Of a stretch of 64,000 nt of DNA, positions 1 to 64,000 are shown piece after piece (the stretch's first letter is position 1; the number at the start of each line of letters is the position of its first letter). This stretch comes from Halorarum salinum (GTDB lineage: Archaea > Halobacteriota > Halobacteria > Halobacteriales > Haloferacaceae), in contig NZ_CP058579.1 in assembly GCF_013402875.1 (NCBI RefSeq), positions 1,674,001-1,738,000 on the forward strand. The letters are read 5' to 3'. Position numbers and translations under genes: made by a program. Below the pieces are notes generated by a model, which saw nothing but the letters and a program-made list of their open reading frames with translations, searched no databases and was not told where the DNA came from.

Positions 1-352
1 CGCCCTCCGCGAGCGGGCGGAGCCAGCGCTCCTTCTGCTCGTCGGTGCCGAACAGCTCGATCGGCTTGGAGGCGAGCGAGACGTGTGCGGCGTACGAGAG
101 GCCGATGCCGCCCGAGACCCGGCCGAGCTCCTCGGTGACCAGGGCGTACATGAGCTGGTCGCCGCCGAGCCCGCCCCACTCCTCGTCGACGGGGACGCCG
201 AGCATGTCGAGGTCGGCGAGCTGGTCGAACGGCTCCTCGGGGAAGCGGTGCTCGTCCTCGATCTCCTGGGCGAGGGGGGCGATCTCCTCCTCGCAGAACT
301 CGCGGACCTGGTTCTTCACCATGGCGTGTTCCGCGGGCAGGTCGAAATTCAT
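1..352 (-). CDS. Acyl-CoA dehydrogenase, N-terminal part (cut by window edge)
   Basis: The first 117 residues of an acyl-CoA dehydrogenase, the flavoenzyme that makes trans-2-enoyl-CoA in beta-oxidation or branched-chain acid breakdown. The translation starts MNFDLPAEHAMVKNQVREFC and carries the family N-terminal helical domain, with EEWGGLGG and the stretch GIGLSYAAHVSLASKPIELFG leading to EQKERWLRPLAEG, where the window ends. The start at 352 is supported by a TATA-like GTTTATCAC (plus-strand 375-383) about 27 nt upstream on the coding strand, giving a leaderless mRNA. The catalytic Glu and the FAD C-terminal domain lie outside the window, so the substrate class cannot be judged. Confidence 0.9.
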   Translation of the reverse strand, partial: MNFDLPAEHAMVKNQVREFCEEEIAPLAQEIEDEHRFPEEPFDQLADLDMLGVPVDEEWGGLGGDQLMYALVTEELGRVSGGIGLSYAAHVSLASKPIELFGTDEQKERWLRPLAEG

Positions 353-656
353 GGGCAACAATTGCGAGCTACGGGTGATAAACTGTGTGGAGTCGGGTTC
401 GTGGTGGGGCTTTCGGGGGCCACTCCGGGACGACCCAACTGATCCACGTGCTTAGCGCCGCGGGGGCTTTCTGGACCTGCCCCACGGTGTACGAGCCGGG
501 ATTCACGGCGGTTTTCGTAGCCACGGAGAGGACGTATCGAAGCGAACTCGACGAGGACCGTCCCACACTCGATGCGATGACGAACCCGCGTCACGTCCAC
601 CGATCGTCACGAATCCCGCGGACGTTTTATTGCCGTCCGGGGCGACTCACGGCACG
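353..656. other. Divergent intergenic region, no gene seen
   Basis: About 300 nt between the leftward acyl-CoA dehydrogenase and the rightward RIO kinase. It holds a TATA-like element for each gene (375-383 leftward, 625-632 rightward). Open frames here are short, Arg-rich and unlike haloarchaeal proteins, so I call none. Confidence 0.5.
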
Positions 657-1529
657 ATGGAACTTCGCCGGTTCGTCCGGGGCAACGTCGAGTGGTCGCG
701 GCTGGAGGCGATCGCCCGCGACCTCGCCGAGCGGTACGGCCCCGGCGAGGCCCGCGTCCGCTTCCTCGAGGCGGACAACTGGCTCTCGACGCCGTTCGTC
801 CTCGAGGTCGGCGACGACGAGTACTTCGTGAAGGTCATCTCGAGGCAGAACTCGCTCGTCCACGCGCTGTTCACCACCGGCCGGAACCTCGGGGCGTTCA
901 CCTCCGGGACGGAGGGGTTCTTCGAGCACTTCGGCACCCCCTACCAGATGGCCCAGCACGAACTCGAGGCGACCGAGCGGATGCGCGAGGTCGGGCTGAA
1001 CGCCCCCGAACCGGTCGAGGCGCTGGAGATGGACGGCCTCGGCGTGCTCGTGCTGGAGTACCTCCCCGCCTTCCGCCCGCTGGACGAACTCGACGTCGCG
1101 GACGCGCGGGACCTGGCGCCCGAACTGTTCCGGGCGCTCAACGTGATGCACGAGCACGGACTCGCCCACGGCGACCTCCGGGCCGAGAACGTCCTCGTCC
1201 TCGACGGCGAGATCTACCTCATCGACGCGACGAACGTCCGCGGGGCGGGTGAGGACGAGGAGGAGGGGCCGACCGCCTCGAAGCACGCGGGCGAGGACGC
1301 CCGCCGATACGACCTCGCGTGCGGGCTCGCTGCGCTGGAACCGCTGGTCGGCGCCCCGGCGGCCGTCGAGGCGGCGCTGTCGGCCTACCCGATGGCGGAC
1401 CTGCTGGACGCCCTGGAGTATCTCGACTTCGTCCGCGTGCGTCCGGACCACGACTTCGACGGCCCGGCGCTGAAGGGGGAGATCGAGAAGCGGGCCGACG
1501 CGGACGAGGGGCCTCCTGCCGCGCCGTAG
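657..1529 (+). CDS. RIO1-type serine/threonine kinase/ATPase
   Basis: A 290-residue compact kinase of the RIO type found as an extra copy in haloarchaea. Visible features are a putative ATP-binding lysine in YFVKVI (K59), the catalytic loop HGDLRAEN (His171-Asn178, catalytic D173) and a metal-binding Asp in YLIDATN (D190), which replaces the DFG motif as in RIO proteins. There is no activation segment. RIO kinases act in small-subunit ribosome maturation, but this divergent branch may be a separate regulatory ATPase. The start at ATG 657 fits a TATA-like TTTTATTG at 625-632; an in-frame codon at 630 would overlap that promoter. Confidence 0.8.
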   Translation: MELRRFVRGNVEWSRLEAIARDLAERYGPGEARVRFLEADNWLSTPFVLEVGDDEYFVKVISRQNSLVHALFTTGRNLGAFTSGTEGFFEHFGTPYQMAQHELEATERMREVGLNAPEPVEALEMDGLGVLVLEYLPAFRPLDELDVADARDLAPELFRALNVMHEHGLAHGDLRAENVLVLDGEIYLIDATNVRGAGEDEEEGPTASKHAGEDARRYDLACGLAALEPLVGAPAAVEAALSAYPMADLLDALEYLDFVRVRPDHDFDGPALKGEIEKRADADEGPPAAP

Positions 1530-1633
1530 CCGAGCACGTCGTAGCCGGGCGCGTTGAAGCCGAGTACCTCGCCGTCCCCGGAATCCGGCGCACGCCCCGG
1601 TTTCGACTCCGGGGGCGTCGGTTCCGCCGACCG

Positions 1634-2062
1634 TCAGTCCATCTCGCGGACGTCGATGGTGACCGGTTCGTCGGCGTGCTCCCCCTCGTCCCCGGACTCG
1701 ACGCCGAGGAACTCCTCGATGGTCGCGACGTTCCACTTGTTCGCCTTCCAGTAAGCGTCGAACAGCACGCCCACGACCGGGACGGAGCCGCCGACCGCGT
1801 CCACCGTGACGTTCGCCAGCATCTTCACGATCGTCGTGAGCGGGACGCCGAGGTTCGCGGCCTCGGCGACGATGTACAGCGAGATGCCCGCCGCGACCGC
1901 GTCGCCGGCGCCCGGGACGGCGCCGAGAATCGGGTCGAGGCCGACCTTGAACGAGGTGCCGGGCACGCGCACCGCCTCGTCCATCAGACCCGCGACGGTT
2001 CGGACGCGCCGGAGCGCCGCCTCGTCCGCCCGATCGAGCGCCTCCGCTGTGGTCCGGTCCAT
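1634..2062 (-). CDS. DUF4112 family membrane protein
   Basis: A 142-residue protein matching the DUF4112 pattern: a short helical N-terminus (MDRTTAEALDRADEAALRRV), then the core DPILGAVPGAGDAVAAGISL with the typical PGAGD turn, two hydrophobic helices around residues 50-75 and 85-110, and a short acidic tail. The start at 2062 begins the conserved part; the longer frame adds an Arg-rich, non-acidic extension. Function is unknown. It is convergent with the kinase gene and divergent from the aldehyde dehydrogenase. Confidence 0.75.
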   Translation of the reverse strand: MDRTTAEALDRADEAALRRVRTVAGLMDEAVRVPGTSFKVGLDPILGAVPGAGDAVAAGISLYIVAEAANLGVPLTTIVKMLANVTVDAVGGSVPVVGVLFDAYWKANKWNVATIEEFLGVESGDEGEHADEPVTIDVREMD

Positions 2063-2271
2063 GTCCGTACGCGGTGCTCCGGGGGAAAAGGGTTGTCGGC
2101 GGGCTGAGTTCCGCTTTGTGACCACGCCGGTCCACGCCCCCGTCCCCGCGTCCGCTCCCGGTTCGGAGCCCGGGTTTCGCGCGCGCCGGGCCGGCGACAC
2201 GACGTCCGGCCCGGACCGCTCGCCCCTGCGTTTCCCGCACCTATATGAGCACCCTCGCGCAAGATTTGCCC

Positions 2272-3804
2272 ATGAGCCGAAGCTCCGACGACGCGTACCA
2301 GCACTACATCGGCGGCGAGTGGGTCGACGGCGAGGGGAGCGACACGTTCGCGAGCGAGAACCCCGCGACCGGCGAGACGCTCGGCGAGTTCCGGCGAGGG
2401 ACGGAGGCGGACGTCGACGCCGCGCTCGCGGAGGCGGCGGACGCCTTCGAGGAGTGGAAGGACCTCTCGCACGTTCGCCGCGCGGAGTACCTCTGGGAAA
2501 TCTACCACGAGCTACGCGAGCGCACCGACGAACTCGGGGAGATCGTCACCAAGGAGTGCGGCAAGGAGATCTCGGAGGGCAAAGCGGACGTGGTGGAGGC
2601 CGCCCACATGGTCGAGTGGGCAGCCGGCGACGCCCGCCACCCCAAGGGCGACGTCGTCCCCTCCGAGATCCCCAGCAAGGACGCGTACATGCGGCGGAAG
2701 CCGCGGGGCGTGATCGGCTGTATCACGCCGTGGAACTTCCCGGTCGCCATCCCGTTCTGGCACATGGCCGTCTCGCTGGTCGAGGGCAACACGGTCGTGT
2801 GGAAGCCCGCCGAACAGACGCCCTGGTGCGGGCAGATCATCGCGGAGATGTTCGAGGACGCGGGCATCCCCGACGGCGTGTTCAACATGGTGCAGGGCTT
2901 CGGCGACGCCGGCGCGGCGATCACCGACGACGACCGCGTCGACACCGTACTGTTCACCGGATCGGCCGAGGTCGGTCACGAGATCGCCTCCAAAGTGGGC
3001 GGCAAACCCGGCAAACTGGCCGCCTGCGAGATGGGCGGCAAGAACGGCATCGTCGTCACCGAGGAGGCCGACCTCGACACGGCCGTGCACTCGGCGGTCA
3101 TGTCGAGTTTCAAGACGACCGGCCAGCGCTGCGTGTCGAGCGAGCGGCTCGTCGTCCACTCGGACGTGTACGACGAGTTCAAGGAACGGTTCGTCGAGAT
3201 CGCCGAGGACGTGGCGGTGGGCGACCCCCTCGAAGCGGACACGTTCATGGGGCCGCTCATCGAGGACGCTCACGTCGAGAAGGTCTCCAAGTACAACCGG
3301 CTCGCGAAGGACGAGGGCGTGAACGTCCTGGTCGATCGGACCGAACTCGACGCCGACGAGATCCCCGAGGGCCACGAGGACGGCCACTGGGTCGGCCCGT
3401 TCGTCTACGAGGCGGACGCCTGGGAGGACCTGCGGTGCACTCACGAGGAGGTGTTCGGCCCGCACGTCGCGCTGCTCGAGTACGACGGCGACATCGAGGA
3501 GGCCGTCGAGATCCACAACGACACCGAGTACGGCCTCGCGGGCGCGATCATCTCGGAGGACTACCGGCAGATCAACTACTACCGGGACAACGCCGAGATC
3601 GGCCTCGCGTACGGTAACCTCCCCTGTATCGGAGCGGAGGTCCAGCTACCGTTCGGAGGCGTGAAGAAGTCGGGGAACGGCTACCCGAGCGCGCGGGAGG
3701 TCATCGAGGCCGTCACCGAGCGGACGGCCTGGACGCTGAACAACAGCTACGAGATCGAGATGGCCCAGGGGCTCTCGGCGGACATCAAGACCCGCGAGGA
3801 GTGA
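2272..3804 (+). CDS. NAD(P)-dependent aldehyde dehydrogenase
   Basis: A 510-residue aldehyde dehydrogenase oxidising an aldehyde to an acid. Family motifs are in order: CITPWNFPVAIP (cofactor and oxyanion Asn), KPAEQTPW, GSAEVGHEI, the general base Glu in ACEMGGKN (E253), the nucleophile Cys in GQRCVSS (C287), and the C-terminal EEVFGPHVAL and LPFGGVKKSGNG. The start at ATG 2272 is backed by a TATA-like CTATATGAG at 2241-2249, about 27 nt upstream; an in-frame ATG at 2245 lies inside it. Substrate is unclear. Because a sugar dehydrogenase follows on the same strand, a sugar-derived semialdehyde is possible, but this is only inference. Confidence 0.92.
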   Translation: MSRSSDDAYQHYIGGEWVDGEGSDTFASENPATGETLGEFRRGTEADVDAALAEAADAFEEWKDLSHVRRAEYLWEIYHELRERTDELGEIVTKECGKEISEGKADVVEAAHMVEWAAGDARHPKGDVVPSEIPSKDAYMRRKPRGVIGCITPWNFPVAIPFWHMAVSLVEGNTVVWKPAEQTPWCGQIIAEMFEDAGIPDGVFNMVQGFGDAGAAITDDDRVDTVLFTGSAEVGHEIASKVGGKPGKLAACEMGGKNGIVVTEEADLDTAVHSAVMSSFKTTGQRCVSSERLVVHSDVYDEFKERFVEIAEDVAVGDPLEADTFMGPLIEDAHVEKVSKYNRLAKDEGVNVLVDRTELDADEIPEGHEDGHWVGPFVYEADAWEDLRCTHEEVFGPHVALLEYDGDIEEAVEIHNDTEYGLAGAIISEDYRQINYYRDNAEIGLAYGNLPCIGAEVQLPFGGVKKSGNGYPSAREVIEAVTERTAWTLNNSYEIEMAQGLSADIKTREE

Positions 3805-4422
3805 CCGCCGGGTTCGCCGACGAACCGATCCTCACGGCGCGCGCCGCGGGAACGTCGTCGACCACCGCGGCGGGACTACGGGCCCCCGGCTGCTGCGGCG
3901 GGGACTACGGGCCCTCGAGCGCGACTCCCTCCGAGCGCGGGCGCGAAAAACCGTCGGCCCCGCATTCGTCCGTCCCCGTATCCGTCCGTAACCGAGCGCA
4001 TTCCCCTCCAGTTGACCCTCGTTCTCCCCGTCGATGGCGGCGTCCGTGCGCGTGAACGGGGGACGCGAGTGGGCGGCCGGATGCGGGAGTGGGAGCGGAA
4101 GCATCCCGACCGCCGGTTCCGCGGCGGATGGGCCGACGGCCGTCGCCGCGGCACGTCCGCGTCCCCGGTTCGTCGTCGGGGAACCCCCCGACGTCCCGCG
4201 AGCCGGACCGACTCGGACCGGAGCGGTCACGATGGGGCCGGCCACGCTGGGGAACGTGGCCGGCCGTCGCCGGCGGCCTCCATCGGCCGCCGGTGCAGCG
4301 GTGGTCCGGTTCGCGGCGTGCGAAACGGGACCGGAGGAACACTTGATTGTACCGGCCCCGTTCTCGAAACTGATTCTCGCACCCCCGGCGCGTTTTTGCG
4401 GGACGCGGCCGATGGGACTCCC
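3805..4422. other. 618-nt region without a convincing gene; short direct repeat
   Basis: A long GC-rich gap between two rightward genes. It contains a near-identical direct repeat: GCGGCGGGACTACGGGCCC at 3867-3885 and again at 3895-3914 with one extra G. Open frames through it are Arg/Pro-rich in all phases and are probably noise. A weak AT-richer stretch at 4390-4400 (CGTTTTTGCG) lies about 27 nt before the next gene and is its likely promoter. Confidence 0.4.
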
Positions 4423-5532
4423 ATGTTCGAGCGGGTGTTCGCGGACGCGACGGCTCGCGACTGGGACGACGCGCCCGACGGGACGCTCCGGATGGCGGTC
4501 GTCGGCTGCGGCTGGCAGGCCCGCGCGGAGTCGCTGCCCGCCATCGCGACGGCGGACTACTGCACGCCGACGGTCGTCGTGAGCGGGAGCGCGGAGAAGC
4601 GCGCCGAACTCGGGGGGACCTACCGGGTCACGGCCATCGACTACGAGGAGTACGCCGCGGGCGTGGCGACCGAGGAGTACGACGCCGTCTACGTGGCCAC
4701 GCCGAACCGCCTCCACCTCCCGCACGTCGAGACCGCCGCCCGGTACGGGAAGGCGGTCATCTGTGAGAAGCCGCTGGAGGCGACCGTCGAGCGGGCCGAA
4801 CGGCTCGTCGCGGCCTGCGAGGAGGCCGACGTCCCGCTGATGACCGCCTACCGGATGCAGACGGCCCCCCTCGTCCGGCGCCTCCGCGAGTTCGTCCGCG
4901 ACGGCGGCATCGGCGTCCCCCTGCGGGCTGGCGGCGACTTCACGTTCCCCGCCCTGGACGGCGAGCGCGGCCCCGACCAGTGGCGCCTCGACGCGGAGCT
5001 GGCGGGCGGGGGCGCGCTGTTCGACCTCGGGGTGTACCCGCTGAACACGGTCGGCTTCATGCTCGACACCGCCCCCGTGTCGGTCAGCGGCGAGACGCGC
5101 TCCGCGGGCGAGGCGTTCGACGAGGTCGACGAGCACGTCGACTTCAACGTCACCTTCGAGCACTGCGTGGGCAGTTTCTCGGCGTCGTTCTCGGGCTACC
5201 CGACGACGCGGATCACCGTACAGGGAAGCGACGGCCGGATCGTCGTCGACCCGGCGTTCGGGGCCTACGAGAACCGCGACGTGACCGTCGACACCGACGA
5301 GGGCCACGTCCGCGTGATCGGCGTCGGCGCCGACGAGACTCGCGAGGAGTTCGACTACTTCGCGAACGCCGTACTGACCGGCGCCGACATCGAACCCGAC
5401 GGCCGGGACGGCCTCGCAGACGTGCGCGCGATGGCCGGCGTCCTCGAATCGGCCGAGACGGGGCGGGCCGTGCGACTCGACGGCGACCGTGAGTCCGGAG
5501 GGCCCCGGCGCCCGCGCGACCGGCGGACGTGA
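4423..5532 (+). CDS. gfo6: Gfo/Idh/MocA oxidoreductase, D-xylose 1-dehydrogenase (Gfo6)-like
   Basis: A 369-residue NAD(P)-dependent sugar dehydrogenase. The Rossmann motif MAVVGCGWQARAESLPAI lies at about residues 17-34, YVATPNRLHLPHVETAA follows, and the family CEKPLEATVERAERLV contains the catalytic Lys (K116). The C-terminal half has the Gfo/Idh/MocA substrate domain with GGGALFDLGVYPLNT. The sequence resembles, from memory, the haloarchaeal Gfo6-type D-xylose 1-dehydrogenase that starts oxidative pentose breakdown, but substrate cannot be proved. ATG 4423 was chosen because upstream sequence in the same frame is Arg-rich and unlike the family. Confidence 0.8.
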   Translation: MFERVFADATARDWDDAPDGTLRMAVVGCGWQARAESLPAIATADYCTPTVVVSGSAEKRAELGGTYRVTAIDYEEYAAGVATEEYDAVYVATPNRLHLPHVETAARYGKAVICEKPLEATVERAERLVAACEEADVPLMTAYRMQTAPLVRRLREFVRDGGIGVPLRAGGDFTFPALDGERGPDQWRLDAELAGGGALFDLGVYPLNTVGFMLDTAPVSVSGETRSAGEAFDEVDEHVDFNVTFEHCVGSFSASFSGYPTTRITVQGSDGRIVVDPAFGAYENRDVTVDTDEGHVRVIGVGADETREEFDYFANAVLTGADIEPDGRDGLADVRAMAGVLESAETGRAVRLDGDRESGGPRRPRDRRT

Positions 5533-5684
5533 AGCGGCGCCCTGCTGAAGTCGAACGAGGGCGGTGAAGCGAAAGGGAAGGGGCGGAGCGAAGGCGAAGT
5601 GGCGCGGGACTCGCGCCGCGAGGACCCCGGAATCGCGGCGCAGCCGTGTGCCGTCGAGCGCGGCGGTGGCGGCGAGGTGGCGGG

Positions 5685-5690
5685 TTTTTT
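5685..5690 (+). terminator. T-tract, possible archaeal terminator
   Basis: A run of six T within an otherwise GC-rich stretch, about 150 nt past the end of the Gfo6-like gene. Oligo-T tracts suffice for archaeal termination. No stem-loop directly precedes it, so this is tentative. Confidence 0.3.
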
Positions 5691-5827
5691 GATCTGCCGA
5701 GTCACGACGAGAAAAGCGTCGTTGCGTCGGCGTTCATGGGTAGTGCGCTACCACGGATAAACCCTCCGGGACGGCGAAGCGGTGCCGCCGGCGGAAGGGC
5801 TATGCGGGCGGCCGCGAATGGACGCGT

Positions 5828-6076
5828 ATGCCACGGGTGCGGGCCGACGCGCTCCTCGGGGGCGCGGACGGTCTCCTCACCGAACCGAGACGGTACGTCC
5901 GGACCGAGCGACTCGGCGACCCCGGGGACGTCCTGGGGGGCGACATCGAGGGTCGGCTGGTCGCCGTCGAGGAACTCCCGCTCGCTCACCTCGATCTCCC
6001 GCCGGACGAACGCGAGCGGCTCTGTCACGACCTCGGCGGTCGTCGGACCGTCTTCGTCCACTACCTCGACCGGTAG
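5828..6076 (+). CDS. Hypothetical 82-aa protein
   Basis: A small acidic protein, MPRVRADALLGGADGLLTEP..., ending RRTVFVHYLDR. It has no membrane segment and no motif I recognise. I preferred it to the overlapping leftward frame at 5702-6088 because it has natural haloarchaeal composition and a weak TATA-like CTATGC (5804-5809) upstream of the ATG, whereas the other frame runs through non-coding-looking sequence. Confidence 0.5.
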   Translation: MPRVRADALLGGADGLLTEPRRYVRTERLGDPGDVLGGDIEGRLVAVEELPLAHLDLPPDERERLCHDLGGRRTVFVHYLDR

Positions 6077-6184
6077 GAGGCCAGCCATCGATGGGGCAGG
6101 GGGATCGGCCCCGCCGACCCGCGCCCTGGCTTCGGTCCGACCCTGGAGCGTCCCGATCCGGGAGCGTCCCCACCCGATATGCCC

Positions 6185-6996
6185 TCAGTAGTCGCGCCTG
6201 TCGCGCAGCGACGGGAACTCCTCGCGCACGCGCTCGACGCGACCGGGGTCGACGTCCGCGAACACGAGCGCCGGGTCGTCGTCGGTCGAGGCGAGCGTCG
6301 TCCCCCACGGGTCGTACACGGCGGAGCGGCCGAGCAGGTCCGCGTCCTCGAACGTCCCCGCGCCGTTGATCGTGGCGACGTACGCGAGGTTCTCGATCGC
6401 CCGGGCCCGGGGGAGCGTCCGCCAGTGTTCGACCCTCGGGTACGGCCACGCGCTCGGCACGAGCACGAGCGTCGCGCCCGCCTCCGACAGCGCGCGGAAC
6501 TGTTCCGGGAACCGCAGGTCATAACAGGTCGTGACGCCGACGCGGAAGCCGAGCAGGTCGACGACCGGCAGGGCCTCCCCGGGCGTCAGGAGGCGCGTCT
6601 CGGCCGACTCTAGCCGAACAGGTGGTGTTTGCGGTACACCGCCAGGCGCTCGCCGTCGGCGTCGAACAGGGCGGCGGTGTTCGCCAGCCCCTCCCGCTCG
6701 GGGACCTCGACCCCGTCCGCGGCCGACGCCGCGAGGTCCTCGACGATGCTCCCCGCGAGCAGCGCCACGTCGCGGTCGGCCGCGAGCGCGGCGAGTTCGC
6801 CGAACGTCGGCCCGGCGACCGACTCGGCCGCGGCGGCGTACGACTCGAACGCGAAGTAGCCCACGTTCCACAGCTCCGGCAGCGCGGCCAGGTCGGCGCC
6901 CCGGTCCGCGGCCGCGACGACCGCCTCCCGGGCCCGTTCCAGGTTCCCGTCCGTGTCGGCGGCCTCGACGCCGAGCTGGGCGAGCGCGAGCCTCAC
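6185..6996 (-). pseudogene. Carbon-nitrogen hydrolase (nitrilase superfamily), frameshifted
   Basis: A full-length nitrilase-superfamily amidase split into two frames. The upstream part (6996 to 6610) reads MRLALAQLGVEAADTDGN..., with catalytic Glu in LPELWN (E41) and catalytic Lys in YRKHHLFG (K123), then hits a stop. The second part, in another frame from about 6611, continues ESAETRLLTPGEALPVVDLL, with the catalytic Cys in VTTCYDLRFPEQF, and runs to the normal C-terminus (stop at 6185). Restoring one base between 6610 and 6611 joins the parts as HLFG-Y-ESAETRL. The gene starts inside the last codons of the SRPBCC gene (4-nt overlap), so they form one operon. It is a recent pseudogene or a sequencing error. 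Confidence 0.85.
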
Positions 6997-7421
6997 GCGT
7001 CGGTCACCTCGGCGCGGAGGGCGGACTCGAGGTTCTCGAGTTCCCGCTCGAAGTTGCGCTCGAAGAACCGTTCGACCCCGGGGAGCTTCCCCTCGACGAC
7101 GAACTCGTTGGCGAGCCGCGTCCCGCCGTCGGGGGTCGACTCGACCCTGTGTTCGCCGGTCACCCGAAACGCCGCGGAGCGCCCGACGAACTTCACGTGT
7201 CGGGGCGGGTCGCGCTCGGTCTCCTCGGTCTCGACGGCGATCGTGGAGCGGACCATCGGGATCGGCAGGCGGACGTGCCAGGTCGCGCTCCCGTCGTCGT
7301 GGACCTCGAACTCGTCGACGACGCTGATCGCGCCGGCGCGCTTCGCGGGGTCGGCGATGAACGCCCAGACCGTCTCCGGGGGCGCGTCCACGACCACCTC
7401 CCTGCGCACGCGGACTGTCAT
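6993..7421 (-). CDS. SRPBCC family protein (polyketide cyclase / START-like)
   Basis: A 142-residue ligand-binding fold protein starting MTVRVRREVVVDAPPETVW, the usual first strand and helix of the Bet v1/START superfamily, with TWHVRLPIP and a C-terminal long helix (GVERFFERNFERELENLESAL). Such proteins bind hydrophobic ligands; the ligand here is unknown. It is translationally coupled to the broken nitrilase downstream by a 4-nt overlap. The start at 7421 excludes an upstream extension that overlaps the neighbouring gene. Confidence 0.8.
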   Translation of the reverse strand: MTVRVRREVVVDAPPETVWAFIADPAKRAGAISVVDEFEVHDDGSATWHVRLPIPMVRSTIAVETEETERDPPRHVKFVGRSAAFRVTGEHRVESTPDGGTRLANEFVVEGKLPGVERFFERNFERELENLESALRAEVTDA

Positions 7422-7467
7422 GGGTGAAACGGCGGACGCGGGGAACGAAAAACGCGAGGGTTCCGGG

Positions 7468-7692
7468 TCAGGACAGCTCCACTCGCCAGGTGGTAGAGCG
7501 GGCGCGCCCCCACTTCTCGATGTCCATCTCGTCGGACTTCTCCGCGAGCTGGGGGAGCCTGGAACCGACCTGTTTGGCCGACAGCCCGATCGCCTCAGCG
7601 ATGTTCTTCGCCCGAAAGTACTGCTCGCCCCGGGAGACGCTGTCACGGAGGTACGCGACGATGCGCTGTTCCTCGGATGTGTAGTCGGTCAT
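7468..7692 (-). CDS. Small winged-helix-like protein (DUF7123 type)
   Basis: A 74-residue protein, MTDYTSEEQRIVAYLRDSV...FRAKNIAEAIGLSAKQVGSRLPQL...EKWGRARSTTWRVEL. The pattern of helix, helix-turn-helix (AEAIGLSAKQVGSRL) and C-terminal TTWRV strand is that of a short winged-helix DNA-binding domain. It closely resembles a conserved haloarchaeal family I recall as DUF7123. Probably a small transcription factor; targets unknown. Confidence 0.75.
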   Translation of the reverse strand: MTDYTSEEQRIVAYLRDSVSRGEQYFRAKNIAEAIGLSAKQVGSRLPQLAEKSDEMDIEKWGRARSTTWRVELS

Positions 7693-7790
7693 CGCTGGCT
7701 TCGTTCGTGTTTGGGGACGAACGTGCTTAACGCTTTACGGAGTGGCCGTGTTCGTCCCCGAAAACCCGATCAGTTCGACCGTCGACGCGT

Positions 7791-7976
7791 CTACGCGTCG
7801 TACACGTGCACGGCGACGACCGACAGCGTGGCCGCGGCCATCGCGAGCGCGAACCCCCACGCCATCGCCTGCTGGCTCGCGCCGACGAGCATGAACCCCG
7901 CGCCGACGGCCGCGACGGCCGCGAACGCGAGCGCGAGTCCGGTGCCCATGTCACTGGAGGCGGATTCGGTAGCCAT
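7791..7976 (-). CDS. Small two-TM membrane protein
   Basis: A 61-residue protein, MATESASSDMGTGLALAF..., with two hydrophobic segments (about residues 10-30 and 37-57) and a short soluble N-terminus. It resembles a conserved haloarchaeal small membrane family (possibly DUF7525, from memory). No function can be read. ATG 7976 was chosen because it starts the typical MATE-S N-terminus. Confidence 0.6.
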   Translation of the reverse strand: MATESASSDMGTGLALAFAAVAAVGAGFMLVGASQQAMAWGFALAMAAATLSVVAVHVYDA

Positions 7977-8206
7977 GTCCGGCCGTTCGCCGGCGCGCAC
8001 TTAGTTCGCCCGATTCCGGCGGGGTACCGCCCTCGGCGGTCGGCGTCCCGTCCTCTCCGACCGGGCCGGCGAACGCGGCAACCGACGGGAGCACGACCGG
8101 CTACCGAACCCCGGTCGGGGAAACGCGTCGCGCCCGTTCCGAACCCGCGCGTGGCCGGTCGGCGGAACTCAGCGGGTTTAACACCCGCCCGTCCGTCACT
8201 CGCCGC

Positions 8207-9352
8207 ATGGTCGATACCAGGGGGGCGATCTCGACCGTGAAGGTCGTCGCCGTCGCGGCGGTCGTGCTCGTCGGCTCCGTCGGCGGCGCGGTCGCGCTCG
8301 GCGTCGTCGGCGCGCCGTCGGTCGAGAGCGTGGAGAACCGGTTCGGCGAGGTGACCGATGAGACGACCGAGATCAGGACCGACATGGTCGTGAACAACCC
8401 CAACCCGATCGGCATCCGACTCGGCGGCACGACCGTCTCATACACGGTTCGGATGAACGACGTCCGGATGGCCGAGGGGTCGAAGGAGGGCGTGGGGGTC
8501 GAGACCGGCAACAGCACCCTCGAGTTCCGGACCGGGATGAACAACTCGAAGATTCCGGCCTGGTGGGTGAGCCACGTCTCGAACGACGAGCACACGACGC
8601 TGCGGGTCGACGCGGACGTCCACTCCTCGCTGCTGGACCGGACGTTCGGCGCGCCCCAGGTCGAACGCGACGTGGACACGTCGGTGATCGAGGCGTTCCG
8701 CTCGGAGGAACCGCGACCGGTGGAGGTGGACTCGGCGGCGGTGACGAACCCGGTGATGGTCCTCGAACGCACCGAGGCATCCTGGGGGACCGTCGACGAG
8801 GGGACGACGGAGGTACGGATGACGCTGTACCTCCACAACCCCAAGCCGTACCCGATCACGCTCTCGGAGGTCGGCTACGACATCACGATGAACGACGTCG
8901 CGGTCGGGGACGGCGAGGCCGGCCGGACCACGACCATCCCGCCGGGCGAGACGGTCCCGGTGGAGGCGACGACGACCATCGACACCCAGCGGCTCGACGA
9001 GTGGTGGGTCTCACACCTCGACCGCAACCAGGTGACCGACCTCAGGCTCGACCTGTACCTCGTGATCGACCTCTCCGAGGCCGGCGCGGGCGAACGGCGC
9101 GTCGACCTCGACGAGTTCAACGAGACGGTCGAGACCGACGTGTTCGGCACCAAGAACAGGAGTGCGGACGGGACGACCGGCGGAGGCGACGATGACGACG
9201 CCTCCGACGGCGACGGCACCGACGACGGGACCGAGGCGCCGGACGGCGACGGGACCGACGCCCCCACGGACGGCGGAACCGCGACGCCGACCCCGACCGC
9301 GACGCCCGACGGCGGAACGACGACGACCGAGGACGACGGGGGCCTCTTCTGA
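8207..9352 (+). CDS. LEA type 2 family protein, two WHy-like domains, membrane anchored
   Basis: A 381-residue protein with an N-terminal membrane anchor (STVKVVAVAAVVLVGSVGGAVALGVV, about residues 10-35) and two repeated LEA-14/WHy-type domains: residues about 40-155 (VNNPNPIGIRLGGTTVSYTV) and about 185-305 (LHNPKPYPITLSEVGYDITM), each with the family N-P-N/K-P turn and a WWVSH element. The tail is a Thr/Asp/Gly-rich linker, typical of haloarchaeal surface proteins. Outside-facing orientation is likely. LEA-type-2 proteins are linked to stress; no biochemical role is established here. Confidence 0.8.
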   Translation: MVDTRGAISTVKVVAVAAVVLVGSVGGAVALGVVGAPSVESVENRFGEVTDETTEIRTDMVVNNPNPIGIRLGGTTVSYTVRMNDVRMAEGSKEGVGVETGNSTLEFRTGMNNSKIPAWWVSHVSNDEHTTLRVDADVHSSLLDRTFGAPQVERDVDTSVIEAFRSEEPRPVEVDSAAVTNPVMVLERTEASWGTVDEGTTEVRMTLYLHNPKPYPITLSEVGYDITMNDVAVGDGEAGRTTTIPPGETVPVEATTTIDTQRLDEWWVSHLDRNQVTDLRLDLYLVIDLSEAGAGERRVDLDEFNETVETDVFGTKNRSADGTTGGGDDDDASDGDGTDDGTEAPDGDGTDAPTDGGTATPTPTATPDGGTTTTEDDGGLF

Positions 9353-9485
9353 GGTTCCGGTCCGGCCGACCCGCCGCGTTCGGCCACGCTATTTGCGCCC
9401 GCCGACAACGCTTTATCCCCCGCGGCGTCAGGGAGTAGTATGTCTCGGAGTATCACCGCTCCTGGTCGAGTTCTCGGACGGTAAC

Positions 9486-9887
9486 GTGACCGTCACCACC
9501 GACAGCGATTCGATTCTGGTCGACGTCGACGGCCGAACCTGCGAACTGAGCAGGGACGCCGCCGCCGACCTGCAGGAGGCCATCGGCGACGCGCTCACCG
9601 AGCGCCGGGAGTTCTTCCGGACGGCGGGCGAGTACCGCACGGACGGGAGCTACGTCGTCTCGCGGAAGGCCGCGGACTCGGCGGGCAACGCGAAGGTGTT
9701 CGACTCCTTCGAGGAACTGCGCCGCCTGTACGACCGGCTCCCCGACGAGTTCTCCGCCGAGGAGGTCGGACGGACCGGCATCACCGGCTCCCGGCGGCAC
9801 ATGCTGATCCGACACCTCGCGGAGCACCCGGCGTTCGACTGCTCCATCACGCGACGGAACCCGCTGACCGCGGAGAAGGAGGGGTAA
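9486..9887 (+). CDS. Conserved hypothetical haloarchaeal protein (start uncertain)
   Basis: About 133 residues: TVTTDSDSILVDVDGRTCEL..., then a helical region with TERREFFRTAGEYRTDGSYVV and a C-terminal ITGSRRHMLIRHLAEHPAF. No catalytic motif is evident. The frame has no ATG near its start; GTG 9486 is the first plausible codon. However, a good TATA-like CTTTATCC at 9411-9418 points to leaderless transcription starting near ATG 9440, which is out of frame: from it MSRSITAP is read, and removing one G near 9464 would continue as VEFSDGNVTVTT. Either GTG is used or one extra base is present. Confidence 0.65.
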   Translation: MTVTTDSDSILVDVDGRTCELSRDAAADLQEAIGDALTERREFFRTAGEYRTDGSYVVSRKAADSAGNAKVFDSFEELRRLYDRLPDEFSAEEVGRTGITGSRRHMLIRHLAEHPAFDCSITRRNPLTAEKEG

Positions 9888-9969
9888 CGCCCGCGAAGCG
9901 GGGGTCCGAACTCCGCGGGCGAGACCGCCGGAACCCGAACGAACCCCGCCGGTTACGTCGGGACGTCTG

Positions 9970-11001
9970 TCACTCGATGCTGACGTGCTCGTTCTCCTCG
10001 TTCAGCGAGAGGTTCGCGGCGACCTCCGCGATGCGCATGGCGTACTGGGCGGTCTCCTGGAGGCTCACCAGCACCTCGCGGACGCGGAGCAACTGCTCGT
10101 TCTCCATCTCGGGGAGGTCGTCGAGGATGTCCCGCTCGCGGTCCTTCAGTTCGCGGAACAGGTAGCGCACCTCGATGGTGAGCGAGTAGTCCCGCTGGAC
10201 GATGGACTCGACTGCCATCGCCGTGATGTCGTTCACCTGGTCGGTCATCTCGCGGATCTGCCGCATCGTGGACGACTCCACGTCGAGCGTGTGGTCGTCG
10301 GCCTCCATGACGATCTCGGCGATGTCCTCGGCGTTGTCCGCGATGAGTTCGAGGTTCTTCGCCACCGACCGGTAGCCGATGAGCGGGAACCCCGACTCGA
10401 GGCCGACGGCGCGCGCGAGGTTGGGGTTCTGGTAGGCGGTGAAGATGAGCCGCAGGAGGAGGACGAAGATCTTGTTCGCCTGCCGCTCGCGGTTGAGCGC
10501 CCGCTGGGCGAGGTCGGGGTTGCCGTGCGCGAGCGCCTTCACCGCCTCGCCGCGCATCGTCGAGCCGGTGTTCTCCAGCCGCCCGAGCAGGTTGTCGAGC
10601 GCGAAGTCCTCCGGGTCGACCGAACAGCGGATGGCGATGTTCTCGGGCGTCTCCTCGATGACGCCCAGCCCCATCAGCTGGGTCTCGGCCTTGTAGACGG
10701 CGTTGATGTGGTCGGAGTCGAGCGCCCCCTCCTTCGCGGTGATGTTGATGACCCGCCGGCCGAGCACGTACTGCGCGAGGATTGCCCGCTCCAACGCGCC
10801 CGCGTCGAGGTTGTCGACGTGCAGCGTCGCCTCCGCGTCCTCCGTGCTCGCCGACTCCGGGAGCACCGTGAGCGTCCCCTTGCCGCCCATGCGCAGCGAC
10901 ACCTCGTCGCCCTTCTCCACGTGGTGTTCCTGGGCCCACTCCGCGGGCAGCGTCATCGCCAGCGTCGAGGGACCGAGCCGCTGGACCTTGCGCGTCTCCA
11001 T
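9970..11001 (-). CDS. AbrB-PhoU fusion, phosphate uptake regulator
   Basis: A 343-residue protein with an N-terminal AbrB/SpoVT-type swapped-hairpin domain (METRKVQRLGPSTLAMTLP, EWAQEHHVEKGDEVSL, residues 1-45) followed by two PhoU-type three-helix units (about residues 110-215 and 225-335) with repeated acidic metal-binding helices. This fusion is common in archaea and probably couples phosphate status to DNA binding, though no pst transporter genes are nearby. METRK at 11001 starts the AbrB domain; an in-frame codon at 11055 adds an 18-residue extension that covers the likely promoter. Confidence 0.85.
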   Translation of the reverse strand: METRKVQRLGPSTLAMTLPAEWAQEHHVEKGDEVSLRMGGKGTLTVLPESASTEDAEATLHVDNLDAGALERAILAQYVLGRRVINITAKEGALDSDHINAVYKAETQLMGLGVIEETPENIAIRCSVDPEDFALDNLLGRLENTGSTMRGEAVKALAHGNPDLAQRALNRERQANKIFVLLLRLIFTAYQNPNLARAVGLESGFPLIGYRSVAKNLELIADNAEDIAEIVMEADDHTLDVESSTMRQIREMTDQVNDITAMAVESIVQRDYSLTIEVRYLFRELKDRERDILDDLPEMENEQLLRVREVLVSLQETAQYAMRIAEVAANLSLNEENEHVSIE

Positions 11002-11139
11002 ATGCGAGGGGAGCCCTTGAATGACCTTAACCTTGTTCCCACGACCATAATACACGTGGGTTCGTCCTTATTGTCCGTGGAGGACTCCGGACGGGCGGAG
11101 AGCCCGACCAGCGTTCGAACCGGCCGGCGTCCGGGACGG

Positions 11140-12204
11140 TCAGACGATCTTCATCATCCGCCGCTCGAACTTCCCGACGCGGACCTTCACCCAGCCCCGG
11201 AGCGCCTCGTCCAGTTCGGGGTCGTCCGTGTCGACCCGGAGGACGCGGAGGTCGTCGAGCTTGTCGCGGGAGGCGACGATCTCCAGGTCGCACTCCCGGA
11301 TCACGGCCGGCGAGAGCTGCGGGTTCCCCCGGCCGAACACGAACCCCTGCCCGCCGATGGGCGTGACGACGACGACGTTGTCCTCCCCGAGCGAGGCGAG
11401 GATCTCCGACTCGCTCGCGTCCTCGACGAGCACCTCCCCATCGCGGTACACGTCGACGCCGATGGGCGAGCCCTCGAAGCCGAGTTCCTCCTTCACGGCG
11501 CCGACCGTCGAACCGGGGCCGAGCACCCACGTCCGCCCGGGGCTCGCGCGGACGTCGTCCGCGACGCCCTCGGCGAGCGCCTCGACGGTGCCGCCGCCGA
11601 GCTGCTTCGAGGACTGGAGCCGTTCCGCCACGGGGACGAACGCGACCGCGCGGAGCTCCGGATTCACCTCGCCCTCGCGGTAGTCGTCCTCGTCGACGTC
11701 CATCACCTCGCGGCGCTCGGTCCGCTCGAAGGTGGCGGCGACGTACGCCGCGTCCTCCGGCGAGACGGCGAAGACGGAGGAGTACACCTTCACGCCCGCG
11801 GGCACGCCGAGCATCGGCGTCCGGCTCCCCTCCAGCGCCTCCGCGACGTCCGCGGCCGTGCCGTCGCCGCCGACGAACAGAACGAGGTCCGCGCCCGCGC
11901 CCAGGAACGCCTCGACGGCCGCCCGGGTGTCCGCGGCGTCGGTCCCCTCGCCGTCCGGACCGCCGAGCACCTCGGGATCGAACCCGGCGGCGCGGACCTC
12001 CGATGCACCCATCGGGTCGCCCCACGCGAGCACCTCGGCGTCGGGAGCGTGCTCGAAGAGCGCGTCCAGGGCGCGCCGCGCCCGCTCGGGCGAGCGCGGT
12101 TCGGCGCCGCGGGCACGCGCCTCCGCGACCTTCCCGTCGGTCCCCTTCAGGCCCACGCGTCCGCCCATCCCCGCGACGGGGTTACACAGGAACCCGATTC
12201 GCAT
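11140..12204 (-). CDS. ATP-NAD kinase family protein
   Basis: A 354-residue protein of the ATP-NAD/AcoX kinase family. It begins MRIGFLCNPVAGMGGRVGLKG, the family nucleotide-binding start, and has the hallmark GGDGT in LVLFVGGDGTAADVAEAL (about residues 105-122) and the second domain GVPAGVKVYSSVFAVSPEDAA. It may phosphorylate NAD, but this long archaeal branch is poorly characterised and could use another diol substrate. It lies upstream of the PhoU gene on the same strand, 138 nt apart. Confidence 0.85.
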   Translation of the reverse strand: MRIGFLCNPVAGMGGRVGLKGTDGKVAEARARGAEPRSPERARRALDALFEHAPDAEVLAWGDPMGASEVRAAGFDPEVLGGPDGEGTDAADTRAAVEAFLGAGADLVLFVGGDGTAADVAEALEGSRTPMLGVPAGVKVYSSVFAVSPEDAAYVAATFERTERREVMDVDEDDYREGEVNPELRAVAFVPVAERLQSSKQLGGGTVEALAEGVADDVRASPGRTWVLGPGSTVGAVKEELGFEGSPIGVDVYRDGEVLVEDASESEILASLGEDNVVVVTPIGGQGFVFGRGNPQLSPAVIRECDLEIVASRDKLDDLRVLRVDTDDPELDEALRGWVKVRVGKFERRMMKIV

Positions 12205-12282
12205 GGCTCGTGGTGGGTTCGGGCGGCGGAAAAACGGCGCGGTCGGACCGTCGGGCGGTCGGCGGTGCGAACGCCGTGGCGT

Positions 12283-12726
12283 CTACAGCCCGAGGCTGTA
12301 CGGCCACGGAACCGACGAGAGCGAGAGGAGGACGAGCGCGCCGCCGAGGATCGTCATGTTCTTCAGGAACTGTGTTAGCTCGTCCTGCTTCTGCTCCTCG
12401 GGCACGGCCCAGAAGTCGTGGAACACGACCGCGGCCGCGAGCGCGAACAGCGCGATGGCGCCGGCCGCCAACGTCGGGAGCACGCCGGCGGCGACTCCGA
12501 GGCCGCCGAACACGAGCATCCCGCCCGAGAACAGCACGCCGAAGCGCGGCGCCGGCAGCCCCTTCGCCTCGGCGTAGCCGGTCATGCCCTCGACGCTCCG
12601 GAAGTGATTCAGGCCCGTGAACGCGAGCACGAGGCCGAACAGCAGTCGTCCGATCAGGAACGCTTCGGCGGCACCCGTGCCGCCGAACACGTTCGTTCCT
12701 CCCTGCAGGATGACGGTGGAATCCAT
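12283..12726 (-). CDS. DoxX family membrane protein
   Basis: A 147-residue four-helix membrane protein with the DoxX fold: IGRLLFGLVLAFTGLNHF in helix 1, GVLFSGGMLVFGGLGVAAG, AIALFALAAAVVFHDFWAV and a C-terminal helix. DoxX proteins associate with oxidoreductases or quinone-linked processes; partner unknown. A TATA-like ATATAAG (minus strand, about 12751-12757) sits near -28 of the ATG, giving a leaderless mRNA. Confidence 0.8.
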   Translation of the reverse strand: MDSTVILQGGTNVFGGTGAAEAFLIGRLLFGLVLAFTGLNHFRSVEGMTGYAEAKGLPAPRFGVLFSGGMLVFGGLGVAAGVLPTLAAGAIALFALAAAVVFHDFWAVPEEQKQDELTQFLKNMTILGGALVLLSLSSVPWPYSLGL

Positions 12727-12853
12727 TGCACTCGGACCGAGGCGACGGGCACTTATATCTGTTTGCTGACAGTCGGGTCACCGGGTTACGCCCGTGCAAC
12801 TACCGCCGATGTACTCGAGTGCGACCCGCGTATCCGGTCCGGGCCGCTGGAGG

Positions 12854-12862
12854 CATAAATTA
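12854..12862. promoter_or_regulatory. TATA-like element without an assigned gene
   Basis: CATAAATTA stands out in GC-rich surroundings, about 140 nt before the COG1361-type gene. It may be a second promoter for that operon or start a small untranslated RNA running toward the palindrome at 12928. Confidence 0.3.
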
Positions 12863-12927
12863 GCTATCACACTCCGCCGGCCACGTCGTTCGACCGTCGT
12901 ACCCGGCGACGGGACGCGAGCCGCCCG

Positions 12928-12945
12928 ACTGAACGGCCGTTCAGT
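12928..12945. promoter_or_regulatory. Perfect 18-bp palindrome, likely TetR/AcrR-type operator
   Basis: ACTGAACGGCCGTTCAGT is a perfect inverted repeat just upstream of the TATA-like ACTTATGGG (12964-12972) that precedes the secreted protein/RND exporter operon. Size, symmetry and place fit a TetR-family operator controlling an exporter. No TetR gene is in the window. Confidence 0.6.
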
Positions 12946-13001
12946 TCCCGGTCGTTTGGGACGACTTATGGGTCGGGCGTGGCTGGGTCCGAATCGACGC
13001 A

Positions 13002-14522
13002 ATGGTTCGTCGCTCACTCCTCCTCTGTGTCGTCGTGTTGCTCGTGGCCGTTCCGACGGCGGTCACCGCGGTGGACGCGAGGTTCGAGACGAGCGTCCCC
13101 GAACCGACGGTAGAGCCCGGGTCGACCCAGGAGCTCACGTTCGAACTCGCGAACGACGCGGCCGACCCCGACGACCGCGCCGAGACGGCCCACGAGGTGG
13201 AAGCCACCGTCCGCGGCGACGATACGCCGATGACGGTCCGATCCGGCCCGCGCTCGCTCGGGACGATGAGCGACGGGGACGGTCGGTCGGTGACCGTCAG
13301 CGTCACCGTGCCCGCGGACGTGCCCGCCGGCACGTACGACCTCCCCGTCACCGTCGAGTACCTCGACGCCGGCGACGACCGGGAGACCGAAACGACGACC
13401 GTCCGGGTGCGCGTCGACGAGCGCGCCCGCTTCGTCGTCGAGGACGTGGACGCGGACGTCCCCGTCGGCGGGAGCGGCACCGTCGCGCTGAACGTGACGA
13501 ACGCGGGCGAGGCGAACGCCTCGGGCGCCGTGATGGCGTTCGAGTCGGGCAACGCGGACGTGACGTTCGCCGGGTCGGCGACCACCCGGCGGTTCGTCGG
13601 CGAGTGGGCGGCCGGCGAGACGCGAACCGTCGAGGTCGACGCTTCGGCGGCCGACGGCGCCGACCCCCGCGAGTACGCGGTGGACGCGACCGTCGAGTAC
13701 GAGGACGCGGACGGCCTCGCCCGGACGTCCGCCCCGCTCTCGTTCGGCCTGACCCCGCTCCCCGAGGCGACGTTCGTCTTCGGCGAACTCGAGAGCACGC
13801 TCCGGGTCGGCGGCGACGGGACGCTCTCGGGGACGGTCGAGAACGCGGGCGACCGGACCGTCCATAACGCGGTCCTCCTGCTTGAGACCGACGACCCGAA
13901 CGTCTCCCCGCTGGAGTCGGAGCTCGCGGTCGGGACGCTCGACCCCGGCGAGTCAGCGGCGTTCGAGTTCGACGTGGAGGTGTCCGACTCGGCGGAGGCC
14001 GGCGCCCGGCAGTTCGGGCTCGTCGTGGAGTACCGCGACGTCGGGGGAAGCCGGATCACGAGCGACGAGACCGACGTTCTCGCGGACGTCGCGGCGCCGC
14101 GCGACGAGTTCGACGTGGCGCCCCTCGACGCGGAGTTCGAGGCCGGTTCCGGCGGACAACTCCGCCTGGAGGTGACGAACAACCGCGAGGCGCCCGTCTC
14201 GGACGTCTCCGCGAAGCTGTTCCCGGACGCGCCGCTCTCCTCGGGGGACGACGAGGCGTTCCACCCGAACCTCGACCCCGGCGAGACGGTCACGCTGACG
14301 TTCGACCTGCGGGTCGACGACGCCGCGCTCGAGAAGTCGTACCCGCTGAGCGTCGACTTCCGGTACGAGACGGCCGACGGCGACACGCGGCTCTCCGACG
14401 CCTACCAGGTCCCCGTGACCGTCTCCGGAGGGAACGGCGGCGACCTCCCGCTGTCGGTTCTCGGCGGGACGGCGACGCTGTTCGCCCTCCTCGTCGGGGG
14501 CGTCTACTACGTCAGGCGGTGA
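13002..14522 (+). CDS. COG1361-type secreted protein with Ig-like repeats
   Basis: A 506-residue exported protein with a Sec signal peptide (MVRRSLLLCVVVLLVAVPTA), three to four tandem Ig-like/CARDB-type domains (repeats of the type VEPGSTQELTFELAND, VGGSGTVALNVTNAGEAN, VGGDGTLSGTVENAGDRT, GSGGQLRLEVTNNREAP), and one C-terminal TM helix (SVLGGTATLFALLVGGVYYV). It is anchored outside the cell. It precedes the RND transporter by 3 nt and is surely co-transcribed; such proteins may serve as an extracytoplasmic partner of archaeal MMPL exporters, which is inference from gene order. Confidence 0.85.
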   Translation: MVRRSLLLCVVVLLVAVPTAVTAVDARFETSVPEPTVEPGSTQELTFELANDAADPDDRAETAHEVEATVRGDDTPMTVRSGPRSLGTMSDGDGRSVTVSVTVPADVPAGTYDLPVTVEYLDAGDDRETETTTVRVRVDERARFVVEDVDADVPVGGSGTVALNVTNAGEANASGAVMAFESGNADVTFAGSATTRRFVGEWAAGETRTVEVDASAADGADPREYAVDATVEYEDADGLARTSAPLSFGLTPLPEATFVFGELESTLRVGGDGTLSGTVENAGDRTVHNAVLLLETDDPNVSPLESELAVGTLDPGESAAFEFDVEVSDSAEAGARQFGLVVEYRDVGGSRITSDETDVLADVAAPRDEFDVAPLDAEFEAGSGGQLRLEVTNNREAPVSDVSAKLFPDAPLSSGDDEAFHPNLDPGETVTLTFDLRVDDAALEKSYPLSVDFRYETADGDTRLSDAYQVPVTVSGGNGGDLPLSVLGGTATLFALLVGGVYYVRR

Positions 14523-14525
14523 CGG

Positions 14526-17060
14526 ATGGCGGGGTTCGACCACGAGCGACTCGTCGAGCGCGCCAGCACCCTCGTCACCGAGCGACCCGAGCGGGTGGTC
14601 CTCGCGTTCCTGCTCGTCACCGCGGCGTTCGCGGTGGGGCTCGGGAACGTCTCCACGGAGGCGGGGACCTCCCAGTTCGCCTCCGGCATCCCCGCCGAGG
14701 AGGCGCTCTCGGACGTCCAGCGGGAGTTCGGCCCCCCCTTCGGGGCCGACGCCGGGACCACACAGCTCATCCAGCGGAACCGGAACGTGCTCTCGAAGCC
14801 CGCGATGCTGCGGATGCTCCGGACCCAGGAGCGGGTCGAGGAGCGCGAGGACCTCCGGGTGACGGGTACCTCCAGCGCCGCGAGCGTCGTGGCCCGGACC
14901 GTCGACCCGTCCGCCACGACCACCGAGGCGCAGATCCGCGCGCTGGAGGGGGCGACCCCCACCGAGGTCCGGAGGGCGGTCCGGGAGAACGTCGACAACC
15001 CGGCGTTCACGGGGTCCGTCTCCTCGGATTTCAACCGCGAGTCGGTGTCGGCCTCCGCGACCATCGCCGTCGTCACCCACGAACTCCCCGGCGGGCTCTC
15101 GTCGGGCGCCGCGGCCGGCCAGGGCGGCACCAGCCCGCTGACGCCGATCCAGCAGCGCGTCGAGCGCGTCGTCGCGAACGGCGACGCCGACGTCACCGTC
15201 TTCGGCTCCGGCGTCCTCGCCGCCGAGTTCTCGCAGGTCATCACCGACTCGCTGCTCGTCGTCACCCCGGCGGCCGTCGTCCTCATCGTCTCCTTCCTCG
15301 TGGTCGCCTACCGGGACCTGCTCGACCTGCTGCTCGGGACGGTCACGCTCCTGATGGCGGTCGTCTGGACGTTCGGCTTCCTCGGACTCGCGGGCATCCC
15401 GTTCAGCCAGATGATGATCGCGGTTCCGCCGCTGTTGCTCGCGGTCGGCATCGACTTCGGCATCCACGTCGTCAACCGGTACCGCGAGGACAGGGACGAC
15501 CTGGGCGTCGACGGCGCGATGAACGCGGCGACCCGACAGCTGCTCGTCGCCTTCTTCATCGTCACCGGCACCACCGTCATCGGCTTCCTCTCGAACTTCG
15601 CCTCGGATCTCGGACCGATCCGGGACTTCGGCCTCGTGGCCGCCGTCGGCATCCTCTTCACGTTCCTCCTGTTCGGCGTGTTCCTGCCCGCGGCGAAGGT
15701 GTGGCTCGACCGCCGCCGGAACCGGATTCCGGTTCCGACGTACAGCCAGCGACCGCTCGGCGCGGAGGGGACCAGGCTCGCGCGCGCGCTCCGCGGTGGG
15801 GTGTCGATCGCACGCGTCGCTCCGCTGGCGTTCCTCGTGCTCGTGCTCGCGAGCGCCGTCGGGGCCGGGGCGTACGCGACCGGCGTCGACACCAGCTTCT
15901 CGGACGAGGACTTCCTCCCGCCGGAGGAGTCCCCGGCGTACCTCGAGGCGCTGCCGGAGCCGTTCGCCCCAGCGGACTACTCGGTCGTGGGGACGCTGAA
16001 CTTCCTCGAGGACAACTTCGAGAGCACGAACGACGGCGAGGTGACGGTGTACGTGGAGGGGCGACTACAGCGCGACACGGCGCTGGAGGAACTCCACCGG
16101 ATGGGCGAGGACCCCCCGGACTCGTTCGTGAGCGACGGGCGGCGGGCCGAGTCGACCAGCATCGTCACCGTGGTCCTGGACCAGGCGGAGCGGGACCCCG
16201 AGTTCCGTCGGCTCGTGGCACGCAACGACCGGGACGGGAACGGCATCCCCGACCGGAATCTGGGGGAGGTGTACGATTACCTGCTCGCCTCGTCGGCGAG
16301 CGGCGAGGTGAGCCAGCACCTCGCCGAGGACCGCCGATCCACACGGGTCGTCTACACGACGAAGGCGGACGCATCACAGGGAGCGATCACGGCGGACGCC
16401 CGCACGGTCGCCGACCGCCACCGCGCCGACGCGACGGCGACCGGGAACACGGTCGTCTTCAAGGCCGTCTCCGACCTGATCTTCGAGTCGGCGGTGACGA
16501 GCCTCGCGGTGGCGCTCGCGCTGACCGGGGCGTTCCTCCTCGTCGTCTACCGGTTACTGGAGGGGTACGCGTCGCTGGGCGTGGCAAACACGGTCCCCAT
16601 CCTCGTCTCGGTCGCGGCGGTCGCGGCGACGATGCGGCTCGCCGGCATCTCCTTCAACGCCTTCACGGCGACCATCCTCGCGATCACCATCGGGCTCGGC
16701 ATCGACTACTCCGTCCACGTGACGCACCGATTCGTCGACGAGCGACGCGAACACGGGCTGTTCGACGCGCTCGACCGGACGGTCCGCGGCACCGGCGGCG
16801 CGCTGACGGGGAGCATGCTCACGACGACGACCGGCATCGGCGTGCTGGTGTTCGCGGTCCTCAGCGTGCTCGGCCAGTTCGGGGTGCTCACCGCGCTCTC
16901 GATCCTCTACTCCTTCCTGGCGTCGATGCTCGTGCTTCCCTCGACGCTCGTCGTCTGGAACCGAGCGCTCGGCCTCGACCCGGAGCGGCCGCTGGGTGAG
17001 GACGCCCGGTCGACGGAGGACGACCGGACGCCGTCCGGGACGCCCTCGGCCACCGACTGA
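14526..17060 (+). CDS. RND/MMPL family exporter
   Basis: An 844-residue RND-superfamily permease with two homologous halves, each with one TM helix, a large outside loop and a five-helix bundle. The proton-relay Asp residues are in VGIDFGIHVVNRY (first half) and LGIDYSVHVTHRF (second half). The extracellular loops are rich in Asp/Glu. Substrate unknown; MMPL-type proteins move lipids, drugs or hopanoid-like molecules. It is in an operon with the COG1361-type protein and under the palindrome at 12928-12945. Confidence 0.9.
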   Translation: MAGFDHERLVERASTLVTERPERVVLAFLLVTAAFAVGLGNVSTEAGTSQFASGIPAEEALSDVQREFGPPFGADAGTTQLIQRNRNVLSKPAMLRMLRTQERVEEREDLRVTGTSSAASVVARTVDPSATTTEAQIRALEGATPTEVRRAVRENVDNPAFTGSVSSDFNRESVSASATIAVVTHELPGGLSSGAAAGQGGTSPLTPIQQRVERVVANGDADVTVFGSGVLAAEFSQVITDSLLVVTPAAVVLIVSFLVVAYRDLLDLLLGTVTLLMAVVWTFGFLGLAGIPFSQMMIAVPPLLLAVGIDFGIHVVNRYREDRDDLGVDGAMNAATRQLLVAFFIVTGTTVIGFLSNFASDLGPIRDFGLVAAVGILFTFLLFGVFLPAAKVWLDRRRNRIPVPTYSQRPLGAEGTRLARALRGGVSIARVAPLAFLVLVLASAVGAGAYATGVDTSFSDEDFLPPEESPAYLEALPEPFAPADYSVVGTLNFLEDNFESTNDGEVTVYVEGRLQRDTALEELHRMGEDPPDSFVSDGRRAESTSIVTVVLDQAERDPEFRRLVARNDRDGNGIPDRNLGEVYDYLLASSASGEVSQHLAEDRRSTRVVYTTKADASQGAITADARTVADRHRADATATGNTVVFKAVSDLIFESAVTSLAVALALTGAFLLVVYRLLEGYASLGVANTVPILVSVAAVAATMRLAGISFNAFTATILAITIGLGIDYSVHVTHRFVDERREHGLFDALDRTVRGTGGALTGSMLTTTTGIGVLVFAVLSVLGQFGVLTALSILYSFLASMLVLPSTLVVWNRALGLDPERPLGEDARSTEDDRTPSGTPSATD

Positions 17061-17147
17061 CGGCGACGTCGACCGCGCCCCGAGTCGGCGGTGTCACCCG
17101 ACGAAGCCTCCGTCGGAACGGTCCGCGGAGTTCCCGAGCAGCGGCTC

Positions 17148-17465
17148 TCAGCGACGGACGACGAACCCCGTCTCCCCCTCGGGATCGCCGTACTCGACGT
17201 CCACGTCCTCGACGACGGCGGCGTCGCTCCCGGTGTGACACCACTCGACCATCCCCTCCACGGCGTCGCGCGGTCCCTCGAAGACGGCCTCCACGCGGCC
17301 GTCGTCGAGGTTCCGAACCCAGCCGTCGACGCCGCGCTCCCTCGCGGCCTCGCGGGTGCTGTCTCGGTAGTAGACGCCCTGGACCCTGCCGGTCACGAAC
17401 ACGTGTGCGCGGACTCGTTCGTCGGTCGCTTCGTGGTCGGTCCCCTCGTCGCTCGGTCCGCTCAT
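17148..17465 (-). CDS. acyP: Acylphosphatase
   Basis: A 105-residue protein with an acidic N-terminal extension (about 17 residues) followed by the acylphosphatase domain: AHVFVTGRVQGVYYRDSTREAA has the catalytic Arg and the family VQGVYYR loop, and GVDGWVRNLDDGRVEAVFEG contains the catalytic Asn. It hydrolyses acyl phosphates. The start at 17465 has a TATA-like CTTTAGG about 27 nt upstream. It is convergent with the RND gene. Confidence 0.92.
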   Translation of the reverse strand: MSGPSDEGTDHEATDERVRAHVFVTGRVQGVYYRDSTREAARERGVDGWVRNLDDGRVEAVFEGPRDAVEGMVEWCHTGSDAAVVEDVDVEYGDPEGETGFVVRR

Positions 17466-17733
17466 GGCCGAGCCTCGTCGCCCGACGCCTAAAGTCGGAC
17501 GGCGGTACGCCCGCGAAACGGGCGGCGCTCTCGCTCGGCTGACAGGCGGCACGCTCGGCTCCCGCGTCGGCGTGCCGCGGGCCCGCGCCGACCGCCGTTC
17601 CGGCGCGAGCACACACCCGCTCCCCGCCGCGGGGCGACTCGTCACGTCATGGGCCGTCTGGTCCCGGTCCCGTACTTGAACCCTCGGGGCCGATTTCGGG
17701 AGAGTCTTTTAGTGTGGCGGCCGAGGACCGGGT

Positions 17734-19095
17734 ATGAACCTGTTCGGTACCGCCGGCATCCGCGGCAGCGCCGAGAGGCGCGTCACGCCGGAACTCGCGC
17801 TCGACGTGGCGCGCGCGGTCGGGACCGCAGCGCGCGAGGCGGGCGACCGGGAGTTCGTCGTCGCCCGCGACGGCCGCGTCACCGGGCCGTCGCTCGCCGC
17901 CGCCGTCGAGGCGGGGTTGACCTCCGCGGGCGCGGACGTCACTCGGCTCGGTCAGCTTCCGACGCCCGGACTGGCGTTCGCCTCGCGGGGACGCCACGGC
18001 GTGATGCTCACGGCCTCGCACAACCCCCCGGCCGACAACGGCATCAAGGTGTTCCGCGACGGCGTCGAGTACGCACAGACCGCCGAGACCGACGTCGAGG
18101 AACGGGTCGCGGCCGGCGCCGCCCCGGCACGGTGGGACGAGTGGGGCGAGGCCGCCGAGGCAGACGTGCTCGCTTCGTACCGCGAGGCGGTGGCGACGTA
18201 CGCGGCCCGGTTCGGCGCGGACCCCGCCGGCGTCCGTGTCGCGGTCGACTGCGGGAACGGGATGGCGGCGCTCGTGACGCCCCACGTGCTCCGCGAACTC
18301 GGCGCCGACGTCGTGACGCTGAACGCGAACGTCGACGGGCACTTCCCGGGCCGGGAGTCGAAGCCGACGCCGGAGTCGCTCGCGGACCTCCGCGCGTTCG
18401 TGCGCGACGACGGGGCGGACTTCGGCATCGGTCATGACGGGGACGCCGACCGCATCGTCGTCGTCGACGCCGACGGGGAGGTCGTCCACGAGGACACGGT
18501 GCTCGCGGTCCTCGCGGAACGGTACGTCCGGGAGAGCGACGCGGCCGACCCGGTCGTGGTGACGACGCCGAACGCCTCGGGCCGGATCGACGAGCGGGTG
18601 CGCGCGGCGGGCGGGCGCGTCGAGCGCGTCGCGCTTGGCTACCTTCACGACGGCATCGCGGCCGCCCGCGAGGCCGGGAGCGACGTCGTGTTCGCGGCCG
18701 AGCCCTGGAAGCACGTTCACACCGGGTTCGGCGGGTGGATCGACGGCGTGGCGAGCGCGGCCGTGCTAACCCGACTCGTCGCCGCCGAGGGGCTCGCGGG
18801 CCTGCGCGACCCGGTGACCGAGCGACCGTACCGGAAGGTGAGCGTCGACTGCGGGGACGACGCGAAGGTCGCGGTCATGGAGCGACTCGCCGTCACGTTG
18901 CCGGAGGCGTTCCCGGAGGCGTCCGTCTCGACGGAGTACGGGGTGCGGCTCGCCTTCCCCGACGACGCGTGGGCGCTGGTGCGGCCGAGCGGGACCGAGC
19001 CGTACGTCCGCGTGTACGCCGAGAGCGACGACGTGGACGAGCTGGTCGCGTCGGTGACCGACGTCGTGGAGGACGCCGTCGCGGATATCGGGTAG
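17734..19095 (+). CDS. Alpha-D-phosphohexomutase family protein (GlmM/Pmm-like, odd substrate loop)
   Basis: A 453-residue mutase. Catalytic phosphoserine loop TASHNPPADNGIKVF (around S91-N93), metal-binding GHDGDADRIVV (about residues 232-242) and phosphate-binding RPSGTEPYVRVY near the C-terminus are intact. The sugar-specificity loop, usually GGExSGH or GEPSG, reads AAEPWKHVHTGFGGWIDG, so substrate may not be glucosamine or mannose phosphate. It lies 52 nt before a nucleoside-type ABC transporter, so a phosphopentomutase role is possible; this is inference. A TATA-like CTTTTAG (17705-17711) supports ATG 17734. Confidence 0.85.
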   Translation: MNLFGTAGIRGSAERRVTPELALDVARAVGTAAREAGDREFVVARDGRVTGPSLAAAVEAGLTSAGADVTRLGQLPTPGLAFASRGRHGVMLTASHNPPADNGIKVFRDGVEYAQTAETDVEERVAAGAAPARWDEWGEAAEADVLASYREAVATYAARFGADPAGVRVAVDCGNGMAALVTPHVLRELGADVVTLNANVDGHFPGRESKPTPESLADLRAFVRDDGADFGIGHDGDADRIVVVDADGEVVHEDTVLAVLAERYVRESDAADPVVVTTPNASGRIDERVRAAGGRVERVALGYLHDGIAAAREAGSDVVFAAEPWKHVHTGFGGWIDGVASAAVLTRLVAAEGLAGLRDPVTERPYRKVSVDCGDDAKVAVMERLAVTLPEAFPEASVSTEYGVRLAFPDDAWALVRPSGTEPYVRVYAESDDVDELVASVTDVVEDAVADIG

Positions 19096-19147
19096 CTCTC
19101 GGCCCGGATACGACGATTTTAACACCCTCTGTTCCACCACTCAGGGT

Positions 19148-20314
19148 ATGCCCCGGAACATCGACAGGCGGACGTTCGTGAAAGGTGCCGGCGCCGGCGG
19201 AATCGCGGGACTCGCCGGTCTCGCCGGGTGCACCGGCGGCCCGGAGGACGACGGTTCCTCGGGCGAGGACGGCACCGACTCCCCGGACGACACCGGAACG
19301 CCGTCGGGCGAGGACGGCAATGGGTCGGCCGACGGATCGGCCGAACTGAACGTCGGCATGGTGTACGCGACGGGCGGGCTCGGCGACGGGTCGTTCAACG
19401 ACCAGGCCCAGACGGGTCTCCAGCAGGCCGCCGAGGAGTTCGACGTCGGCTACGACGAGTCCCAGCCCGACGAGGTCTCCCAGTTCGCGAACTACCAACA
19501 GCAGTACGCCCAGTCGACCGACCCGGACTACGGGCTCGTCTCCTGCATCGGGTTCCTGCAGGCGGACGCGCTGGGGGAGACGTCGGCCGACTTCCCGGAC
19601 CAGGACTTCATGATCGTCGACGAGGTCGTCGAGAACGACAACGTCGCCTCCTACACGTTCGCGGAACACGAGGGCTCGTTCCTCGTCGGCCAGCTGGCCG
19701 GCCTGCTGACGACCCAGGAGTTCTCCGCGGGCGCCGGCTCCACCGACCCCGACTCGACGAGCGTGGGCTTCGTCGGCGGCGTCGAGAGCGCGCTCATCCA
19801 GAAGTTCGAGGCCGGGTTCCTCGCGGGCGCGGCACACGCGAACGCGGACGTCGACATCCAGACCACGTACGTCGGCGACTTCAACGCCCCGGGCGCCGGG
19901 CAGGAGGCGGCGCTCGCGATGTACAACAACGGCGCGGACGTCGTCTACCACGCCGCGGGCAACACCGGCACGGGCGTGTTCCAGGCGGCCCAGGAGGCCG
20001 GCCGGTTCGCCATCGGCGTCGACCAGGACCAGTCGCTGACCCGCCCGAACTACTCGGACGTCATCCTCGCCTCGATGGTGAAGCGGGTGGACACGGCCGT
20101 CTACAACTCCATCGAGGCCAAGCTGAACGGGGAGCTCCCCACCGGCGACCTCGTCGCGCTCGGCCTCGAACAGGAGGGCGTCGCGGCCGTCTACGGCGAC
20201 GAACTCGGGAGCGAACTCCCCGAGGAGGTCACGAGCGCGGTCGAGAGCTCGCGGGAGGCCATCATCGGCGGCGAGCTCGAGGTCCCGCAGAGCCCGAGCG
20301 ACGTCTCCGAGTGA
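19148..20314 (+). CDS. BMP family (nucleoside) ABC transporter substrate-binding lipoprotein
   Basis: A 388-residue lipoprotein with a Tat-type signal (RRTFVKGAGAGGIAGLAGLAGC; twin Arg and LAGC lipobox), an acidic Ser/Thr/Gly linker to about residue 60, then the BMP/PnrA fold: NVGMVYATGGLGDGSFND, ISC-type GFLQADALGE, and GFVGGVESALIQKFEAGF, HAAGNTGTGVFQAA. PnrA/BMP proteins bind purine nucleosides or guanosine. ATP-binding and permease genes follow, so it belongs to one importer, though a 207-nt gap with its own promoter separates it from them. Confidence 0.92.
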   Translation: MPRNIDRRTFVKGAGAGGIAGLAGLAGCTGGPEDDGSSGEDGTDSPDDTGTPSGEDGNGSADGSAELNVGMVYATGGLGDGSFNDQAQTGLQQAAEEFDVGYDESQPDEVSQFANYQQQYAQSTDPDYGLVSCIGFLQADALGETSADFPDQDFMIVDEVVENDNVASYTFAEHEGSFLVGQLAGLLTTQEFSAGAGSTDPDSTSVGFVGGVESALIQKFEAGFLAGAAHANADVDIQTTYVGDFNAPGAGQEAALAMYNNGADVVYHAAGNTGTGVFQAAQEAGRFAIGVDQDQSLTRPNYSDVILASMVKRVDTAVYNSIEAKLNGELPTGDLVALGLEQEGVAAVYGDELGSELPEEVTSAVESSREAIIGGELEVPQSPSDVSE

Positions 20315-20463
20315 GTTCGCGCGGGTCGCCGGGCGAATTCGGGTGACTCCCCCGGTGAGTCCGGGAAACTTCCCCGATGATCCGGCGGGTGTCCCGGAGT
20401 AGGTTCGACGGCGACCGCCCGTGACGGGATCCGGGATCTCCCCGCCCCCGACGCGCATCGTTT

Positions 20464-20489
20464 CGGCCCGTCCGGACCGAAACGGGCCG
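20464..20489. promoter_or_regulatory. Inverted repeat next to the ABC ATPase promoter
   Basis: CGGCCCGT (20464-20471) and ACGGGCCG (20482-20489) form 8-bp arms with a 10-nt spacer. The right arm touches the TATA-like GTTTATGC (20489-20496), itself 27 nt before the ATPase ATG. This is where a repressor or activator would act; alternatively it is the terminator hairpin of the lipoprotein gene. Confidence 0.4.
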
Positions 20490-20521
20490 TTTATGCCGCC
20501 ACCGTCGAAAGGACCGACAGG

Positions 20522-22126
20522 ATGACGGAGGCCGTCCGCCTCGACGGAATCACGAAACGTTTCCCCGGCGTCGTCGCCAACGACGACGTGACGCTCTCCG
20601 TCGAGCGGGGGACGGTTCACGCCCTGCTCGGCGAGAACGGCGCCGGCAAGACGACGCTGATGAACGTCCTCTACGGGCTATACGAGCCGACCGAGGGAGA
20701 GGTGTACGTCGACGGCGACGGCCTGGAGGTCGACGAGGACGGCGAGTACGCCGCGCCGCCGCGCAGGTTCGACGCGCCGCGCGACGCCATCGACGCCGGC
20801 GTCGGGATGATCCACCAGCACTTCATGCTCGTCGACCCGATGACGGTCGCCGAGAACATCACGCTCGGCAACGAGCCCCGCAAGTGGGGCGGGCTGGCGA
20901 TCGACCGCGACCGCGCGCGCGAGTCGGTGCTCGACCTCTCCGAGCGGTACGGCTTCGACGTCGAACCGGACGCGACCGTCGCGGACGTGAGCGTCGGCGT
21001 CCAGCAGCGCGTCGAGATCCTCAAGGCGCTGTACCGCGGCGCCGACGTGTTGATCCTGGACGAGCCGACGGCCGTGCTCACCCCACAGGAGGTGGAGGAC
21101 CTCTTCGAGGTGCTGGACGAACTGACGGCGCAGGGGAAGACGGTCATCTTCATCACGCACAAGCTGGGCGAGGCGCTGGAGGCCGCCGACGAGGTGACCG
21201 TGCTCCGGGACGGCCGCAACGTCGGCAGCGTCCGGACCGACGAGACCTCCCGCGAGGAGCTCGCGGAGCTGATGGTCGGCCGCGAGGTCGTGCTCGAGAC
21301 GGAGTCGACGCCGGCCGACCCCGGCGCCCCCGTGCTCGACGTGGACGGCGTCACGGCCACCGACGACCGCGACGTGGTGGCGGTCGACGACGTCTCCTTC
21401 ACCGTCCGCGAAGGGGAGGTGTTCGGCGTCGCCGGCGTTGACGGCAACGGCCAGTCGGAACTGGTGGAGGTGATCACGGGCTTGCGCGACCCCGACGAGG
21501 GTGCCGTCGCGCTCGACGGACGCGACGTGACCGACGCCCCGCGGCGCGAGCGGACCCGAGCGGGGATGGCGTACATCCCCGAGGACAGGCAGGAGCGCGG
21601 GCTCGTCATGGAGTTCGACCTGACCGAGAACGGCGTGCTCGGCTCCCAGCACGACGCGCCGTTCGCCGCGGGCGGGCGCCTCGACTGGGGCCGCGCCGGC
21701 GAGCACGCGGAGGGCGTCATCTCGAAGTACGACGTGCGCCCCCCGGACGCGCGTGCGACCGCGAAGTCGCTCTCGGGCGGCAACCAGCAGAAGTTCATCG
21801 TCGGCCGGGAGTTCGCCCGCGAGCCGACCTGTCTGGTCGCCTCCCACCCGACCCGCGGGGTCGACATCGGCTCGACGGAGTTCATCCACGACCGGCTGCT
21901 GGACCTCCGGGACGACGGCCGCGGGGTGCTGCTCGTCTCCTCGAAGCTCGACGAGGTTCGCGGGCTCTCGGATCGGCTCGCGGTGATGTACCGCGGTCGG
22001 ACCGTCGCGGTCGTCGACCCCGACGAGGTGACCGAGGAACAGCTCGGGCTGCTGATGGCCGGCGAGACGCCCGACTCGGTGCCGCGCGCCCCGACGAGGG
22101 AGGTCACGGGGGCGGCCCATGAGTGA
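20522..22126 (+). CDS. Nucleoside-type ABC transporter, double ATPase subunit
   Basis: A 534-residue fused pair of ABC domains. Domain 1 has Walker A GENGAGKTT, signature-like VSVGVQQRVEILKAL and Walker B LILDEPTAVLTP. Domain 2 has a degenerate Walker A GVDGNGQSEL, signature LSGGNQQKFIVGRE and the altered Walker B LVASHPTRGVDIGS, both normal for the RbsA/NupA class. It powers uptake of the ligand bound by the BMP lipoprotein. Its stop overlaps the next permease start by 8 nt. Confidence 0.93.
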   Translation: MTEAVRLDGITKRFPGVVANDDVTLSVERGTVHALLGENGAGKTTLMNVLYGLYEPTEGEVYVDGDGLEVDEDGEYAAPPRRFDAPRDAIDAGVGMIHQHFMLVDPMTVAENITLGNEPRKWGGLAIDRDRARESVLDLSERYGFDVEPDATVADVSVGVQQRVEILKALYRGADVLILDEPTAVLTPQEVEDLFEVLDELTAQGKTVIFITHKLGEALEAADEVTVLRDGRNVGSVRTDETSREELAELMVGREVVLETESTPADPGAPVLDVDGVTATDDRDVVAVDDVSFTVREGEVFGVAGVDGNGQSELVEVITGLRDPDEGAVALDGRDVTDAPRRERTRAGMAYIPEDRQERGLVMEFDLTENGVLGSQHDAPFAAGGRLDWGRAGEHAEGVISKYDVRPPDARATAKSLSGGNQQKFIVGREFAREPTCLVASHPTRGVDIGSTEFIHDRLLDLRDDGRGVLLVSSKLDEVRGLSDRLAVMYRGRTVAVVDPDEVTEEQLGLLMAGETPDSVPRAPTREVTGAAHE

Positions 22127-23390
22127 GGACGGCTCCTCGCCCGGCGGGTCCGGCGCGCCCGACGGGGGCCCCGAGTCGGCGTTCCGGAACCGGGCGATGC
22201 GGATGCTGATCGGGCTCTCCCGCGCCTCCGGGACCGAGCGCCTGCTCATCTCCGGCTCGGCGCTGCTGCTGTCGGTCGCCATCGGCTTCCTGCTCGTCCT
22301 CGCGGCCGGGCGGATGACCTCCTGCGGGTCGGCGTCCTTCTCGCTTCTCGGCGTCGGCTTCTGTTACGACCCGTTCGTCGTGTTCGACCGGCTGTTCCTC
22401 GGCGCGTTCGGGGACCTCGCGGCGAACCCCCTGAACGGCCAGTTCGCGACGACGCTCGCGGAGACGACGGTGCTGCTTTTCACCGGGCTCGCCGTCGCGG
22501 TGGCGTTCAAGGCGGGCATCTTCAACATCGGCGGGCAGGGCCAGCTCGTCGTCGGCGCGCTGGCGACGGCGCTCGCGGTGCTCCCCGCCTCCTCGTTCGT
22601 CTCGGGGGTCGCGGGGACGCTCGTGCTCGTCCCGTTCGGCCTGCTCGTCGGCGCCGCGGCGGGCGGGCTGTTCGGCGCCATCCCGGGCGCGCTGAAGGCG
22701 TACGCGGACGCGAACGAGGTGATCACGACGATCATGCTCAACTTCGTCGCCACCTCGGTCGCGCTCTACCTGGTGCAGAACCACTTCAAGGACCCCGACA
22801 GCTTCGCGACCCAGACCGTCGCGCTCCCGGGTCACGCGACGTTCCCCAGCCTCGTGTTCCCGGCGCGGGCGGACGTCTCGCTCGTCGCGCTCGCGTTCGC
22901 GCTGACGCTCGCGGCCGCGATGGCGTACCTGCTCGCGCGCACGGCGTTCGGCTACGACCTCCGGACGAGCGGGCTCCAGCCCGAGGCGGCCGAGTACGGC
23001 GGCGTCGACGCCCGTCGGACGGTCGTCGCGAGCATGACGCTCTCGGGCGCGCTGGCCGGCATCGGAGGCGCCGTGTACGTGCTGATGATCCTCGGGAACT
23101 TCCAGGTCGGCGTCCCCGACTACGGTTTCGACGGCATCACCGTCTCCATCCTCGCCGGAAACAACCCGCTGGGGGTCATCCCCGCCGCGCTGCTGTTCGG
23201 GGTGCTGAAGTCCGGGAGCATCGTCGTCGACGTCGGCACCGACGTCCCGCCGGAGCTCGTGGGCGTGCTCCGCGGGCTCATCGTCCTGTTCGTCGCCATG
23301 CCGGAGTTCTTCCGGATGGCCGGCAGGTACGCCGGGCTGGACGAACCCGACGAGGGGGCTGTGGCGACCGACGGGGGTGAGTCCGGATGA
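22119..23390 (+). CDS. Nucleoside-type ABC transporter permease 1
   Basis: A 423-residue BPD_transp_2 (RbsC/YufP-type) permease with about ten TM helices. It has the core loop FKAGIFNIGGQGQLVVGAL and the EAA-like region AYGGVDARRTVVASMTLSGALAGIGGAVYVL. An acidic Ser/Gly N-terminal tail of about 20 residues precedes the helices. It overlaps the ATPase gene and the next permease (4 nt), showing translational coupling. Confidence 0.92.
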   Translation: MSEDGSSPGGSGAPDGGPESAFRNRAMRMLIGLSRASGTERLLISGSALLLSVAIGFLLVLAAGRMTSCGSASFSLLGVGFCYDPFVVFDRLFLGAFGDLAANPLNGQFATTLAETTVLLFTGLAVAVAFKAGIFNIGGQGQLVVGALATALAVLPASSFVSGVAGTLVLVPFGLLVGAAAGGLFGAIPGALKAYADANEVITTIMLNFVATSVALYLVQNHFKDPDSFATQTVALPGHATFPSLVFPARADVSLVALAFALTLAAAMAYLLARTAFGYDLRTSGLQPEAAEYGGVDARRTVVASMTLSGALAGIGGAVYVLMILGNFQVGVPDYGFDGITVSILAGNNPLGVIPAALLFGVLKSGSIVVDVGTDVPPELVGVLRGLIVLFVAMPEFFRMAGRYAGLDEPDEGAVATDGGESG

Positions 23391-24523
23391 GCGACGACGC
23401 CGTCGAGGCGGGCGCGGGGACGCTGGACCGGCTCACCTCGGTCGGCCTCCGGACGGGGATCGGGCTCGTGGCGCTGGCCGCCTTCGCGGTCGTCGTCGTC
23501 GTCGGCGCCCTCACGCCGGGGACCCCGCTCGGGCGGTTCGTGCGCGTGCTGTTCGCGAACTCCACCGTGTCGGCGGCGCTCCGGCTCTCGGTGCCCATCG
23601 CGTTCGCGGCGCTGGGCGGCATCTTCGCCGAGAAGTCGGGCGTCATCAACATCGGGCTGGAGGGGCTGCTCATCATCGCCGCGTTCGGCGGCGTCTACGT
23701 GGCCGACGTCACGGGGAGCGTCTGGTTCGGGCTGCTCGGCGGCGTGGTCACCTCCGTCCTGCTCGCGCTGCTGTTCGCGGTCGTCTGCATCGAGTTCCGC
23801 GCGGACCAGATCATCGCGGGGCTCGCGGTGTGGCTCATCGCGCTCGGGCTGGCTCCGTTCCTCTCGCAGGTCGTCTACGGGAGCACGAACACCGAGGGCG
23901 TGGGGACGTTCCGGACCGTCCCCCGGATGCTCGCCGAGAGCAGCCTCCCGGTGCTCTCGACGATGGTCGTCGACGGGCTGGCGTGGGCGGCGGACCTGCC
24001 GACCGTCGGCGCGCTCTTCTCCGCCACGCCGGTGGTGTATCTCATGTTCGTCGCGGTCGCGGCCTCGTGGTGGACGATGAACCGGACCTCGTTCGGCCGG
24101 CACGTCCGCGCGTCCGGGGAGAACCCGAAGGCGCTCGACACGGCCGGCGTGAACGTCTCGCTGGTCCGGTACAAGGCGGTGCTCCTGTCGGGCGTGCTCT
24201 CGGGCATCGGCGGCGCGGCGCTCGCGCTCTCCATCGGCCAGTTCTCCGGGAGCGGGCCGACGATGGTGAACGGCAAGGGGTTCATCGCCATCGTCGCGTA
24301 CCTGTTCGGCAACTACAACCCGATCGGGGCGCTGCTTTCGACGCTGCTGTTCGCGGGCCTGGACGCGCTCCAGCTCACCCTGCAGGCGCGGAGCCTGTTC
24401 GCCATCCCCTCTGAACTGGTGCGGACGGTCCCCTACGTGACCGTCATCGTCGTGCTCGCGCTGTTCGGTCGGACCCGCATCCCCGAGGCCGCCGGCGACC
24501 ACTACGAGTCGGGCGAGGAGTAG
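23387..24523 (+). CDS. Nucleoside-type ABC transporter permease 2
   Basis: A 378-residue permease of the same family (YufQ-type) with eight to ten TM helices; the core loop EKSGVINIGLEGLLIIAAFGG and the domain NVSLVRYKAVLLSGVLSGIGGAALAL match permease 1. The two permeases form the heterodimeric channel. This is the last gene of the operon; a 22-bp tandem repeat follows its stop. Confidence 0.92.
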   Translation: MSDDAVEAGAGTLDRLTSVGLRTGIGLVALAAFAVVVVVGALTPGTPLGRFVRVLFANSTVSAALRLSVPIAFAALGGIFAEKSGVINIGLEGLLIIAAFGGVYVADVTGSVWFGLLGGVVTSVLLALLFAVVCIEFRADQIIAGLAVWLIALGLAPFLSQVVYGSTNTEGVGTFRTVPRMLAESSLPVLSTMVVDGLAWAADLPTVGALFSATPVVYLMFVAVAASWWTMNRTSFGRHVRASGENPKALDTAGVNVSLVRYKAVLLSGVLSGIGGAALALSIGQFSGSGPTMVNGKGFIAIVAYLFGNYNPIGALLSTLLFAGLDALQLTLQARSLFAIPSELVRTVPYVTVIVVLALFGRTRIPEAAGDHYESGEE

Positions 24524-24576
24524 CGGCGGGCCGTCGCCTCCATTCGTGGCGCGTTAGCCGGTCGCATCGGGAGTCT

Positions 24577-24642
24577 CGTCCCCGCTCCCCGGGAACTTCG
24601 TCCCCGCTCCCCGGGAACTTCGTTCCCGCTACCCGGGACGCG
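24577..24642. repeat. 22-bp tandem repeat, two perfect and one imperfect copy
   Basis: The unit CGTCCCCGCTCCCCGGGAACTT occurs at 24577-24598 and 24599-24620, then a degenerate third copy at 24621-24642. It lies in the gap between convergent genes. Each unit contains the palindrome CCCGGG. Confidence 0.75.
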
Positions 24643-24668
24643 TGGTGTCGAGTCGATCGGTCGCGGCG

Positions 24669-25124
24669 TCACGTCTCGGGACCGTCCCCCGCTCCCCGGG
24701 CCGTATCGCCGTTCAGCGCGACGCCGAACGCCAGGAACGTCAACCCGACGTCCCTGACCAGCACGTCCACGTACGGCTCCCCGACGGCGACGCCGACACA
24801 GAGGTTCACGACGACGCCCAGGAGCGAGAGCGCCGTCACGGACGCCACCGTCGGCGTGTGCCAGTCGGCGAGCAACAGGAGCCCGAACAGCACCTCGCTG
24901 ACCCCGAACAGGACGAACGTCGGGGAGAGCGGGAGGAGCCCGGTCGGCCAGAGGGCCGCGAACGGCGGCGCCAGGTACGCGTGCCAGGCCGCCGGCGCGA
25001 CGAGCTTGTGACCGCCGGCCAGCAGGATGGTGACGCCGAGTCCGCCCCGAAGGAGGACCCCCGCGAGCCGGTCGTAACGCGTCACGACTGCGTCGAACTG
25101 ATCGAGGGCGTCCGCCGAGGGCAT
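24669..25124 (-). CDS. DoxX-like four-TM membrane protein
   Basis: A 151-residue membrane protein with a short acidic N-terminus and four hydrophobic helices: LLRGGLGVTILLAGGHKLV, FVLFGVSEVLFGLLLLADW, SVTALSLLGVVVNLCVGVAV and VGLTFLAFGVAL. The layout and GGHK segment resemble DoxX/DoxD-type proteins. The start at 25124 excludes eight extra residues with no support. Partner unknown. Confidence 0.7.
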   Translation of the reverse strand: MPSADALDQFDAVVTRYDRLAGVLLRGGLGVTILLAGGHKLVAPAAWHAYLAPPFAALWPTGLLPLSPTFVLFGVSEVLFGLLLLADWHTPTVASVTALSLLGVVVNLCVGVAVGEPYVDVLVRDVGLTFLAFGVALNGDTARGAGDGPET

Positions 25125-25257
25125 GTCACACACTCCACCCGCGGTCACTTCAAGGAATCCCGTCCTGCGGGTGCCGGCCGGACGCGGCCGGGGCGGGCCG
25201 GAATCGGGTCCGCGCAGGGAATAAAGAGTTTAGGCCCGGCGGAAGGGAGTTCGACCA

Positions 25258-26628
25258 ATGACCACGTACGAGCCGGACGTCGCGGTGGTCGGCGCGGGCA
25301 CCGCGGGCTGTTACGCGGCCGCCACGGCGGCCGACGCGGGCCTCGACGTCGTCGTCGTCGAGCGCAAGGACGAGGAGGAGGCGGGCCACATCGCCTGCGG
25401 GGACGCGCTGAAGGGCGCCGACGCCTTCCCCGAGGCGATCCCGAAGGAGACCATCGAGCCGGCGTTCACGAACACCGGCGTCACGCACGGACGCTTCGAG
25501 ATTCCGAGCCACGACACGGTGCTCGAGATCCCGGTCCCCGGCGAACTCGCGGTGCTCGACCGCTGGGAGTACGGCCGGCGCATCATCCGGGGCGCGGCGG
25601 GTCGGGGCGTCGAGTTCCACTACGACACGGTCGTCCAGGACGTGACCCAGGACGACGACGGCACCGTGACCGGCGTCCGCGCCAAGCGAAAGGGCGACGT
25701 CGTCGAGTACGACGCGGAGATCGTCATCGACGCCGCCGGCTCGCTCTCCATCCTCCAGGACAAGGGCGACTTCGCCGACGCCACCTTCGACACGAACGTC
25801 TCCTACTCGCAGTTCTGCTCCGCCTACCGCGAGGTCGTCGAGGTTCCCGAACCCGTCGAGTGGACCGACGCGCTCGTGTTCAAGCCGACCAAGACCGCCG
25901 CGGGCTACCTCTGGTACTTCCCGCGCACGAGCACCGAGATCAACGCCGGCCTCGGCTTCCAGATGAACGAGGAGCCGATGAAGCTCGTCGAGGTCCTCAA
26001 GGAGGACCTCCGAAACCGCGCGGAGTTCGCCGGCGCGACGGTGAAGGACAAGCTCGGCGCCGCGCTCCCCACCCGCCGCCCGTACGACTCCGCGGTCGCG
26101 CCGGGCTTCGTCGCCGTCGGGGACGCGGCGGGCCACGTCAACCCCACCACCGGCGGCGGCATCGCGGGCGCCGCCTACGCGGGGAAGTACGCCGCCGAGC
26201 AGGCCGTGAGAGCCATCTCGGAGGGCGACGTGAGCGAGTCGGCGCTGTGGCGCTACAACGAGCGCGTGATGGACCACTTCGGCGCACGCTACGCGGGGCT
26301 GGACGTGTACAACATCCTCTCGACCGCGGTGGACGTCGACGACCTGATGGGGCTGATGGCGTCGCTGCCGGGCGAGAAGCTGGCGGAGGCGCTCTACTCC
26401 GGGAAGACGTCGATGGGGCTGGGGCTGAAGCTCCGCACCGCCGTCGACAGCTTCGGCTACTGGCGACAGATCCGGGACTTCTACCGGGTGAAGGGCCACG
26501 CGGAGGGACTGATCGAGCACTACGAGCGCTACCCCTCGCGGCCGGGGGCGTTCGAGGGCTGGCGGGCCCAGCGGGACGACCTGATGGAGGGCGTCTACGA
26601 GGCCACCGGGGCCGAGCCGAAGTACTAG
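25258..26628 (+). CDS. Geranylgeranyl reductase family flavoprotein
   Basis: A 456-residue FAD enzyme that saturates isoprenoid chains of archaeal ether lipids or related prenyl groups. FAD-binding GAGTAGCYAAATAADAG lies at residues 12-28, YGRRIIRGA in the middle, and the second FAD motif FVAVGDAAGHVNPTTGGGIA at about residues 281-300. The C-terminal part holds a substrate cavity domain with DVYNILSTAVDVDDLMGLM. A TATA-like GTTTAGG (25229-25235) precedes ATG 25258 by about 27 nt. The exact substrate (lipid core, menaquinone tail) is not readable. Confidence 0.88.
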   Translation: MTTYEPDVAVVGAGTAGCYAAATAADAGLDVVVVERKDEEEAGHIACGDALKGADAFPEAIPKETIEPAFTNTGVTHGRFEIPSHDTVLEIPVPGELAVLDRWEYGRRIIRGAAGRGVEFHYDTVVQDVTQDDDGTVTGVRAKRKGDVVEYDAEIVIDAAGSLSILQDKGDFADATFDTNVSYSQFCSAYREVVEVPEPVEWTDALVFKPTKTAAGYLWYFPRTSTEINAGLGFQMNEEPMKLVEVLKEDLRNRAEFAGATVKDKLGAALPTRRPYDSAVAPGFVAVGDAAGHVNPTTGGGIAGAAYAGKYAAEQAVRAISEGDVSESALWRYNERVMDHFGARYAGLDVYNILSTAVDVDDLMGLMASLPGEKLAEALYSGKTSMGLGLKLRTAVDSFGYWRQIRDFYRVKGHAEGLIEHYERYPSRPGAFEGWRAQRDDLMEGVYEATGAEPKY

Positions 26629-26638
26629 GACGAACCTC

Positions 26639-26702
26639 TTTTGCGGGGGCATGTCCTCGCGCGTCGGCTCCGCCGACGCGCTGCGGCCAGACCCCCGCAA
26701 AA
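26639..26702. other. Nested inverted repeats (RNA hairpin or terminator) after the geranylgeranyl reductase
   Basis: Outer arms TTTTGCGGGGG (26639-26649) and CCCCCGCAAAA (26692-26702) are perfectly complementary over 11 bp. Inside them GCGCGTCGGC (26659-26668) and GCCGACGCGC (26672-26681) form a perfect 10-bp stem with a 3-nt loop. The element begins 11 nt after the stop codon of the reductase gene. It may be a terminator, an mRNA stabiliser or part of a dispersed repeat. Confidence 0.6.
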
Positions 26703-26913
26703 CCCGTTCATGCCAAAAGGCCGCTTGACTCGGTCGGCCTGGCTTCGCCGGGCCTCCCTCGCTCGCGGTGGGTGGCCCGGTGTCCCGCCGAAGGCCGGGC
26801 TGTCGCGGCACACCGGTTGATCTGCGATCGCGGAAAAGCCGGCTCCGGTGATTCGCGCGTCGTATGCGATTCGGGGCGTCTCGATTCGCGGCTCGGAGGG
26901 TCTGGTCTATGGC
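26703..26913. other. Intergenic stretch, GC-rich with more short inverted repeats, no gene seen
   Basis: The sequence continues with GGCC/GGGCC-type short inverted repeats around 26749-26795. No acidic open frame fits, and I see no tRNA or known RNA core. Confidence 0.35.
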
Positions 26914-27072
26914 TCAGGCGGCCGCGGCGGCCATGGCCGAGAGTTTGAGCTGATCGCCGTTCGCGTCGGCCGCCCACCCGGTCGAGGGCTGCCGTCGGCT
27001 GTAGGCGGCGGTCGTCCGGAAGCGCTTGGCGAGCGTCGACATCGTCCGTCGGCTGAGTGCTTTACTCGTCAT
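26914..27072 (-). CDS. Hypothetical 52-aa basic/Ala-rich small protein
   Basis: MTSKALSRRTMSTLAKRFRTT...DQLKLSAMAAAAA, 52 residues. It is basic at the N-terminus and ends in an Ala run, with no membrane segment. Upstream on the coding strand a CTTAAC element (plus-strand about 27096-27101) is near -27 of the ATG, and the sequence around it is AT-richer than the surroundings, so transcription is plausible. No family recognised. Confidence 0.4.
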   Translation of the reverse strand: MTSKALSRRTMSTLAKRFRTTAAYSRRQPSTGWAADANGDQLKLSAMAAAAA

Positions 27073-27239
27073 CGTGTTAACTCGGATTCCCGGCCCGTTA
27101 AGGGCTCCGCGATACGGAATCACAAATCGTACCGTTTCCCGTCGGCGGCTCGGCCCCGTCCGGCGGTCGACCCGAGCGGCCGGCCTCGAAACGAGTTTCG
27201 GCGGGGGCGGGAGTCGGACGGTCGGGATCGATCGCGGAG

Positions 27240-28517
27240 CTACGGCCGGCGCTTCGCGATCTCCAGCACCGTCCCCGAGAGCAGTTCGACGCCGACGTCG
27301 AGCGACGCCTCGTCCACGTCGAACGTGCTCGTGTGGTGGCCGCCCGGGTGGTCGGTGCCGACGCCCACGTACGTCGCGTAGCCGCCGTCGTCCTGGACCG
27401 CCCGCATGAGGAACGTCGCGTCCTCGCTGCCGCCGAGTTCGTCGCGCTCGAGCACCGAGTCCACGCCGGAAACGCCGCCGGCGACGTCGGCGACGACGTC
27501 CACGAGTTCCTGGTCCGAGGTGGCGGAGGGCGCGCGGCCGAGCCGTTCGGTCTCGACCTCGACCTCGTGCATCTCGGCGGCCGAGCGGAGCACCGTCTCG
27601 GCCTTGTCGTCCATGTACTCCATCAGGTCGGTCGTCTCGCCGCGGACCTCACCCTCGACGTACGACTCCTCGGGGATGATGTTCGTCGCGGTGCCGCCGC
27701 CGACGAGGCCGGCGTTCACGCGGGTCGCGCCGTCGGCGTGCCGGGGGATGCCGTAGAGGTTCTGGACCGCCGCCGCCATCGCCTGCACCGTGTTCTTCCC
27801 TTGCTCGGGGTGGCCGCCGGCGTGGCTCGGGACGCCCGAGAACTCCGCGAGGAAGTGCGAGACGGCGAGGAAGCCGTCGACGCCCGCGACGACCTCGCCC
27901 GTCGGGTGGTCGAGGCCGACGTGGACGGCGACGAGGTACTCCACGTCCCCGATCAACTCGGACTCGGCCATCGGCTTCCCGCCGACGATCTGCTCCTCGC
28001 CGGGCTGGAAGAACACCTTCAGCGTGCCCTCGAAGTCGGACGCGAGCACCTCGTCGATGGCGCCGAGGCCGAACGTGGCGTGGGCGTCGTGGCCGCAGGC
28101 GTGCATCCAGCCCTCGTTCTCCGAGCGGAACCCGCCGTCCGCGGGCGCGTGCTCGGCGTCGGCCTCCTCGATAGGGAGCGCGTCGATGTCCACGCGCAGG
28201 CCGACGACCGGCCCGTCTCCCCGTCGAATCACGGCCACCGCGCCGGTGTAACCCCCCTCGAGTTCGGCGAGGATATCCTCCCGCGCGCCGGCCGCCTTCG
28301 CGCGGTCGAACCACTCGGCCAGTTCGTCGTCGTCGGGGACGTTCATCCGCTCGGCGCCGAGGACGTCGGGGCCGTAGTGGATCTCGTCGACGTCGCGGGT
28401 CTCCAGTTCCTCGACGATGCGCGCGGTCGTGTAGAATTCGCACCACGCGGGCTCGGGGTGTCGGTGGAGGTCCCTGCGGAACTGGACGAGGTCGTCGTGT
28501 GCGACTGCCAGGCTCAT
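27240..28517 (-). CDS. M20 family amidohydrolase (AbgA/AbgB-like)
   Basis: A 425-residue metallohydrolase of the M20 peptidase/aminoacylase family. Metal ligands are visible in HACGHDAHATFGLGA, the catalytic Glu in FFQPGEEQIVGG, and a lid domain with VPSHAGGHPEQGKNTVQAM; the last His is in DHPGGHHTSTFDVD. The start of the mature protein, MSLAVAHDDLVQFRRDLHRHPEPAW, is classic. The long insertion between residues 55 and 85 resembles p-aminobenzoyl-glutamate hydrolase-like members. A TATA-like CTTTATG precedes the ATG by about 27 nt. Confidence 0.88.
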   Translation of the reverse strand: MSLAVAHDDLVQFRRDLHRHPEPAWCEFYTTARIVEELETRDVDEIHYGPDVLGAERMNVPDDDELAEWFDRAKAAGAREDILAELEGGYTGAVAVIRRGDGPVVGLRVDIDALPIEEADAEHAPADGGFRSENEGWMHACGHDAHATFGLGAIDEVLASDFEGTLKVFFQPGEEQIVGGKPMAESELIGDVEYLVAVHVGLDHPTGEVVAGVDGFLAVSHFLAEFSGVPSHAGGHPEQGKNTVQAMAAAVQNLYGIPRHADGATRVNAGLVGGGTATNIIPEESYVEGEVRGETTDLMEYMDDKAETVLRSAAEMHEVEVETERLGRAPSATSDQELVDVVADVAGGVSGVDSVLERDELGGSEDATFLMRAVQDDGGYATYVGVGTDHPGGHHTSTFDVDEASLDVGVELLSGTVLEIAKRRP

Positions 28518-28610
28518 GGCCCGACATTCGTTGGGACCGGCATAAAGTGCGTCCTCGCGGCGAGCCACACGCGCTCGCCGGTCGGGGCTCTCCCCGACGG
28601 GTTCGGCCGC

Positions 28611-29048
28611 CTACTGCTCCTCCTCGGGCAGTCGGACGGTGAGCACCGGTTGGTCGGCGGTCCGGACGACGCGCTCGGTGACGCTCCCGAGCAGGTAGCG
28701 GTCGATCCCCCGCCGGCCGTGGGTTCCCATCACGACGAGGTCGATGTCGTGCTCGTCGGCGTACTCGAGGATGGAGCGGTAGGCGGTCCCGGAGACGACC
28801 GACTCGACGACGGGAATGTCGGCCGCCGCCGCCGCCTCGGCGATGCGGTCGACGGCGGCGTCCCCCTCCTCCTCGAGCGCCTCGGCGACCATCTGGCTGC
28901 CGGCCTCCAGCGAGGAGTAGGCCGTCGCGTCGATGACGTACAGCGCGTGGAGCGTCGCGCCGAACCGCTCTGCGATCGTGATGGCGTGCTCGACCGCCGC
29001 GTCCGCCGCCGGACTCCCGTCCGTCGGCACGAGGATCCTGTCGTACAT
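28611..29048 (-). CDS. Universal stress protein (UspA family)
   Basis: A 145-residue single Usp domain: MYDRILVPTDGSPAADAAVEHA at the start, and an ATP-binding-type C-terminal loop VMGTHGRRGIDRYLLGSVTERVVR (G-2x-G-9x-G(S/T) pattern). It probably binds ATP and dimerises. TATA-like GTTTTAGG upstream supports the start at 29048. Located 94 nt beyond the amidohydrolase start on the same strand. Confidence 0.9.
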   Translation of the reverse strand: MYDRILVPTDGSPAADAAVEHAITIAERFGATLHALYVIDATAYSSLEAGSQMVAEALEEEGDAAVDRIAEAAAAADIPVVESVVSGTAYRSILEYADEHDIDLVVMGTHGRRGIDRYLLGSVTERVVRTADQPVLTVRLPEEEQ

Positions 29049-29126
29049 ACGGGAGGGTGTTGCCCCGACTGACACCTAAAACCCTCCCCCGGTCGGACGC
29101 GTCCGCGGGCCGGGTGCGTCGCCGCG

Positions 29127-29492
29127 TCAGCCGTCGCCGTCCGGTCCCTGGGCCGCGTCCGCCCCGTCGCGTTCGGCGTCGTCCACGTCGCCGGTATCGT
29201 CGCCCCTACTGGCACCGTCAGCCCCCTCCCCGGCGGCCCGAACCGCGTCCTCACAGGCCCGGAGCGCGTCGTACCGGTCGGTCCCCTCGTCGACGGCGAC
29301 GGTCTCGGTGACCTCCCAGGCGCCGCCGAGGAAGCGGAGCCCCTTCACCCAGTCGTCGGTGGCGAGCAGCAGCGCCTCGGTGGCTCCGGACTCGTCCACG
29401 GCGACCGCCAGTTCGACCGAGTCCGCGCGGTTGAGCGACGCGATCTCGGCGTCAGAGAGCGGCCGGCCGGGGAGCGAGGCGACGAGCGACAT
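29127..29492 (-). CDS. Hypothetical protein with acidic tail
   Basis: A 121-residue protein: MSLVASLPGRPLSDAEIASL..., with a compact N-terminal domain containing LLLATDDWVKGLRFLGGAWEV and a disordered tail of Asp, Gly and Ala after residue 90. No known motif. It is transcribed away from pyrB. Confidence 0.6.
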   Translation of the reverse strand: MSLVASLPGRPLSDAEIASLNRADSVELAVAVDESGATEALLLATDDWVKGLRFLGGAWEVTETVAVDEGTDRYDALRACEDAVRAAGEGADGASRGDDTGDVDDAERDGADAAQGPDGDG

Positions 29493-29725
29493 GGTCGGCC
29501 GGTCGTCGTCCGCCGGAATGAGGGTGTCGGACGCGCCCGACGGCGCCGACGCGTCGGACCGAACCGCCGGGGCGCCGTCGCCGGGGCTCGACTCGACCGT
29601 CGAAGCGACGCTTCGAATCTCGAAACGCGCCGCGCGAGGACAAGCACGTGGATGCAAAACCGCACGGAGGCGACGGGACGACCGGTCCGAGCGATTGAAG
29701 GCGACGCCCGCCGGTGACACGAGTG

Positions 29726-30649
29726 ATGCGCCACGACCACCTCCTCTCGGCCGGCCAGCTCACCCGAGGGGACATCGAGGCGGTGCTGGACCGCGCCGCC
29801 GAGCTGGCGGCCGACCCGGCGAGCGTCGCCGAGCGCCACGCCGACCGGCTGCTCGCGCTGTGCTTCTTCGAGCCGAGCACGCGCACCAAGATGTCCTTCG
29901 ACGCGGCGATGAAACGACTCGGGGGGGACACCGTCGACATGGGCACCGTCGAGTCCTCGTCGGTGAAGAAGGGCGAGTCGCTCGCGGACACCGTCCGCGT
30001 CATCGAGGGGTACGCCGACGGCATCGTCCTCCGGCACCCGAGCGAGGGGGCCGCGAAGCTCGCCGCCGAGTTCGTCGACGTGCCGATCGTCAACGCGGGC
30101 GACGGCGCGGGCCAGCACCCGAGCCAGACGCTGCTCGACCTGTACACGATGCGCGAGAACGCCGGGCTCGACGACCTGACGGTCGGCATCATGGGCGACC
30201 TGAAGTACGGGCGGACGGTCCACTCGCTCGCGGAGGCGCTCACGAACTTCGACGCCCGGATGCACTTCGTCAGCCCGGAGTCCCTGAAGCTCCCCCGCGG
30301 GGTACAGTTCGACCTCCACGAGGGCGGCGCGAAGCTCCGGGAACACACCGACCTCGGGGACGTCCTCCCCGAACTCGACGTGCTCTACGTCACGCGCATC
30401 CAGCGCGAGCGCTTCCCCGACGAGAACGAGTACCAGACGGTGGCCGGCCAGTACCAGATCGACGCCGAGACGCTCGAGGCGGCGCCCGACGACCTCACCG
30501 TGATGCACCCGCTCCCGCGCGTCGACGAGATCGCGCCGGACGTCGACGCCACCGAGCACGCGCGGTACTTCCAGCAGGCCCACAACGGCATCCCGGTGCG
30601 GATGGCGCTGCTGGACGAACTGCTCTCCGTCGAGGGGGGTGACCGATGA
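29726..30649 (+). CDS. pyrB: Aspartate carbamoyltransferase catalytic subunit
   Basis: A 307-residue enzyme joining carbamoyl phosphate and aspartate in pyrimidine synthesis. Carbamoyl-phosphate loop [17 protein letters not shown] (about residues 52-68), [12 protein letters not shown] and [12 protein letters not shown] for the second domain, and [14 protein letters not shown] near the C-terminus are all present. ATG 29726 starts [12 protein letters not shown]; a GTG at 29714 is possible but adds only four residues. It overlaps pyrI by 4 nt. Confidence 0.97.
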
Positions 30650-31107
30650 CCGAGCGCGAACTCCGCGTCTCGAAGATCCGCGACGGCACCGTCATCGACC
30701 ACGTCACGGCCGGCCAGGCGCTGAACGTCCTCGCGGTGCTCGGCATCGACGGCGACGAGGGGTTCGGCGTCTCCATCGGGATGAACGTCCCGTCGGACAC
30801 GCTGGGGAAGAAGGACATCGTGAAGGTCGAGGGTCGGGAGCTCTCGCAGGGGGAGGTGGACATCATCTCGCTGCTCGCCCCCGAGGCGACCGTCAACATC
30901 GTCCGGGAGTACGAGGTGATCGAGAAGAACCGCGTGGAGCGGCCCGAGCGCGTGGTCGGCCTCCTTCGCTGCCCGAACCACAACTGCATCACGAACGCCG
31001 ACGAACCGGTCTCGTCGTCGTTCCGGGTGGTCGACGACGGCGTCCGCTGTGAGTACTGCGGGGAGATCATCCGGACGGACATCGGCGATCACCTGGCGGT
31101 GAACTGA
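30646..31107 (+). CDS. pyrI: Aspartate carbamoyltransferase regulatory subunit
   Basis: A 153-residue partner of PyrB. The N-terminal nucleotide-binding domain starts [20 protein letters not shown]; the C-terminal zinc domain has C-5x-C in CPNHNC and C-2x-C in CEYCGE. It binds CTP/ATP for allosteric control. The ATGA overlap with pyrB shows translational coupling. Confidence 0.97.
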
Positions 31108-31187
31108 CCGCAGCGACCGACCGACCGACCTTCCCCCCTCCGCGCTTCTCGCGCAGCCGATCCGACTCCACGTCGCATCGCCACGGC

Positions 31188-31216
31188 CTAGTTTTATAAC
31201 TGAGTAATATAACTAG
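31188..31216. promoter_or_regulatory. Palindromic operator-like site over the thiC promoter
   Basis: CTAGTTTTATAAC (31188-31200) and GTAATATAACTAG (31204-31216) form an inverted repeat matching at 11 of 13 positions, with perfect CTAGTT/AACTAG ends. It contains the TATA-like TTTATAAC (31193-31200), about 27-31 nt before the thiC ATG, so a bound protein would block transcription. ThiR is the known archaeal thiamine regulator of thiC; that it binds here is inference. Confidence 0.6.
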
Positions 31217-31223
31217 GTTATCG

Positions 31224-32666
31224 ATGCCGACACAGCTCGAACGCGCCCGGGACGGCGTGGTGACTTCGGCGATGGGACGGGTGGCCGAACGGGAGCGCCG
31301 CGATCCCGAGTTCGTCCGCGAACGGGTCGCGGACGGTCGTGCCGTGATCCCGAACAACCACGGACACGAGGGGCTCGACCCGATGGTGATCGGCGAGGCG
31401 TTCGCGACGAAGGTGAACGCCAACATCGGCAACAGCGAGGACACGAGCGACCCCGAGGCGGAACTGGAGAAGCTTCACGCCGCCGTCCACTTCGGCGCCG
31501 ACACGGTGATGGACCTCTCGACGGGCCCGGACCTCGACCGCATCCGCGAGGCGAACGTCGCCCACTCCCCGGTGCCGGTCGGCACCGTGCCCATCTACGA
31601 GGCGGTCAAGCGCGCCGGTTCGCCCGCGGACGTCACACGCGACCTCCTCCGCGACGTGATCGAGAAGCAGGCCCGCCAGGGCGTCGATTACATGACCGTC
31701 CACGCGGGCGTGCTGATGGAGCACCTCCCGCTCACCGACGGCCGCACCACGGGCATCGTCTCGCGGGGCGGCTCCATCCTCGCGCGTTGGATGGAGGAGC
31801 ACGGCGAGCAGAACCCGCTGTACGTCGACTTCCCGGAGCTCTGCGAGACGTTCCGCGAACACGACGTGACCGTGAGCCTCGGCGACGGCCTGCGACCCGG
31901 AAGCCTCGCGGACGCCTCCGACGAGGCCCAGTTCGCGGAACTCGACACGCTGGGGGAGCTGACCGGGGTCGCCCAGGAGCGCGGCGTGCAGGTCATGGTC
32001 GAGGGGCCGGGGCACGTTCCGATGGACGAGATCCGCGACAACGTCGACCGCCAGCGCGAGGCGTGCGACGGCGCGCCGTTCTACGTGCTCGGCCCGCTCG
32101 TCACCGACGTCGCGCCCGGCTACGACCACGTCACCTCGGCCATCGGCGCGACCGAGGCCGCCCGAGCGGGCGCCGCGATGCTCTGTTACGTCACCCCGAA
32201 GGAGCACCTCGGCCTCCCCGAACGCGAGGACGTGCGGGAGGGGATGGCGGCCTACCGCATCGCCGCCCACGCCGCCGACGTGGCGAACGGCCTGCCCGGC
32301 GCGCGCGACTGGGACGACGCGCTCTCGGAGGCGCGGTACGACTTCGACTGGCGCCGACAGTTCGACCTGGCGCTCGACCCCGAACGGGCCCGGGAGTTCC
32401 ACGACCGGACGCTGCCCGGCGACAACTACAAGGAGGCCCGATTCTGCTCCATGTGCGGCGCCGAGTTCTGCTCGATGCGCATCGACCGGGACGCCCGCGA
32501 GGCCGGCGAGGGGATGACGGACCTCGACGACGAAACCGACCTCGACGCGTCGCCCGCCGCGGCCGTGAACCTGCCGCCCGTCGGCACCCACGACGCCGAG
32601 AGGCTCCCGGCGTGGCCGCCGGAGAGGGAGGGGCCGAACGATGCGTCCGGCGAGGCGGACGACTGA
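31224..32666 (+). CDS. thiC: Phosphomethylpyrimidine synthase ThiC
   Basis: A 480-residue radical-SAM-type enzyme turning aminoimidazole ribotide into HMP phosphate for thiamine. Motifs include [43 protein letters not shown] and the C-terminal cluster-binding [11 protein letters not shown] (C-2x-C-4x-C). An acidic tail of about 40 residues follows the cluster. I see no TPP riboswitch; the palindrome at 31188-31216 is the visible control site. Confidence 0.97.
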
Positions 32667-32729
32667 CGGGCGGCGGGCAGAACTGGCGACGGCCGGAAAC
32701 GATTAGTCGATATACGTTAACCCCCGGAC

Positions 32730-32834
32730 ATGTCCCGAACAGCGAAGCTCGTCGCGTTGCTCGCAGCCGTCGTCGTCCTCTACGTCGTCCTCGATACCGG
32801 GGGCGACCCGATCGAGGTGAACGTCGAGGAGTAG
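32730..32834 (+). CDS. 34-aa single-TM microprotein
   Basis: MSRTAKLVALLAAVVVLYVV then LDTGGDPIEVNVEE: one TM helix (residues 5-21) followed by an acidic tail. A TATA-like GATATACG/GTTAAC stretch (32708-32720) lies just upstream, ending about 10-20 nt before the ATG. Similar tiny haloarchaeal membrane proteins exist; function unknown. Confidence 0.5.
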   Translation: MSRTAKLVALLAAVVVLYVVLDTGGDPIEVNVEE

Positions 32835-32941
32835 CGGCCGAACGCCCCCGCGGCCGGACCGGCGTCGACCGGCCGACCGCGCGTCGCTCGGCCCGATTCC
32901 TTCCGAGACACTTACCCGCGTACCCGGCTTACCGTCCCGCA

Positions 32942-33793
32942 ATGACCAGGTACGGGGTCGTCACCCGGAACGCCGAGGAGGTGGCGTGGCCGGAGTTCGA
33001 CCGCGGCTTCTACGAGGTGAAGGACGTCACCGGCCGCTCGGCCGAGCCCCTAGAGAACGCCGTCAACATGGTCTCCTGCTTCGGCGACAACGCGGCCGCC
33101 GAGTCCAACCCCGACCTCGTCCCCGTGAACGACGCCGGCGAGCCGGCGACCCGCGACCGGACGTACTTCGACTGGGCGTACGTCTGCCCGACCCACGGGG
33201 ACTACCGGCGCGGCCTGCTCGAGATCGTCGAGGACTGCGCCGACGTGAACGGCGACGTCCGCCTCGACGACGTCGGGTTCCCCCGCCAGGGCTACTGTCG
33301 GTGTGACCGATGTCGGGAGCAGTTCGCCGCGAGCGACCACGACGAGTGGGCCGACTGGCGCGCCGAGGTGATCACCGACTTCGTCGCGGAGGCGACCGAC
33401 CGGATCCCGGGCCGGACGTACCTCACGCTCTACCCAGACCCCTACCCGGGCCACCTGCACGAGCGCGCGGGGCTGGACCTCGACGCGCTGGCCGACCACG
33501 TCGACGAGTTCGTCGTCCCGCTGTACGACACCCACTACGGGACGACCTACTGGCTCGAGACCATCGCGAAGGGGTTCGAGAGCCGGCTCGACGGGCTGGA
33601 CGTCGCCTTCTCCGTGGAACTGTACGCGGTGAACGTCGAAATCGACGACCTCATTCACGCCACGGAGGTCGCGGAGGCGTACGCCAACGAGGTGTTCTTC
33701 GGGTACGACGCGAGCCAGGCCGCCGCCGCGCTCCGGCGGCGGCGCGCGGACTCGCGGGAGGGCGTCACGTTCGGGGGGAGCGAGGGCGAGTGA
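32942..33793 (+). CDS. Conserved haloarchaeal protein, glycoside-hydrolase-like barrel
   Basis: A 283-residue protein starting MTRYGVVTRNAEEVAWPEF. It has DVGFPRQGYCRCDRCREQFA (C-x-C-2x-C), a motif also seen in GH42-like hydrolases, then YLTLYPDPYPGHLHERAG, FVVPLYDTHYGTTYWLETIA and VAFSVELYAVNVE, which read like successive beta strands of a TIM barrel. The paired acidic catalytic residues cannot be assigned with confidence. No secretion signal. I class it as hypothetical with a barrel-like look. Confidence 0.6.
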   Translation: MTRYGVVTRNAEEVAWPEFDRGFYEVKDVTGRSAEPLENAVNMVSCFGDNAAAESNPDLVPVNDAGEPATRDRTYFDWAYVCPTHGDYRRGLLEIVEDCADVNGDVRLDDVGFPRQGYCRCDRCREQFAASDHDEWADWRAEVITDFVAEATDRIPGRTYLTLYPDPYPGHLHERAGLDLDALADHVDEFVVPLYDTHYGTTYWLETIAKGFESRLDGLDVAFSVELYAVNVEIDDLIHATEVAEAYANEVFFGYDASQAAAALRRRRADSREGVTFGGSEGE

Positions 33794-33962
33794 GCCGGAG
33801 GCGAACGAGGCCTCGGAGAACGGTGACGAGGGCCGCGGGCGAGCCGCCCGTAACGGGTGCGAGGGTGAACGAACGGAGTAAGCGGCCCCGGGTTCGGCGG
33901 CGAGGTATCTAGGCCGAACCCGCCATGACAGGAACGGGGCGAGTGAGTCGGAGGCGAACGAG
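33784..33962. repeat. Short direct repeat flanking a 130-nt spacer
   Basis: GCGAGTGAGCCGGAGGCGAA, continuing CGAG, near 33785-33808 recurs around 33938-33962 with C to T at one position. It lies in the gap between the barrel-like gene and the convergent aminotransferase. The spacer holds no gene. Confidence 0.5.
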
Positions 33963-33994
33963 CCCCGGGAACGGGAGCGAACTCCCCGGGGTGA

Positions 33995-35323
33995 CTACCC
34001 GAACGTCGCCTCGACGCCCGCCGCGAGCGCGTCGACCGCCTCGTCGATCTCCGACTCCGTCACGCAGAGCGGCGGGCTGACGATGACCTGATCGTCGGGG
34101 CGGCCGCCGCCGAACAGCGCGCCGCGCTCCTGGGCCGCCGAGCGGACCGCCGCGACCGGGTTCTCGCCCTCGTCGCCGGCGAAGGAGTCGTGGAACGGCT
34201 CGCCGGTCACCGGGTCCGCGAAGACGACGCTCCACAGTAGGCCCCGCCCGCGAACCGTCCGCACCTCCTCGTACCGGTCCTCCAGTTCGCGCAGCCGCGA
34301 TTCGAGGTGCGGCCCGACGGCGTTCGCGTTCCCGATCAGGCCGTCCTCGTACTCCCCGATGGCGGCCAGCCCCGCCGCGCAGGCGACCGGGTGGCCGGCG
34401 AACGTCTGCCCGAGGTCGAACTCCTCGGCGCGGATCGTCTCGCCGATCCGGTCGTCGAGGACGACGCCCGCCAGGGGGACGTACGCGCTCGTGACCCCCT
34501 TCGCGAAGGTGAGCAGGTCGGGCCGGATCCCCTCGGTGTCGACGCCGAACCACTCGCCGCAGCGGCCGAAGCCGGTGATGACCTCGTCGGCGACGAGGAG
34601 CACGTCGTGCTCGTCGCAGATCTCGCGGAGCCGCTCGAAGTAGCCCGGCGGCGCGGGGTAGGCGCCGCTCGTCCCGCCCACCGGCTCCATCAGGACGGCC
34701 GCCACCGAGTCGGGCCCCTCGTTCCGGATCACGAACTCGACGTGGTCGGCGGCCTGCTCGGCCAGTTCCTCGGGGGAGTCGGCGTCGAAGCACTCCGGGA
34801 GCGGCGGGAGGAACTTCCCGGCCCCCGTCGTCGCGGCGTGGCGCTCCAGCGTCGCGCGCGTGTTCGGGTCGCCCGTGAGGCTGCCCGCGCCGTAGGTGCC
34901 GCCGTGGTAGGACTGCCAGCGGGTGAGCACCTTCGGGGCGTCCTGGACCCGCCGGGCGATCCCGCAGGCGAGCTCGTTCGCCTCGCTCCCGGAGACCGCG
35001 AAGAGGACGTCCGAGAGCGACCCCGGGGCGATCTCGCCGAGGCGGCGCGCGAGCGCCGACCGGGCGTCGTTGTGCTTGGCCGACGAGACGTACGGGATGC
35101 GCTCGGCCTGGCCCGTCATCGCCTCGACGATCACGTCGTTGCTGTGGCCCGCGTTACAGCAGTACAGTTGCGCCTGGAAGTCGAGGTACGCGGTCCCCTC
35201 GTCGTCGTACACCGTCGCGTCCTCCCCCTCGACGATGGTCGGCACGTCGCCGTCCGGGTCGTACCAGTGCGGGATGGCGGTCGAACCGGTCGCGATCGCC
35301 CGCTGGCTGCCCTCGTTTGCCAT
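33995..35323 (-). CDS. Class III aminotransferase (PLP)
   Basis: A 442-residue PLP aminotransferase. Features are YLDFQAQLYCCNAGHSNDVI, SGSEANELACGIAR, WQSYHGGTYGAGSLTG, the metal/PLP Asp in LLVADEVITGFGR, and the PLP Lys in LLTFAKGVTSAYVPLAG. The family uses omega-amino groups of amino acids or diamines with pyruvate or 2-oxoglutarate; the substrate here is open. A TATA-like CTTATGG (minus strand, about 35346-35352) points to the start at 35323; a codon at 35350 would lie in the promoter. Confidence 0.9.
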   Translation of the reverse strand: MANEGSQRAIATGSTAIPHWYDPDGDVPTIVEGEDATVYDDEGTAYLDFQAQLYCCNAGHSNDVIVEAMTGQAERIPYVSSAKHNDARSALARRLGEIAPGSLSDVLFAVSGSEANELACGIARRVQDAPKVLTRWQSYHGGTYGAGSLTGDPNTRATLERHAATTGAGKFLPPLPECFDADSPEELAEQAADHVEFVIRNEGPDSVAAVLMEPVGGTSGAYPAPPGYFERLREICDEHDVLLVADEVITGFGRCGEWFGVDTEGIRPDLLTFAKGVTSAYVPLAGVVLDDRIGETIRAEEFDLGQTFAGHPVACAAGLAAIGEYEDGLIGNANAVGPHLESRLRELEDRYEEVRTVRGRGLLWSVVFADPVTGEPFHDSFAGDEGENPVAAVRSAAQERGALFGGGRPDDQVIVSPPLCVTESEIDEAVDALAAGVEATFG

Positions 35324-35508
35324 GAGTATCCGTGGCGCTGCCTCACCCATAAGTCCGCGTGTCGGGCGGGAGGTGAGAGCCGGAACCGGCCCCGTCCGCG
35401 TCCCGTGTCGGACCGGTCCACGCCCCGCGCCGATTCCGTCCGCGTCGCCCGTCCGGCGACGTTCGCCCGCCGAGTTGGTTTTATTCCGCGTGCCGCCCAA
35501 CCCCGCCC

Positions 35509-36771
35509 GTGGACCTCTACGACCGGGTGTACGAACTGTACGCCGAGTTCGACACCGAGACGCTGCGGGCCTACCGCGAGTTCGTGGACCTGTTCCCGCC
35601 GCTGGACTCCCGGGTCGCGCTGGAGCGGTGGGACGAGGCGAACGCCGCGCTCGCCGAGCGTCGGGCCGGCATCGAGGCGGCGTTCGCCGACGGCGAGACG
35701 CTCGCGTCCATCGCGGAGCGGGCAGACCGACAGGCCGCCTTCACCGCGCTGGACCTCCGGGGAAAGTACGGCCGGGCGGTGAACGCGTTCGTGCTGGACG
35801 TGGACGAGACGCTCCGCTCGGCCGGGGACACGGACAACGAGATCCCCCGTGACACGCTCCACCTCCTCACGGAGTTCGCCGAGCACGGCGTCCCGCTGGT
35901 CGTCTGTACCGGGCAGACGCTGGAGAACGTGAAGGGGTTCCTCGTCCAGGGGCTCGGGAGCGAACTCGTCCACTCGGGGGACGTCTCGGTCGTCTACGAG
36001 GCGGGTGCGGGCGTGTTCACCCCCGGCAGCGGCGCCGACACGAAGCGGCTGCTCTACGAGGAACTCGACGACGACGTGCGTGCGGTAGTGGACGACGTGC
36101 GGACCCGCGTGCTACGCGAGGCGCCGGAGCCGGTCCGGCGCGGCTGTCACCTCCAGGGGAACGAGTTCAACGTCACGCTGAAGCCGAACTACGAGACCGG
36201 GAGCGACCGCGCGGACGAGGTGATCGACGAGGCGATGGCCCACCTGCTCGAACTCGTCGGGAAGGCGGTGGCGGAGCGACTCGGCGGGGGGAGCGGCGGG
36301 AGCGGCGAGGGGGACGGGATCGACGGCCCGGCCGCCGCGCGCGCGTTCTACGCCGACGCCGACCCGGAGATCGAGGCGGCGCTGGAGCGGGCAGGTGCCG
36401 ACGTTCCTCCCGATACCGACCCCGAGGCGGCGCGGCTGTTCGAGCGCCTCGACGTCGCGCTCTACCGGGCGGACGCGGCGGAACTCGCGGCGCGCGACCT
36501 CGACAAGGCCGCGGGGGTGCGGGCGGCGCTGGACGCGCTCGGCGTGGCCGACCCGTTCGTCTGCGTGATGGGCGACAGCAAGTCCGACCTGCGCGCGATG
36601 GAGTGGGCCGAACGGGCCGACGCCGGCATCGCGGCCGCGCCGGCACACTCCTCCGAGTCGGTCCTGGAGCACGTCCGATCGACGGACGACCTCGTGTTCG
36701 CGCCGGGCGGGGCCGACGAGATGCTCCGGACCGTGTACGCGCTGAACCGGCTCGTCGAACTGGACGGGTAG
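35509..36771 (+). CDS. HAD superfamily hydrolase with N-terminal helical domain
   Basis: A 420-residue protein. Residues 1-85 form a helical region, then comes HAD motif I in AFVLDVDETL (about residues 93-102), CTGQTLENVKGFLV (motif II region) and the C-terminal GDSKSDLRAMEWAERAD with motif IV. The pattern matches Cof-type phosphatases. A Gly/Ser-rich loop (LGGGSGGSGEGDG) interrupts the cap. The start is GTG 35509, 27-30 nt after TTTTATTC (35479-35486). Substrate unknown. Confidence 0.8.
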   Translation: MDLYDRVYELYAEFDTETLRAYREFVDLFPPLDSRVALERWDEANAALAERRAGIEAAFADGETLASIAERADRQAAFTALDLRGKYGRAVNAFVLDVDETLRSAGDTDNEIPRDTLHLLTEFAEHGVPLVVCTGQTLENVKGFLVQGLGSELVHSGDVSVVYEAGAGVFTPGSGADTKRLLYEELDDDVRAVVDDVRTRVLREAPEPVRRGCHLQGNEFNVTLKPNYETGSDRADEVIDEAMAHLLELVGKAVAERLGGGSGGSGEGDGIDGPAAARAFYADADPEIEAALERAGADVPPDTDPEAARLFERLDVALYRADAAELAARDLDKAAGVRAALDALGVADPFVCVMGDSKSDLRAMEWAERADAGIAAAPAHSSESVLEHVRSTDDLVFAPGGADEMLRTVYALNRLVELDG

Positions 36772-37318
36772 CCGGCCGGGGACGGTCGCGAGTGGAGGAG
36801 TCGCTCGACACTACTAGAAAGGAATACATCGTCGAATCCATACGGATACGGATACGTACTCCGGACGGTGCCTGTTCGCGTTCTCTCGGGGAAGGATCAC
36901 GAGACGAGTCTCCCACTACGTAGAGAAGTACGCCCGGGGGAGTGCCTCGAAATCGGGTTGACGGCCGATCGAGTGACCGTTCGGTCCCGTTCGTGTGCGG
37001 CCCTCGCGACGTCCCGTAGAACACGGGCCGTCGACGTCGAACCACGCGGTGAACGCCCCAACGTACCGCGTTCTCCCGCTCCCCGTCGCTCCCCGCGTCG
37101 ACGTTCCACGAGCACTGGTTGTCGACGATCGGAGCACGGCGAGGACCGTCACGCCGGTTCGGGCGGCGCGAACCATCAGATGCGCGTGTATAACAAGCGG
37201 CCATCGAATAGTTCCGCGGGGCAGCCGCTTCCGACGTCCTCGAACGATCCAGGAGCGGCGAGCGCGCCGCTCAGGGCCCGGGTCGGTCCGGTCGAGGACG
37301 GAACTCAGCCCGCCCGAC
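36772..37318. other. 547-nt gap without a convincing gene
   Basis: The base content is lower in GC than flanking genes. There is a short tandem run GGATACGGATACG (36844-36856). Leftward open frames (36897-37115, 36916-37176) give Arg/Ser/Gly-rich peptides with no acidic bias, so I do not call them. A GTTATACAC promoter-like element (minus strand, about 37184-37192) could start an untranscribed or non-coding RNA. Confidence 0.4.
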
Positions 37319-37582
37319 TCACTCGTAGTGCTTCTCGAGGTACGCGACGATGTCGTCGCTCTCGTAGAGCGCTTCGTCGCGCGCGTTGTCGACGAGGTAC
37401 GGGATCTGGTTCTCCCCGCCCATCTCGATCATCTCGTCGTACGTCCGCTGGTTCGTGACGTCGCCGCCGCTCTTCCCGCCGAGACGGGGGTTGTGGACGA
37501 CGTAGGACACGCCCAGATCCGAGAGCTTCTCGCGCACCTTCCCGCAGTACGGGCACGTCTCCGACTGGTAGAGTTCGAGCAT
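37319..37582 (-). CDS. Glutaredoxin/GST N-terminal domain protein
   Basis: An 87-residue thioredoxin-fold protein, MLELYQSETCPYCGKVREKL, with the redox CPYC motif at residues 10-13, a cis-Pro in NQIPYLVD and the C-terminal YESDDIVAYLEKHYE. It probably reduces disulfides or uses gamma-glutamylcysteine, the haloarchaeal thiol. The start at 37582 has a TATA-like TTTTAAG about 27 nt upstream. Confidence 0.9.
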   Translation of the reverse strand: MLELYQSETCPYCGKVREKLSDLGVSYVVHNPRLGGKSGGDVTNQRTYDEMIEMGGENQIPYLVDNARDEALYESDDIVAYLEKHYE

Positions 37583-37780
37583 TCCGTTGGTGCATTGCGG
37601 AATCACGCTTAAAATGATGTGGTTTCGGCGTCACGTGAGCCGAACGGGCGGTCCGGGTCGACGCGGTCGTGCGTACGACCCGGGAGGACGTCGCGTGGGA
37701 ACTCGACCGTCGACCCGGACGACGGCGGCGGACGCGTCCCGTATCCGCATCCTTAAGCGGACGTGATCGGATGTTCGCCC

Positions 37781-38728
37781 ATGGAAGTAGCCGTCATCGG
37801 CGGGGCCGGTACCATCGGCTCTACGGCCGCGTACACCCTCGCGATCGACCGCCCCGACGTCGACCTGACGCTCGTCGACGTCGACGTGGACGCTGCGACG
37901 GGCCACGCGACGGACGCCCGCCACGCGCGGACCCTCGGGCAACTGCCGCAGTTCGGCGGGGACGGCACCACGGCCCCGGTCGAGGGCGCCCCGTCGAGGG
38001 GCGGTTCGCTCGAGACGGCGGACGTCGCCGTCATCGCCGCGAGCGTCCCGCGACCGGAGGGGTCCGCACAGCGCGGCGGGCGGGCCCACTTCCTCGAGCG
38101 GAACCGGGAGCTCGCGTCGACCATCGCGGGGGCGTTGACAGAACGGGACCCGCTCCCGGTCGTCGTCGTCAGCAACCCCGTCGACCACATCACCCACCAC
38201 CTCTGGCGGGAGACCGGCTGGGACCGCCGTCGCTTCGTCGGCTACTCGCTCTCCGAGACGGCGCGCACGGCCGACAGGATCGCGACGCTCCGTGACGTCC
38301 CCAGGGGGAGCGTCTACTGCCCGACGGTGGGGGAACACGGCGAGCACGTCGTGCCCCTGTTCTCCCGGTTGACGATCGACGGGGAGCGCGTGACGCTCAC
38401 CGAGGCGGAGCGGCGCGAGGTCCGGGAGTACGTCCGGGACGTCCCGTACGACGTCATCGACCTGCGCGGCGCCGGGGAGTCCTCCCGCTGGGTGACGGGT
38501 CGGGGCGTCGCGCGGCTCGCGGGCGCGGTCCTCGACGGCGGGTTCGACGGCGAGCCGGTCTCCCTGTCGGTGCCCCTCGACGGGGAGTACGGCTTCGAGG
38601 ACGTCTGTCTCAGCGTGCCGGTCCGGCTGGGACGCGACGGGGTGGAGCGGATCCTCGAGTGGGACCTCGCCGACGACGAACGGGAGCGACTGGACGCGGC
38701 CTACGACTCGATCACGTCGGCCCGGTGA
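37781..38728 (+). CDS. mdh: Malate/lactate dehydrogenase family protein
   Basis: A 315-residue NAD(P)-dependent 2-hydroxyacid dehydrogenase. Rossmann GGAGTIGSTAAYTLA at residues 7-21, acid-binding loop SVPRPEGSAQRGGR, catalytic Asp in NPVDHIT, catalytic His in PTVGEHGEHVVPLFS. The active loop carries Arg as in malate dehydrogenase, so malate is likely but lactate or another acid is possible. A TATA-like CTTAAGC (37752-37758) supports ATG 37781. It opens the catabolic stretch. Confidence 0.85.
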   Translation: MEVAVIGGAGTIGSTAAYTLAIDRPDVDLTLVDVDVDAATGHATDARHARTLGQLPQFGGDGTTAPVEGAPSRGGSLETADVAVIAASVPRPEGSAQRGGRAHFLERNRELASTIAGALTERDPLPVVVVSNPVDHITHHLWRETGWDRRRFVGYSLSETARTADRIATLRDVPRGSVYCPTVGEHGEHVVPLFSRLTIDGERVTLTEAERREVREYVRDVPYDVIDLRGAGESSRWVTGRGVARLAGAVLDGGFDGEPVSLSVPLDGEYGFEDVCLSVPVRLGRDGVERILEWDLADDERERLDAAYDSITSAR

Positions 38729-38743
38729 ACCGTCCCGTCGGGG

Positions 38744-39268
38744 TCACTCGAACCGTTCTGCCGCCCTGTACGAACGGGAGAGTTCGACGTAGTGCTCGTG
38801 CACCCGTTCGATCTCCGCGCGCTGCGCCTCGGTGAGCGGCTTCGTCCGCGCCGGCGTCCCGTAGGCGAGGTGCCCCTCGGGGACCGTCTGGTCCTGCAGG
38901 ACGACCGAGCCGGCGGCGACGAGGCTGCCCGACTCGACCGTCGCCCCCCGGAGCACCGCGCTCTGCATCCCGACGAGCGAGTCGTCCTCGACGGTCGCGT
39001 AGTCGACGACGACGTTGTGGCCGACGGTCACGCCGTCGCCGAGGTCGGCGCCGTGGAGCATCGTGAACTCCTGGACGTTCGACTCGGCGCCGACGGTCAC
39101 GGCCGCGTCCTCGCCGCGGGCGCAGACGAACGGCCAGACGCTTGCGCGCGGCCCGACGGCGACGTCGCCGACGAGGTACGAACGGTTCGAGACGAACGCC
39201 GTGTCCGCGACGTCCGGGCTATTCCCGAACAGCGGTTCGCGGTTCCCGGCGGAGGCTGGATCGGCCAT
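38744..39268 (-). CDS. Gamma carbonic anhydrase family protein (one zinc ligand altered)
   Basis: A 174-residue left-handed beta-helix protein with hexapeptide repeats: LVGDVAVGPRASVWPFV, QEFTMLHGADLGDGVTVGHNVVVD, LVGMQSAVLRGATVE. In the usual three-His zinc site the first (LHG) and second (VGHNV) His are present, but the third, normally G-H-4x-H, is Asp in GHNVVVD. Carbonic anhydrase activity is thus doubtful; it may be an acyltransferase-like relative. It overlaps no gene and is divergent from the enolase-like gene. Confidence 0.8.
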   Translation of the reverse strand: MADPASAGNREPLFGNSPDVADTAFVSNRSYLVGDVAVGPRASVWPFVCARGEDAAVTVGAESNVQEFTMLHGADLGDGVTVGHNVVVDYATVEDDSLVGMQSAVLRGATVESGSLVAAGSVVLQDQTVPEGHLAYGTPARTKPLTEAQRAEIERVHEHYVELSRSYRAAERFE

Positions 39269-39486
39269 CGCGAGACCATGCGGTGGGTGTCGGTTCAAGT
39301 CTTTCTGATGGGACAACGCCGATCCCGGCCTTCGGCCCGGTCGGGGGCGACCGAATCGCGTTCACGACGAAACTGCCGGGACGACCGGGTCCCTCGGACG
39401 GCGAAACGTCCTCCGGGAGTCTCTCGCCCGTCGCGGAGATACTACTAAGGGAGGCTGCCACGAGTGGGGAGACGAGTGCCTCTGCC

Positions 39487-40770
39487 GTGAACGACGCAGT
39501 CATCACCGACGTCAGCGCGAGGGAGATCCTCGACAACCGACTGGAACCGACGCTCCGGGTGACCGTGGAGACGGGGGCGGGGACGGGGCGTGCCGACGTT
39601 CCGTGCGGCCGCTCGCGCGGCGCGAACGAGGCGGTCGACCTACGGGACGGCGGCGACCGGTACCGCGGGCTCGGCGTCCGGACGGCCGTCGGGAACGTGG
39701 AGGAGCGGATCGCCCCGGAGCTGATCGGAACCGACGTCACGGACCAGCGAGCGATAGACGACCGGCTGGTATCGCTCGACGGAACGCCAGACAGGTCGAA
39801 CCTCGGCGGGAACGCGTTGACCGGTGTCTCCGTCGCCGTGCTCGTGGCCGGCGCGGCCACGCTGGACGCGCCGCTCTATCGGTACCTCGGCGGCGTCGAC
39901 GCGTCCGCCCTCCCGGTCCCCCTGTTCGACCTCATCGAGGGCGGCGAACTGGGCGCCAGCGGGCTGGACTTCCAGGAGCACCAGGTGGTGCCGACTGGCG
40001 CCGACTCGTTCTCCGAGGCGGTTCGCCGCTGCAGCGAGGTGTACCACGAACTCGGCGGGCTCATCGAATCGGAGTTCGGGCCGGCGTCGCTCGACGTCGG
40101 CGACGAGGGCGGCTACACCCCGACCGGCCTGACCGACCCGCGGGACGCGTTCGACCTGGAGCTTCGAGCCGTCGAGGAGTGCGGGTACGGCGGCGAGTTC
40201 TCCCTCGCCGTGGACGTCGCGGCCTCGGAGCTGTACGACCCGGACACGGGGACGTACGACGTCATGGACGAGCGGATGACGCGGGGCGAGCTCGTCGACC
40301 TGTACGGGGACCTCGTCGACGGCTACCCGCTCGTCTCCATCGAGGACCCGCTCCACGAGGAGGATTTCGACGGGTTCGCGCAGTTGACCGACGCGCTTGA
40401 CGTCCAGATCGTCGGCGACGACCTGTTCGTCACGAGCCCGGATCGGGTGCAAACCGGCATCGAACGCGGCGCCGCGAACGCCCTGCTCCTGAAGGTCAAT
40501 CAGGTGGGCACCGTGTCGGAGGCCCTGGCGGCGGCGTCGCGGTCGCGCCGAAACGGGTACGCGGTTCAGGTCTCGGAACGCTCCGGACAGACCGCGGACA
40601 CCTGGCTGGCCGACCTCGCGGTCGGCCTGAACGCTGGGCAGATCAAGACCGGCGTCAGTCGAAGCGAACGGACCGAACAGTACAACAGGCTGCTCGAGAT
40701 CGAGGCGGAGCTCGGTTCGGCCGCGACGTACGGGGTCGACGCCGGCCCGTGTCTCACCGACCGGGCGTGA
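39487..40770 (+). CDS. Divergent enolase (missing two active-site histidines)
   Basis: A 427-residue enolase-family protein with start GTG 39487 (MNDAVITDVSAREILDNRLEPT). Metal ligands D243, E286, D311 align, and so do the two catalytic-site lysines K336 and K387 and the two glutamates E164 and E207. But the yeast H159 position is L155 (EGGELGASG), and H373 is E364 (VSERSGQT instead of VSHRSGET). The phosphate-binding N-terminal loop CGRSRGANEAV replaces PSGASTGEHEA. It may be a slow enolase or act on a different 2-phospho acid. Glycerate kinase follows. Confidence 0.88.
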   Translation: MNDAVITDVSAREILDNRLEPTLRVTVETGAGTGRADVPCGRSRGANEAVDLRDGGDRYRGLGVRTAVGNVEERIAPELIGTDVTDQRAIDDRLVSLDGTPDRSNLGGNALTGVSVAVLVAGAATLDAPLYRYLGGVDASALPVPLFDLIEGGELGASGLDFQEHQVVPTGADSFSEAVRRCSEVYHELGGLIESEFGPASLDVGDEGGYTPTGLTDPRDAFDLELRAVEECGYGGEFSLAVDVAASELYDPDTGTYDVMDERMTRGELVDLYGDLVDGYPLVSIEDPLHEEDFDGFAQLTDALDVQIVGDDLFVTSPDRVQTGIERGAANALLLKVNQVGTVSEALAAASRSRRNGYAVQVSERSGQTADTWLADLAVGLNAGQIKTGVSRSERTEQYNRLLEIEAELGSAATYGVDAGPCLTDRA

Positions 40771-40779
40771 GTGGTTCCG

Positions 40780-42132
40780 ATGATCGAACGGACCGAATCG
40801 CTGACCGACCACGGGAACGAACGGGCCCGTCGCGACCTGCTCGCGATCGCGGAGCGATCGCTGGAACGAGTCCATCCCAGCAACACCGTCGCGGCGCACG
40901 TTCGACGGGACGGGGACCGACTCGTCGTCGACGGCGAGGAGTACGACCTGACGTCGATCGACGGCGTCTCCGTCATCGGGGCCGGGAAGGGGTCGGTCGC
41001 CGTCGTCGAGGCGCTGCAAGCGGCGCTCGACCGCGACGTTTCGGCGGGGATCGTGGCGGAGAAGGCGGGCCAGGAGCGACCGCTTCCGGGCGTCGACGTG
41101 GTCGGCTCGGGACACCCGATCCCGGACGAGACGGGCCTCGAGGCGGGCCGTCGTGCACGCGAGATCGCGGACCGGGCGGGGAGCGACGACCTCGTGTTCG
41201 TGTGCATCACCGGCGGCGCGTCGGCCCAACTCGTCTCGCCGCCGCCGGCGGTACCGCTGGTCGCGCTCGCCGAGACGACCGACCGACTGCTGCGGGCCGG
41301 CCTCCCGATAGACGAGATAAACGCGGTCAGGAAGCACCTCTCGCGGATCAAGGGGGGGCGGCTGGCGGAGCGGCTCGCCCCGGCGACGGCCGTCACCCTC
41401 GTCGTCGTCGACGAGGTGGCCGGCGAGCCGTGGGGGCCGACGGTCGCCGACGGGTCCACGGCCGCCGACGCCGTCGACGCGTTGAAACGCCGCGGCCTCT
41501 GGGCGGAGATCCCCGACCCCGTCCGAACGTACCTGCGGCGTCCGGAGGGGTCCGCGTCCGTGGCCCCGCCGTCGCCGGACCGGATCGGGGCGCTCCCGGC
41601 GCAGTACGTCGTCCTCGCGAACGCCGCGACGCTGTGTGAGGCCGCGGCCGAGGAGGCGGCCGCGCTCGGCTACGACGACCTGATCCTCTCGACGGGAGTG
41701 GAGGGGGAGAGCCGGGACGTCGGGACCGCGCTCGCGAGCGTCGCCGTCGAGGCGGCGACGTACGATCGGCCGGCCCCCACGCCGTGCGTGCTCGTCTCCG
41801 GGGGCGAGACGACGGTGACCGTCCCCGACGACGCGGGCGAGGGCGGCCCGAACCAGGAGTTCGCGCTGAGCGTCGCGCTGGAACTCGCCGACCGGGAGTC
41901 GGTCACGGCGCTCGCGCTCGGAACGGACGGGACGGACGGACCGACCGACGTCGCCGGCGGGCTCGTCGACGGGACGACCGTCCCCCGCCTCCGCGAGCGG
42001 GGAGTCGACCCCTTCACGCACCTCCGGCGACACGACTCGTCGGTTCCGCTCCGGCGCGCGAACGACGCGGTCTACACCGGCGAAACCGGCACGAACCTGA
42101 TGGACCTGCGGCTGTTCCTGGTTACGGAGTGA
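40780..42132 (+). CDS. Glycerate 2-kinase (MOFRL family)
   Basis: A 450-residue glycerate kinase of the DUF4147/MOFRL type, which makes 2-phosphoglycerate. N-terminal GAGKGSVAVVEALQAAL, SGHPIPDETGLEAGRRA, ITGGASAQLVSPPPAVPL and the fingerprint NAVRKHLSRIKGGRLAERL (about residues 183-201), then the C-terminal MOFRL domain with SGGETTVTVPDDAGEGGPNQE. The start at ATG 40780 follows the enolase stop by 9 nt; GTG 40771 is an alternative. Its product is the natural substrate of enolase, making the pair a functional unit. Confidence 0.9.
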   Translation: MIERTESLTDHGNERARRDLLAIAERSLERVHPSNTVAAHVRRDGDRLVVDGEEYDLTSIDGVSVIGAGKGSVAVVEALQAALDRDVSAGIVAEKAGQERPLPGVDVVGSGHPIPDETGLEAGRRAREIADRAGSDDLVFVCITGGASAQLVSPPPAVPLVALAETTDRLLRAGLPIDEINAVRKHLSRIKGGRLAERLAPATAVTLVVVDEVAGEPWGPTVADGSTAADAVDALKRRGLWAEIPDPVRTYLRRPEGSASVAPPSPDRIGALPAQYVVLANAATLCEAAAEEAAALGYDDLILSTGVEGESRDVGTALASVAVEAATYDRPAPTPCVLVSGGETTVTVPDDAGEGGPNQEFALSVALELADRESVTALALGTDGTDGPTDVAGGLVDGTTVPRLRERGVDPFTHLRRHDSSVPLRRANDAVYTGETGTNLMDLRLFLVTE

Positions 42133-42216
42133 GCGGCCGCCCTTCGCCCGTGACGCGGGGCCTCCGCCGTGCCCCCCGTTCGGCCGCGAGGACCGGTCCA
42201 GGTCCAGGCCCGGCGC

Positions 42217-42576
42217 CTACTCGTCGAGCGGGAGGCGGAGCATGTACGTGCTCAGCGCCTTCCCGCTCCTGTCGATCCTGTTCGACTGGGTCCAGCCCCC
42301 GTCCAAGGCTCCGTGCAGCACGAAGTTCATGCTGGAGACGCTCGGGACGCAGTACCGCTCGACCCCGCCCGTGACGATGCCCGCGAAGTGGTCCTTCACC
42401 CGCTCGGGGGTCAGGACCGCCACCAGGTCGTCGTACGCGTCGTCGTCGTACGGGATCACCGAGACGTTGCTGATGTCCTGCTTGTTGCCTGCCCGCGCGT
42501 GGGCGACGTCGTACAGCGTCTCCGCGTCGGCGACCGACGACGGCTCCCACTCGGACCGTTCGGTCTCAGTCGGCAC
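42217..42576 (-). CDS. AtuA-like small partner protein (DUF4387 type)
   Basis: A 119-residue acidic protein: VADAETLYDVAHARAGNKQDISNVSVIPY then AVLTPERVKDHFAG and VERYCVPSVSSMNFVLHGAL. This is the usual separate C-terminal partner of AtuA-type proteins. It begins inside the end of the larger AtuA gene (11-nt overlap), so the two are co-translated. Precise activity unknown; likely part of a CoA- or acid-handling complex. Confidence 0.8.
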   Translation of the reverse strand: MPTETERSEWEPSSVADAETLYDVAHARAGNKQDISNVSVIPYDDDAYDDLVAVLTPERVKDHFAGIVTGGVERYCVPSVSSMNFVLHGALDGGWTQSNRIDRSGKALSTYMLRLPLDE

Positions 42577-43951
42577 GCTCGATCACCTCCTCGGTCGTCA
42601 GTTCGGCGTAATCGACGTTCCCCGTGATCGGCTCGCGCGGCACGTAGATCGGAACGATCTCCGCCTTCTCCGTGATGCCGCCCGCGTCGTACGGGATGGC
42701 GACGCCGGAGCCGGCGGGTCCGGGCAGGGTGGTGGAGACGGTTCGGAGCGCCGGATCGAGGAGCTCCCGCTCGGGCGCGTTGCCCGCGACCCTGAGGATC
42801 ACCTCCTCGTGTTCGTCGATCGCCTCGCTGTAGTCGGGGCGACCGTCGTGTGCGTCGCCGTACAGCCCGTCCACGCCGAGGATCTCCATCCGCAGGTCAA
42901 GCCTCGACCGGTCGACGTCGAACACGTGCTCCAGGCGGTCGTCGACGATCCCCTTCGTCACCTCGGCGCGACCGACCGCGTTCGGTCCGCCGATGGGGAT
43001 GAACTTCTCGAACTCGTACCCCTCGATGCTCCCGAGCAGGACCTTCAGGTCCGCCGGGCGCTCGCGGCCGCCCCCGCCGCCGATCTCGACCCGGTCCGGC
43101 CCGACCTCCGTGAGCTCGACCGTCGAGAAGTCCGCGACGACGTCCGGGGTGACGTACTCCGAGGGGTCGTGGACCTCGTAGAACAGCTGCTCGCGCACCG
43201 TGTGCCGGTCGAGGCGCCCGCCGCTGTCGTCGGGCTTCGCCAGGACGGCCGACCCGTCCTCGGCCACCTCGGCGTACGGGTAGCCGATCCGGTGGAGGTC
43301 GGGCACCGGCTTTCGCGGCGGATCGCTGAAGTAGCCGCCGGTGACCTGCGCGGAGCACTCGAGGAGGTGCCCGACGACGGTCGCCCTCCCGAGCCGGTCC
43401 CAGTCGTCGAGCGCCCAGCCGTACTCGTGGACGAGCGGCCCGACGACCAGCGACGGGTCCGCGATCCGCCCGCCGATCACGACGTGGGCGTCGTAGGCGT
43501 CGTCGCGACGTTCCAGGGCCCCGACCACCTCCTCGGCCCCGATGTACGCGTTCGCCGAGATGAGCTCCGAGACGTCGACGTCGAACTCGTCGGCGCGCGC
43601 CTCGACGAGGTCCAGACAGCCGTCCCCGGTGATGGCGATGACCTGGACGGAGAGTCCCCGGTCCCGCGCGACCCGTCGCGCCAGCCTGGCGGCGCCGGTC
43701 GGGTCGACGACCCCGCCGTTCGTGACGATCGTCGTCCCGTGTTCCGTCGCGGGCCCCAGTATCAGTTCGAGCCTGTCCTCGAGGTAGGGATGGTAGCCGA
43801 CCTCGCCCTGGTGGGCCCGTTTCGCCGCGCGGCAGGTCGCGACGGTGCCGATGGTCTCGAGGATGACGTAGTCGAGCCCCTCGTCCATCAGCCGGCGGGA
43901 CGGTTCGAGCCAGTCGAGCGCGCTCCCACAGCCGCCTCCTATGGTGACCAT
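42566..43951 (-). CDS. Acyclic terpene utilization AtuA family protein (DUF1446)
   Basis: A 461-residue protein of the AtuA family: MVTIGGGCGSALDWLEPSRR, VTNGGVVDPTGAARLARRVAR, HVVIGGRIADPSLVVGPLVHEYGW, GHLLECSAQVTGGYFSDPP. In bacteria AtuA occurs in citronellol/geranyl-CoA pathways, but many members lie in other acid catabolism loci. No biotin carboxylase or geranyl-CoA genes are in the window, so a terpene role is not supported here. Works with the neighbouring DUF4387-type protein. Confidence 0.85.
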   Translation of the reverse strand: MVTIGGGCGSALDWLEPSRRLMDEGLDYVILETIGTVATCRAAKRAHQGEVGYHPYLEDRLELILGPATEHGTTIVTNGGVVDPTGAARLARRVARDRGLSVQVIAITGDGCLDLVEARADEFDVDVSELISANAYIGAEEVVGALERRDDAYDAHVVIGGRIADPSLVVGPLVHEYGWALDDWDRLGRATVVGHLLECSAQVTGGYFSDPPRKPVPDLHRIGYPYAEVAEDGSAVLAKPDDSGGRLDRHTVREQLFYEVHDPSEYVTPDVVADFSTVELTEVGPDRVEIGGGGGRERPADLKVLLGSIEGYEFEKFIPIGGPNAVGRAEVTKGIVDDRLEHVFDVDRSRLDLRMEILGVDGLYGDAHDGRPDYSEAIDEHEEVILRVAGNAPERELLDPALRTVSTTLPGPAGSGVAIPYDAGGITEKAEIVPIYVPREPITGNVDYAELTTEEVIERAD

Positions 43952-44004
43952 GTGCTAGATGATATCACGCGTCACCAGCGATGATAAACGTTGCGTGCAG
44001 CCGC

Positions 44005-44070
44005 GGCGGAAGGGACGGTCGGCCACGGCGGAAGGGGCGGTCGGCCACGGCGGAAGGGGCGGTCGACGCG
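44005..44070. repeat. 22-bp tandem repeat, three copies
   Basis: The unit GGCGGAAGGG(A/G)CGGTCGGCCAC lies at 44005-44026, 44027-44048 and 44049-44070 (the last copy diverges in its final six bases). It sits upstream of the AtuA gene and past the end of the MFS gene, so it may affect the AtuA promoter region or just be a slippage product. Confidence 0.85.
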
Positions 44071-44097
44071 TCCACACGAACCCGCCGCGGACCGGGC

Positions 44098-45270
44098 TCA
44101 GTAGCCGAGCCCCAGCGCCTGGTTCACGACCAGCGAACAGACGATGAGCGCGAGCAGCGCGACGAGGACCCAGAACGACGTCGCCCACCCGTACGTGTCC
44201 GCCAGGAACCCGACCGCGACCGAGCCAAGCGAGCTGACGAGGAGATACACCGTCCGGACGAGCCCGAAGCCGATCCCCTGTTCGGGCTCGGAGAGTTCGT
44301 CCATGAACCGCGGTTCGACCGTCACCGCCATGCCGAGGCCCGTCCCGACCAGGAGGACGGCGGCGACGATGGAGACGACCCCCGCGCCGACGATGAACAG
44401 GACCATCCCGAGCGCGCTGGTGATCACGCTGACCGCGATGGCGAGGTCCCGGTCGTAGCGGTCCGAGAGCACCCCCAGCCCCGGCTTCACGATCGCCTGG
44501 ACGACGAAGTACGAGGAGAAGACGACGCCGGCGGCCGTCGAGGAGAGGCCCCGATGCTCGATGAGGAACGTCGGGAGGAAGGAGGCGGTCCCCTGCCAGA
44601 CGAACGCGCCGACCGAGGCGATGACGGCGGTGAACACGATGGACGGCCGGCCGAGGAGTTCGAGCATCGGCCCTACGTGGAGCCGCTCCCTGATCGGCTG
44701 GTCGGGCCGCCGCGGCTCGGCCGACCGGACGCGGAGCGCGAACAGGACGAACACGGGGGCGGCGATCGCCGAGCCGATGGCGACCGCGGGCCGCCACCCG
44801 TAGCGGACGCCGATCCAGGCGGCCGCGACGGGGGCGATCAGCCCGCCCGCGGGGGCCCCGATGGTGTGGACGCCGATCGCCGTCCCGATGTCGTCGTGCG
44901 TGCGGGTGAGGAGGTTCGTCGCGGTGCTGTAGTGGAGGCCGGCGACGGCGCCGAGGACGACCACGCAGACGAGGAAGACGGGGAACGCGGGGGCGACCGC
45001 GATGAGGAAGCTCATGACCGCCGTCCCCCCGATCGCGAGGAGGACGACGAGCCGCTCACCGTACCGATCGCCGAGGACGCCGCTGGGGAACTGCGCGAAC
45101 GCGTACGACATCCACATCCCGGTCAGCGCGAACCCGATCACGGTGTTGGAGATGTCGAAGTCGGCCGTGATGGACGGGACGACCGGGCTGATCGCCAGCC
45201 GTGCGACCATCGTCGCGAAGAACGCGAACGTACAGAGGGCGAGGACGGTGTGTCGGTAGTGCCAACGCAT
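44098..45270 (-). CDS. MFS transporter
   Basis: A 390-residue major facilitator with 12 predicted helices. It starts MRWHYRHTVLALCTFAFFAT, and has the loop-2/3 motif GVLGDRYGERLVVLL (G-x-L-x-D-R-x-G type) and a second-half counterpart VLSDRYDRDLAIAVSVI. Organic-acid or oxalate/formate-type exchange is plausible from context only. The start at 45270 is the first ATG after a gap upstream. Confidence 0.88.
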   Translation of the reverse strand: MRWHYRHTVLALCTFAFFATMVARLAISPVVPSITADFDISNTVIGFALTGMWMSYAFAQFPSGVLGDRYGERLVVLLAIGGTAVMSFLIAVAPAFPVFLVCVVVLGAVAGLHYSTATNLLTRTHDDIGTAIGVHTIGAPAGGLIAPVAAAWIGVRYGWRPAVAIGSAIAAPVFVLFALRVRSAEPRRPDQPIRERLHVGPMLELLGRPSIVFTAVIASVGAFVWQGTASFLPTFLIEHRGLSSTAAGVVFSSYFVVQAIVKPGLGVLSDRYDRDLAIAVSVITSALGMVLFIVGAGVVSIVAAVLLVGTGLGMAVTVEPRFMDELSEPEQGIGFGLVRTVYLLVSSLGSVAVGFLADTYGWATSFWVLVALLALIVCSLVVNQALGLGY

Positions 45271-45455
45271 GTCAGTCGGTTCCGCGTCGCGGGGGACCCG
45301 GTTGACCACGACTCCACGCGACTGACGAATCAGTGTGGAGATTCCGGCAACCCTGTGCCGGACCGAGCCCGGAAGGGGGACGGCGGGGAATCGTGACGGT
45401 CCATTGCCGGACCCACGGGGGCGGTCCCGGGGTCGCGGCGGGCGGGGCCGGCCCG

Positions 45456-45674
45456 TTACTGTGCAGGGACGTGCTCGTCGGGGATCGCGTACGGCTGGCT
45501 GCAGCCGTGGATCTCCAGCGTACAGCTCGGGCAGATCGAGTGTTTCTCCCGGCGGTGGGCCACGGACTGTCGCTGCCGCGACGGGTCCTCCTCCAGCGGC
45601 ACGCGCCGCTCGGCGGGCAGGTCGGCGAACGCGATCAGTTCCGTGTCACAGATCGGGCAGTCCTCGAGTTCCAT
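45456..45674 (-). CDS. Small zinc-ribbon-like protein
   Basis: A 72-residue protein with two Cys pairs, CPICDTEL near residue 6 and SICPSCTLEIHGC near residue 47, separated by an Arg/Glu-rich loop. The pattern fits a zinc ribbon. A TATA-like TTTTAAG stands about 27 nt before the ATG. Role unknown; many haloarchaeal zinc microproteins act in regulation. Confidence 0.75.
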   Translation of the reverse strand: MELEDCPICDTELIAFADLPAERRVPLEEDPSRQRQSVAHRREKHSICPSCTLEIHGCSQPYAIPDEHVPAQ

Positions 45675-45761
45675 GCGGGCCGTTCACACGCCCGGGGCTT
45701 AAAACCGACCCCGGCGAGCGTCGCCGTGGTGGTCCCGCTCGCCGGTCGACGGGCGGGTCCG

Positions 45762-46193
45762 TCAGTCGGTGTGGACGAACGTGACCGGTCGGTCGGCCTC
45801 CAGCAGGATGGACTGGGCGGTGCTCCCGAACAGCGCCTTCCCGACGGGGCTCCGTTTCTTCCCGCCGATGACGATCACAGCGGCGTCGTTCGCCCTCGCC
45901 TCCGCGAGCACCTCGTCCGACGGTTCCCCGTGCCGGCGAACGACGGACGCCGCGACGCCACGGTCGGCGAGGTACCCTCGCACCGCTTCGGCGGATTCGG
46001 GGACGTCGGTCTCGTCGTAGAGGTCCTCCGAGTCGACGTCGCCGCCCTCCGCGTCGGTCACGTCGAACTCCTCGAAGACGTTGACCACCGTCACCTCGAC
46101 GGCGTCGGCCGCCCGGGGGAGCGATGCGACCGCCTCCCCGAGACGCGTCGGTTCGGCCATGTCCGCGTCTACCGCGACCACTGCGTGGTACAT
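45762..46193 (-). CDS. Universal stress protein (UspA family)
   Basis: A 143-residue Usp domain: MYHAVVAVDADMAEPTRLGE, VTVVNVFEEFD, and the C-terminal IVIGGKKRSPVGKALFGSTA with the ATP-binding G-rich loop. The second Usp in this window. It is divergent from the glutaredoxin-redoxin fusion. Confidence 0.88.
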   Translation of the reverse strand: MYHAVVAVDADMAEPTRLGEAVASLPRAADAVEVTVVNVFEEFDVTDAEGGDVDSEDLYDETDVPESAEAVRGYLADRGVAASVVRRHGEPSDEVLAEARANDAAVIVIGGKKRSPVGKALFGSTAQSILLEADRPVTFVHTD

Positions 46194-46330
46194 GGTCCCC
46201 GTCGTCCGTCCTCCTACTTCAAACTGTGCGTGGATTCGGAGGTGTGGATGGCCGTGCCGCCCGCTCGGCGGGGATCGCCCGGCCCGCCGCGGCGGCGACG
46301 TTTTTACGGTGGCCGCCCGAACGGCCGACC

Positions 46331-47131
46331 ATGTCCACGACCGCGTCCGACGACGGGGAGGGTACGACCGTGACGCTGTACCGGCTCCACGGCTGTCCGT
46401 ACTGTGAGCACATCGTCGAACTGCTGGATCGACACGGCGTCGAGTACGCGTCCCGGTTCGTCGCGGGCGAGCACAGCCGCCGGGACGGCGTCGCGCGGGT
46501 CGCGGGGACGCGCTCGGTGCCGCTGTTGGTCGACCACGAACGGGGCGTGACCATGGCCGAGAGCGCCCGGATCGGCGAGTACCTGGAGCGGACGTACGGG
46601 GGCGGGGACGCGGGGGCTACCCCCGAGTTCCGGCCGGTCACGTTCCCGCCGTCGGACCACCCCGTCGCGGGTGAGCGGGCGCCGGAGTTCACCCGCCCGC
46701 TCGTCACGCGTGAGGGCTGGGAGGACGTCCCGCTGTCGGCGCTCGCTTCCGAGGCCGGCTCCGTCCTGCTCGTGTTCTCCCCGCTGAACTGGGGCGGCAA
46801 GTCGATGTACTGGTGGAAGGAGATCGAACGGCGGGGCTGGGGCGACGACGACGTCGCGGTGGTGGGGCTCGGCGTCTCCCAGCCGTTCGACCACCAGCGC
46901 TTCCTCGAGCGGCGCGACATGCCCTACCCGCTGTACTCGGACCCCGCCAACGGCGTCGCGGAGGCGTACGACGTCGTGCACGACCTCGACGGGATGGCCG
47001 GCGTCGCGGAGCCCCGGCCGGCCGCGTTCCTCCTCGACGACGGGCTGACGGTGAGTTACGAGTGGGTCGCGGACGAGTGGCCGGAGACGCCCCCGTACGA
47101 CGACGTGGAGTCGGCGATGGCGTCCCCGTGA
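46331..47131 (+). CDS. Glutaredoxin-peroxiredoxin-like fusion, peroxidatic Cys absent
   Basis: A 266-residue two-domain protein. Residues about 12-95 are a glutaredoxin/GST-N domain with CPYC in LYRLHGCPYCEHIVELL and the cis-Pro region RSVPLLVDHERG. Residues about 118-262 are a redoxin/AhpC-TSA-like domain with LLVFSPLNWGGKSMYWWKEI, FDHQRFLERRDMPYPLYSDP and the strand AAFLLDDGLTVSYEWV. The peroxidatic Cys normally in the first part of this domain is missing (SPLNWGGKSM). A TATA-like TTTTTAC (46301-46307) backs ATG 46331. Confidence 0.85.
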   Translation: MSTTASDDGEGTTVTLYRLHGCPYCEHIVELLDRHGVEYASRFVAGEHSRRDGVARVAGTRSVPLLVDHERGVTMAESARIGEYLERTYGGGDAGATPEFRPVTFPPSDHPVAGERAPEFTRPLVTREGWEDVPLSALASEAGSVLLVFSPLNWGGKSMYWWKEIERRGWGDDDVAVVGLGVSQPFDHQRFLERRDMPYPLYSDPANGVAEAYDVVHDLDGMAGVAEPRPAAFLLDDGLTVSYEWVADEWPETPPYDDVESAMASP

Positions 47132-47168
47132 GCGGGTTCCCCGTCCGGTCCCGGCTCGCCCGACCGGG

Positions 47169-48056
47169 TCACCCGGTCAGCGTGACGACGACCGCGCCGG
47201 CGACGACGGTCAGCGCGCCGACGACGAGCCGCGGGGTGACCCGCTCGACGCCCTTCAACAGCACCGCGGACGCGAGGATGACGAGCAGCGGGCTCGTCTG
47301 CATGATGGGGACGACGATGCCGACGCGGGAGACGGCCAGCCCCGCGTAGTACGCGAGCAGGAACCCGGTGCTCATCGTCCCGGCGAGCACGTACCAGCCG
47401 AGTTCGCGCCTGGGAACGTCCCCCGGTCGCGGGATGGAGTCCCGCCACGCGAGGTAGGCGACGATGACGACGAACGCGGCGAGCGTCTTGACGGTGAGGC
47501 CGACGAAGGCGCTCGTCCCCTCCCGGAGCCCCACCGTCGCGAAGATCGGCTCGAGCGCGAAGAAGAAGGCGGCCGCGAGCGGGAGCGACGCCCCGAGCCC
47601 GGACGCCCCGTCGACGTCCGTGTTCGCGTCCCGCCCCTGCCGGGAGACGAAGGCGATGCCGGCGACGACGAGCACGACGCCGACGAACTGCCCGCCCGTG
47701 ACGACCTCGTCGAGGAACAGGAACGCGAGGATCGTCGCGTGGAGCGGCATGGACGCCTTGATCGGCTCCGCGCGGCTGGCGCCGATGCGCTTGATGCCGG
47801 CGTAGAACAGGCTCCGACCGACGAGCGTTCCCGTGAGCCCCGCGAGCACGAACGCGCCCAGGGATCGCCACGTCACGACGGGGTCCGGAACGACGAGCGC
47901 CGTGAGCGGGACGAGCACGACGACGTTCACGGCGATCACGACGAGGAGGACGTCCGCGGGCTTGCCGTGGCGCGTGGCGAGCCGGATCGTGAGCGCCTGC
48001 CCGGCGAGACAGCAGGCGGCCACTGCGGCGAGGCCGACCCCCAGACTCGACACCAT
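47169..48056 (-). CDS. EamA/DMT family transporter
   Basis: A 295-residue drug/metabolite transporter with ten helices in two EamA repeats: repeat 1 includes AGLTGTLVGRSLFYAGIKRIGASRAEPI, repeat 2 LAGTMSTGFLLAYYAGLAVSRVGIVVPI. The start MVSSLGVGLAAVAACCLAGQA at 48056 opens the first helix. It may export amino acids or metabolites. It is convergent with the fusion gene. Confidence 0.88.
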   Translation of the reverse strand: MVSSLGVGLAAVAACCLAGQALTIRLATRHGKPADVLLVVIAVNVVVLVPLTALVVPDPVVTWRSLGAFVLAGLTGTLVGRSLFYAGIKRIGASRAEPIKASMPLHATILAFLFLDEVVTGGQFVGVVLVVAGIAFVSRQGRDANTDVDGASGLGASLPLAAAFFFALEPIFATVGLREGTSAFVGLTVKTLAAFVVIVAYLAWRDSIPRPGDVPRRELGWYVLAGTMSTGFLLAYYAGLAVSRVGIVVPIMQTSPLLVILASAVLLKGVERVTPRLVVGALTVVAGAVVVTLTG

Positions 48057-48210
48057 ACACCGTCGGTGACTGCTCGGCACTTCACCCTGTTCATTCGGGC
48101 ACGGTGTTGCCCACCCGGCCAGTCCGACGGGACGAGATCGGTCCGGACGCGATCGACGGGGCCGCGTTCGGTCCGGACGTCCGGCGCGACCGCCCGTGTG
48201 ACCCGAATGT

Positions 48211-48236
48211 ACATATACGGAACGCGCAACGTTCCG
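48211..48236 (+). promoter_or_regulatory. TATA-like element and inverted repeat before the small Cys protein/BKACE operon
   Basis: ACATATA at 48211-48217 is about 25 nt before ATG 48239. Directly behind it, CGGAACG (48218-48224) and CGTTCCG (48230-48236) are perfect 7-bp inverted arms with 5-nt spacer, covering the likely transcription start. The position suits a repressor site. Confidence 0.55.
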
Positions 48237-48238
48237 GC

Positions 48239-48460
48239 ATGGGCAACCAGTGTCGGTACCTCGAATACCGGGCGGAGGGGGACGGGAAGGAGTTCGACGT
48301 CGAGCGGGCCTACTGCACCGCAGCCCAGCGGTTCGTCCAGCCGATGCGCGCGGACGTCTGCAACCGTCGGTACGACCTCGAGCCCGAACGGGACTGCGAG
48401 TACTACGAGGCCGCCGAGTCGGCCGGGGCTGACGAAGGAGCCGGGGCGAGCGAGCCATGA
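48239..48460 (+). CDS. Small Cys-containing protein coupled to BKACE
   Basis: A 73-residue protein: MGNQCRYLEYRAEGDGKEFD, then VERAYCTAAQRFVQPMRADV and CNRRYDLEPERDCEYY, with four Cys (residues 5, 26, 41, 53) and an acidic tail. The Cys spacing suggests a metal or iron-sulfur site. Its stop overlaps the BKACE start by 4 nt (ATGA), so the two are made together. No family recognised. Confidence 0.7.
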   Translation: MGNQCRYLEYRAEGDGKEFDVERAYCTAAQRFVQPMRADVCNRRYDLEPERDCEYYEAAESAGADEGAGASEP

Positions 48461-49296
48461 CGTACGACGACTACCTCGACGGGAAGCCGGTCATCGTCAC
48501 GGCGGCGCTCACGGGCGGGGTGCAGGGGAAGGAGACCGTCCCGAACCTCCCCGAGTCGCCGGCGGAGATCGCGGAGGCGGCCCGCGAGTGTGAGGCCGCC
48601 GGGGCGAGCATCCTCCACCTGCACGCACGCAGGGAGAACGGCGAGCGCGCCTTCTCGACCGAGCGGTTCCAGGAGGTCACCGACGCCGTTCGGGGGGCGA
48701 CCGACGACGTCATCGTCCAGCACTCGACGGGAGGGACCGCGGCGTCCGACGAGATCCGCGCGGAGCCGCTCCGGACCGACCCGGCCCCCGAGATGGCGTC
48801 GCTGGACATGGGTCCGCTCAACCGGTACGCGAAGCTCACGAGCGAGAACACGAGGGGGCTCGTCGACGACCTCCACGAGGAGATGCTCGAGCGGGGGATC
48901 AAGCCAGAACTGGAGGTGTTCAACGGCGGCCACCTGAACGAGTCGATGCGGATCTGGGACGAGCTCGAGGAGCCGCCGTACGTGAACCTCGTCTTCGGCG
49001 GCGGGACGACGACGATCCCGCACCCGCGAAACCTCGTCACGCTCGTCGACAACCTGCCGGACGGCGCCGAGTTCAACGTCCTCGGGTTCGGTCCCCACCA
49101 GCTGTCGATGACGACGACGGGGCTGCTTCTGGGCGGCCACGTCCGGGTCGGCCTGGAGGACAACAGCTACTACCGGCGGGGCGAACGGGCCGAGAGCAAC
49201 GCGCAACTGGTCGAGCGGGCGGTGCGGATCGCCGGCGAACTCGAACGGCCGGTCGCGTCGCCCTCGGAGGCGCGGTCGATCCTCGGGATGGACTGA
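48457..49296 (+). CDS. Beta-keto acid cleavage enzyme (BKACE, DUF849)
   Basis: A 279-residue TIM-barrel enzyme of the 3-keto-5-aminohexanoate cleavage family, which condenses a beta-keto acid with acetyl-CoA to give acetoacetate plus a new CoA ester. The zinc His pair is in ILHLHARRENG, with SLDMGPLNRY, LEVFNGGHLNE and the strongly conserved GGHVRVGLEDN (zinc Glu). Substrate differs widely across the family and cannot be read from the sequence. It is coupled to the Cys-rich protein. Confidence 0.92.
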   Translation: MTYDDYLDGKPVIVTAALTGGVQGKETVPNLPESPAEIAEAARECEAAGASILHLHARRENGERAFSTERFQEVTDAVRGATDDVIVQHSTGGTAASDEIRAEPLRTDPAPEMASLDMGPLNRYAKLTSENTRGLVDDLHEEMLERGIKPELEVFNGGHLNESMRIWDELEEPPYVNLVFGGGTTTIPHPRNLVTLVDNLPDGAEFNVLGFGPHQLSMTTTGLLLGGHVRVGLEDNSYYRRGERAESNAQLVERAVRIAGELERPVASPSEARSILGMD

Positions 49297-49377
49297 GCCG
49301 TCGCGCGGTCGGCCCTCCCGCCGCGGTCGACGGCAGCGGTTCCGAGCAGCCGACGGCGTCGACGGGCCGAACGTCCC

Positions 49378-50151
49378 CTAGCGGTCCGCAGCTTCGTCGT
49401 ACAGCTCCAGCGCCCGCTCGTTCGCCTCCCGGAGGGCGGTCGTGTCCTTGCCGACGATCTGGAAGCCGAACCCCCGCTCGACCCGCTCGGGGGCGTCCTC
49501 GGGCCGGACGGTCAGCGTCCCGACGGGGACGTCCGCGGCCTCCCCGGCGGCGATCACGCGGTCCATCGCCTCCAGGAACGGCTCGGCGTCCCACTCGCCG
49601 AAGCAGCCGAGCGCGCCCGAGAGGTCGGCCGGGCCCGCGAACAGCGCGTCGACGCCGTCGACGGCCGCGATCGCCTCGGCGTTCTCCAGGCCCTCGAGCG
49701 TCTCGATCTGGGCGATGGTCACGAACGTCTCGCTCGCGCGCTCGACGTACGATCGGAAGTCGGAGCCGTACCCCGACGCGCGTCCCGACGCGATGCCGCG
49801 GGTGCCCTCCGGGGGGTACCGGAGCGAGTCGACGAGCGACTCCGCCTCCGCGGCGGTGTCGATCATCGGGACCATCACGCCGGAGACGCCGACGTCGAGG
49901 ACGCGCTTGAGGTACACCGGGTCGTTCCACGGGACGCGGATGACGGTCCCCGCGTCCCCGCCCGCCGCCACGATCGCCCGGTGCATGTGCTCGACCGTCT
50001 CGAGCGTCGTCGTGGTGTGCTCGGTGTCGATGAGCACGAAGTCGAACGCGGAGGAGGCGCTCACCTCCGCGATCACAGGGCTGCCCGCCGAGACCCACGT
50101 CGCGGCGAGGTGGCGGCCGGACTCGAACGCCGCCTTCAACCGCTCGCTCAT
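49378..50151 (-). CDS. HpcH/HpaI family aldolase
   Basis: A 257-residue class II aldolase: FDFVLIDTEHTTTTLETVEH, the Arg in VIRVPWNDPVYLKRVLDVGV, metal Glu in QIETLEGLENAEAI and Asp in ALFAGPADLSGALG, and GTRGIASGRASGYG. The family splits 2-keto-3-deoxy or 2-keto-4-hydroxy acids into pyruvate and an aldehyde (GarL, HpaI, RhmA). It is divergent from an acid-sugar dehydratase, a fit for a keto-deoxy-acid pathway. Start at 50151 chosen as the first Met of the family N-terminus. Confidence 0.92.
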   Translation of the reverse strand: MSERLKAAFESGRHLAATWVSAGSPVIAEVSASSAFDFVLIDTEHTTTTLETVEHMHRAIVAAGGDAGTVIRVPWNDPVYLKRVLDVGVSGVMVPMIDTAAEAESLVDSLRYPPEGTRGIASGRASGYGSDFRSYVERASETFVTIAQIETLEGLENAEAIAAVDGVDALFAGPADLSGALGCFGEWDAEPFLEAMDRVIAAGEAADVPVGTLTVRPEDAPERVERGFGFQIVGKDTTALREANERALELYDEAADR

Positions 50152-50591
50152 CGCTCCCCCGCGCCGTCGGGCCGCGAGCGTGGCCGGGTCGCGCGCGACT
50201 CCGCTCGCGCGGTCGCACCCGGGCGGTCGACGCTGCCGGCTGGTGTAACGTACATCGCTTCGGGGGTGAGTTCGTCCACTGTGATAAAGGTCTTTGCGTG
50301 GACACACCTCCGGGCCGGACCCGGCCGGCGCGAGCGTCGCGGCGGGAGTCGCCCGCCGTCGCCGGCCGCGACCGTCGGCCGGATGTGACTCCCTCCCAAA
50401 GGTTATGTGCGCGTCCGAACGACTCACGGTCGATTCCGGTCGGCGAGTCGCCCCGGCGGCCCTCCGGCCGCTGCGGGCGCCCGTCGACCGCGTCCGACCC
50501 CGACGGAACGGCCCGCTCGACTCGGCCCCCGACGCACCGGGGTCGGGGGAATCACCGGAGACGATCGACCGTCGCGACCGAGGAAACCAAG
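50152..50591. other. Divergent promoter region with a long 5' leader
   Basis: 440 nt between two divergent genes. Leftward, a CCTTTATCA element (plus-strand TGATAAAGG, 50282-50290) is about 130 nt from the aldolase ATG. Rightward, AAGGTTATG (50398-50406) is about 190 nt from the dehydratase ATG. Unlike most genes here, both may have long leaders. GTCCAC (50274-50279) and GTGGAC (50298-50303) flank the leftward TATA element. Confidence 0.45.
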
Positions 50592-51770
50592 ATGCAAATC
50601 AGCGAGATAGAGATCCACGAGTTCACCTACGAACTGGAGTCGGTGGGGACCGCCCACGGGCACCAGGTGTACGACCCGGACAGCACGCTCGAGACCCCCG
50701 CGTTCGTGCTCACGATCCGAACCGACGACGGCCTGGAGGGGCGGTATCGGAGCATCACGTTCGCGAAGTCGATGCTCGTCCAGATCGAGATGGCGGCCGC
50801 GGAGTTCCTCCTCGGCCGGGACCCGCTGGAGCGGGAGGGGATCTGGGAGGAGATCTGGCGCGGGTTCCGGCACACCGACCACATGGGGCTCGGACCCATC
50901 GACATCGCGCTCTGGGACCTCGCCGGGCGTCACTACGGCGACTCCGTCTCGAAGCTGCTCGGCGGCTACCGCGAGGAACTGCCGGCGTACGCGTCGACGT
51001 TCTTCATGGACGACGCCCCCGACGGGCTGAGCTCCCCGGCGGCGTTCGCCGAGTTCGCGGAGGAGTGTCTCGACGCCGGGTACCCCGCGTTCAAGATCCA
51101 CGGCCACCCCGACGGGGACCCCGACGTGGACGTCGAGATCTGCCGCGCGGTCGCGGACGCGGTCGGCGACGAGATGGACCTGATGCTCGACCCCGCGAGC
51201 AACTACCGCACGTACCTGGACGCCAAGCGGGTCGGCCGCGTCCTGGACGAACTCGGCTTCTACTGGTACGAGGACCCGATGGCCGACACCGGTCAGAGCA
51301 TCAACGCCGCGCGGAATCTGACGAGGGAACTGGACACGCCGCTGCTCGGGCTCGAACACGTACGCACGGGCCCGTTCGGACGCGCCGACCACATCGCGGG
51401 GGAGGCCGCGGAACTCGTCCGGGCCGACGTCCACCAGGACGGCGGCATCACGGGCGCGCTGAAGATCGCCCGCGTCGCCGAGGCGTTCGGGCTCGACGTG
51501 GAGCTCCACATCGGCGGCCCCGCGACCATGCACTGCATGAGCGCGATCCGAAACTCGAACTACTTCGAGCACTCGCTCGTCCACCCCAGCGGGGTCGACT
51601 GGATGAACCAGCTCGGGTTCGTGGGGTCGCCCGAGGCGCTCTCGGACGCGGGGACGGTCACCGTCCCCGAGGGACCGGGGCTCGGCGTCGAGATCGACTG
51701 GGAGTACGTGGAGGAACGGCTGACCGACCACAGCGTGATCGACAGCGCCGGCTCGGCGAACGTCGTGTGA
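50592..51770 (+). CDS. Enolase-superfamily acid-sugar dehydratase (mandelate racemase group)
   Basis: A 392-residue MR/MLE enzyme. The capping domain is residues 1-125; the barrel has a K-x-H motif AFKIHGH (K168, H170), metal ligands D200 (MLDPASNY), E227 (YEDPM) and E255 (GLEHV), and the His-Asp dyad D279 (RADVHQDGG) and H306 (ELHIGGP). The 27-residue spacing of the dyad equals that of mandelate racemase. It should dehydrate an aldonic or aldaric acid, but which one is unclear. The start at ATG 50592 has GAGGAAAC in front as a weak ribosome-binding site. Confidence 0.9.
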   Translation: MQISEIEIHEFTYELESVGTAHGHQVYDPDSTLETPAFVLTIRTDDGLEGRYRSITFAKSMLVQIEMAAAEFLLGRDPLEREGIWEEIWRGFRHTDHMGLGPIDIALWDLAGRHYGDSVSKLLGGYREELPAYASTFFMDDAPDGLSSPAAFAEFAEECLDAGYPAFKIHGHPDGDPDVDVEICRAVADAVGDEMDLMLDPASNYRTYLDAKRVGRVLDELGFYWYEDPMADTGQSINAARNLTRELDTPLLGLEHVRTGPFGRADHIAGEAAELVRADVHQDGGITGALKIARVAEAFGLDVELHIGGPATMHCMSAIRNSNYFEHSLVHPSGVDWMNQLGFVGSPEALSDAGTVTVPEGPGLGVEIDWEYVEERLTDHSVIDSAGSANVV

Positions 51771-51989
51771 CGCGCCGGTTCGATCCCCACGACCTGACCG
51801 TCCGACGGTTTCCGGCCCGATGGTCTCCGAGCACCGCGCGGACGCCCGTCGTCCGTCGACGGGCGCAGGTCACGATCCAGTTCCGCCGGCTACGGATGCG
51901 GAACGGCGGTTCGTGGTCCGCACGGGGCGCTCGGGTCCCTCCCGGTCGACTCACGCCCGCGGTGAAAAACGGTCCGCGTCGACGTCGCG

Positions 51990-53114
51990 TTACTCGCCCC
52001 GTTCCAGGTCGTCCCGCCAGACGCCGACTTCCTCGTAGAAGTCCGCGGCGCCGGGGTGGACCGGCGGCAGCCCCTCGCCCTCGAGCGCGTTGACGAAGTA
52101 CTCGGGGTTCTCCCCGTACGGGAAGAACGCGGGCTGGCCCTCCTGGACGCTCTCGTACTCGTCGTGGGCCACCTGCAGCATCTCGTAGACGGCCTCGTTC
52201 GGGACGTCCGGCGAGACGTAGTACTGGAAGAGGATCTGGTACCCCTGGATCTGCCCGCCGACGTCCTGATTGAAGCCGTACGAGTCCTTCTCGTAGTAGG
52301 GCACGAGCGGCGACGACTCGAAGACGTTCTTGAAGCTGTCGGACACCTCGACGGTGTGCAGGTCCGCGCGGGCGTCGACCTCGGCGAACCAGGAGGGGAG
52401 GTTGACCTCGTTGGCGCCGTAGCCCAGGATGGCGTCGATCCGGCCCTCCTCGACCGCCCCGGCGACGTCGCTCGTGTCGATGTTGACGACGTTCTCGGTC
52501 AGCTGCTCCTTGAGCTCGGGGTCCTCGTCCATGACCTCCATGAACATCGCCCTGGTCCCCCAGCCTGGCTGGAGCAGGTAGACGTTCTTGCCCAGCATGT
52601 CGTCGGTGGTCTCGATGCCGGAGCCGTCGACGGCGACGAAGAAGTCGTCGCGGACGAAGTAGCTGAAGCACTGGTACGGCACCTCCATCTCCTCCTGGAA
52701 CGGGTCCTCCCCGTTCATCCCCTTTCGGACGATGTAGTTGGTGAGCCCGTACGCTTCGAGGTCGCCCTCGTCGTAGATCCGGATGCTCGGGGGGTCGCCG
52801 CCGGTGGTCTGGGTGTTCCATCGGACGCTGTCCGAGTGTTCGCGGAGGACGCGCTGGAAGGCCTGGGACGTCTGGAAGACGGTGGAGCCCTCGGTGGAGG
52901 AGCCGACGCGCATCTCGACGACGTCGTCGCCGTTGCCGCCGCCGTTCCCGCCGCCGTTCCCGTCGCCGTTGCCGCCGCCGTTCCCGTCGCCGTTGCCGCC
53001 GCCGTTCCCGTCACCGTTCCCGTCGCCCCCTCCCATACACCCGGCCATTCCGAGCACACCTAATCCAGCCGTTCCTTTTAGCATCCGCCGTCTCGTTCGA
53101 GATTCCTCTGGCAT
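51990..53114 (-). CDS. TAXI family TRAP transporter solute-binding lipoprotein
   Basis: A 374-residue binding protein with a Tat lipoprotein signal (RTRRRMLKGTAGLGVLGMAGC; LGMAGC-like lipobox), a Gly/Asn/Asp repeat linker (residues about 28-63) and the TAXI domain: MRVGSSTEGSTVFQTSQAF, IRIYDEGDLEAYGLTNYIV, KNVYLLQPGWGTRAMFMEV, ILGYGANEVNLPSWFA. It feeds the fused TRAP permease upstream of it on the same strand. TAXI ligands are usually small carboxylates or amino acids. TATA-like ATTTATTA (plus 53141-53148) supports ATG 53114. Confidence 0.92.
   Translation of the reverse strand: MPEESRTRRRMLKGTAGLGVLGMAGCMGGGDGNGDGNGGGNGDGNGGGNGDGNGGGNGGGNGDDVVEMRVGSSTEGSTVFQTSQAFQRVLREHSDSVRWNTQTTGGDPPSIRIYDEGDLEAYGLTNYIVRKGMNGEDPFQEEMEVPYQCFSYFVRDDFFVAVDGSGIETTDDMLGKNVYLLQPGWGTRAMFMEVMDEDPELKEQLTENVVNIDTSDVAGAVEEGRIDAILGYGANEVNLPSWFAEVDARADLHTVEVSDSFKNVFESSPLVPYYEKDSYGFNQDVGGQIQGYQILFQYYVSPDVPNEAVYEMLQVAHDEYESVQEGQPAFFPYGENPEYFVNALEGEGLPPVHPGAADFYEEVGVWRDDLERGE
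52925..53034 (-). repeat. In-frame tandem repeat coding the Gly/Asn/Asp linker
   Basis: Repeats of an 18-24-nt unit, coding GDGNGGGN-type octets, lie directly after the lipobox of the TAXI lipoprotein. They make a flexible spacer between the membrane anchor and the binding domain; slippage may vary the length. Confidence 0.8.
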
Positions 53115-53268
53115 TGCGTATGTCACCATAGTTTAGGCGCTAATAAATGTGGGGGGGATTGTCACGGGCAACCGTGATTAGTAGCCGGAAGGCCGCGGAT
53201 GCCGGCGGTTCAAGGGCGGGAGTCCCCGCTGCGGGCGGGGAAGACGCCGACGGAGGGCGGCGTGCCCG

Positions 53269-53511
53269 CTAGAACTCGAACAGCATGACGTCGAAGAGGA
53301 ACGCGACGCTCCAGTAGGCGAAGATCACCGTGAGTACGGCCGCGAACGTGACCTTGACGCCCCGTCTCACCACGTCGAGGTTGTCCGGCCTGATTCCACT
53401 CGCCGCGGTCCTGAGCGAATCGCTGAAGCTATCGAGCCTACCTGCCAGGTCCTCCGGCCCTTCGGCGTCGGTTCGATCCGGGGCGTCGGCATCGGCGCTG
53501 TCGGACGTCAT
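53269..53511 (-). CDS. Single-TM small protein in the TRAP locus
   Basis: An 80-residue protein: acidic N-terminus (MTSDSADADAPDRTDAEG), amphipathic SFSDSLRTAASGIRPDNLDV, and one C-terminal TM helix FAAVLTVIFAYWSVAFLFDVML. It lies between the fused permease and the TAXI lipoprotein on the same strand, so it could be an accessory subunit of this importer. No homologous family is known to me. Confidence 0.7.
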   Translation of the reverse strand: MTSDSADADAPDRTDAEGPEDLAGRLDSFSDSLRTAASGIRPDNLDVVRRGVKVTFAAVLTVIFAYWSVAFLFDVMLFEF

Positions 53512-53610
53512 GGGCCGTGGTAGAAGCTCACACGGCTTAAACGTTCGTTTCCTCCGGGGCGGGCGTTCCGGGGCGCGAAACGACGGGCGGGAAAGTCGGC
53601 CAGAGACGGC

Positions 53611-55614
53611 TCAGAACCGACGGAGGATCGACGTGTGGACGCTCGTGACGTCCGTGTCGTTGACCGTCAGGAACTGCCACCCCATCAGGACCACGACCAC
53701 GACGAACGTCCCCATCCGAATGAACTCGTTAGGCGATGCCATGATGACGATGCCGAGCACGGCGAACACGAAACTCAACGCGAGGTTGGCCGGTCGGCTC
53801 GTGAACGCCTTGCCGTAGTAGTTGAGCCCGTGGACGAGCGAGAAGGCGCCGAGCAGCAGCAGGGCCGAGGAGAGGAGTTTGTACGCGGTCAGCCCCTCGA
53901 CGATTATTTCCGGGTTGTAGATGAACGCGAACGGAAGCACGAACAGGGGGGCGGCGATCTTGATCGCCTCGATCGCGGACTTCCAGAAGTTCGACCCCGC
54001 GATCCCGGTCGTCACGACGACGGCGATGGCGATCGGCGGCGTGATCCCGGACAGGATCGCCGCGTAGAAGACGAAGTAGTGGACGGGAAGCCGGGCCAGC
54101 TCGAACCCCTCGATGAGCGACGGCGCGACGAGCAGCGCGACGATGGTGTAGGCCGCGACCGTCGGCATGCCGAGCCCGAGAATCATACAGATGAGCATCG
54201 CGAGCAGGAGCGCGATGATGAGCACCCCCCCGGAGAGTTCCATCAGCGCGAGCGCGAGCTTCCCGGGCACGCCGGTCGTGACGAGGACGTCCACGATCGC
54301 GTTGATCGCCGCGACGATGACGGCGATCGGCGCGAAGATGAGCGCACCGTACTTGAGCCCGCTCAGCGTCTGTTCGAACACGTCGAGGACGGACGTCTCG
54401 TTCCACCCGAGGAGCCGCTCGAACATGGGGAACGTGATCCCCGTCAGGAACATCGTGACGGACGTGTACAGCGCCGCCGACATCACCGTCCACTGTGCGA
54501 CGCCGAGCGTGTAGAGCAGGACCACGAAGGGGATCGCGAGTTTGACGGTCTCGGACAGGAACGCCGGACCCGACTTGCGTTCCCCCACGTCCGCGTCGTC
54601 CCCGATGGTGAGGCCGGTCTGGATGTCCTGGTTGATCGCGGCGTAGTGGACCGCGATGGCGACGGAGAGGTAGAAGACGAGCGCGGGCACGATCCCGGCG
54701 AGCACGACGTCGATGTACGTGATCCCCAGGATCGACGCCATGATGAACGCGGCCGCGCCCATGACCGGCGGCATGATCTGCCCGCCGGAGGACGCGACGG
54801 CCTCGACGCCCGCGGCCGTTTCCTTCTTCATGCCCGCGTCCTTCATCAGCGGGATGGTGACCGACCCGGTCATCGCGGCGTTCGCCACCTGGGCGCCGTT
54901 GATCGACCCGATGGCCAGGCTCGCGACGACCGCGGACTGTGCGATGCCCGACTCGACGAACTCGGACACCCTGAACGCGATCCGCATCACGTAATCGAAC
55001 GCGCCGTACCCGTTCAACAGCCCGGCGTACAGCAGGAACAGCGCGACCCAGGCGGCCACGATGCCGCTGATGGAGCCGAAGAAGCCGCTGAAGTCCATGA
55101 CGAACACGTTCAGGATCCGATCCATCGTCAGCCCGCCGTGTCCGATGATGCCGGGGAGGTGCGGCCCGAGCCAGGCGTACAGCCCGCCGCCGGCGATGAC
55201 GGCCAGGAACGCCATCCCGAACGCCCGGTAGATCAGGTAGAACATGGCCAGCGTGAACATGAGCGCGAGGACGTACTCGTGGTGGTACGACGTGCCGCGC
55301 CGCATGAACAGGAGCTCATCGAAGTTGAGGATCAGGTACGTCGTCGTCACGACGACGATGCCCAGCGTGACGGTGAGCAGGTAGGTGTCGACCACCTTAC
55401 GCTCCTCGATGGAGTCGACCATCTCGTTGAGCACGTACATCGAGAACGCGAGCCCGAACAGCCCGAGCGTGTACAGAATTCGTTCCCACTGTTGCGTGTA
55501 CGCGTAGTAGATCGCGACCCCCCAGAGTACGATCGAGAGCACCGTCAGTAGCTTGTCGATCGCTACCGCAGGCCCAAAACTAGTTCCCGATTCGTGTTCG
55601 GCCATGGAGTCCAT
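53611..55614 (-). CDS. TRAP transporter permease, fused small and large subunits
   Basis: A 667-residue TRAP permease with about 16-18 TM helices; the first four form the fused DctQ part, the rest the DctM part. The domain has GSINGAQVANAAMTGSVTIP, GVEAVASSGGQIMPPVMGAA and LGLGMPTVAAYTIVALLVAP. This TAXI-type fusion works with the TAXI lipoprotein. ATG 55614 or 55605 could start it; a TATA-like CATTTATCTC (plus 55629-55638) favours the first, giving a leaderless mRNA. Confidence 0.93.
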   Translation of the reverse strand: MDSMAEHESGTSFGPAVAIDKLLTVLSIVLWGVAIYYAYTQQWERILYTLGLFGLAFSMYVLNEMVDSIEERKVVDTYLLTVTLGIVVVTTTYLILNFDELLFMRRGTSYHHEYVLALMFTLAMFYLIYRAFGMAFLAVIAGGGLYAWLGPHLPGIIGHGGLTMDRILNVFVMDFSGFFGSISGIVAAWVALFLLYAGLLNGYGAFDYVMRIAFRVSEFVESGIAQSAVVASLAIGSINGAQVANAAMTGSVTIPLMKDAGMKKETAAGVEAVASSGGQIMPPVMGAAAFIMASILGITYIDVVLAGIVPALVFYLSVAIAVHYAAINQDIQTGLTIGDDADVGERKSGPAFLSETVKLAIPFVVLLYTLGVAQWTVMSAALYTSVTMFLTGITFPMFERLLGWNETSVLDVFEQTLSGLKYGALIFAPIAVIVAAINAIVDVLVTTGVPGKLALALMELSGGVLIIALLLAMLICMILGLGMPTVAAYTIVALLVAPSLIEGFELARLPVHYFVFYAAILSGITPPIAIAVVVTTGIAGSNFWKSAIEAIKIAAPLFVLPFAFIYNPEIIVEGLTAYKLLSSALLLLGAFSLVHGLNYYGKAFTSRPANLALSFVFAVLGIVIMASPNEFIRMGTFVVVVVLMGWQFLTVNDTDVTSVHTSILRRF

Positions 55615-55731
55615 ATGGATTATTCACCGAGATAAATGTTGTGTGGGAAACCGAATCGACGGCGCTCGGTTTTCCGGCGCCCGGACGCCCTCCGAGAAAC
55701 GGTTATGCACGGGGGTTCCGAACGGACCCGC

Positions 55732-56727
55732 ATGGTCGAGACGAACGGCGGGGCCGACGCCGACCCGGTCCGACGGGTCGCGGTCGTCGGCGCCGGCACG
55801 ATGGGGCACGGGATCGCCGTCGCGTTCGCGGCCGGCGGCCGAACGGTGCGACTGTTCGACGCCGACGAGGCGGCGCTCGACGGGGCACGGTCCGCAGTCA
55901 AGAACGCGGTCTCGACGCTCGTCGGGCACGACGCCGCCGAAGCCGACGCGGCCGAGTCCGTGCTGGACGCGATCGAGTACGAGCCGTCGCTCCCCGACGC
56001 GGTCGCCGACGCCGACCTCGTCGTCGAGGCGGTGCCGGAGGACCTCGCGATCAAGACGGAGACGTTCCGGCGGGTCGAACGGGCCGCCCCGGCCGACGCC
56101 GTGCTGGCGTCGAACACCTCATCGCTGTCGATCACCGAGCTCGGCGACGCGGTCGACGACCCGCGTCGGCTGCTCGGGACGCACTGGTTCCACCCGCCCC
56201 ACATCGTGCCCGTCGTCGAGGTCGTGAAGGGCGAGGGGACGGCCGACGGGCCCGTCCGCGTCGTGCGGGAGGCGCTGGAGGCGATCGGCAAATCGCCCGT
56301 CGTCCTCGAGAAGGAGGTGCCGGGGTTCATCGGGAACCGGATCCAGTCCGCGATGGCCCACGAGGCGTGGTCGCTCCTGCGGGAGGGCGTCGCGAGCGCG
56401 GAGGACATCGACACGGCGGTCAAGGGGACGTTCGGGTTCCGCCTGCCCGCGCTCGGCGTGTTCGAGAAGGGCGACCACTCCGGGCTCGACGTTCACGCCA
56501 AGGTGCTCTCGGGGCTCCTCGACGAGATCGATCGCGGGACGACCCCCGCCGAGTCGCTGACGCGGCTGGTCGAGGAGGGGCGCTACGGCGCCAAGACGGG
56601 GGCGGGCGTCTACGACTGGAGCGACGTCGACGTGGAGGCGGCGACCGACGAGCGGGACCGTCAGCTACTCTCGCTGCTCGAGGTCTACCGCCAGCGGGAA
56701 CGGAAGGCGCCCCCGCTGGAGGAGTAG
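55732..56727 (+). CDS. 3-hydroxyacyl-CoA dehydrogenase family protein
   Basis: A 331-residue NAD-dependent dehydrogenase. Rossmann GAGTMGHGIAVAFAAGG at residues 21-37, VEAVPEDLAIKTETF, SNTSSLSI, the catalytic His-Glu dyad in HWFHPPHIVPVVEVVKGEGT, and NRIQSAMAHEAWSLLREG for dimerisation. Single-domain members include L-3-hydroxyacyl-CoA, carnitine and L-gulonate 3-dehydrogenases, so a free hydroxyacid may be the substrate here. A TATA-like GGTTATGC (55700-55707) sets ATG 55732; the upstream codon at 55705 lies inside it. Confidence 0.9.
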   Translation: MVETNGGADADPVRRVAVVGAGTMGHGIAVAFAAGGRTVRLFDADEAALDGARSAVKNAVSTLVGHDAAEADAAESVLDAIEYEPSLPDAVADADLVVEAVPEDLAIKTETFRRVERAAPADAVLASNTSSLSITELGDAVDDPRRLLGTHWFHPPHIVPVVEVVKGEGTADGPVRVVREALEAIGKSPVVLEKEVPGFIGNRIQSAMAHEAWSLLREGVASAEDIDTAVKGTFGFRLPALGVFEKGDHSGLDVHAKVLSGLLDEIDRGTTPAESLTRLVEEGRYGAKTGAGVYDWSDVDVEAATDERDRQLLSLLEVYRQRERKAPPLEE

Positions 56728-56745
56728 CCGCCCGACGGGGCCGTG

Positions 56746-57525
56746 TCAGTACGTGACCTTCCCGGCGGTCACGTTCACGCTCTGGCCGGTGATACGGTCC
56801 GCGGCGGTCGAACAGAGGAACGCCACCGTCCCGGCGACGTCCTCCGGCTCGACGAACTCCTCGCGCGGGCTGCGGGCCGCCTTCTCCGCCTCGACCTCCT
56901 CGAACGACCGGTCGGTGGCGGCCGCCTGCCGCTCGATCACCCGGTCGATCCGCGGGCCGGCGACCGAGCCCGGACAGATCGCGTTCGCGTTGACGTCGTG
57001 TGGCCCCCCTTCGACGGCCAGCGTCCGCGTGAGTCCGAACAGGCCGCTCTTCGAGGCCGTGTACGGCGCGCGGTACGGGACGGGCCGTTTGCCCGACGCC
57101 GAGGAGACGTTGACGATCCGCCCGTACCCCTGCTCCTTCATCGGGCCCATCAGCTCCCGACAGAGCAGGAACGGGCCGCGGAGGTTCACCGCCATCGTCG
57201 AGTCCCACTCCTCGGGGGTGACGTCCTCGACGGGGTCGGTGGGGCCGGCGATGCCCGCGTTGTTGACGAGCACGTCGATCGATCCGACCCGAGCGGTCGC
57301 CTCGGCCACCCCGTCCGCGACGTCCTCCCGATCCGTCACGTCCATGCGGACACACGTCGCCTCGCCTCCCCGCCGTTCGATATCGCGTTTCGTCTCGGCC
57401 GTGTCCTCGTCGTCGATGTCCGCGACGACGACGGCGAGTCCCCGGTCCGCCAGTTCCCTACAGATCGCCTCGCCGATGCCACGCCCGCCGCCCGTGACGA
57501 GCGCCGTCTCCCCGTGTAGTTCCAT
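56746..57525 (-). CDS. SDR family oxidoreductase (classical)
   Basis: A 259-residue classical short-chain dehydrogenase: TGGGRGIGEAICRELA cofactor loop, acidic ADIDDEDTAE after strand 2 (NAD preference), NNAGIAGPTDPV, and active-site S-Y-K in SSASGKRPVPYRAPYTASK. The start at 57525, with TATA-like ACTATATC about 30 nt upstream, trims a 25-residue basic extension. It may reduce or oxidise a sugar-acid or hydroxy acid. Confidence 0.92.
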   Translation of the reverse strand: MELHGETALVTGGGRGIGEAICRELADRGLAVVVADIDDEDTAETKRDIERRGGEATCVRMDVTDREDVADGVAEATARVGSIDVLVNNAGIAGPTDPVEDVTPEEWDSTMAVNLRGPFLLCRELMGPMKEQGYGRIVNVSSASGKRPVPYRAPYTASKSGLFGLTRTLAVEGGPHDVNANAICPGSVAGPRIDRVIERQAAATDRSFEEVEAEKAARSPREEFVEPEDVAGTVAFLCSTAADRITGQSVNVTAGKVTY

Positions 57526-57688
57526 GCCCGAACTCTGCCGGCGGACGTGATATAGTTGTTTGGCCCGGGCCGTTCGACGGACCCGCGGCGGCGAGGTCAC
57601 CCGTCGGAACGGCGGTCAGTCCGTGCCGCGGCACTGTGACCTGTTATCACGCTACAATATATATGCCGCCGGGAGGAACACTCCGCCC

Positions 57689-58480
57689 ATGGATCTAGAG
57701 ATCCAGGGTAACGCGGCAGTGGTAACGGCATCGAGCAGCGGGCTCGGCAAGGCATCGGCGATGGCGCTGGCGGAGGAGGGGGCGAACGTCGTCATCAACG
57801 GGCGGGACGAGGAACGGCTCGACCGGGCGGTTTCGGACGTCGACGCGGCCGGCTCCGGGACCGTGGTCGGCCAGCGGGGGGACATCACGGACGAGGACGA
57901 CGTCTCCGCGCTGGTCGACCGCGCGCTCGACGAGTTCGGCGGCATCGACCACCTCGTCACGTCCGCCGGCGGCCCTCCGAGCGGCTCGTTCATGGACACG
58001 ACCGACGAGGACTGGAACGACGCCCACGAGCTGCTCCTCATGAGCGTCGTCCGACTCATCCGCGAGAGCGCGGAGCCGCTTCGGGCGGACGGCGGCGGGA
58101 CCATCGTCAACATCACCTCCCGCAGCGTCAAGGAGGCGATCGATCCCATCGTCCTATCGAACTCGGTCAGGATGGGGGTCGTCGGCCTCGAGAAGACGCT
58201 CTCGCGGGAGTTCGCCCCCGAGGTGCGTGCGAACGCCGTCCTCCCGGGCCCCCACGAGACCTCGCGCGTCGAGAACCTCGTCGAGGACGCAGTCGGGCGG
58301 GGCGAGTACGACTCCTACGAGGAGGGGATCGCCGACCGCGCCGAGAGCATCCCGGTCGGCCAGCTCGGCGACCCGACGGGGCTCGGCAGGACCGTCGCGT
58401 TCCTCAGCGCGCCGAGCTCGGCGTTCATCAACGGGACGACCGTGACGGTCGACGGCGGGCTCGGCCGGGCGACGCTGTGA
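57689..58480 (+). CDS. Atypical SDR (BKR-like), catalytic Tyr/Lys missing
   Basis: A 263-residue SDR-fold protein. Its cofactor loop is TASSSGLGKASAMALAEEG rather than the usual TGxxxGIG, and in place of Y-3x-K it reads ITSRSVKEAIDPIVLSNSVR. This matches a subgroup of SDR-like proteins that lacks the standard tetrad. DLLVTSAGGPPSGSFM-type start of strand 4 is present. A TATA-like AATATATATG (57656-57665) gives a leaderless start at 57689. Function unknown. Confidence 0.85.
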   Translation: MDLEIQGNAAVVTASSSGLGKASAMALAEEGANVVINGRDEERLDRAVSDVDAAGSGTVVGQRGDITDEDDVSALVDRALDEFGGIDHLVTSAGGPPSGSFMDTTDEDWNDAHELLLMSVVRLIRESAEPLRADGGGTIVNITSRSVKEAIDPIVLSNSVRMGVVGLEKTLSREFAPEVRANAVLPGPHETSRVENLVEDAVGRGEYDSYEEGIADRAESIPVGQLGDPTGLGRTVAFLSAPSSAFINGTTVTVDGGLGRATL

Positions 58481-58549
58481 CCGCCGGTTGACCGACCGCG
58501 TCGACCCCGAGCGGCACCTCTTTAATGGGCGCACGCATCGTCTCCGTTC

Positions 58550-59494
58550 ATGCCGACCGTCATCGTACGCCACGATCTGCCAATCGCGGACGCGCTCGCC
58601 GACCGGCGCGAGGACCTGACCGTGCAATCCGCCGGGACGACCGACGAGGCGAGGGAGCTCCTGGCCGACGCCGACGCGCTCGTCATCAACCCGTCGAGCT
58701 GGACGGACGAGCTCCTCGAGCCCCTCCGGGAGGGTGACTGGGTCCAGGCGACGAGCACCGGCTACTCGGCGTTCCCCGTCGAGGAGTTCGAGGCGGGGGG
58801 CGTCACCTTCACCAACGCCACCGGGAACTACGGGGCGCCCGTCGCCGACCACGTTTTCGCGCTCGCGCTCGGACTCTCCCGGGGCGTCGCCTCCTTCGCC
58901 CGCAGCCAGGGCCGCGGGGAGTGGGATCGCTCCGAGGGGAGCCGGCTGTTCGACCTCGAGGGTCGGACGATGACCGTCGTCGGGATGGGGGACATCGGGG
59001 AGAACGTCGCCAGGCGGGCGCTGGGATTCGGCATGGAGGTGTACGGCACGAAGGGAACCCCCGACGAGTACGACGGCCGTCTCCCGTCCGAGCGCGTGCT
59101 CGCCCCGGATGAACTCGACGCGGTCGTCGACCGGACCGACCTGCTGGCGCTCACCGTCCCGCTCACCGAGGCGACCCGCCACCTCGTCGACCGCGAGACG
59201 TTCGCGGCGCTGCCCGACCGGGCGCTGCTGGTCAACGTGGCGCGCGGCCCCGTCGTCGACCAGGAGGCGCTGATCGACGCGCTCGAGTCGGGCGAGATAG
59301 CGGGCGCGGGCCTGGACGTGTTCGACCCGGAGCCGCTTCCGACTTCGTCCCCGCTCTGGGGGATGGAGAACGTGATCGTCACCCCCCACGTCGGCGGCCG
59401 CTCGCGGGACTTCGTCGACCGGTTCGTCGACCTCTTCCTCCACAACTACGACCGCCGGCGGACCGACGACCCGCTCAGGAACCGGATCGCCTAG
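58550..59494 (+). CDS. D-2-hydroxyacid dehydrogenase
   Basis: A 314-residue NAD-dependent dehydrogenase of the D-isomer-specific family. Rossmann GMGDIGENVARRALGFGM at about residues 145-162, substrate Arg in LVNVARGPVVDQEALIDALE, Glu in FDPEPLPTSSPLW, catalytic His in NVIVTPHVGGRSRD. It interconverts a 2-oxo acid and D-2-hydroxyacid, for example glyoxylate, hydroxypyruvate or tartronate semialdehyde products. TATA-like CTTTAATG (58519-58526) supports the ATG. Confidence 0.92.
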   Translation: MPTVIVRHDLPIADALADRREDLTVQSAGTTDEARELLADADALVINPSSWTDELLEPLREGDWVQATSTGYSAFPVEEFEAGGVTFTNATGNYGAPVADHVFALALGLSRGVASFARSQGRGEWDRSEGSRLFDLEGRTMTVVGMGDIGENVARRALGFGMEVYGTKGTPDEYDGRLPSERVLAPDELDAVVDRTDLLALTVPLTEATRHLVDRETFAALPDRALLVNVARGPVVDQEALIDALESGEIAGAGLDVFDPEPLPTSSPLWGMENVIVTPHVGGRSRDFVDRFVDLFLHNYDRRRTDDPLRNRIA

Positions 59495-59583
59495 GGGGTC
59501 GGACCCCGGATCGACGAGTGCCGTCGTGAACCGGGTTCGGACGACGGCACGGCCCGAATGGCGGGGACGCGGCGGCCGAGCGG

Positions 59584-60924
59584 CTACTCGGGGGGGACGG
59601 GCGAGGGCGCAGCCAGGTCGCCGTCCTCGAACTCGACGGGCTCCGGTTCGGCGACGACGCGGAGGTCGTCGCGCTCGCGCGCCTCCTCGACGAGCGCTTC
59701 CGAGGCGTAGAGCCGCTCGAGGTGCATCGTGTCGGTCGCGCGGAGCATCCTGAGCTCCCCCGGTTCGCGGACGCCGACCGTCGAGATGCAGGCGACGATG
59801 CCGGCCCGGTCCGTCTCGACGGTCGCGGGAATGCGGGCGTTCTCGACGCTCCCGGCGGTCACCGTGTTGACGACCGTCTTCTCCACGTCGAGCGCCGACA
59901 GCAGGTCGCGGTGGATGAAGTCCGCCTGCCCCACGCCGGTCGCGTTGCCGTGGGAGGCGTCCGTGAGCGACCGGGTGTAGATCCGGCGGACGAACGGCGT
60001 CTCGGGCGAGGGTTCGTTGAACGGGAGGATGCGCCCGGTCACGTTCGTGTCCATCCCGGAGCCGCTCACCTCCTTGCCCTGCCGGTCGAAGACGACGACG
60101 TCGAGGTCGTCGAACGGGAGCTGGGGCATCATGTCGTAGGCGGCCTCGAGCAGCTGGGCCTCGCGATCCAGGAACCCGGACGGGGGGACGCCCTCGAGGA
60201 GGGTGGTGTCGTCCCGCTGGTTCTCGACGATCGCGATCCCGCCCGCGACGGGCAGCTCCGCGAGGAGGCGCTCGGTGATCTCGGGGATCATGTTCCGGAA
60301 GCTCCAGTCGAGCGCCCACTCGTGGGCCGTCTTCGCGCCGCGCTGCTTCCCCATCCCGATGACCAGCATCTTCGAGAGGCCGCTCTCGACGTCGCCCTCG
60401 AACATGGTGTGGGGTTTGATCCGGTTGATCGGCACGATCGCGTCGGCCTCGTGGGCGTTCGCATCGACGAACACCGGCACGTCGCGGTCCGGCGTGCGGC
60501 CGATCTCGACGACGTCCATCGTCGCCCGGATCTCGCAGTCCACGGCCGCCTCGGTGACGCCGAGCGCCTCGAGCACCTCCCGCTGTCCCGCCGGGGTGGC
60601 CCCGCCGTGGCTCCCCATGGCCGGGAAGAGGAACGGCTCGTAGCCGGCCTCGCGCACGCCCGCGACGGTCCCGCGGACGATCGCCGGGAGGTTCGCGAGC
60701 CCCCGGCTCCCCACGCCGATCGCGACCGTGCCGCCCTCGGGCACGTCGCCGAACGCGAGGTCGTCCACCGCCTCGCTCGCGGCCGACTCGATCCGCCCCT
60801 CGGGGATGGGCGCGGTGTCCCACACCTGCTCGATGACTCCCATGTCCGGGACCGCTCTGTCGCCACAGACGTTCCTGATCGTCTCCTCGGTGACGATTCG
60901 ACGCTCGTCGTGCTGGGCTGCCAT
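59584..60924 (-). CDS. Lactate racemase domain (LarA/DUF2088) protein
   Basis: A 446-residue LarA-like protein: AIGVGSRGLANLPAIVRG, PAMGSHGGATPAGQREVL, RIKPHTMFEGDVESGLSKML and IGMGKQRGAKTAHEWALD, with His and Lys residues in positions suggestive of the nickel-pincer cofactor site. LarA itself racemises lactate; other members act on different 2-hydroxyacids. No larB, larC or larE maturation genes are in the window. TATA-like CTTTATGA upstream of the ATG supports the start at 60924. Confidence 0.85.
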   Translation of the reverse strand: MAAQHDERRIVTEETIRNVCGDRAVPDMGVIEQVWDTAPIPEGRIESAASEAVDDLAFGDVPEGGTVAIGVGSRGLANLPAIVRGTVAGVREAGYEPFLFPAMGSHGGATPAGQREVLEALGVTEAAVDCEIRATMDVVEIGRTPDRDVPVFVDANAHEADAIVPINRIKPHTMFEGDVESGLSKMLVIGMGKQRGAKTAHEWALDWSFRNMIPEITERLLAELPVAGGIAIVENQRDDTTLLEGVPPSGFLDREAQLLEAAYDMMPQLPFDDLDVVVFDRQGKEVSGSGMDTNVTGRILPFNEPSPETPFVRRIYTRSLTDASHGNATGVGQADFIHRDLLSALDVEKTVVNTVTAGSVENARIPATVETDRAGIVACISTVGVREPGELRMLRATDTMHLERLYASEALVEEARERDDLRVVAEPEPVEFEDGDLAAPSPVPPE

Positions 60925-61143
60925 ACGTTCACACGACCGCAGTCGGTCATAAAGGTACCCTCGCGTCGCGCCGGGGGCGACTGGAGACCGGCACGTCCCG
61001 GTCCGTGGGCGGGCCCGTCGCGGCCCCGCCGCTGGGCGCGCCCGCCGCGTCCCGACTCGCCGTCGCACGTATCCTGAAGTGGCTGCGGGACGGGTTCCGA
61101 ACGTCCGTCGAGTTCGGTCCCGAACCGACCGACGCCAGCCAAC

Positions 61144-61923
61144 ATGTACGAGGACATCCGATACGAGACCGAGGACGGCATCGCGACCGTGACCATCGAC
61201 CGGCCCGACGCGTACGACGCGTTCACCCATCGGACGATCCGGGAACTGAACGCGGCACTGGCCGAGAGCGAGGCCGACGACGGCGTCGACGCCCTGATCC
61301 TGACCGGCGCGGGCGACGGGTTCTGTGCCGGCGCGGACGTGACCGAGATGCCCGACTGGGGCGACATGGGCCGGGACGAGTACGCGCGGTTCCTCCGGGA
61401 CGTGCAGTCGGTGGTCCGCCAGCTCCGGACGAACGCCGTCCCGAGCGTCGCCGCGGTCGGGGGCCCGGCCATCGGGGCCGGCTGCGACTTCGCGCTGGCC
61501 TGTGACGCCCGGGTGATCGCCCCCGACGCGTTCCTCCGTGAGGGGTTCGTCCGGGTGGGACTGGTCCCCGGGGACGGCGGGGCGTGGCTGCTCCCGCGGC
61601 TCATCGGGGAGTCGAAGGCGAAGGAGTACCTCCTCACCGGCGACGACATCACGGCCGAGGACGCCGTCGACCTCGGACTGGCCGTCGAGCGGTCCGCGAC
61701 GCCGCTCGCGGCCGCGCGCGAGTTCGCCGGGCGGCTCCTGGACCGGCCGAGGGTCGCGGTCCGTCGGACGAAGGAGCTCGCCAACCACGACGGGCCGTTC
61801 GACGAGCACTGCGAGCTCGCCATCGAGCACCAGTGGGCGTGCGTGCGCGACCCGGAACACGAGGAGGCGGTCGCGGCGTTTCGGGAGGAACGGGACCCGC
61901 AGTTCGACCGGGAGTACCGCTGA
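61144..61923 (+). CDS. Enoyl-CoA hydratase/isomerase family protein
   Basis: A 259-residue crotonase: MYEDIRYETEDGIATVTIDR, oxyanion-hole loops GAGDGFCAGADVTEM and GGPAIGAGCDFALACDARV, and LREGFVRVGLVPGDGGAWLL with a catalytic-site Glu. The C-terminal helix FREERDPQFDREYR is typical. With the 3-hydroxyacyl-CoA dehydrogenase family gene it could act in a CoA-linked acid route. Upstream promoter is unclear. Confidence 0.93.
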   Translation: MYEDIRYETEDGIATVTIDRPDAYDAFTHRTIRELNAALAESEADDGVDALILTGAGDGFCAGADVTEMPDWGDMGRDEYARFLRDVQSVVRQLRTNAVPSVAAVGGPAIGAGCDFALACDARVIAPDAFLREGFVRVGLVPGDGGAWLLPRLIGESKAKEYLLTGDDITAEDAVDLGLAVERSATPLAAAREFAGRLLDRPRVAVRRTKELANHDGPFDEHCELAIEHQWACVRDPEHEEAVAAFREERDPQFDREYR

Positions 61924-61979
61924 GCGGGCGGCGAACTGTCCGCCGGAATCGTTTACTACGCCCCCTCGGTCTAGCGGCC

Positions 61980-62966
61980 ATGGGATACGAGGACATCTCG
62001 AGCATCCTGGCGGACGCGCCGGACAACTGGGGGACGTGGGGCGAGGACGACGAACTGGGTGCGGTCAACTACCTGACCGAGTCGGCGGTGCTCCGCGGCG
62101 TCGCGGCCGTCGAGCACGGCACGACGTTCACGCTCGGGCTCCCGGTCGGCGGTGACGGGGGCGACCCCGTCTGGCCGAGCCGGGACGAGACGGGCCACTA
62201 CATGCTCCGCGACAAGGGACACGTGGAGTCCGGGAAGGTGTCGCGGGAGGCGTTCGGCAACTGGGAGAACTCCGACGACGTGCTCCACATGTTCAACCAC
62301 GGCACGACGCACGTGGACGCCCTCGGGCACGCCTGGTACGACGAGTCGCTCTACAACGGCTTCGACGCCAACTCGACGAAGGGCGGCCTGGACCGCTGTG
62401 GCGTCGAGCACATCGCCGACCACGGCGTCGTCGGGCGGGGCGTCCTGCTCGACGTGGCTCGCCACCGGGACGTGTCGCATCTGGCCCACGGCGAGCGGAT
62501 CACTCTCGAGGAGCTGCGGGAGTGTGCGGACGCCCAGGGCGTCGACCTCGAGAAGCGGGACGTGCTCATCGTGCGTACGGGCGCGATGGAGCTGTTCTAC
62601 CGGGAGGGCCGGGAGGCGTTCTACGGGGAGTACGGCGTCGTCGACGACGGCGACCGGGTGCTCGACGAGCCCGGCATCACGTACACCGAGGCGCTGGCCG
62701 AGTGGTTCCACGACATGGAGATCCCGTTCTTCGGCACCGACACGGTGACCGCCGAGCAGACGTTGTCGGAGGAGACGGGCACGCGGAACCCGCTTCACGC
62801 GGCGTTCCTGCGCGACCTGGGCGTCGCCATCAGCGAGATGAACAGGCTCGACGAGCTCGCGGACGCCTGCGCGGACGACGGCTCGTACGACTTCCTGTTC
62901 GTCGCGGCGCCGCTGCACGTCGTCGGCGGCTCCGGCGCCCCGGCCAACCCCGTCGCGATCAAGTAG
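61980..62966 (+). CDS. Cyclase family protein (kynurenine formamidase-like)
   Basis: A 328-residue metal-dependent hydrolase of the cyclase family (PF04199). The metal motif H-x-G-T-H-x-D is in FNHGTTHVDALGHAW (about residues 104-118); further GVLLDVARHRD, LIVRTGAMELFYR and FFGTDTVTAEQT match the family. Members hydrolyse amides or lactone-like rings. TATA-like GTTTACTA (61951-61958) supports ATG 61980. It follows the enoyl-CoA hydratase gene by 56 nt. Confidence 0.9.
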   Translation: MGYEDISSILADAPDNWGTWGEDDELGAVNYLTESAVLRGVAAVEHGTTFTLGLPVGGDGGDPVWPSRDETGHYMLRDKGHVESGKVSREAFGNWENSDDVLHMFNHGTTHVDALGHAWYDESLYNGFDANSTKGGLDRCGVEHIADHGVVGRGVLLDVARHRDVSHLAHGERITLEELRECADAQGVDLEKRDVLIVRTGAMELFYREGREAFYGEYGVVDDGDRVLDEPGITYTEALAEWFHDMEIPFFGTDTVTAEQTLSEETGTRNPLHAAFLRDLGVAISEMNRLDELADACADDGSYDFLFVAAPLHVVGGSGAPANPVAIK

Positions 62967-63023
62967 CGCGGCCGGTCGCGCCCCGGCTGTCGGCGTCGCC
63001 GGTCGACGGGTCCGGGCTCGACC

Positions 63024-63224
63024 CTACGACTCCCAGCGCTCGGGCGCGACCCCGGCCGCGGCCACGACCCGCGGGTAGCCGAAGCCCACGACGAGTGCGA
63101 CGATGACGCCCATCCACAGCGGCACCGAGGTTCCCGTCCGCTCGATCGTCTCGACGACCAACAGGATCAGCCCGATCAACAGCGTGTAGTGAAGGACGAG
63201 ATACGAGGTGGCGCTCCGATCCAT
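63024..63224 (-). CDS. Small two-TM membrane protein
   Basis: A 66-residue protein starting MDRSATSYLVLHYTLLIGLI, with two hydrophobic helices (residues 8-26, 36-56) and a short C-terminus. A GTG nine nt upstream (63233) is an alternative start. No family known to me; it lies between the cyclase and mannonate-dehydratase-like genes. Confidence 0.6.
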   Translation of the reverse strand: MDRSATSYLVLHYTLLIGLILLVVETIERTGTSVPLWMGVIVALVVGFGYPRVVAAAGVAPERWES

Positions 63225-63308
63225 GACTCCCACTCCCGAACCGACCGGGAAAACGGTATCGTTCGCCTCGACGGCTGATCCGCGAACCGTGGGCGGTGCC
63301 GGTTCGGA

Positions 63309-64000
63309 TTACGGCGCGCGAATGGCGCTCAACAACCCGCGGAGGTAGCCGGCCGTGAACCCGCGGGCGCGGTGGCCCCAGTCGGTGTCGTCGTGCATCT
63401 CCGGGACGTGATCGGGGATGACGATCCCGTCGAACCCCGCGTCGACGAGCGCCGACATCACCTCGTACTCGTCGTAGTTCCCGCAGTCGACGAACGTCTC
63501 GTTGAACGACTCCGCGGTCCCCTCCACGTCGCGGAAGTGGACGAAGACGACGTCGTCGGTCTCGCCGAACTCGCGGACCACGTCGGCCACGTCGACGCCC
63601 ATCTCCGAGAAGCAGCCGAGACACAGCTTCAGCCCGTGGTTGTCGCTCGGGACCGTCTCCATCGCGCGCCGGAAGCTCTCGACGTTCCGGAACAGCCGCG
63701 GGATGCCGCCGAGCGACTCGATGGTCGGCGGGTCGATGGGGTGCAGGGCGAGCGTCACGCCGGCCCGTTCGGCGACCGGGAGGATCTCCTCGAGGAACGC
63801 CTCGTAGTTGTCCCACAGTTCGGCCTCCGAACACTCCCGGTCGAGGGCGGGGTCCGACGCGCCCTCGACGGCGTCGAGGTCGAAGTCGGTGCCGCGGGCG
63901 TCCCCGCGCAGCCGCGTGGTCCCGGTGCGCATCGGGACGACGCCCCGCGGGTTCCACTGGTAGCCGAGGACGGGGAGGCCGGCCTCGCCCATGTTCTCGA
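63309..64000 (-). CDS. Mannonate dehydratase (UxuA)-like protein, C-terminal part (cut by window edge)
   Basis: About 230 residues of a TIM-barrel enzyme: GYQWNPRGVVPMRTG, ERAGVTLALHPIDPPTIESLGGIPRLF, LKLCLGCFSEMG, DDVVFVHFRDVEG and FDGIVIPDHVPEMH. The PIDPP and FRDV motifs with metal-binding His/Cys positions match mannonate dehydratase, which removes water from D-mannonate to 2-keto-3-deoxygluconate. The N-terminus is beyond the right edge. An alternative is a sugar-phosphate isomerase/epimerase relative. Confidence 0.8.
   Translation of the reverse strand, partial: ENMGEAGLPVLGYQWNPRGVVPMRTGTTRLRGDARGTDFDLDAVEGASDPALDRECSEAELWDNYEAFLEEILPVAERAGVTLALHPIDPPTIESLGGIPRLFRNVESFRRAMETVPSDNHGLKLCLGCFSEMGVDVADVVREFGETDDVVFVHFRDVEGTAESFNETFVDCGNYDEYEVMSALVDAGFDGIVIPDHVPEMHDDTDWGHRARGFTAGYLRGLLSAIRAP

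Follow-up and report, generated by a model that had tools for sequence, protein, structure and literature searches.

A class II aldolase and an acid-sugar dehydratase in a candidate sugar-acid gene cassette of Halorarum salinum

The aldolase, the dehydratase and the DNA between them

The stretch of DNA analysed here (the window) comprises 64,000 nucleotides (C1:1674001-1738000) of the 4.26 Mb genome of Halorarum salinum (G000); its GC content is high (about 0.71) and the encoded proteins are acidic. Coordinates with the prefix C1 refer to the source contig, bare coordinates to positions in the window. Family and equivalog assignments were decided by the curated cut-offs of Pfam and NCBIfam, orthologues and linkage were searched for in 170 genomes of the family, and the gene content of relatives was taken from our own codon-usage gene caller, with loci L069 and L094 left out.

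At 49378-50151 on the minus strand lies the gene of an HpcH/HpaI (GarL-type) class II pyruvate aldolase (257 amino acids), and at 50592-51770 on the plus strand that of an acid-sugar dehydratase of the MR group of the enolase superfamily (392 amino acids), which resembles the structures 1RVK and 4HCH. In both cases the mechanical open reading frame is too long at the 5′ end: 49378-50427(-) for the aldolase, which is likely to start with the ATG at 50151 (MSERLK...), and 50298-51770(+) for the dehydratase, with a likely ATG start at 50592 (MQISEI...). The original prediction had named an HpaI-type aldolase and an MR-group dehydratase here, and both are indeed real genes whose products exceed their Pfam cut-offs and keep their catalytic residues.

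The aldolase matches HpcH_HpaI (PF03328) with an E value of 2.5e-39 (135.3 bits, cut-off 25), and its AlphaFold model is confident (mean pLDDT 89.7). The nearest solved sequences are those of GarL from E. coli (1dxe, E 1.1e-41), a class II pyruvate aldolase from Pseudomonas, and HpaI. With GarL (1dxe) and HpaI (4b5s) the protein shares fold, length, catalytic His/Arg/Asp and metal ligands; H45, R72, D86, E150 and D176 are invariant in an alignment of 18 sequences, and we take them to be the catalytic His, Arg and Asp and the metal-binding Glu and Asp of these enzymes. The predicted fold gives Z values of 34.4 to 1dxe (GarL), 34.9 to 4mf4 and 33-35 across the GarL and HpaI structures, which do not separate GarL from HpaI. 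It should be noted, however, that the scores reach only about half of the equivalog cut-offs or less: 172.6 bits versus 406.75 for GarL (TIGR03239), and 186.5 bits, likewise below the cut-off, for HpaI (TIGR02311), which is the top NCBIfam model. Membership in the class II pyruvate aldolases is therefore secure, the substrate is not, and no specificity can be assigned to a protein that is equally near to GarL and HpaI.

The dehydratase exceeds the cut-offs of both MR_MLE_C (PF13378, E 2.8e-45) and MR_MLE_N (PF02746, E 5.6e-10), and its AlphaFold model is equally confident (mean pLDDT 89.7). The best sequence match in the PDB is 1rvk (E 6.9e-59) and the best fold match is 4hch (Z 48.1, 372 residues, 2.0 Å), which is titled D-glucarate dehydratase from Agrobacterium tumefaciens; the next group of folds follows at Z 41.9 (an enzyme with m-xylarate/L-lyxarate bound) and Z 41.4 (a proposed galactarolactone cycloisomerase). 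The active site is complete, with K168-x-H170 (KxH), the metal ligands D200/E227/E255 and the dyad D279/H306. The Agrobacterium protein (4hch/4hcd/1rvk) matches over the full length with about 33% identity and Z 48, and the KxH motif, the three acidic metal ligands and the catalytic His are aligned; at the position of D279, the partner of the His, it has Gly, however, and its chemistry may therefore differ from that of the archaeal enzyme. A literature search for the function of 1RVK retrieved no paper. In NCBIfam the dehydratase reaches no equivalog cut-off of any named MR dehydratase; for example, it scores 21.4 versus 828.7 bits with TIGR03247 and 100.4 versus 500 bits with NF047820 (glucarate and talarate/galactarate dehydratases). 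By analogy with a nearest structure that is 33% identical, the dehydration of an aldarate may be a candidate role for this protein. In five orthologues from genus g18 (L019-L023, 61-63% identity) the catalytic Asp and His are replaced by Ser and Leu while the KxH motif and the metal ligands are retained, which suggests an altered reaction; having lost the equivalents of D279 and H306, these five proteins probably have another function.

The two starts are separated by an intergenic region of 440 bp (50152-50591), which shows no extended similarity to the regions upstream of the orthologues. A scan for bacterial sigma-70-type promoters and terminators found nothing, as is expected in an archaeon. 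A promoter-like element of 17 bp, CACGCAAAGACCTTTAT, lies on the minus strand at 50284-50300, 132 bp upstream of the aldolase start. It is found in identical form about 90 bp upstream of the aldolase orthologue of G145, and since the other neighbour is a different gene there, the element belongs to the aldolase. Transcription of both genes from a shared region had been proposed: the genes are divergent and 440 bp apart, but a common promoter region as a conserved control was rejected, because no relative examined has the divergent pair and because the intergenic DNA lacks extended similarity.

Gene content of the cassette

About 20 genes of this neighbourhood are common to G000, G145, G115 and G137. 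G145 has about 20 homologues of genes from 44098-60924 and from the adjoining 15 kb in a single block, which is flanked by unrelated genes at either end. The block begins with genes for an MFS transporter, Usp, a redoxin, EamA, the aldolase, a glyoxalase, 2-oxoglutarate (alpha-ketoglutarate) semialdehyde dehydrogenase (KGSADH, identical with 2,5-dioxovalerate dehydrogenase), a KdgD-like protein, IclR, the MR-group protein MR-A and an SDR. It continues with a ThDP enzyme, a 3HCDH-type protein, MR-B, a TIM-barrel isomerase, MR-C and a LarA-type protein, and it ends with a D-2-hydroxyacid dehydrogenase, an SDR, a 3HCDH-type protein, TRAP and TAXI.

In the window the aldolase side of the cassette is marked by a putative MFS-type transporter (44098-45270, minus strand), which has no NCBIfam match at 1e-50 and has orthologues of 70-78% identity in G115, G137, G145 and G066. 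On the dehydratase side follow the genes for a TAXI-type TRAP solute-binding protein (51990-53129, minus; PF16868, E 1.8e-17; TIGR02122, 68.6 bits, below the cut-off of 84.35; orthologues of 69-71% in G115, G137 and G145), a fused TRAP transporter permease (53611-55614, minus; TIGR02123, 404 bits, cut-off 320.65; orthologues of 74-75%), an NAD dehydrogenase of the 3-hydroxyacyl-CoA dehydrogenase family (55732-56727, plus; PF02737, E 4.5e-56; 69-71%), an SDR oxidoreductase (56746-57525, minus; PF13561, E 6.5e-60; 71-74%) and a D-2-hydroxyacid dehydrogenase (58550-59494, plus; PF02826, E 3.4e-57; 72-73%), which scores 269 bits with NF041369, below the cut-off of 400. The next gene (59584-60924, minus) encodes a nickel-pincer (LarA-type) 2-hydroxyacid isomerase of group 22 (NF052515, 486 bits, cut-off 400; orthologues of 77-81% in relatives), which is a probable epimerase; a literature search found no activity for this group. 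G063, G166 and G167 have more distant LarA-type homologues (43-49%) in the vicinity of MR and aldolase genes. A crotonase-family protein (61144-61923, plus) and a predicted TIM-barrel sugar-isomerase-like protein (63309-64000, continuing to C1:1738361, minus; orthologues of 81-82% in G115, G137, G145, G066 and G067) complete this side. The accessory genes named in the original prediction (glycerate kinase, D-2-hydroxyacid dehydrogenase, SDRs and TRAP importer) are all borne out by profile matches.

A gene for a beta-keto acid cleavage enzyme (BKACE; 48457-49296, plus; PF05853, E 4.2e-85) is convergent with the aldolase gene and missing at that place in the relatives that carry the cassette. 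As a partner of the aldolase it was rejected on that ground, and it is probably outside the unit. An AtuA-family protein (42566-43951; PF07287, E 3.7e-108, full-length match), from a family of acyclic terpene utilisation, is also encoded outside the conserved cassette.

The genome has two dozen matches to MR_MLE_C (PF13378), and most of the genes lie in a stretch of roughly 70 kb from 50592 to about C1:1794708, 57 kb beyond the window end. The second-strand motifs of the other MR genes of this island vary (KxH, KFD, KxR and others), so that several chemistries or substrates are represented. DHDPS-like, ABC, TRAP, IclR and dehydrogenase genes are interspersed between them. Among the matches listed (at most 16 per genome, on which the MR gene counts across the 170 genomes rest), relatives such as G103 seem to be at least as rich in MR genes as G000.

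Partners of the aldolase in related genomes

Orthologues of the dehydratase (at least 55% identity, counting the clade that ends at G167) were found in 12 of the 170 genomes and orthologues of the aldolase (at least 53%) in 10. G115 and G137 have both, at 76-78% identity, in the same cassette and 16 kb apart; G145 has the aldolase (77%) in its cassette and no orthologue of the 50592-51770 dehydratase; and in G066 and G067 much of the cassette core is present and the aldolase is missing. Gene order and orientation around the aldolase vary from genome to genome. For example, the whole block from TAXI to glyoxalase is inverted in G145 relative to G000, one breakpoint lying next to the aldolase, and the TAXI and TRAP permease genes of G000 differ in relative orientation from those of G115, G137 and G145, the TAXI gene being the one that is flipped. 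The separate loci in G115 and G137, the inversion breakpoint and the flipped TAXI gene are best read together, with the divergent pair as a product of rearrangement. The back-to-back arrangement is thus peculiar to G000, an accident of this one locus and no conserved unit, and the expected co-conservation holds for the membership of both genes in a conserved haloarchaeal sugar-acid cassette but not for their adjacency, as G115, G137 and G145 show. In G115 and G137 a putative RraA/HMG-aldolase-like protein (215 amino acids; 8119-8766 of L056 in G115) is encoded divergently from the dehydratase orthologue, and no counterpart was called in the window.

A more consistent neighbour of the aldolase is MR-B, an MR-group dehydratase encoded just beyond the window (C1:1738572-1739804) that is closest to 2qq6 and to the galactonate/gluconate dehydratase models. 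Its orthologues (at least 74%) occur in only 10 genomes, and in 8 of these the contig also bears the aldolase orthologue, 1.3-14.4 kb away; these 8 genomes belong to 6 genera. The hypergeometric probability of this co-occurrence is 1.4e-10 by genome and 2.7e-6 by genus, as compared with 0.002 and 0.05 for the 50592-51770 dehydratase and the aldolase, all four values ignoring kinship and resting on identity thresholds set after the lists had been seen. Linkage is also evident at the level of the families: across the 170 genomes a 1RVK-like MR gene is present within 5 kb of 9 aldolases and within 20 kb of 18, where 0.27 and 1.08, respectively, are expected under random gene placement, a presumption to be read with the fact that catabolic genes cluster anyway. 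Distant aldolases of the same family adjoin or lie near MR-B-like or 1RVK-like dehydratase genes in G040, G063, G096, G098, G166 and G167; the two genes share 4 bp in G166, where the dehydratase is MR-B-like, and G063 has the aldolase gene between an MR-B-like and an MR-A-like gene, all three consecutive on one strand. From this family-wide linkage it follows that the general association of aldolase and dehydratase is right for the families; in G000, however, the aldolase's main partner is probably MR-B rather than the neighbour 50592-51770, with which it had been paired.

There remains the question of whether the two neighbours have anything to do with each other at all. They would not if the aldolase and the dehydratase worked in unrelated pathways and had become neighbours by rearrangement, the dehydratase acting with a crotonase and an acyl-CoA dehydrogenase on another hydroxy acid. 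In G115 and G137 the dehydratase orthologue indeed overlaps the crotonase gene by 4 bp, with an acyl-CoA dehydrogenase gene behind it, and this run may indicate a different role for the dehydratase; moreover, no aldolase lies near the g18 orthologues, the five of which that were examined lack the His-Asp pair, and the surroundings of the aldolase differ in order and orientation. Yet G115 and G137 still have both genes in one cassette, and the dehydratase has the full catalytic set and aldarate enzymes as its nearest structures, which makes separate pathways unlikely.

Routes from the keto-deoxy acid

The aldehyde dehydrogenase encoded at C1:1747473-1748918 passes the model of the haloarchaeal 2,5-dioxovalerate dehydrogenase (NF052305, 832.6 bits, cut-off 750), i.e., KGSADH, which catalyses the last step of the oxidative aldarate and pentonate routes (PMC5703739, PMC8551123). 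Its gene adjoins that of the KdgD-like protein in G000, G145, G066 and G067. The two KdgD models are the only NCBIfam matches of the latter protein at E 1e-20, with 120.3 versus 373.95 bits for the KdgD equivalog (TIGR03249). In the oxidative (nonphosphorylative) aldarate/uronate route an aldarate dehydratase, KdgD and KGSADH act one after the other (PMC5703739). The cassette resembles this route in its MR dehydratases, its KdgD-like protein and a KGSADH above the curated cut-off; it differs from it in that the KdgD-like protein stays below the cut-off and that it has a GarL-type aldolase, a LarA-type isomerase and a ThDP enzyme in addition. The oxidative pentose degradation of haloarchaea also leads to 2-oxoglutarate, via a pentonate dehydratase, a keto-deoxy-pentanonate dehydratase and KGSADH, and its ribonate dehydratase is an enzyme of the enolase superfamily (PMC8551123). 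Common to both are a first dehydratase, a second dehydratase and KGSADH, whereas the cassette has a KdgD/DHDPS-like protein as its second dehydratase and contains a class II aldolase; neither a pentose dehydrogenase nor a lactonase was identified in the cassette. The best-documented exit is thus that via the KdgD-like protein and KGSADH to 2-oxoglutarate, and not the GarL-GarR-GarK sequence of which the gene set had been thought to be a mirror image.

The latter would require that, as in E. coli (GarD-GarL-GarR-GarK), the adjacent dehydratase feeds the aldolase, that tartronate semialdehyde is reduced to glycerate, and that the kinase and the enolase encoded in the window complete the pathway. 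In accordance with this the aldolase is GarL-like and a glycerate 2-kinase gene (40780-42132) directly follows that of a second enolase (39487-40770), which is 41% identical to the housekeeping enolase encoded elsewhere among apparent translation and transcription genes. The kinase, however, belongs to class II (PF13660 and PF05161, MOFRL), and GarK is a class I glycerate kinase, the two classes being unrelated (PMC2063504). Of the enolase no match was found in G115, G137 and G145 at E 1e-100, so that the enolase-kinase module (39487-42132) and the aldolase are not conserved together; 12 other genomes have the enolase, with the kinase gene next to it in 3 of 3 checked (L105-L107). The statement that there is no GarR-type tartronate semialdehyde reductase is valid for the window but not for the genome, since one is encoded at C1:1820246-1821118. 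It scores 308 bits with TIGR01505, below the cut-off of 340.75, and its gene is unlinked, 96 kb away; G115 and G137 have such a reductase on other contigs, and in G145 no match was found at E 1e-60. A route from the aldolase via glycerate to 2PG is possible in G000, although it is not what is conserved, and as an explanation of the locus the E. coli scheme is improbable. That the aldolase instead forms or cleaves a non-sugar hydroxy-keto acid (promiscuity as in HpaI, with, e.g., aromatic or branched substrates) is very unlikely, for although HpaI is the top model, at a score below its cut-off, and BKACE, crotonase, acyl-CoA dehydrogenase and cyclase genes are nearby, the aldolase is repeatedly linked to MR-group acid-sugar dehydratases in six genera and BKACE is not conserved at its locus.

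We therefore favour, as the rather probable reading, that both genes belong to a haloarchaeal catabolic cassette for sugar acids with MR dehydratases, an exit via the KdgD-like protein and KGSADH and an exit via the aldolase. Family membership, intact catalytic residues, fold, conservation of the cassette and linkage between aldolase and MR genes are the computational observations that speak for it; the substrate, the order of the steps, the dehydratase that feeds the aldolase (probably MR-B) and the joint working of both exits are what we infer from them. The TRAP/TAXI or the MFS transporter would import an acid sugar (probably an aldarate or related aldonate), which the LarA-type enzyme would epimerise at C2, if needed, and which one of several MR-group dehydratases, 50592-51770 among them, would then dehydrate to a 2-keto-3-deoxy acid. 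The keto-deoxy acid would then either be converted by the KdgD-like dehydratase and KGSADH to 2-oxoglutarate or undergo metal-dependent retro-aldol cleavage by the 49378-50151 aldolase to pyruvate and an aldehyde of three or fewer carbons, which would be reduced or oxidised later. By analogy the most likely substrate is an aldarate, and because the cut-offs for GarL, HpaI, the named MR dehydratases and KdgD are all missed, the substrates may differ from those of the named enzymes. A keto-deoxy-acid pathway of the glucarate/galactarate type, as originally predicted, is in line with 4hch as nearest structure, a GarL/HpaI-like aldolase and the linkage, but no equivalog cut-off is reached and the main partner is probably another one.

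The pair of aldolase and dehydratase is in itself ordinary in kind. Rather unlikely is the further proposal of an undescribed haloarchaeal pathway in which several MR dehydratases and the group 22 epimerase feed different acid sugars into one pool of keto-deoxy acid; if this is true, the pool leaves both via the aldolase to pyruvate and via KdgD/KGSADH to 2-oxoglutarate. A search by title and abstract of the literature on haloarchaea (glucarate, mandelate racemase, HpaI aldolase) found no paper describing an archaeal aldarate pathway, and for this reason the cassette is a concrete, testable candidate for one. It also gives a substrate context for LarA group 22, which is not among the eight groups listed with shown activity (PMC11851776).
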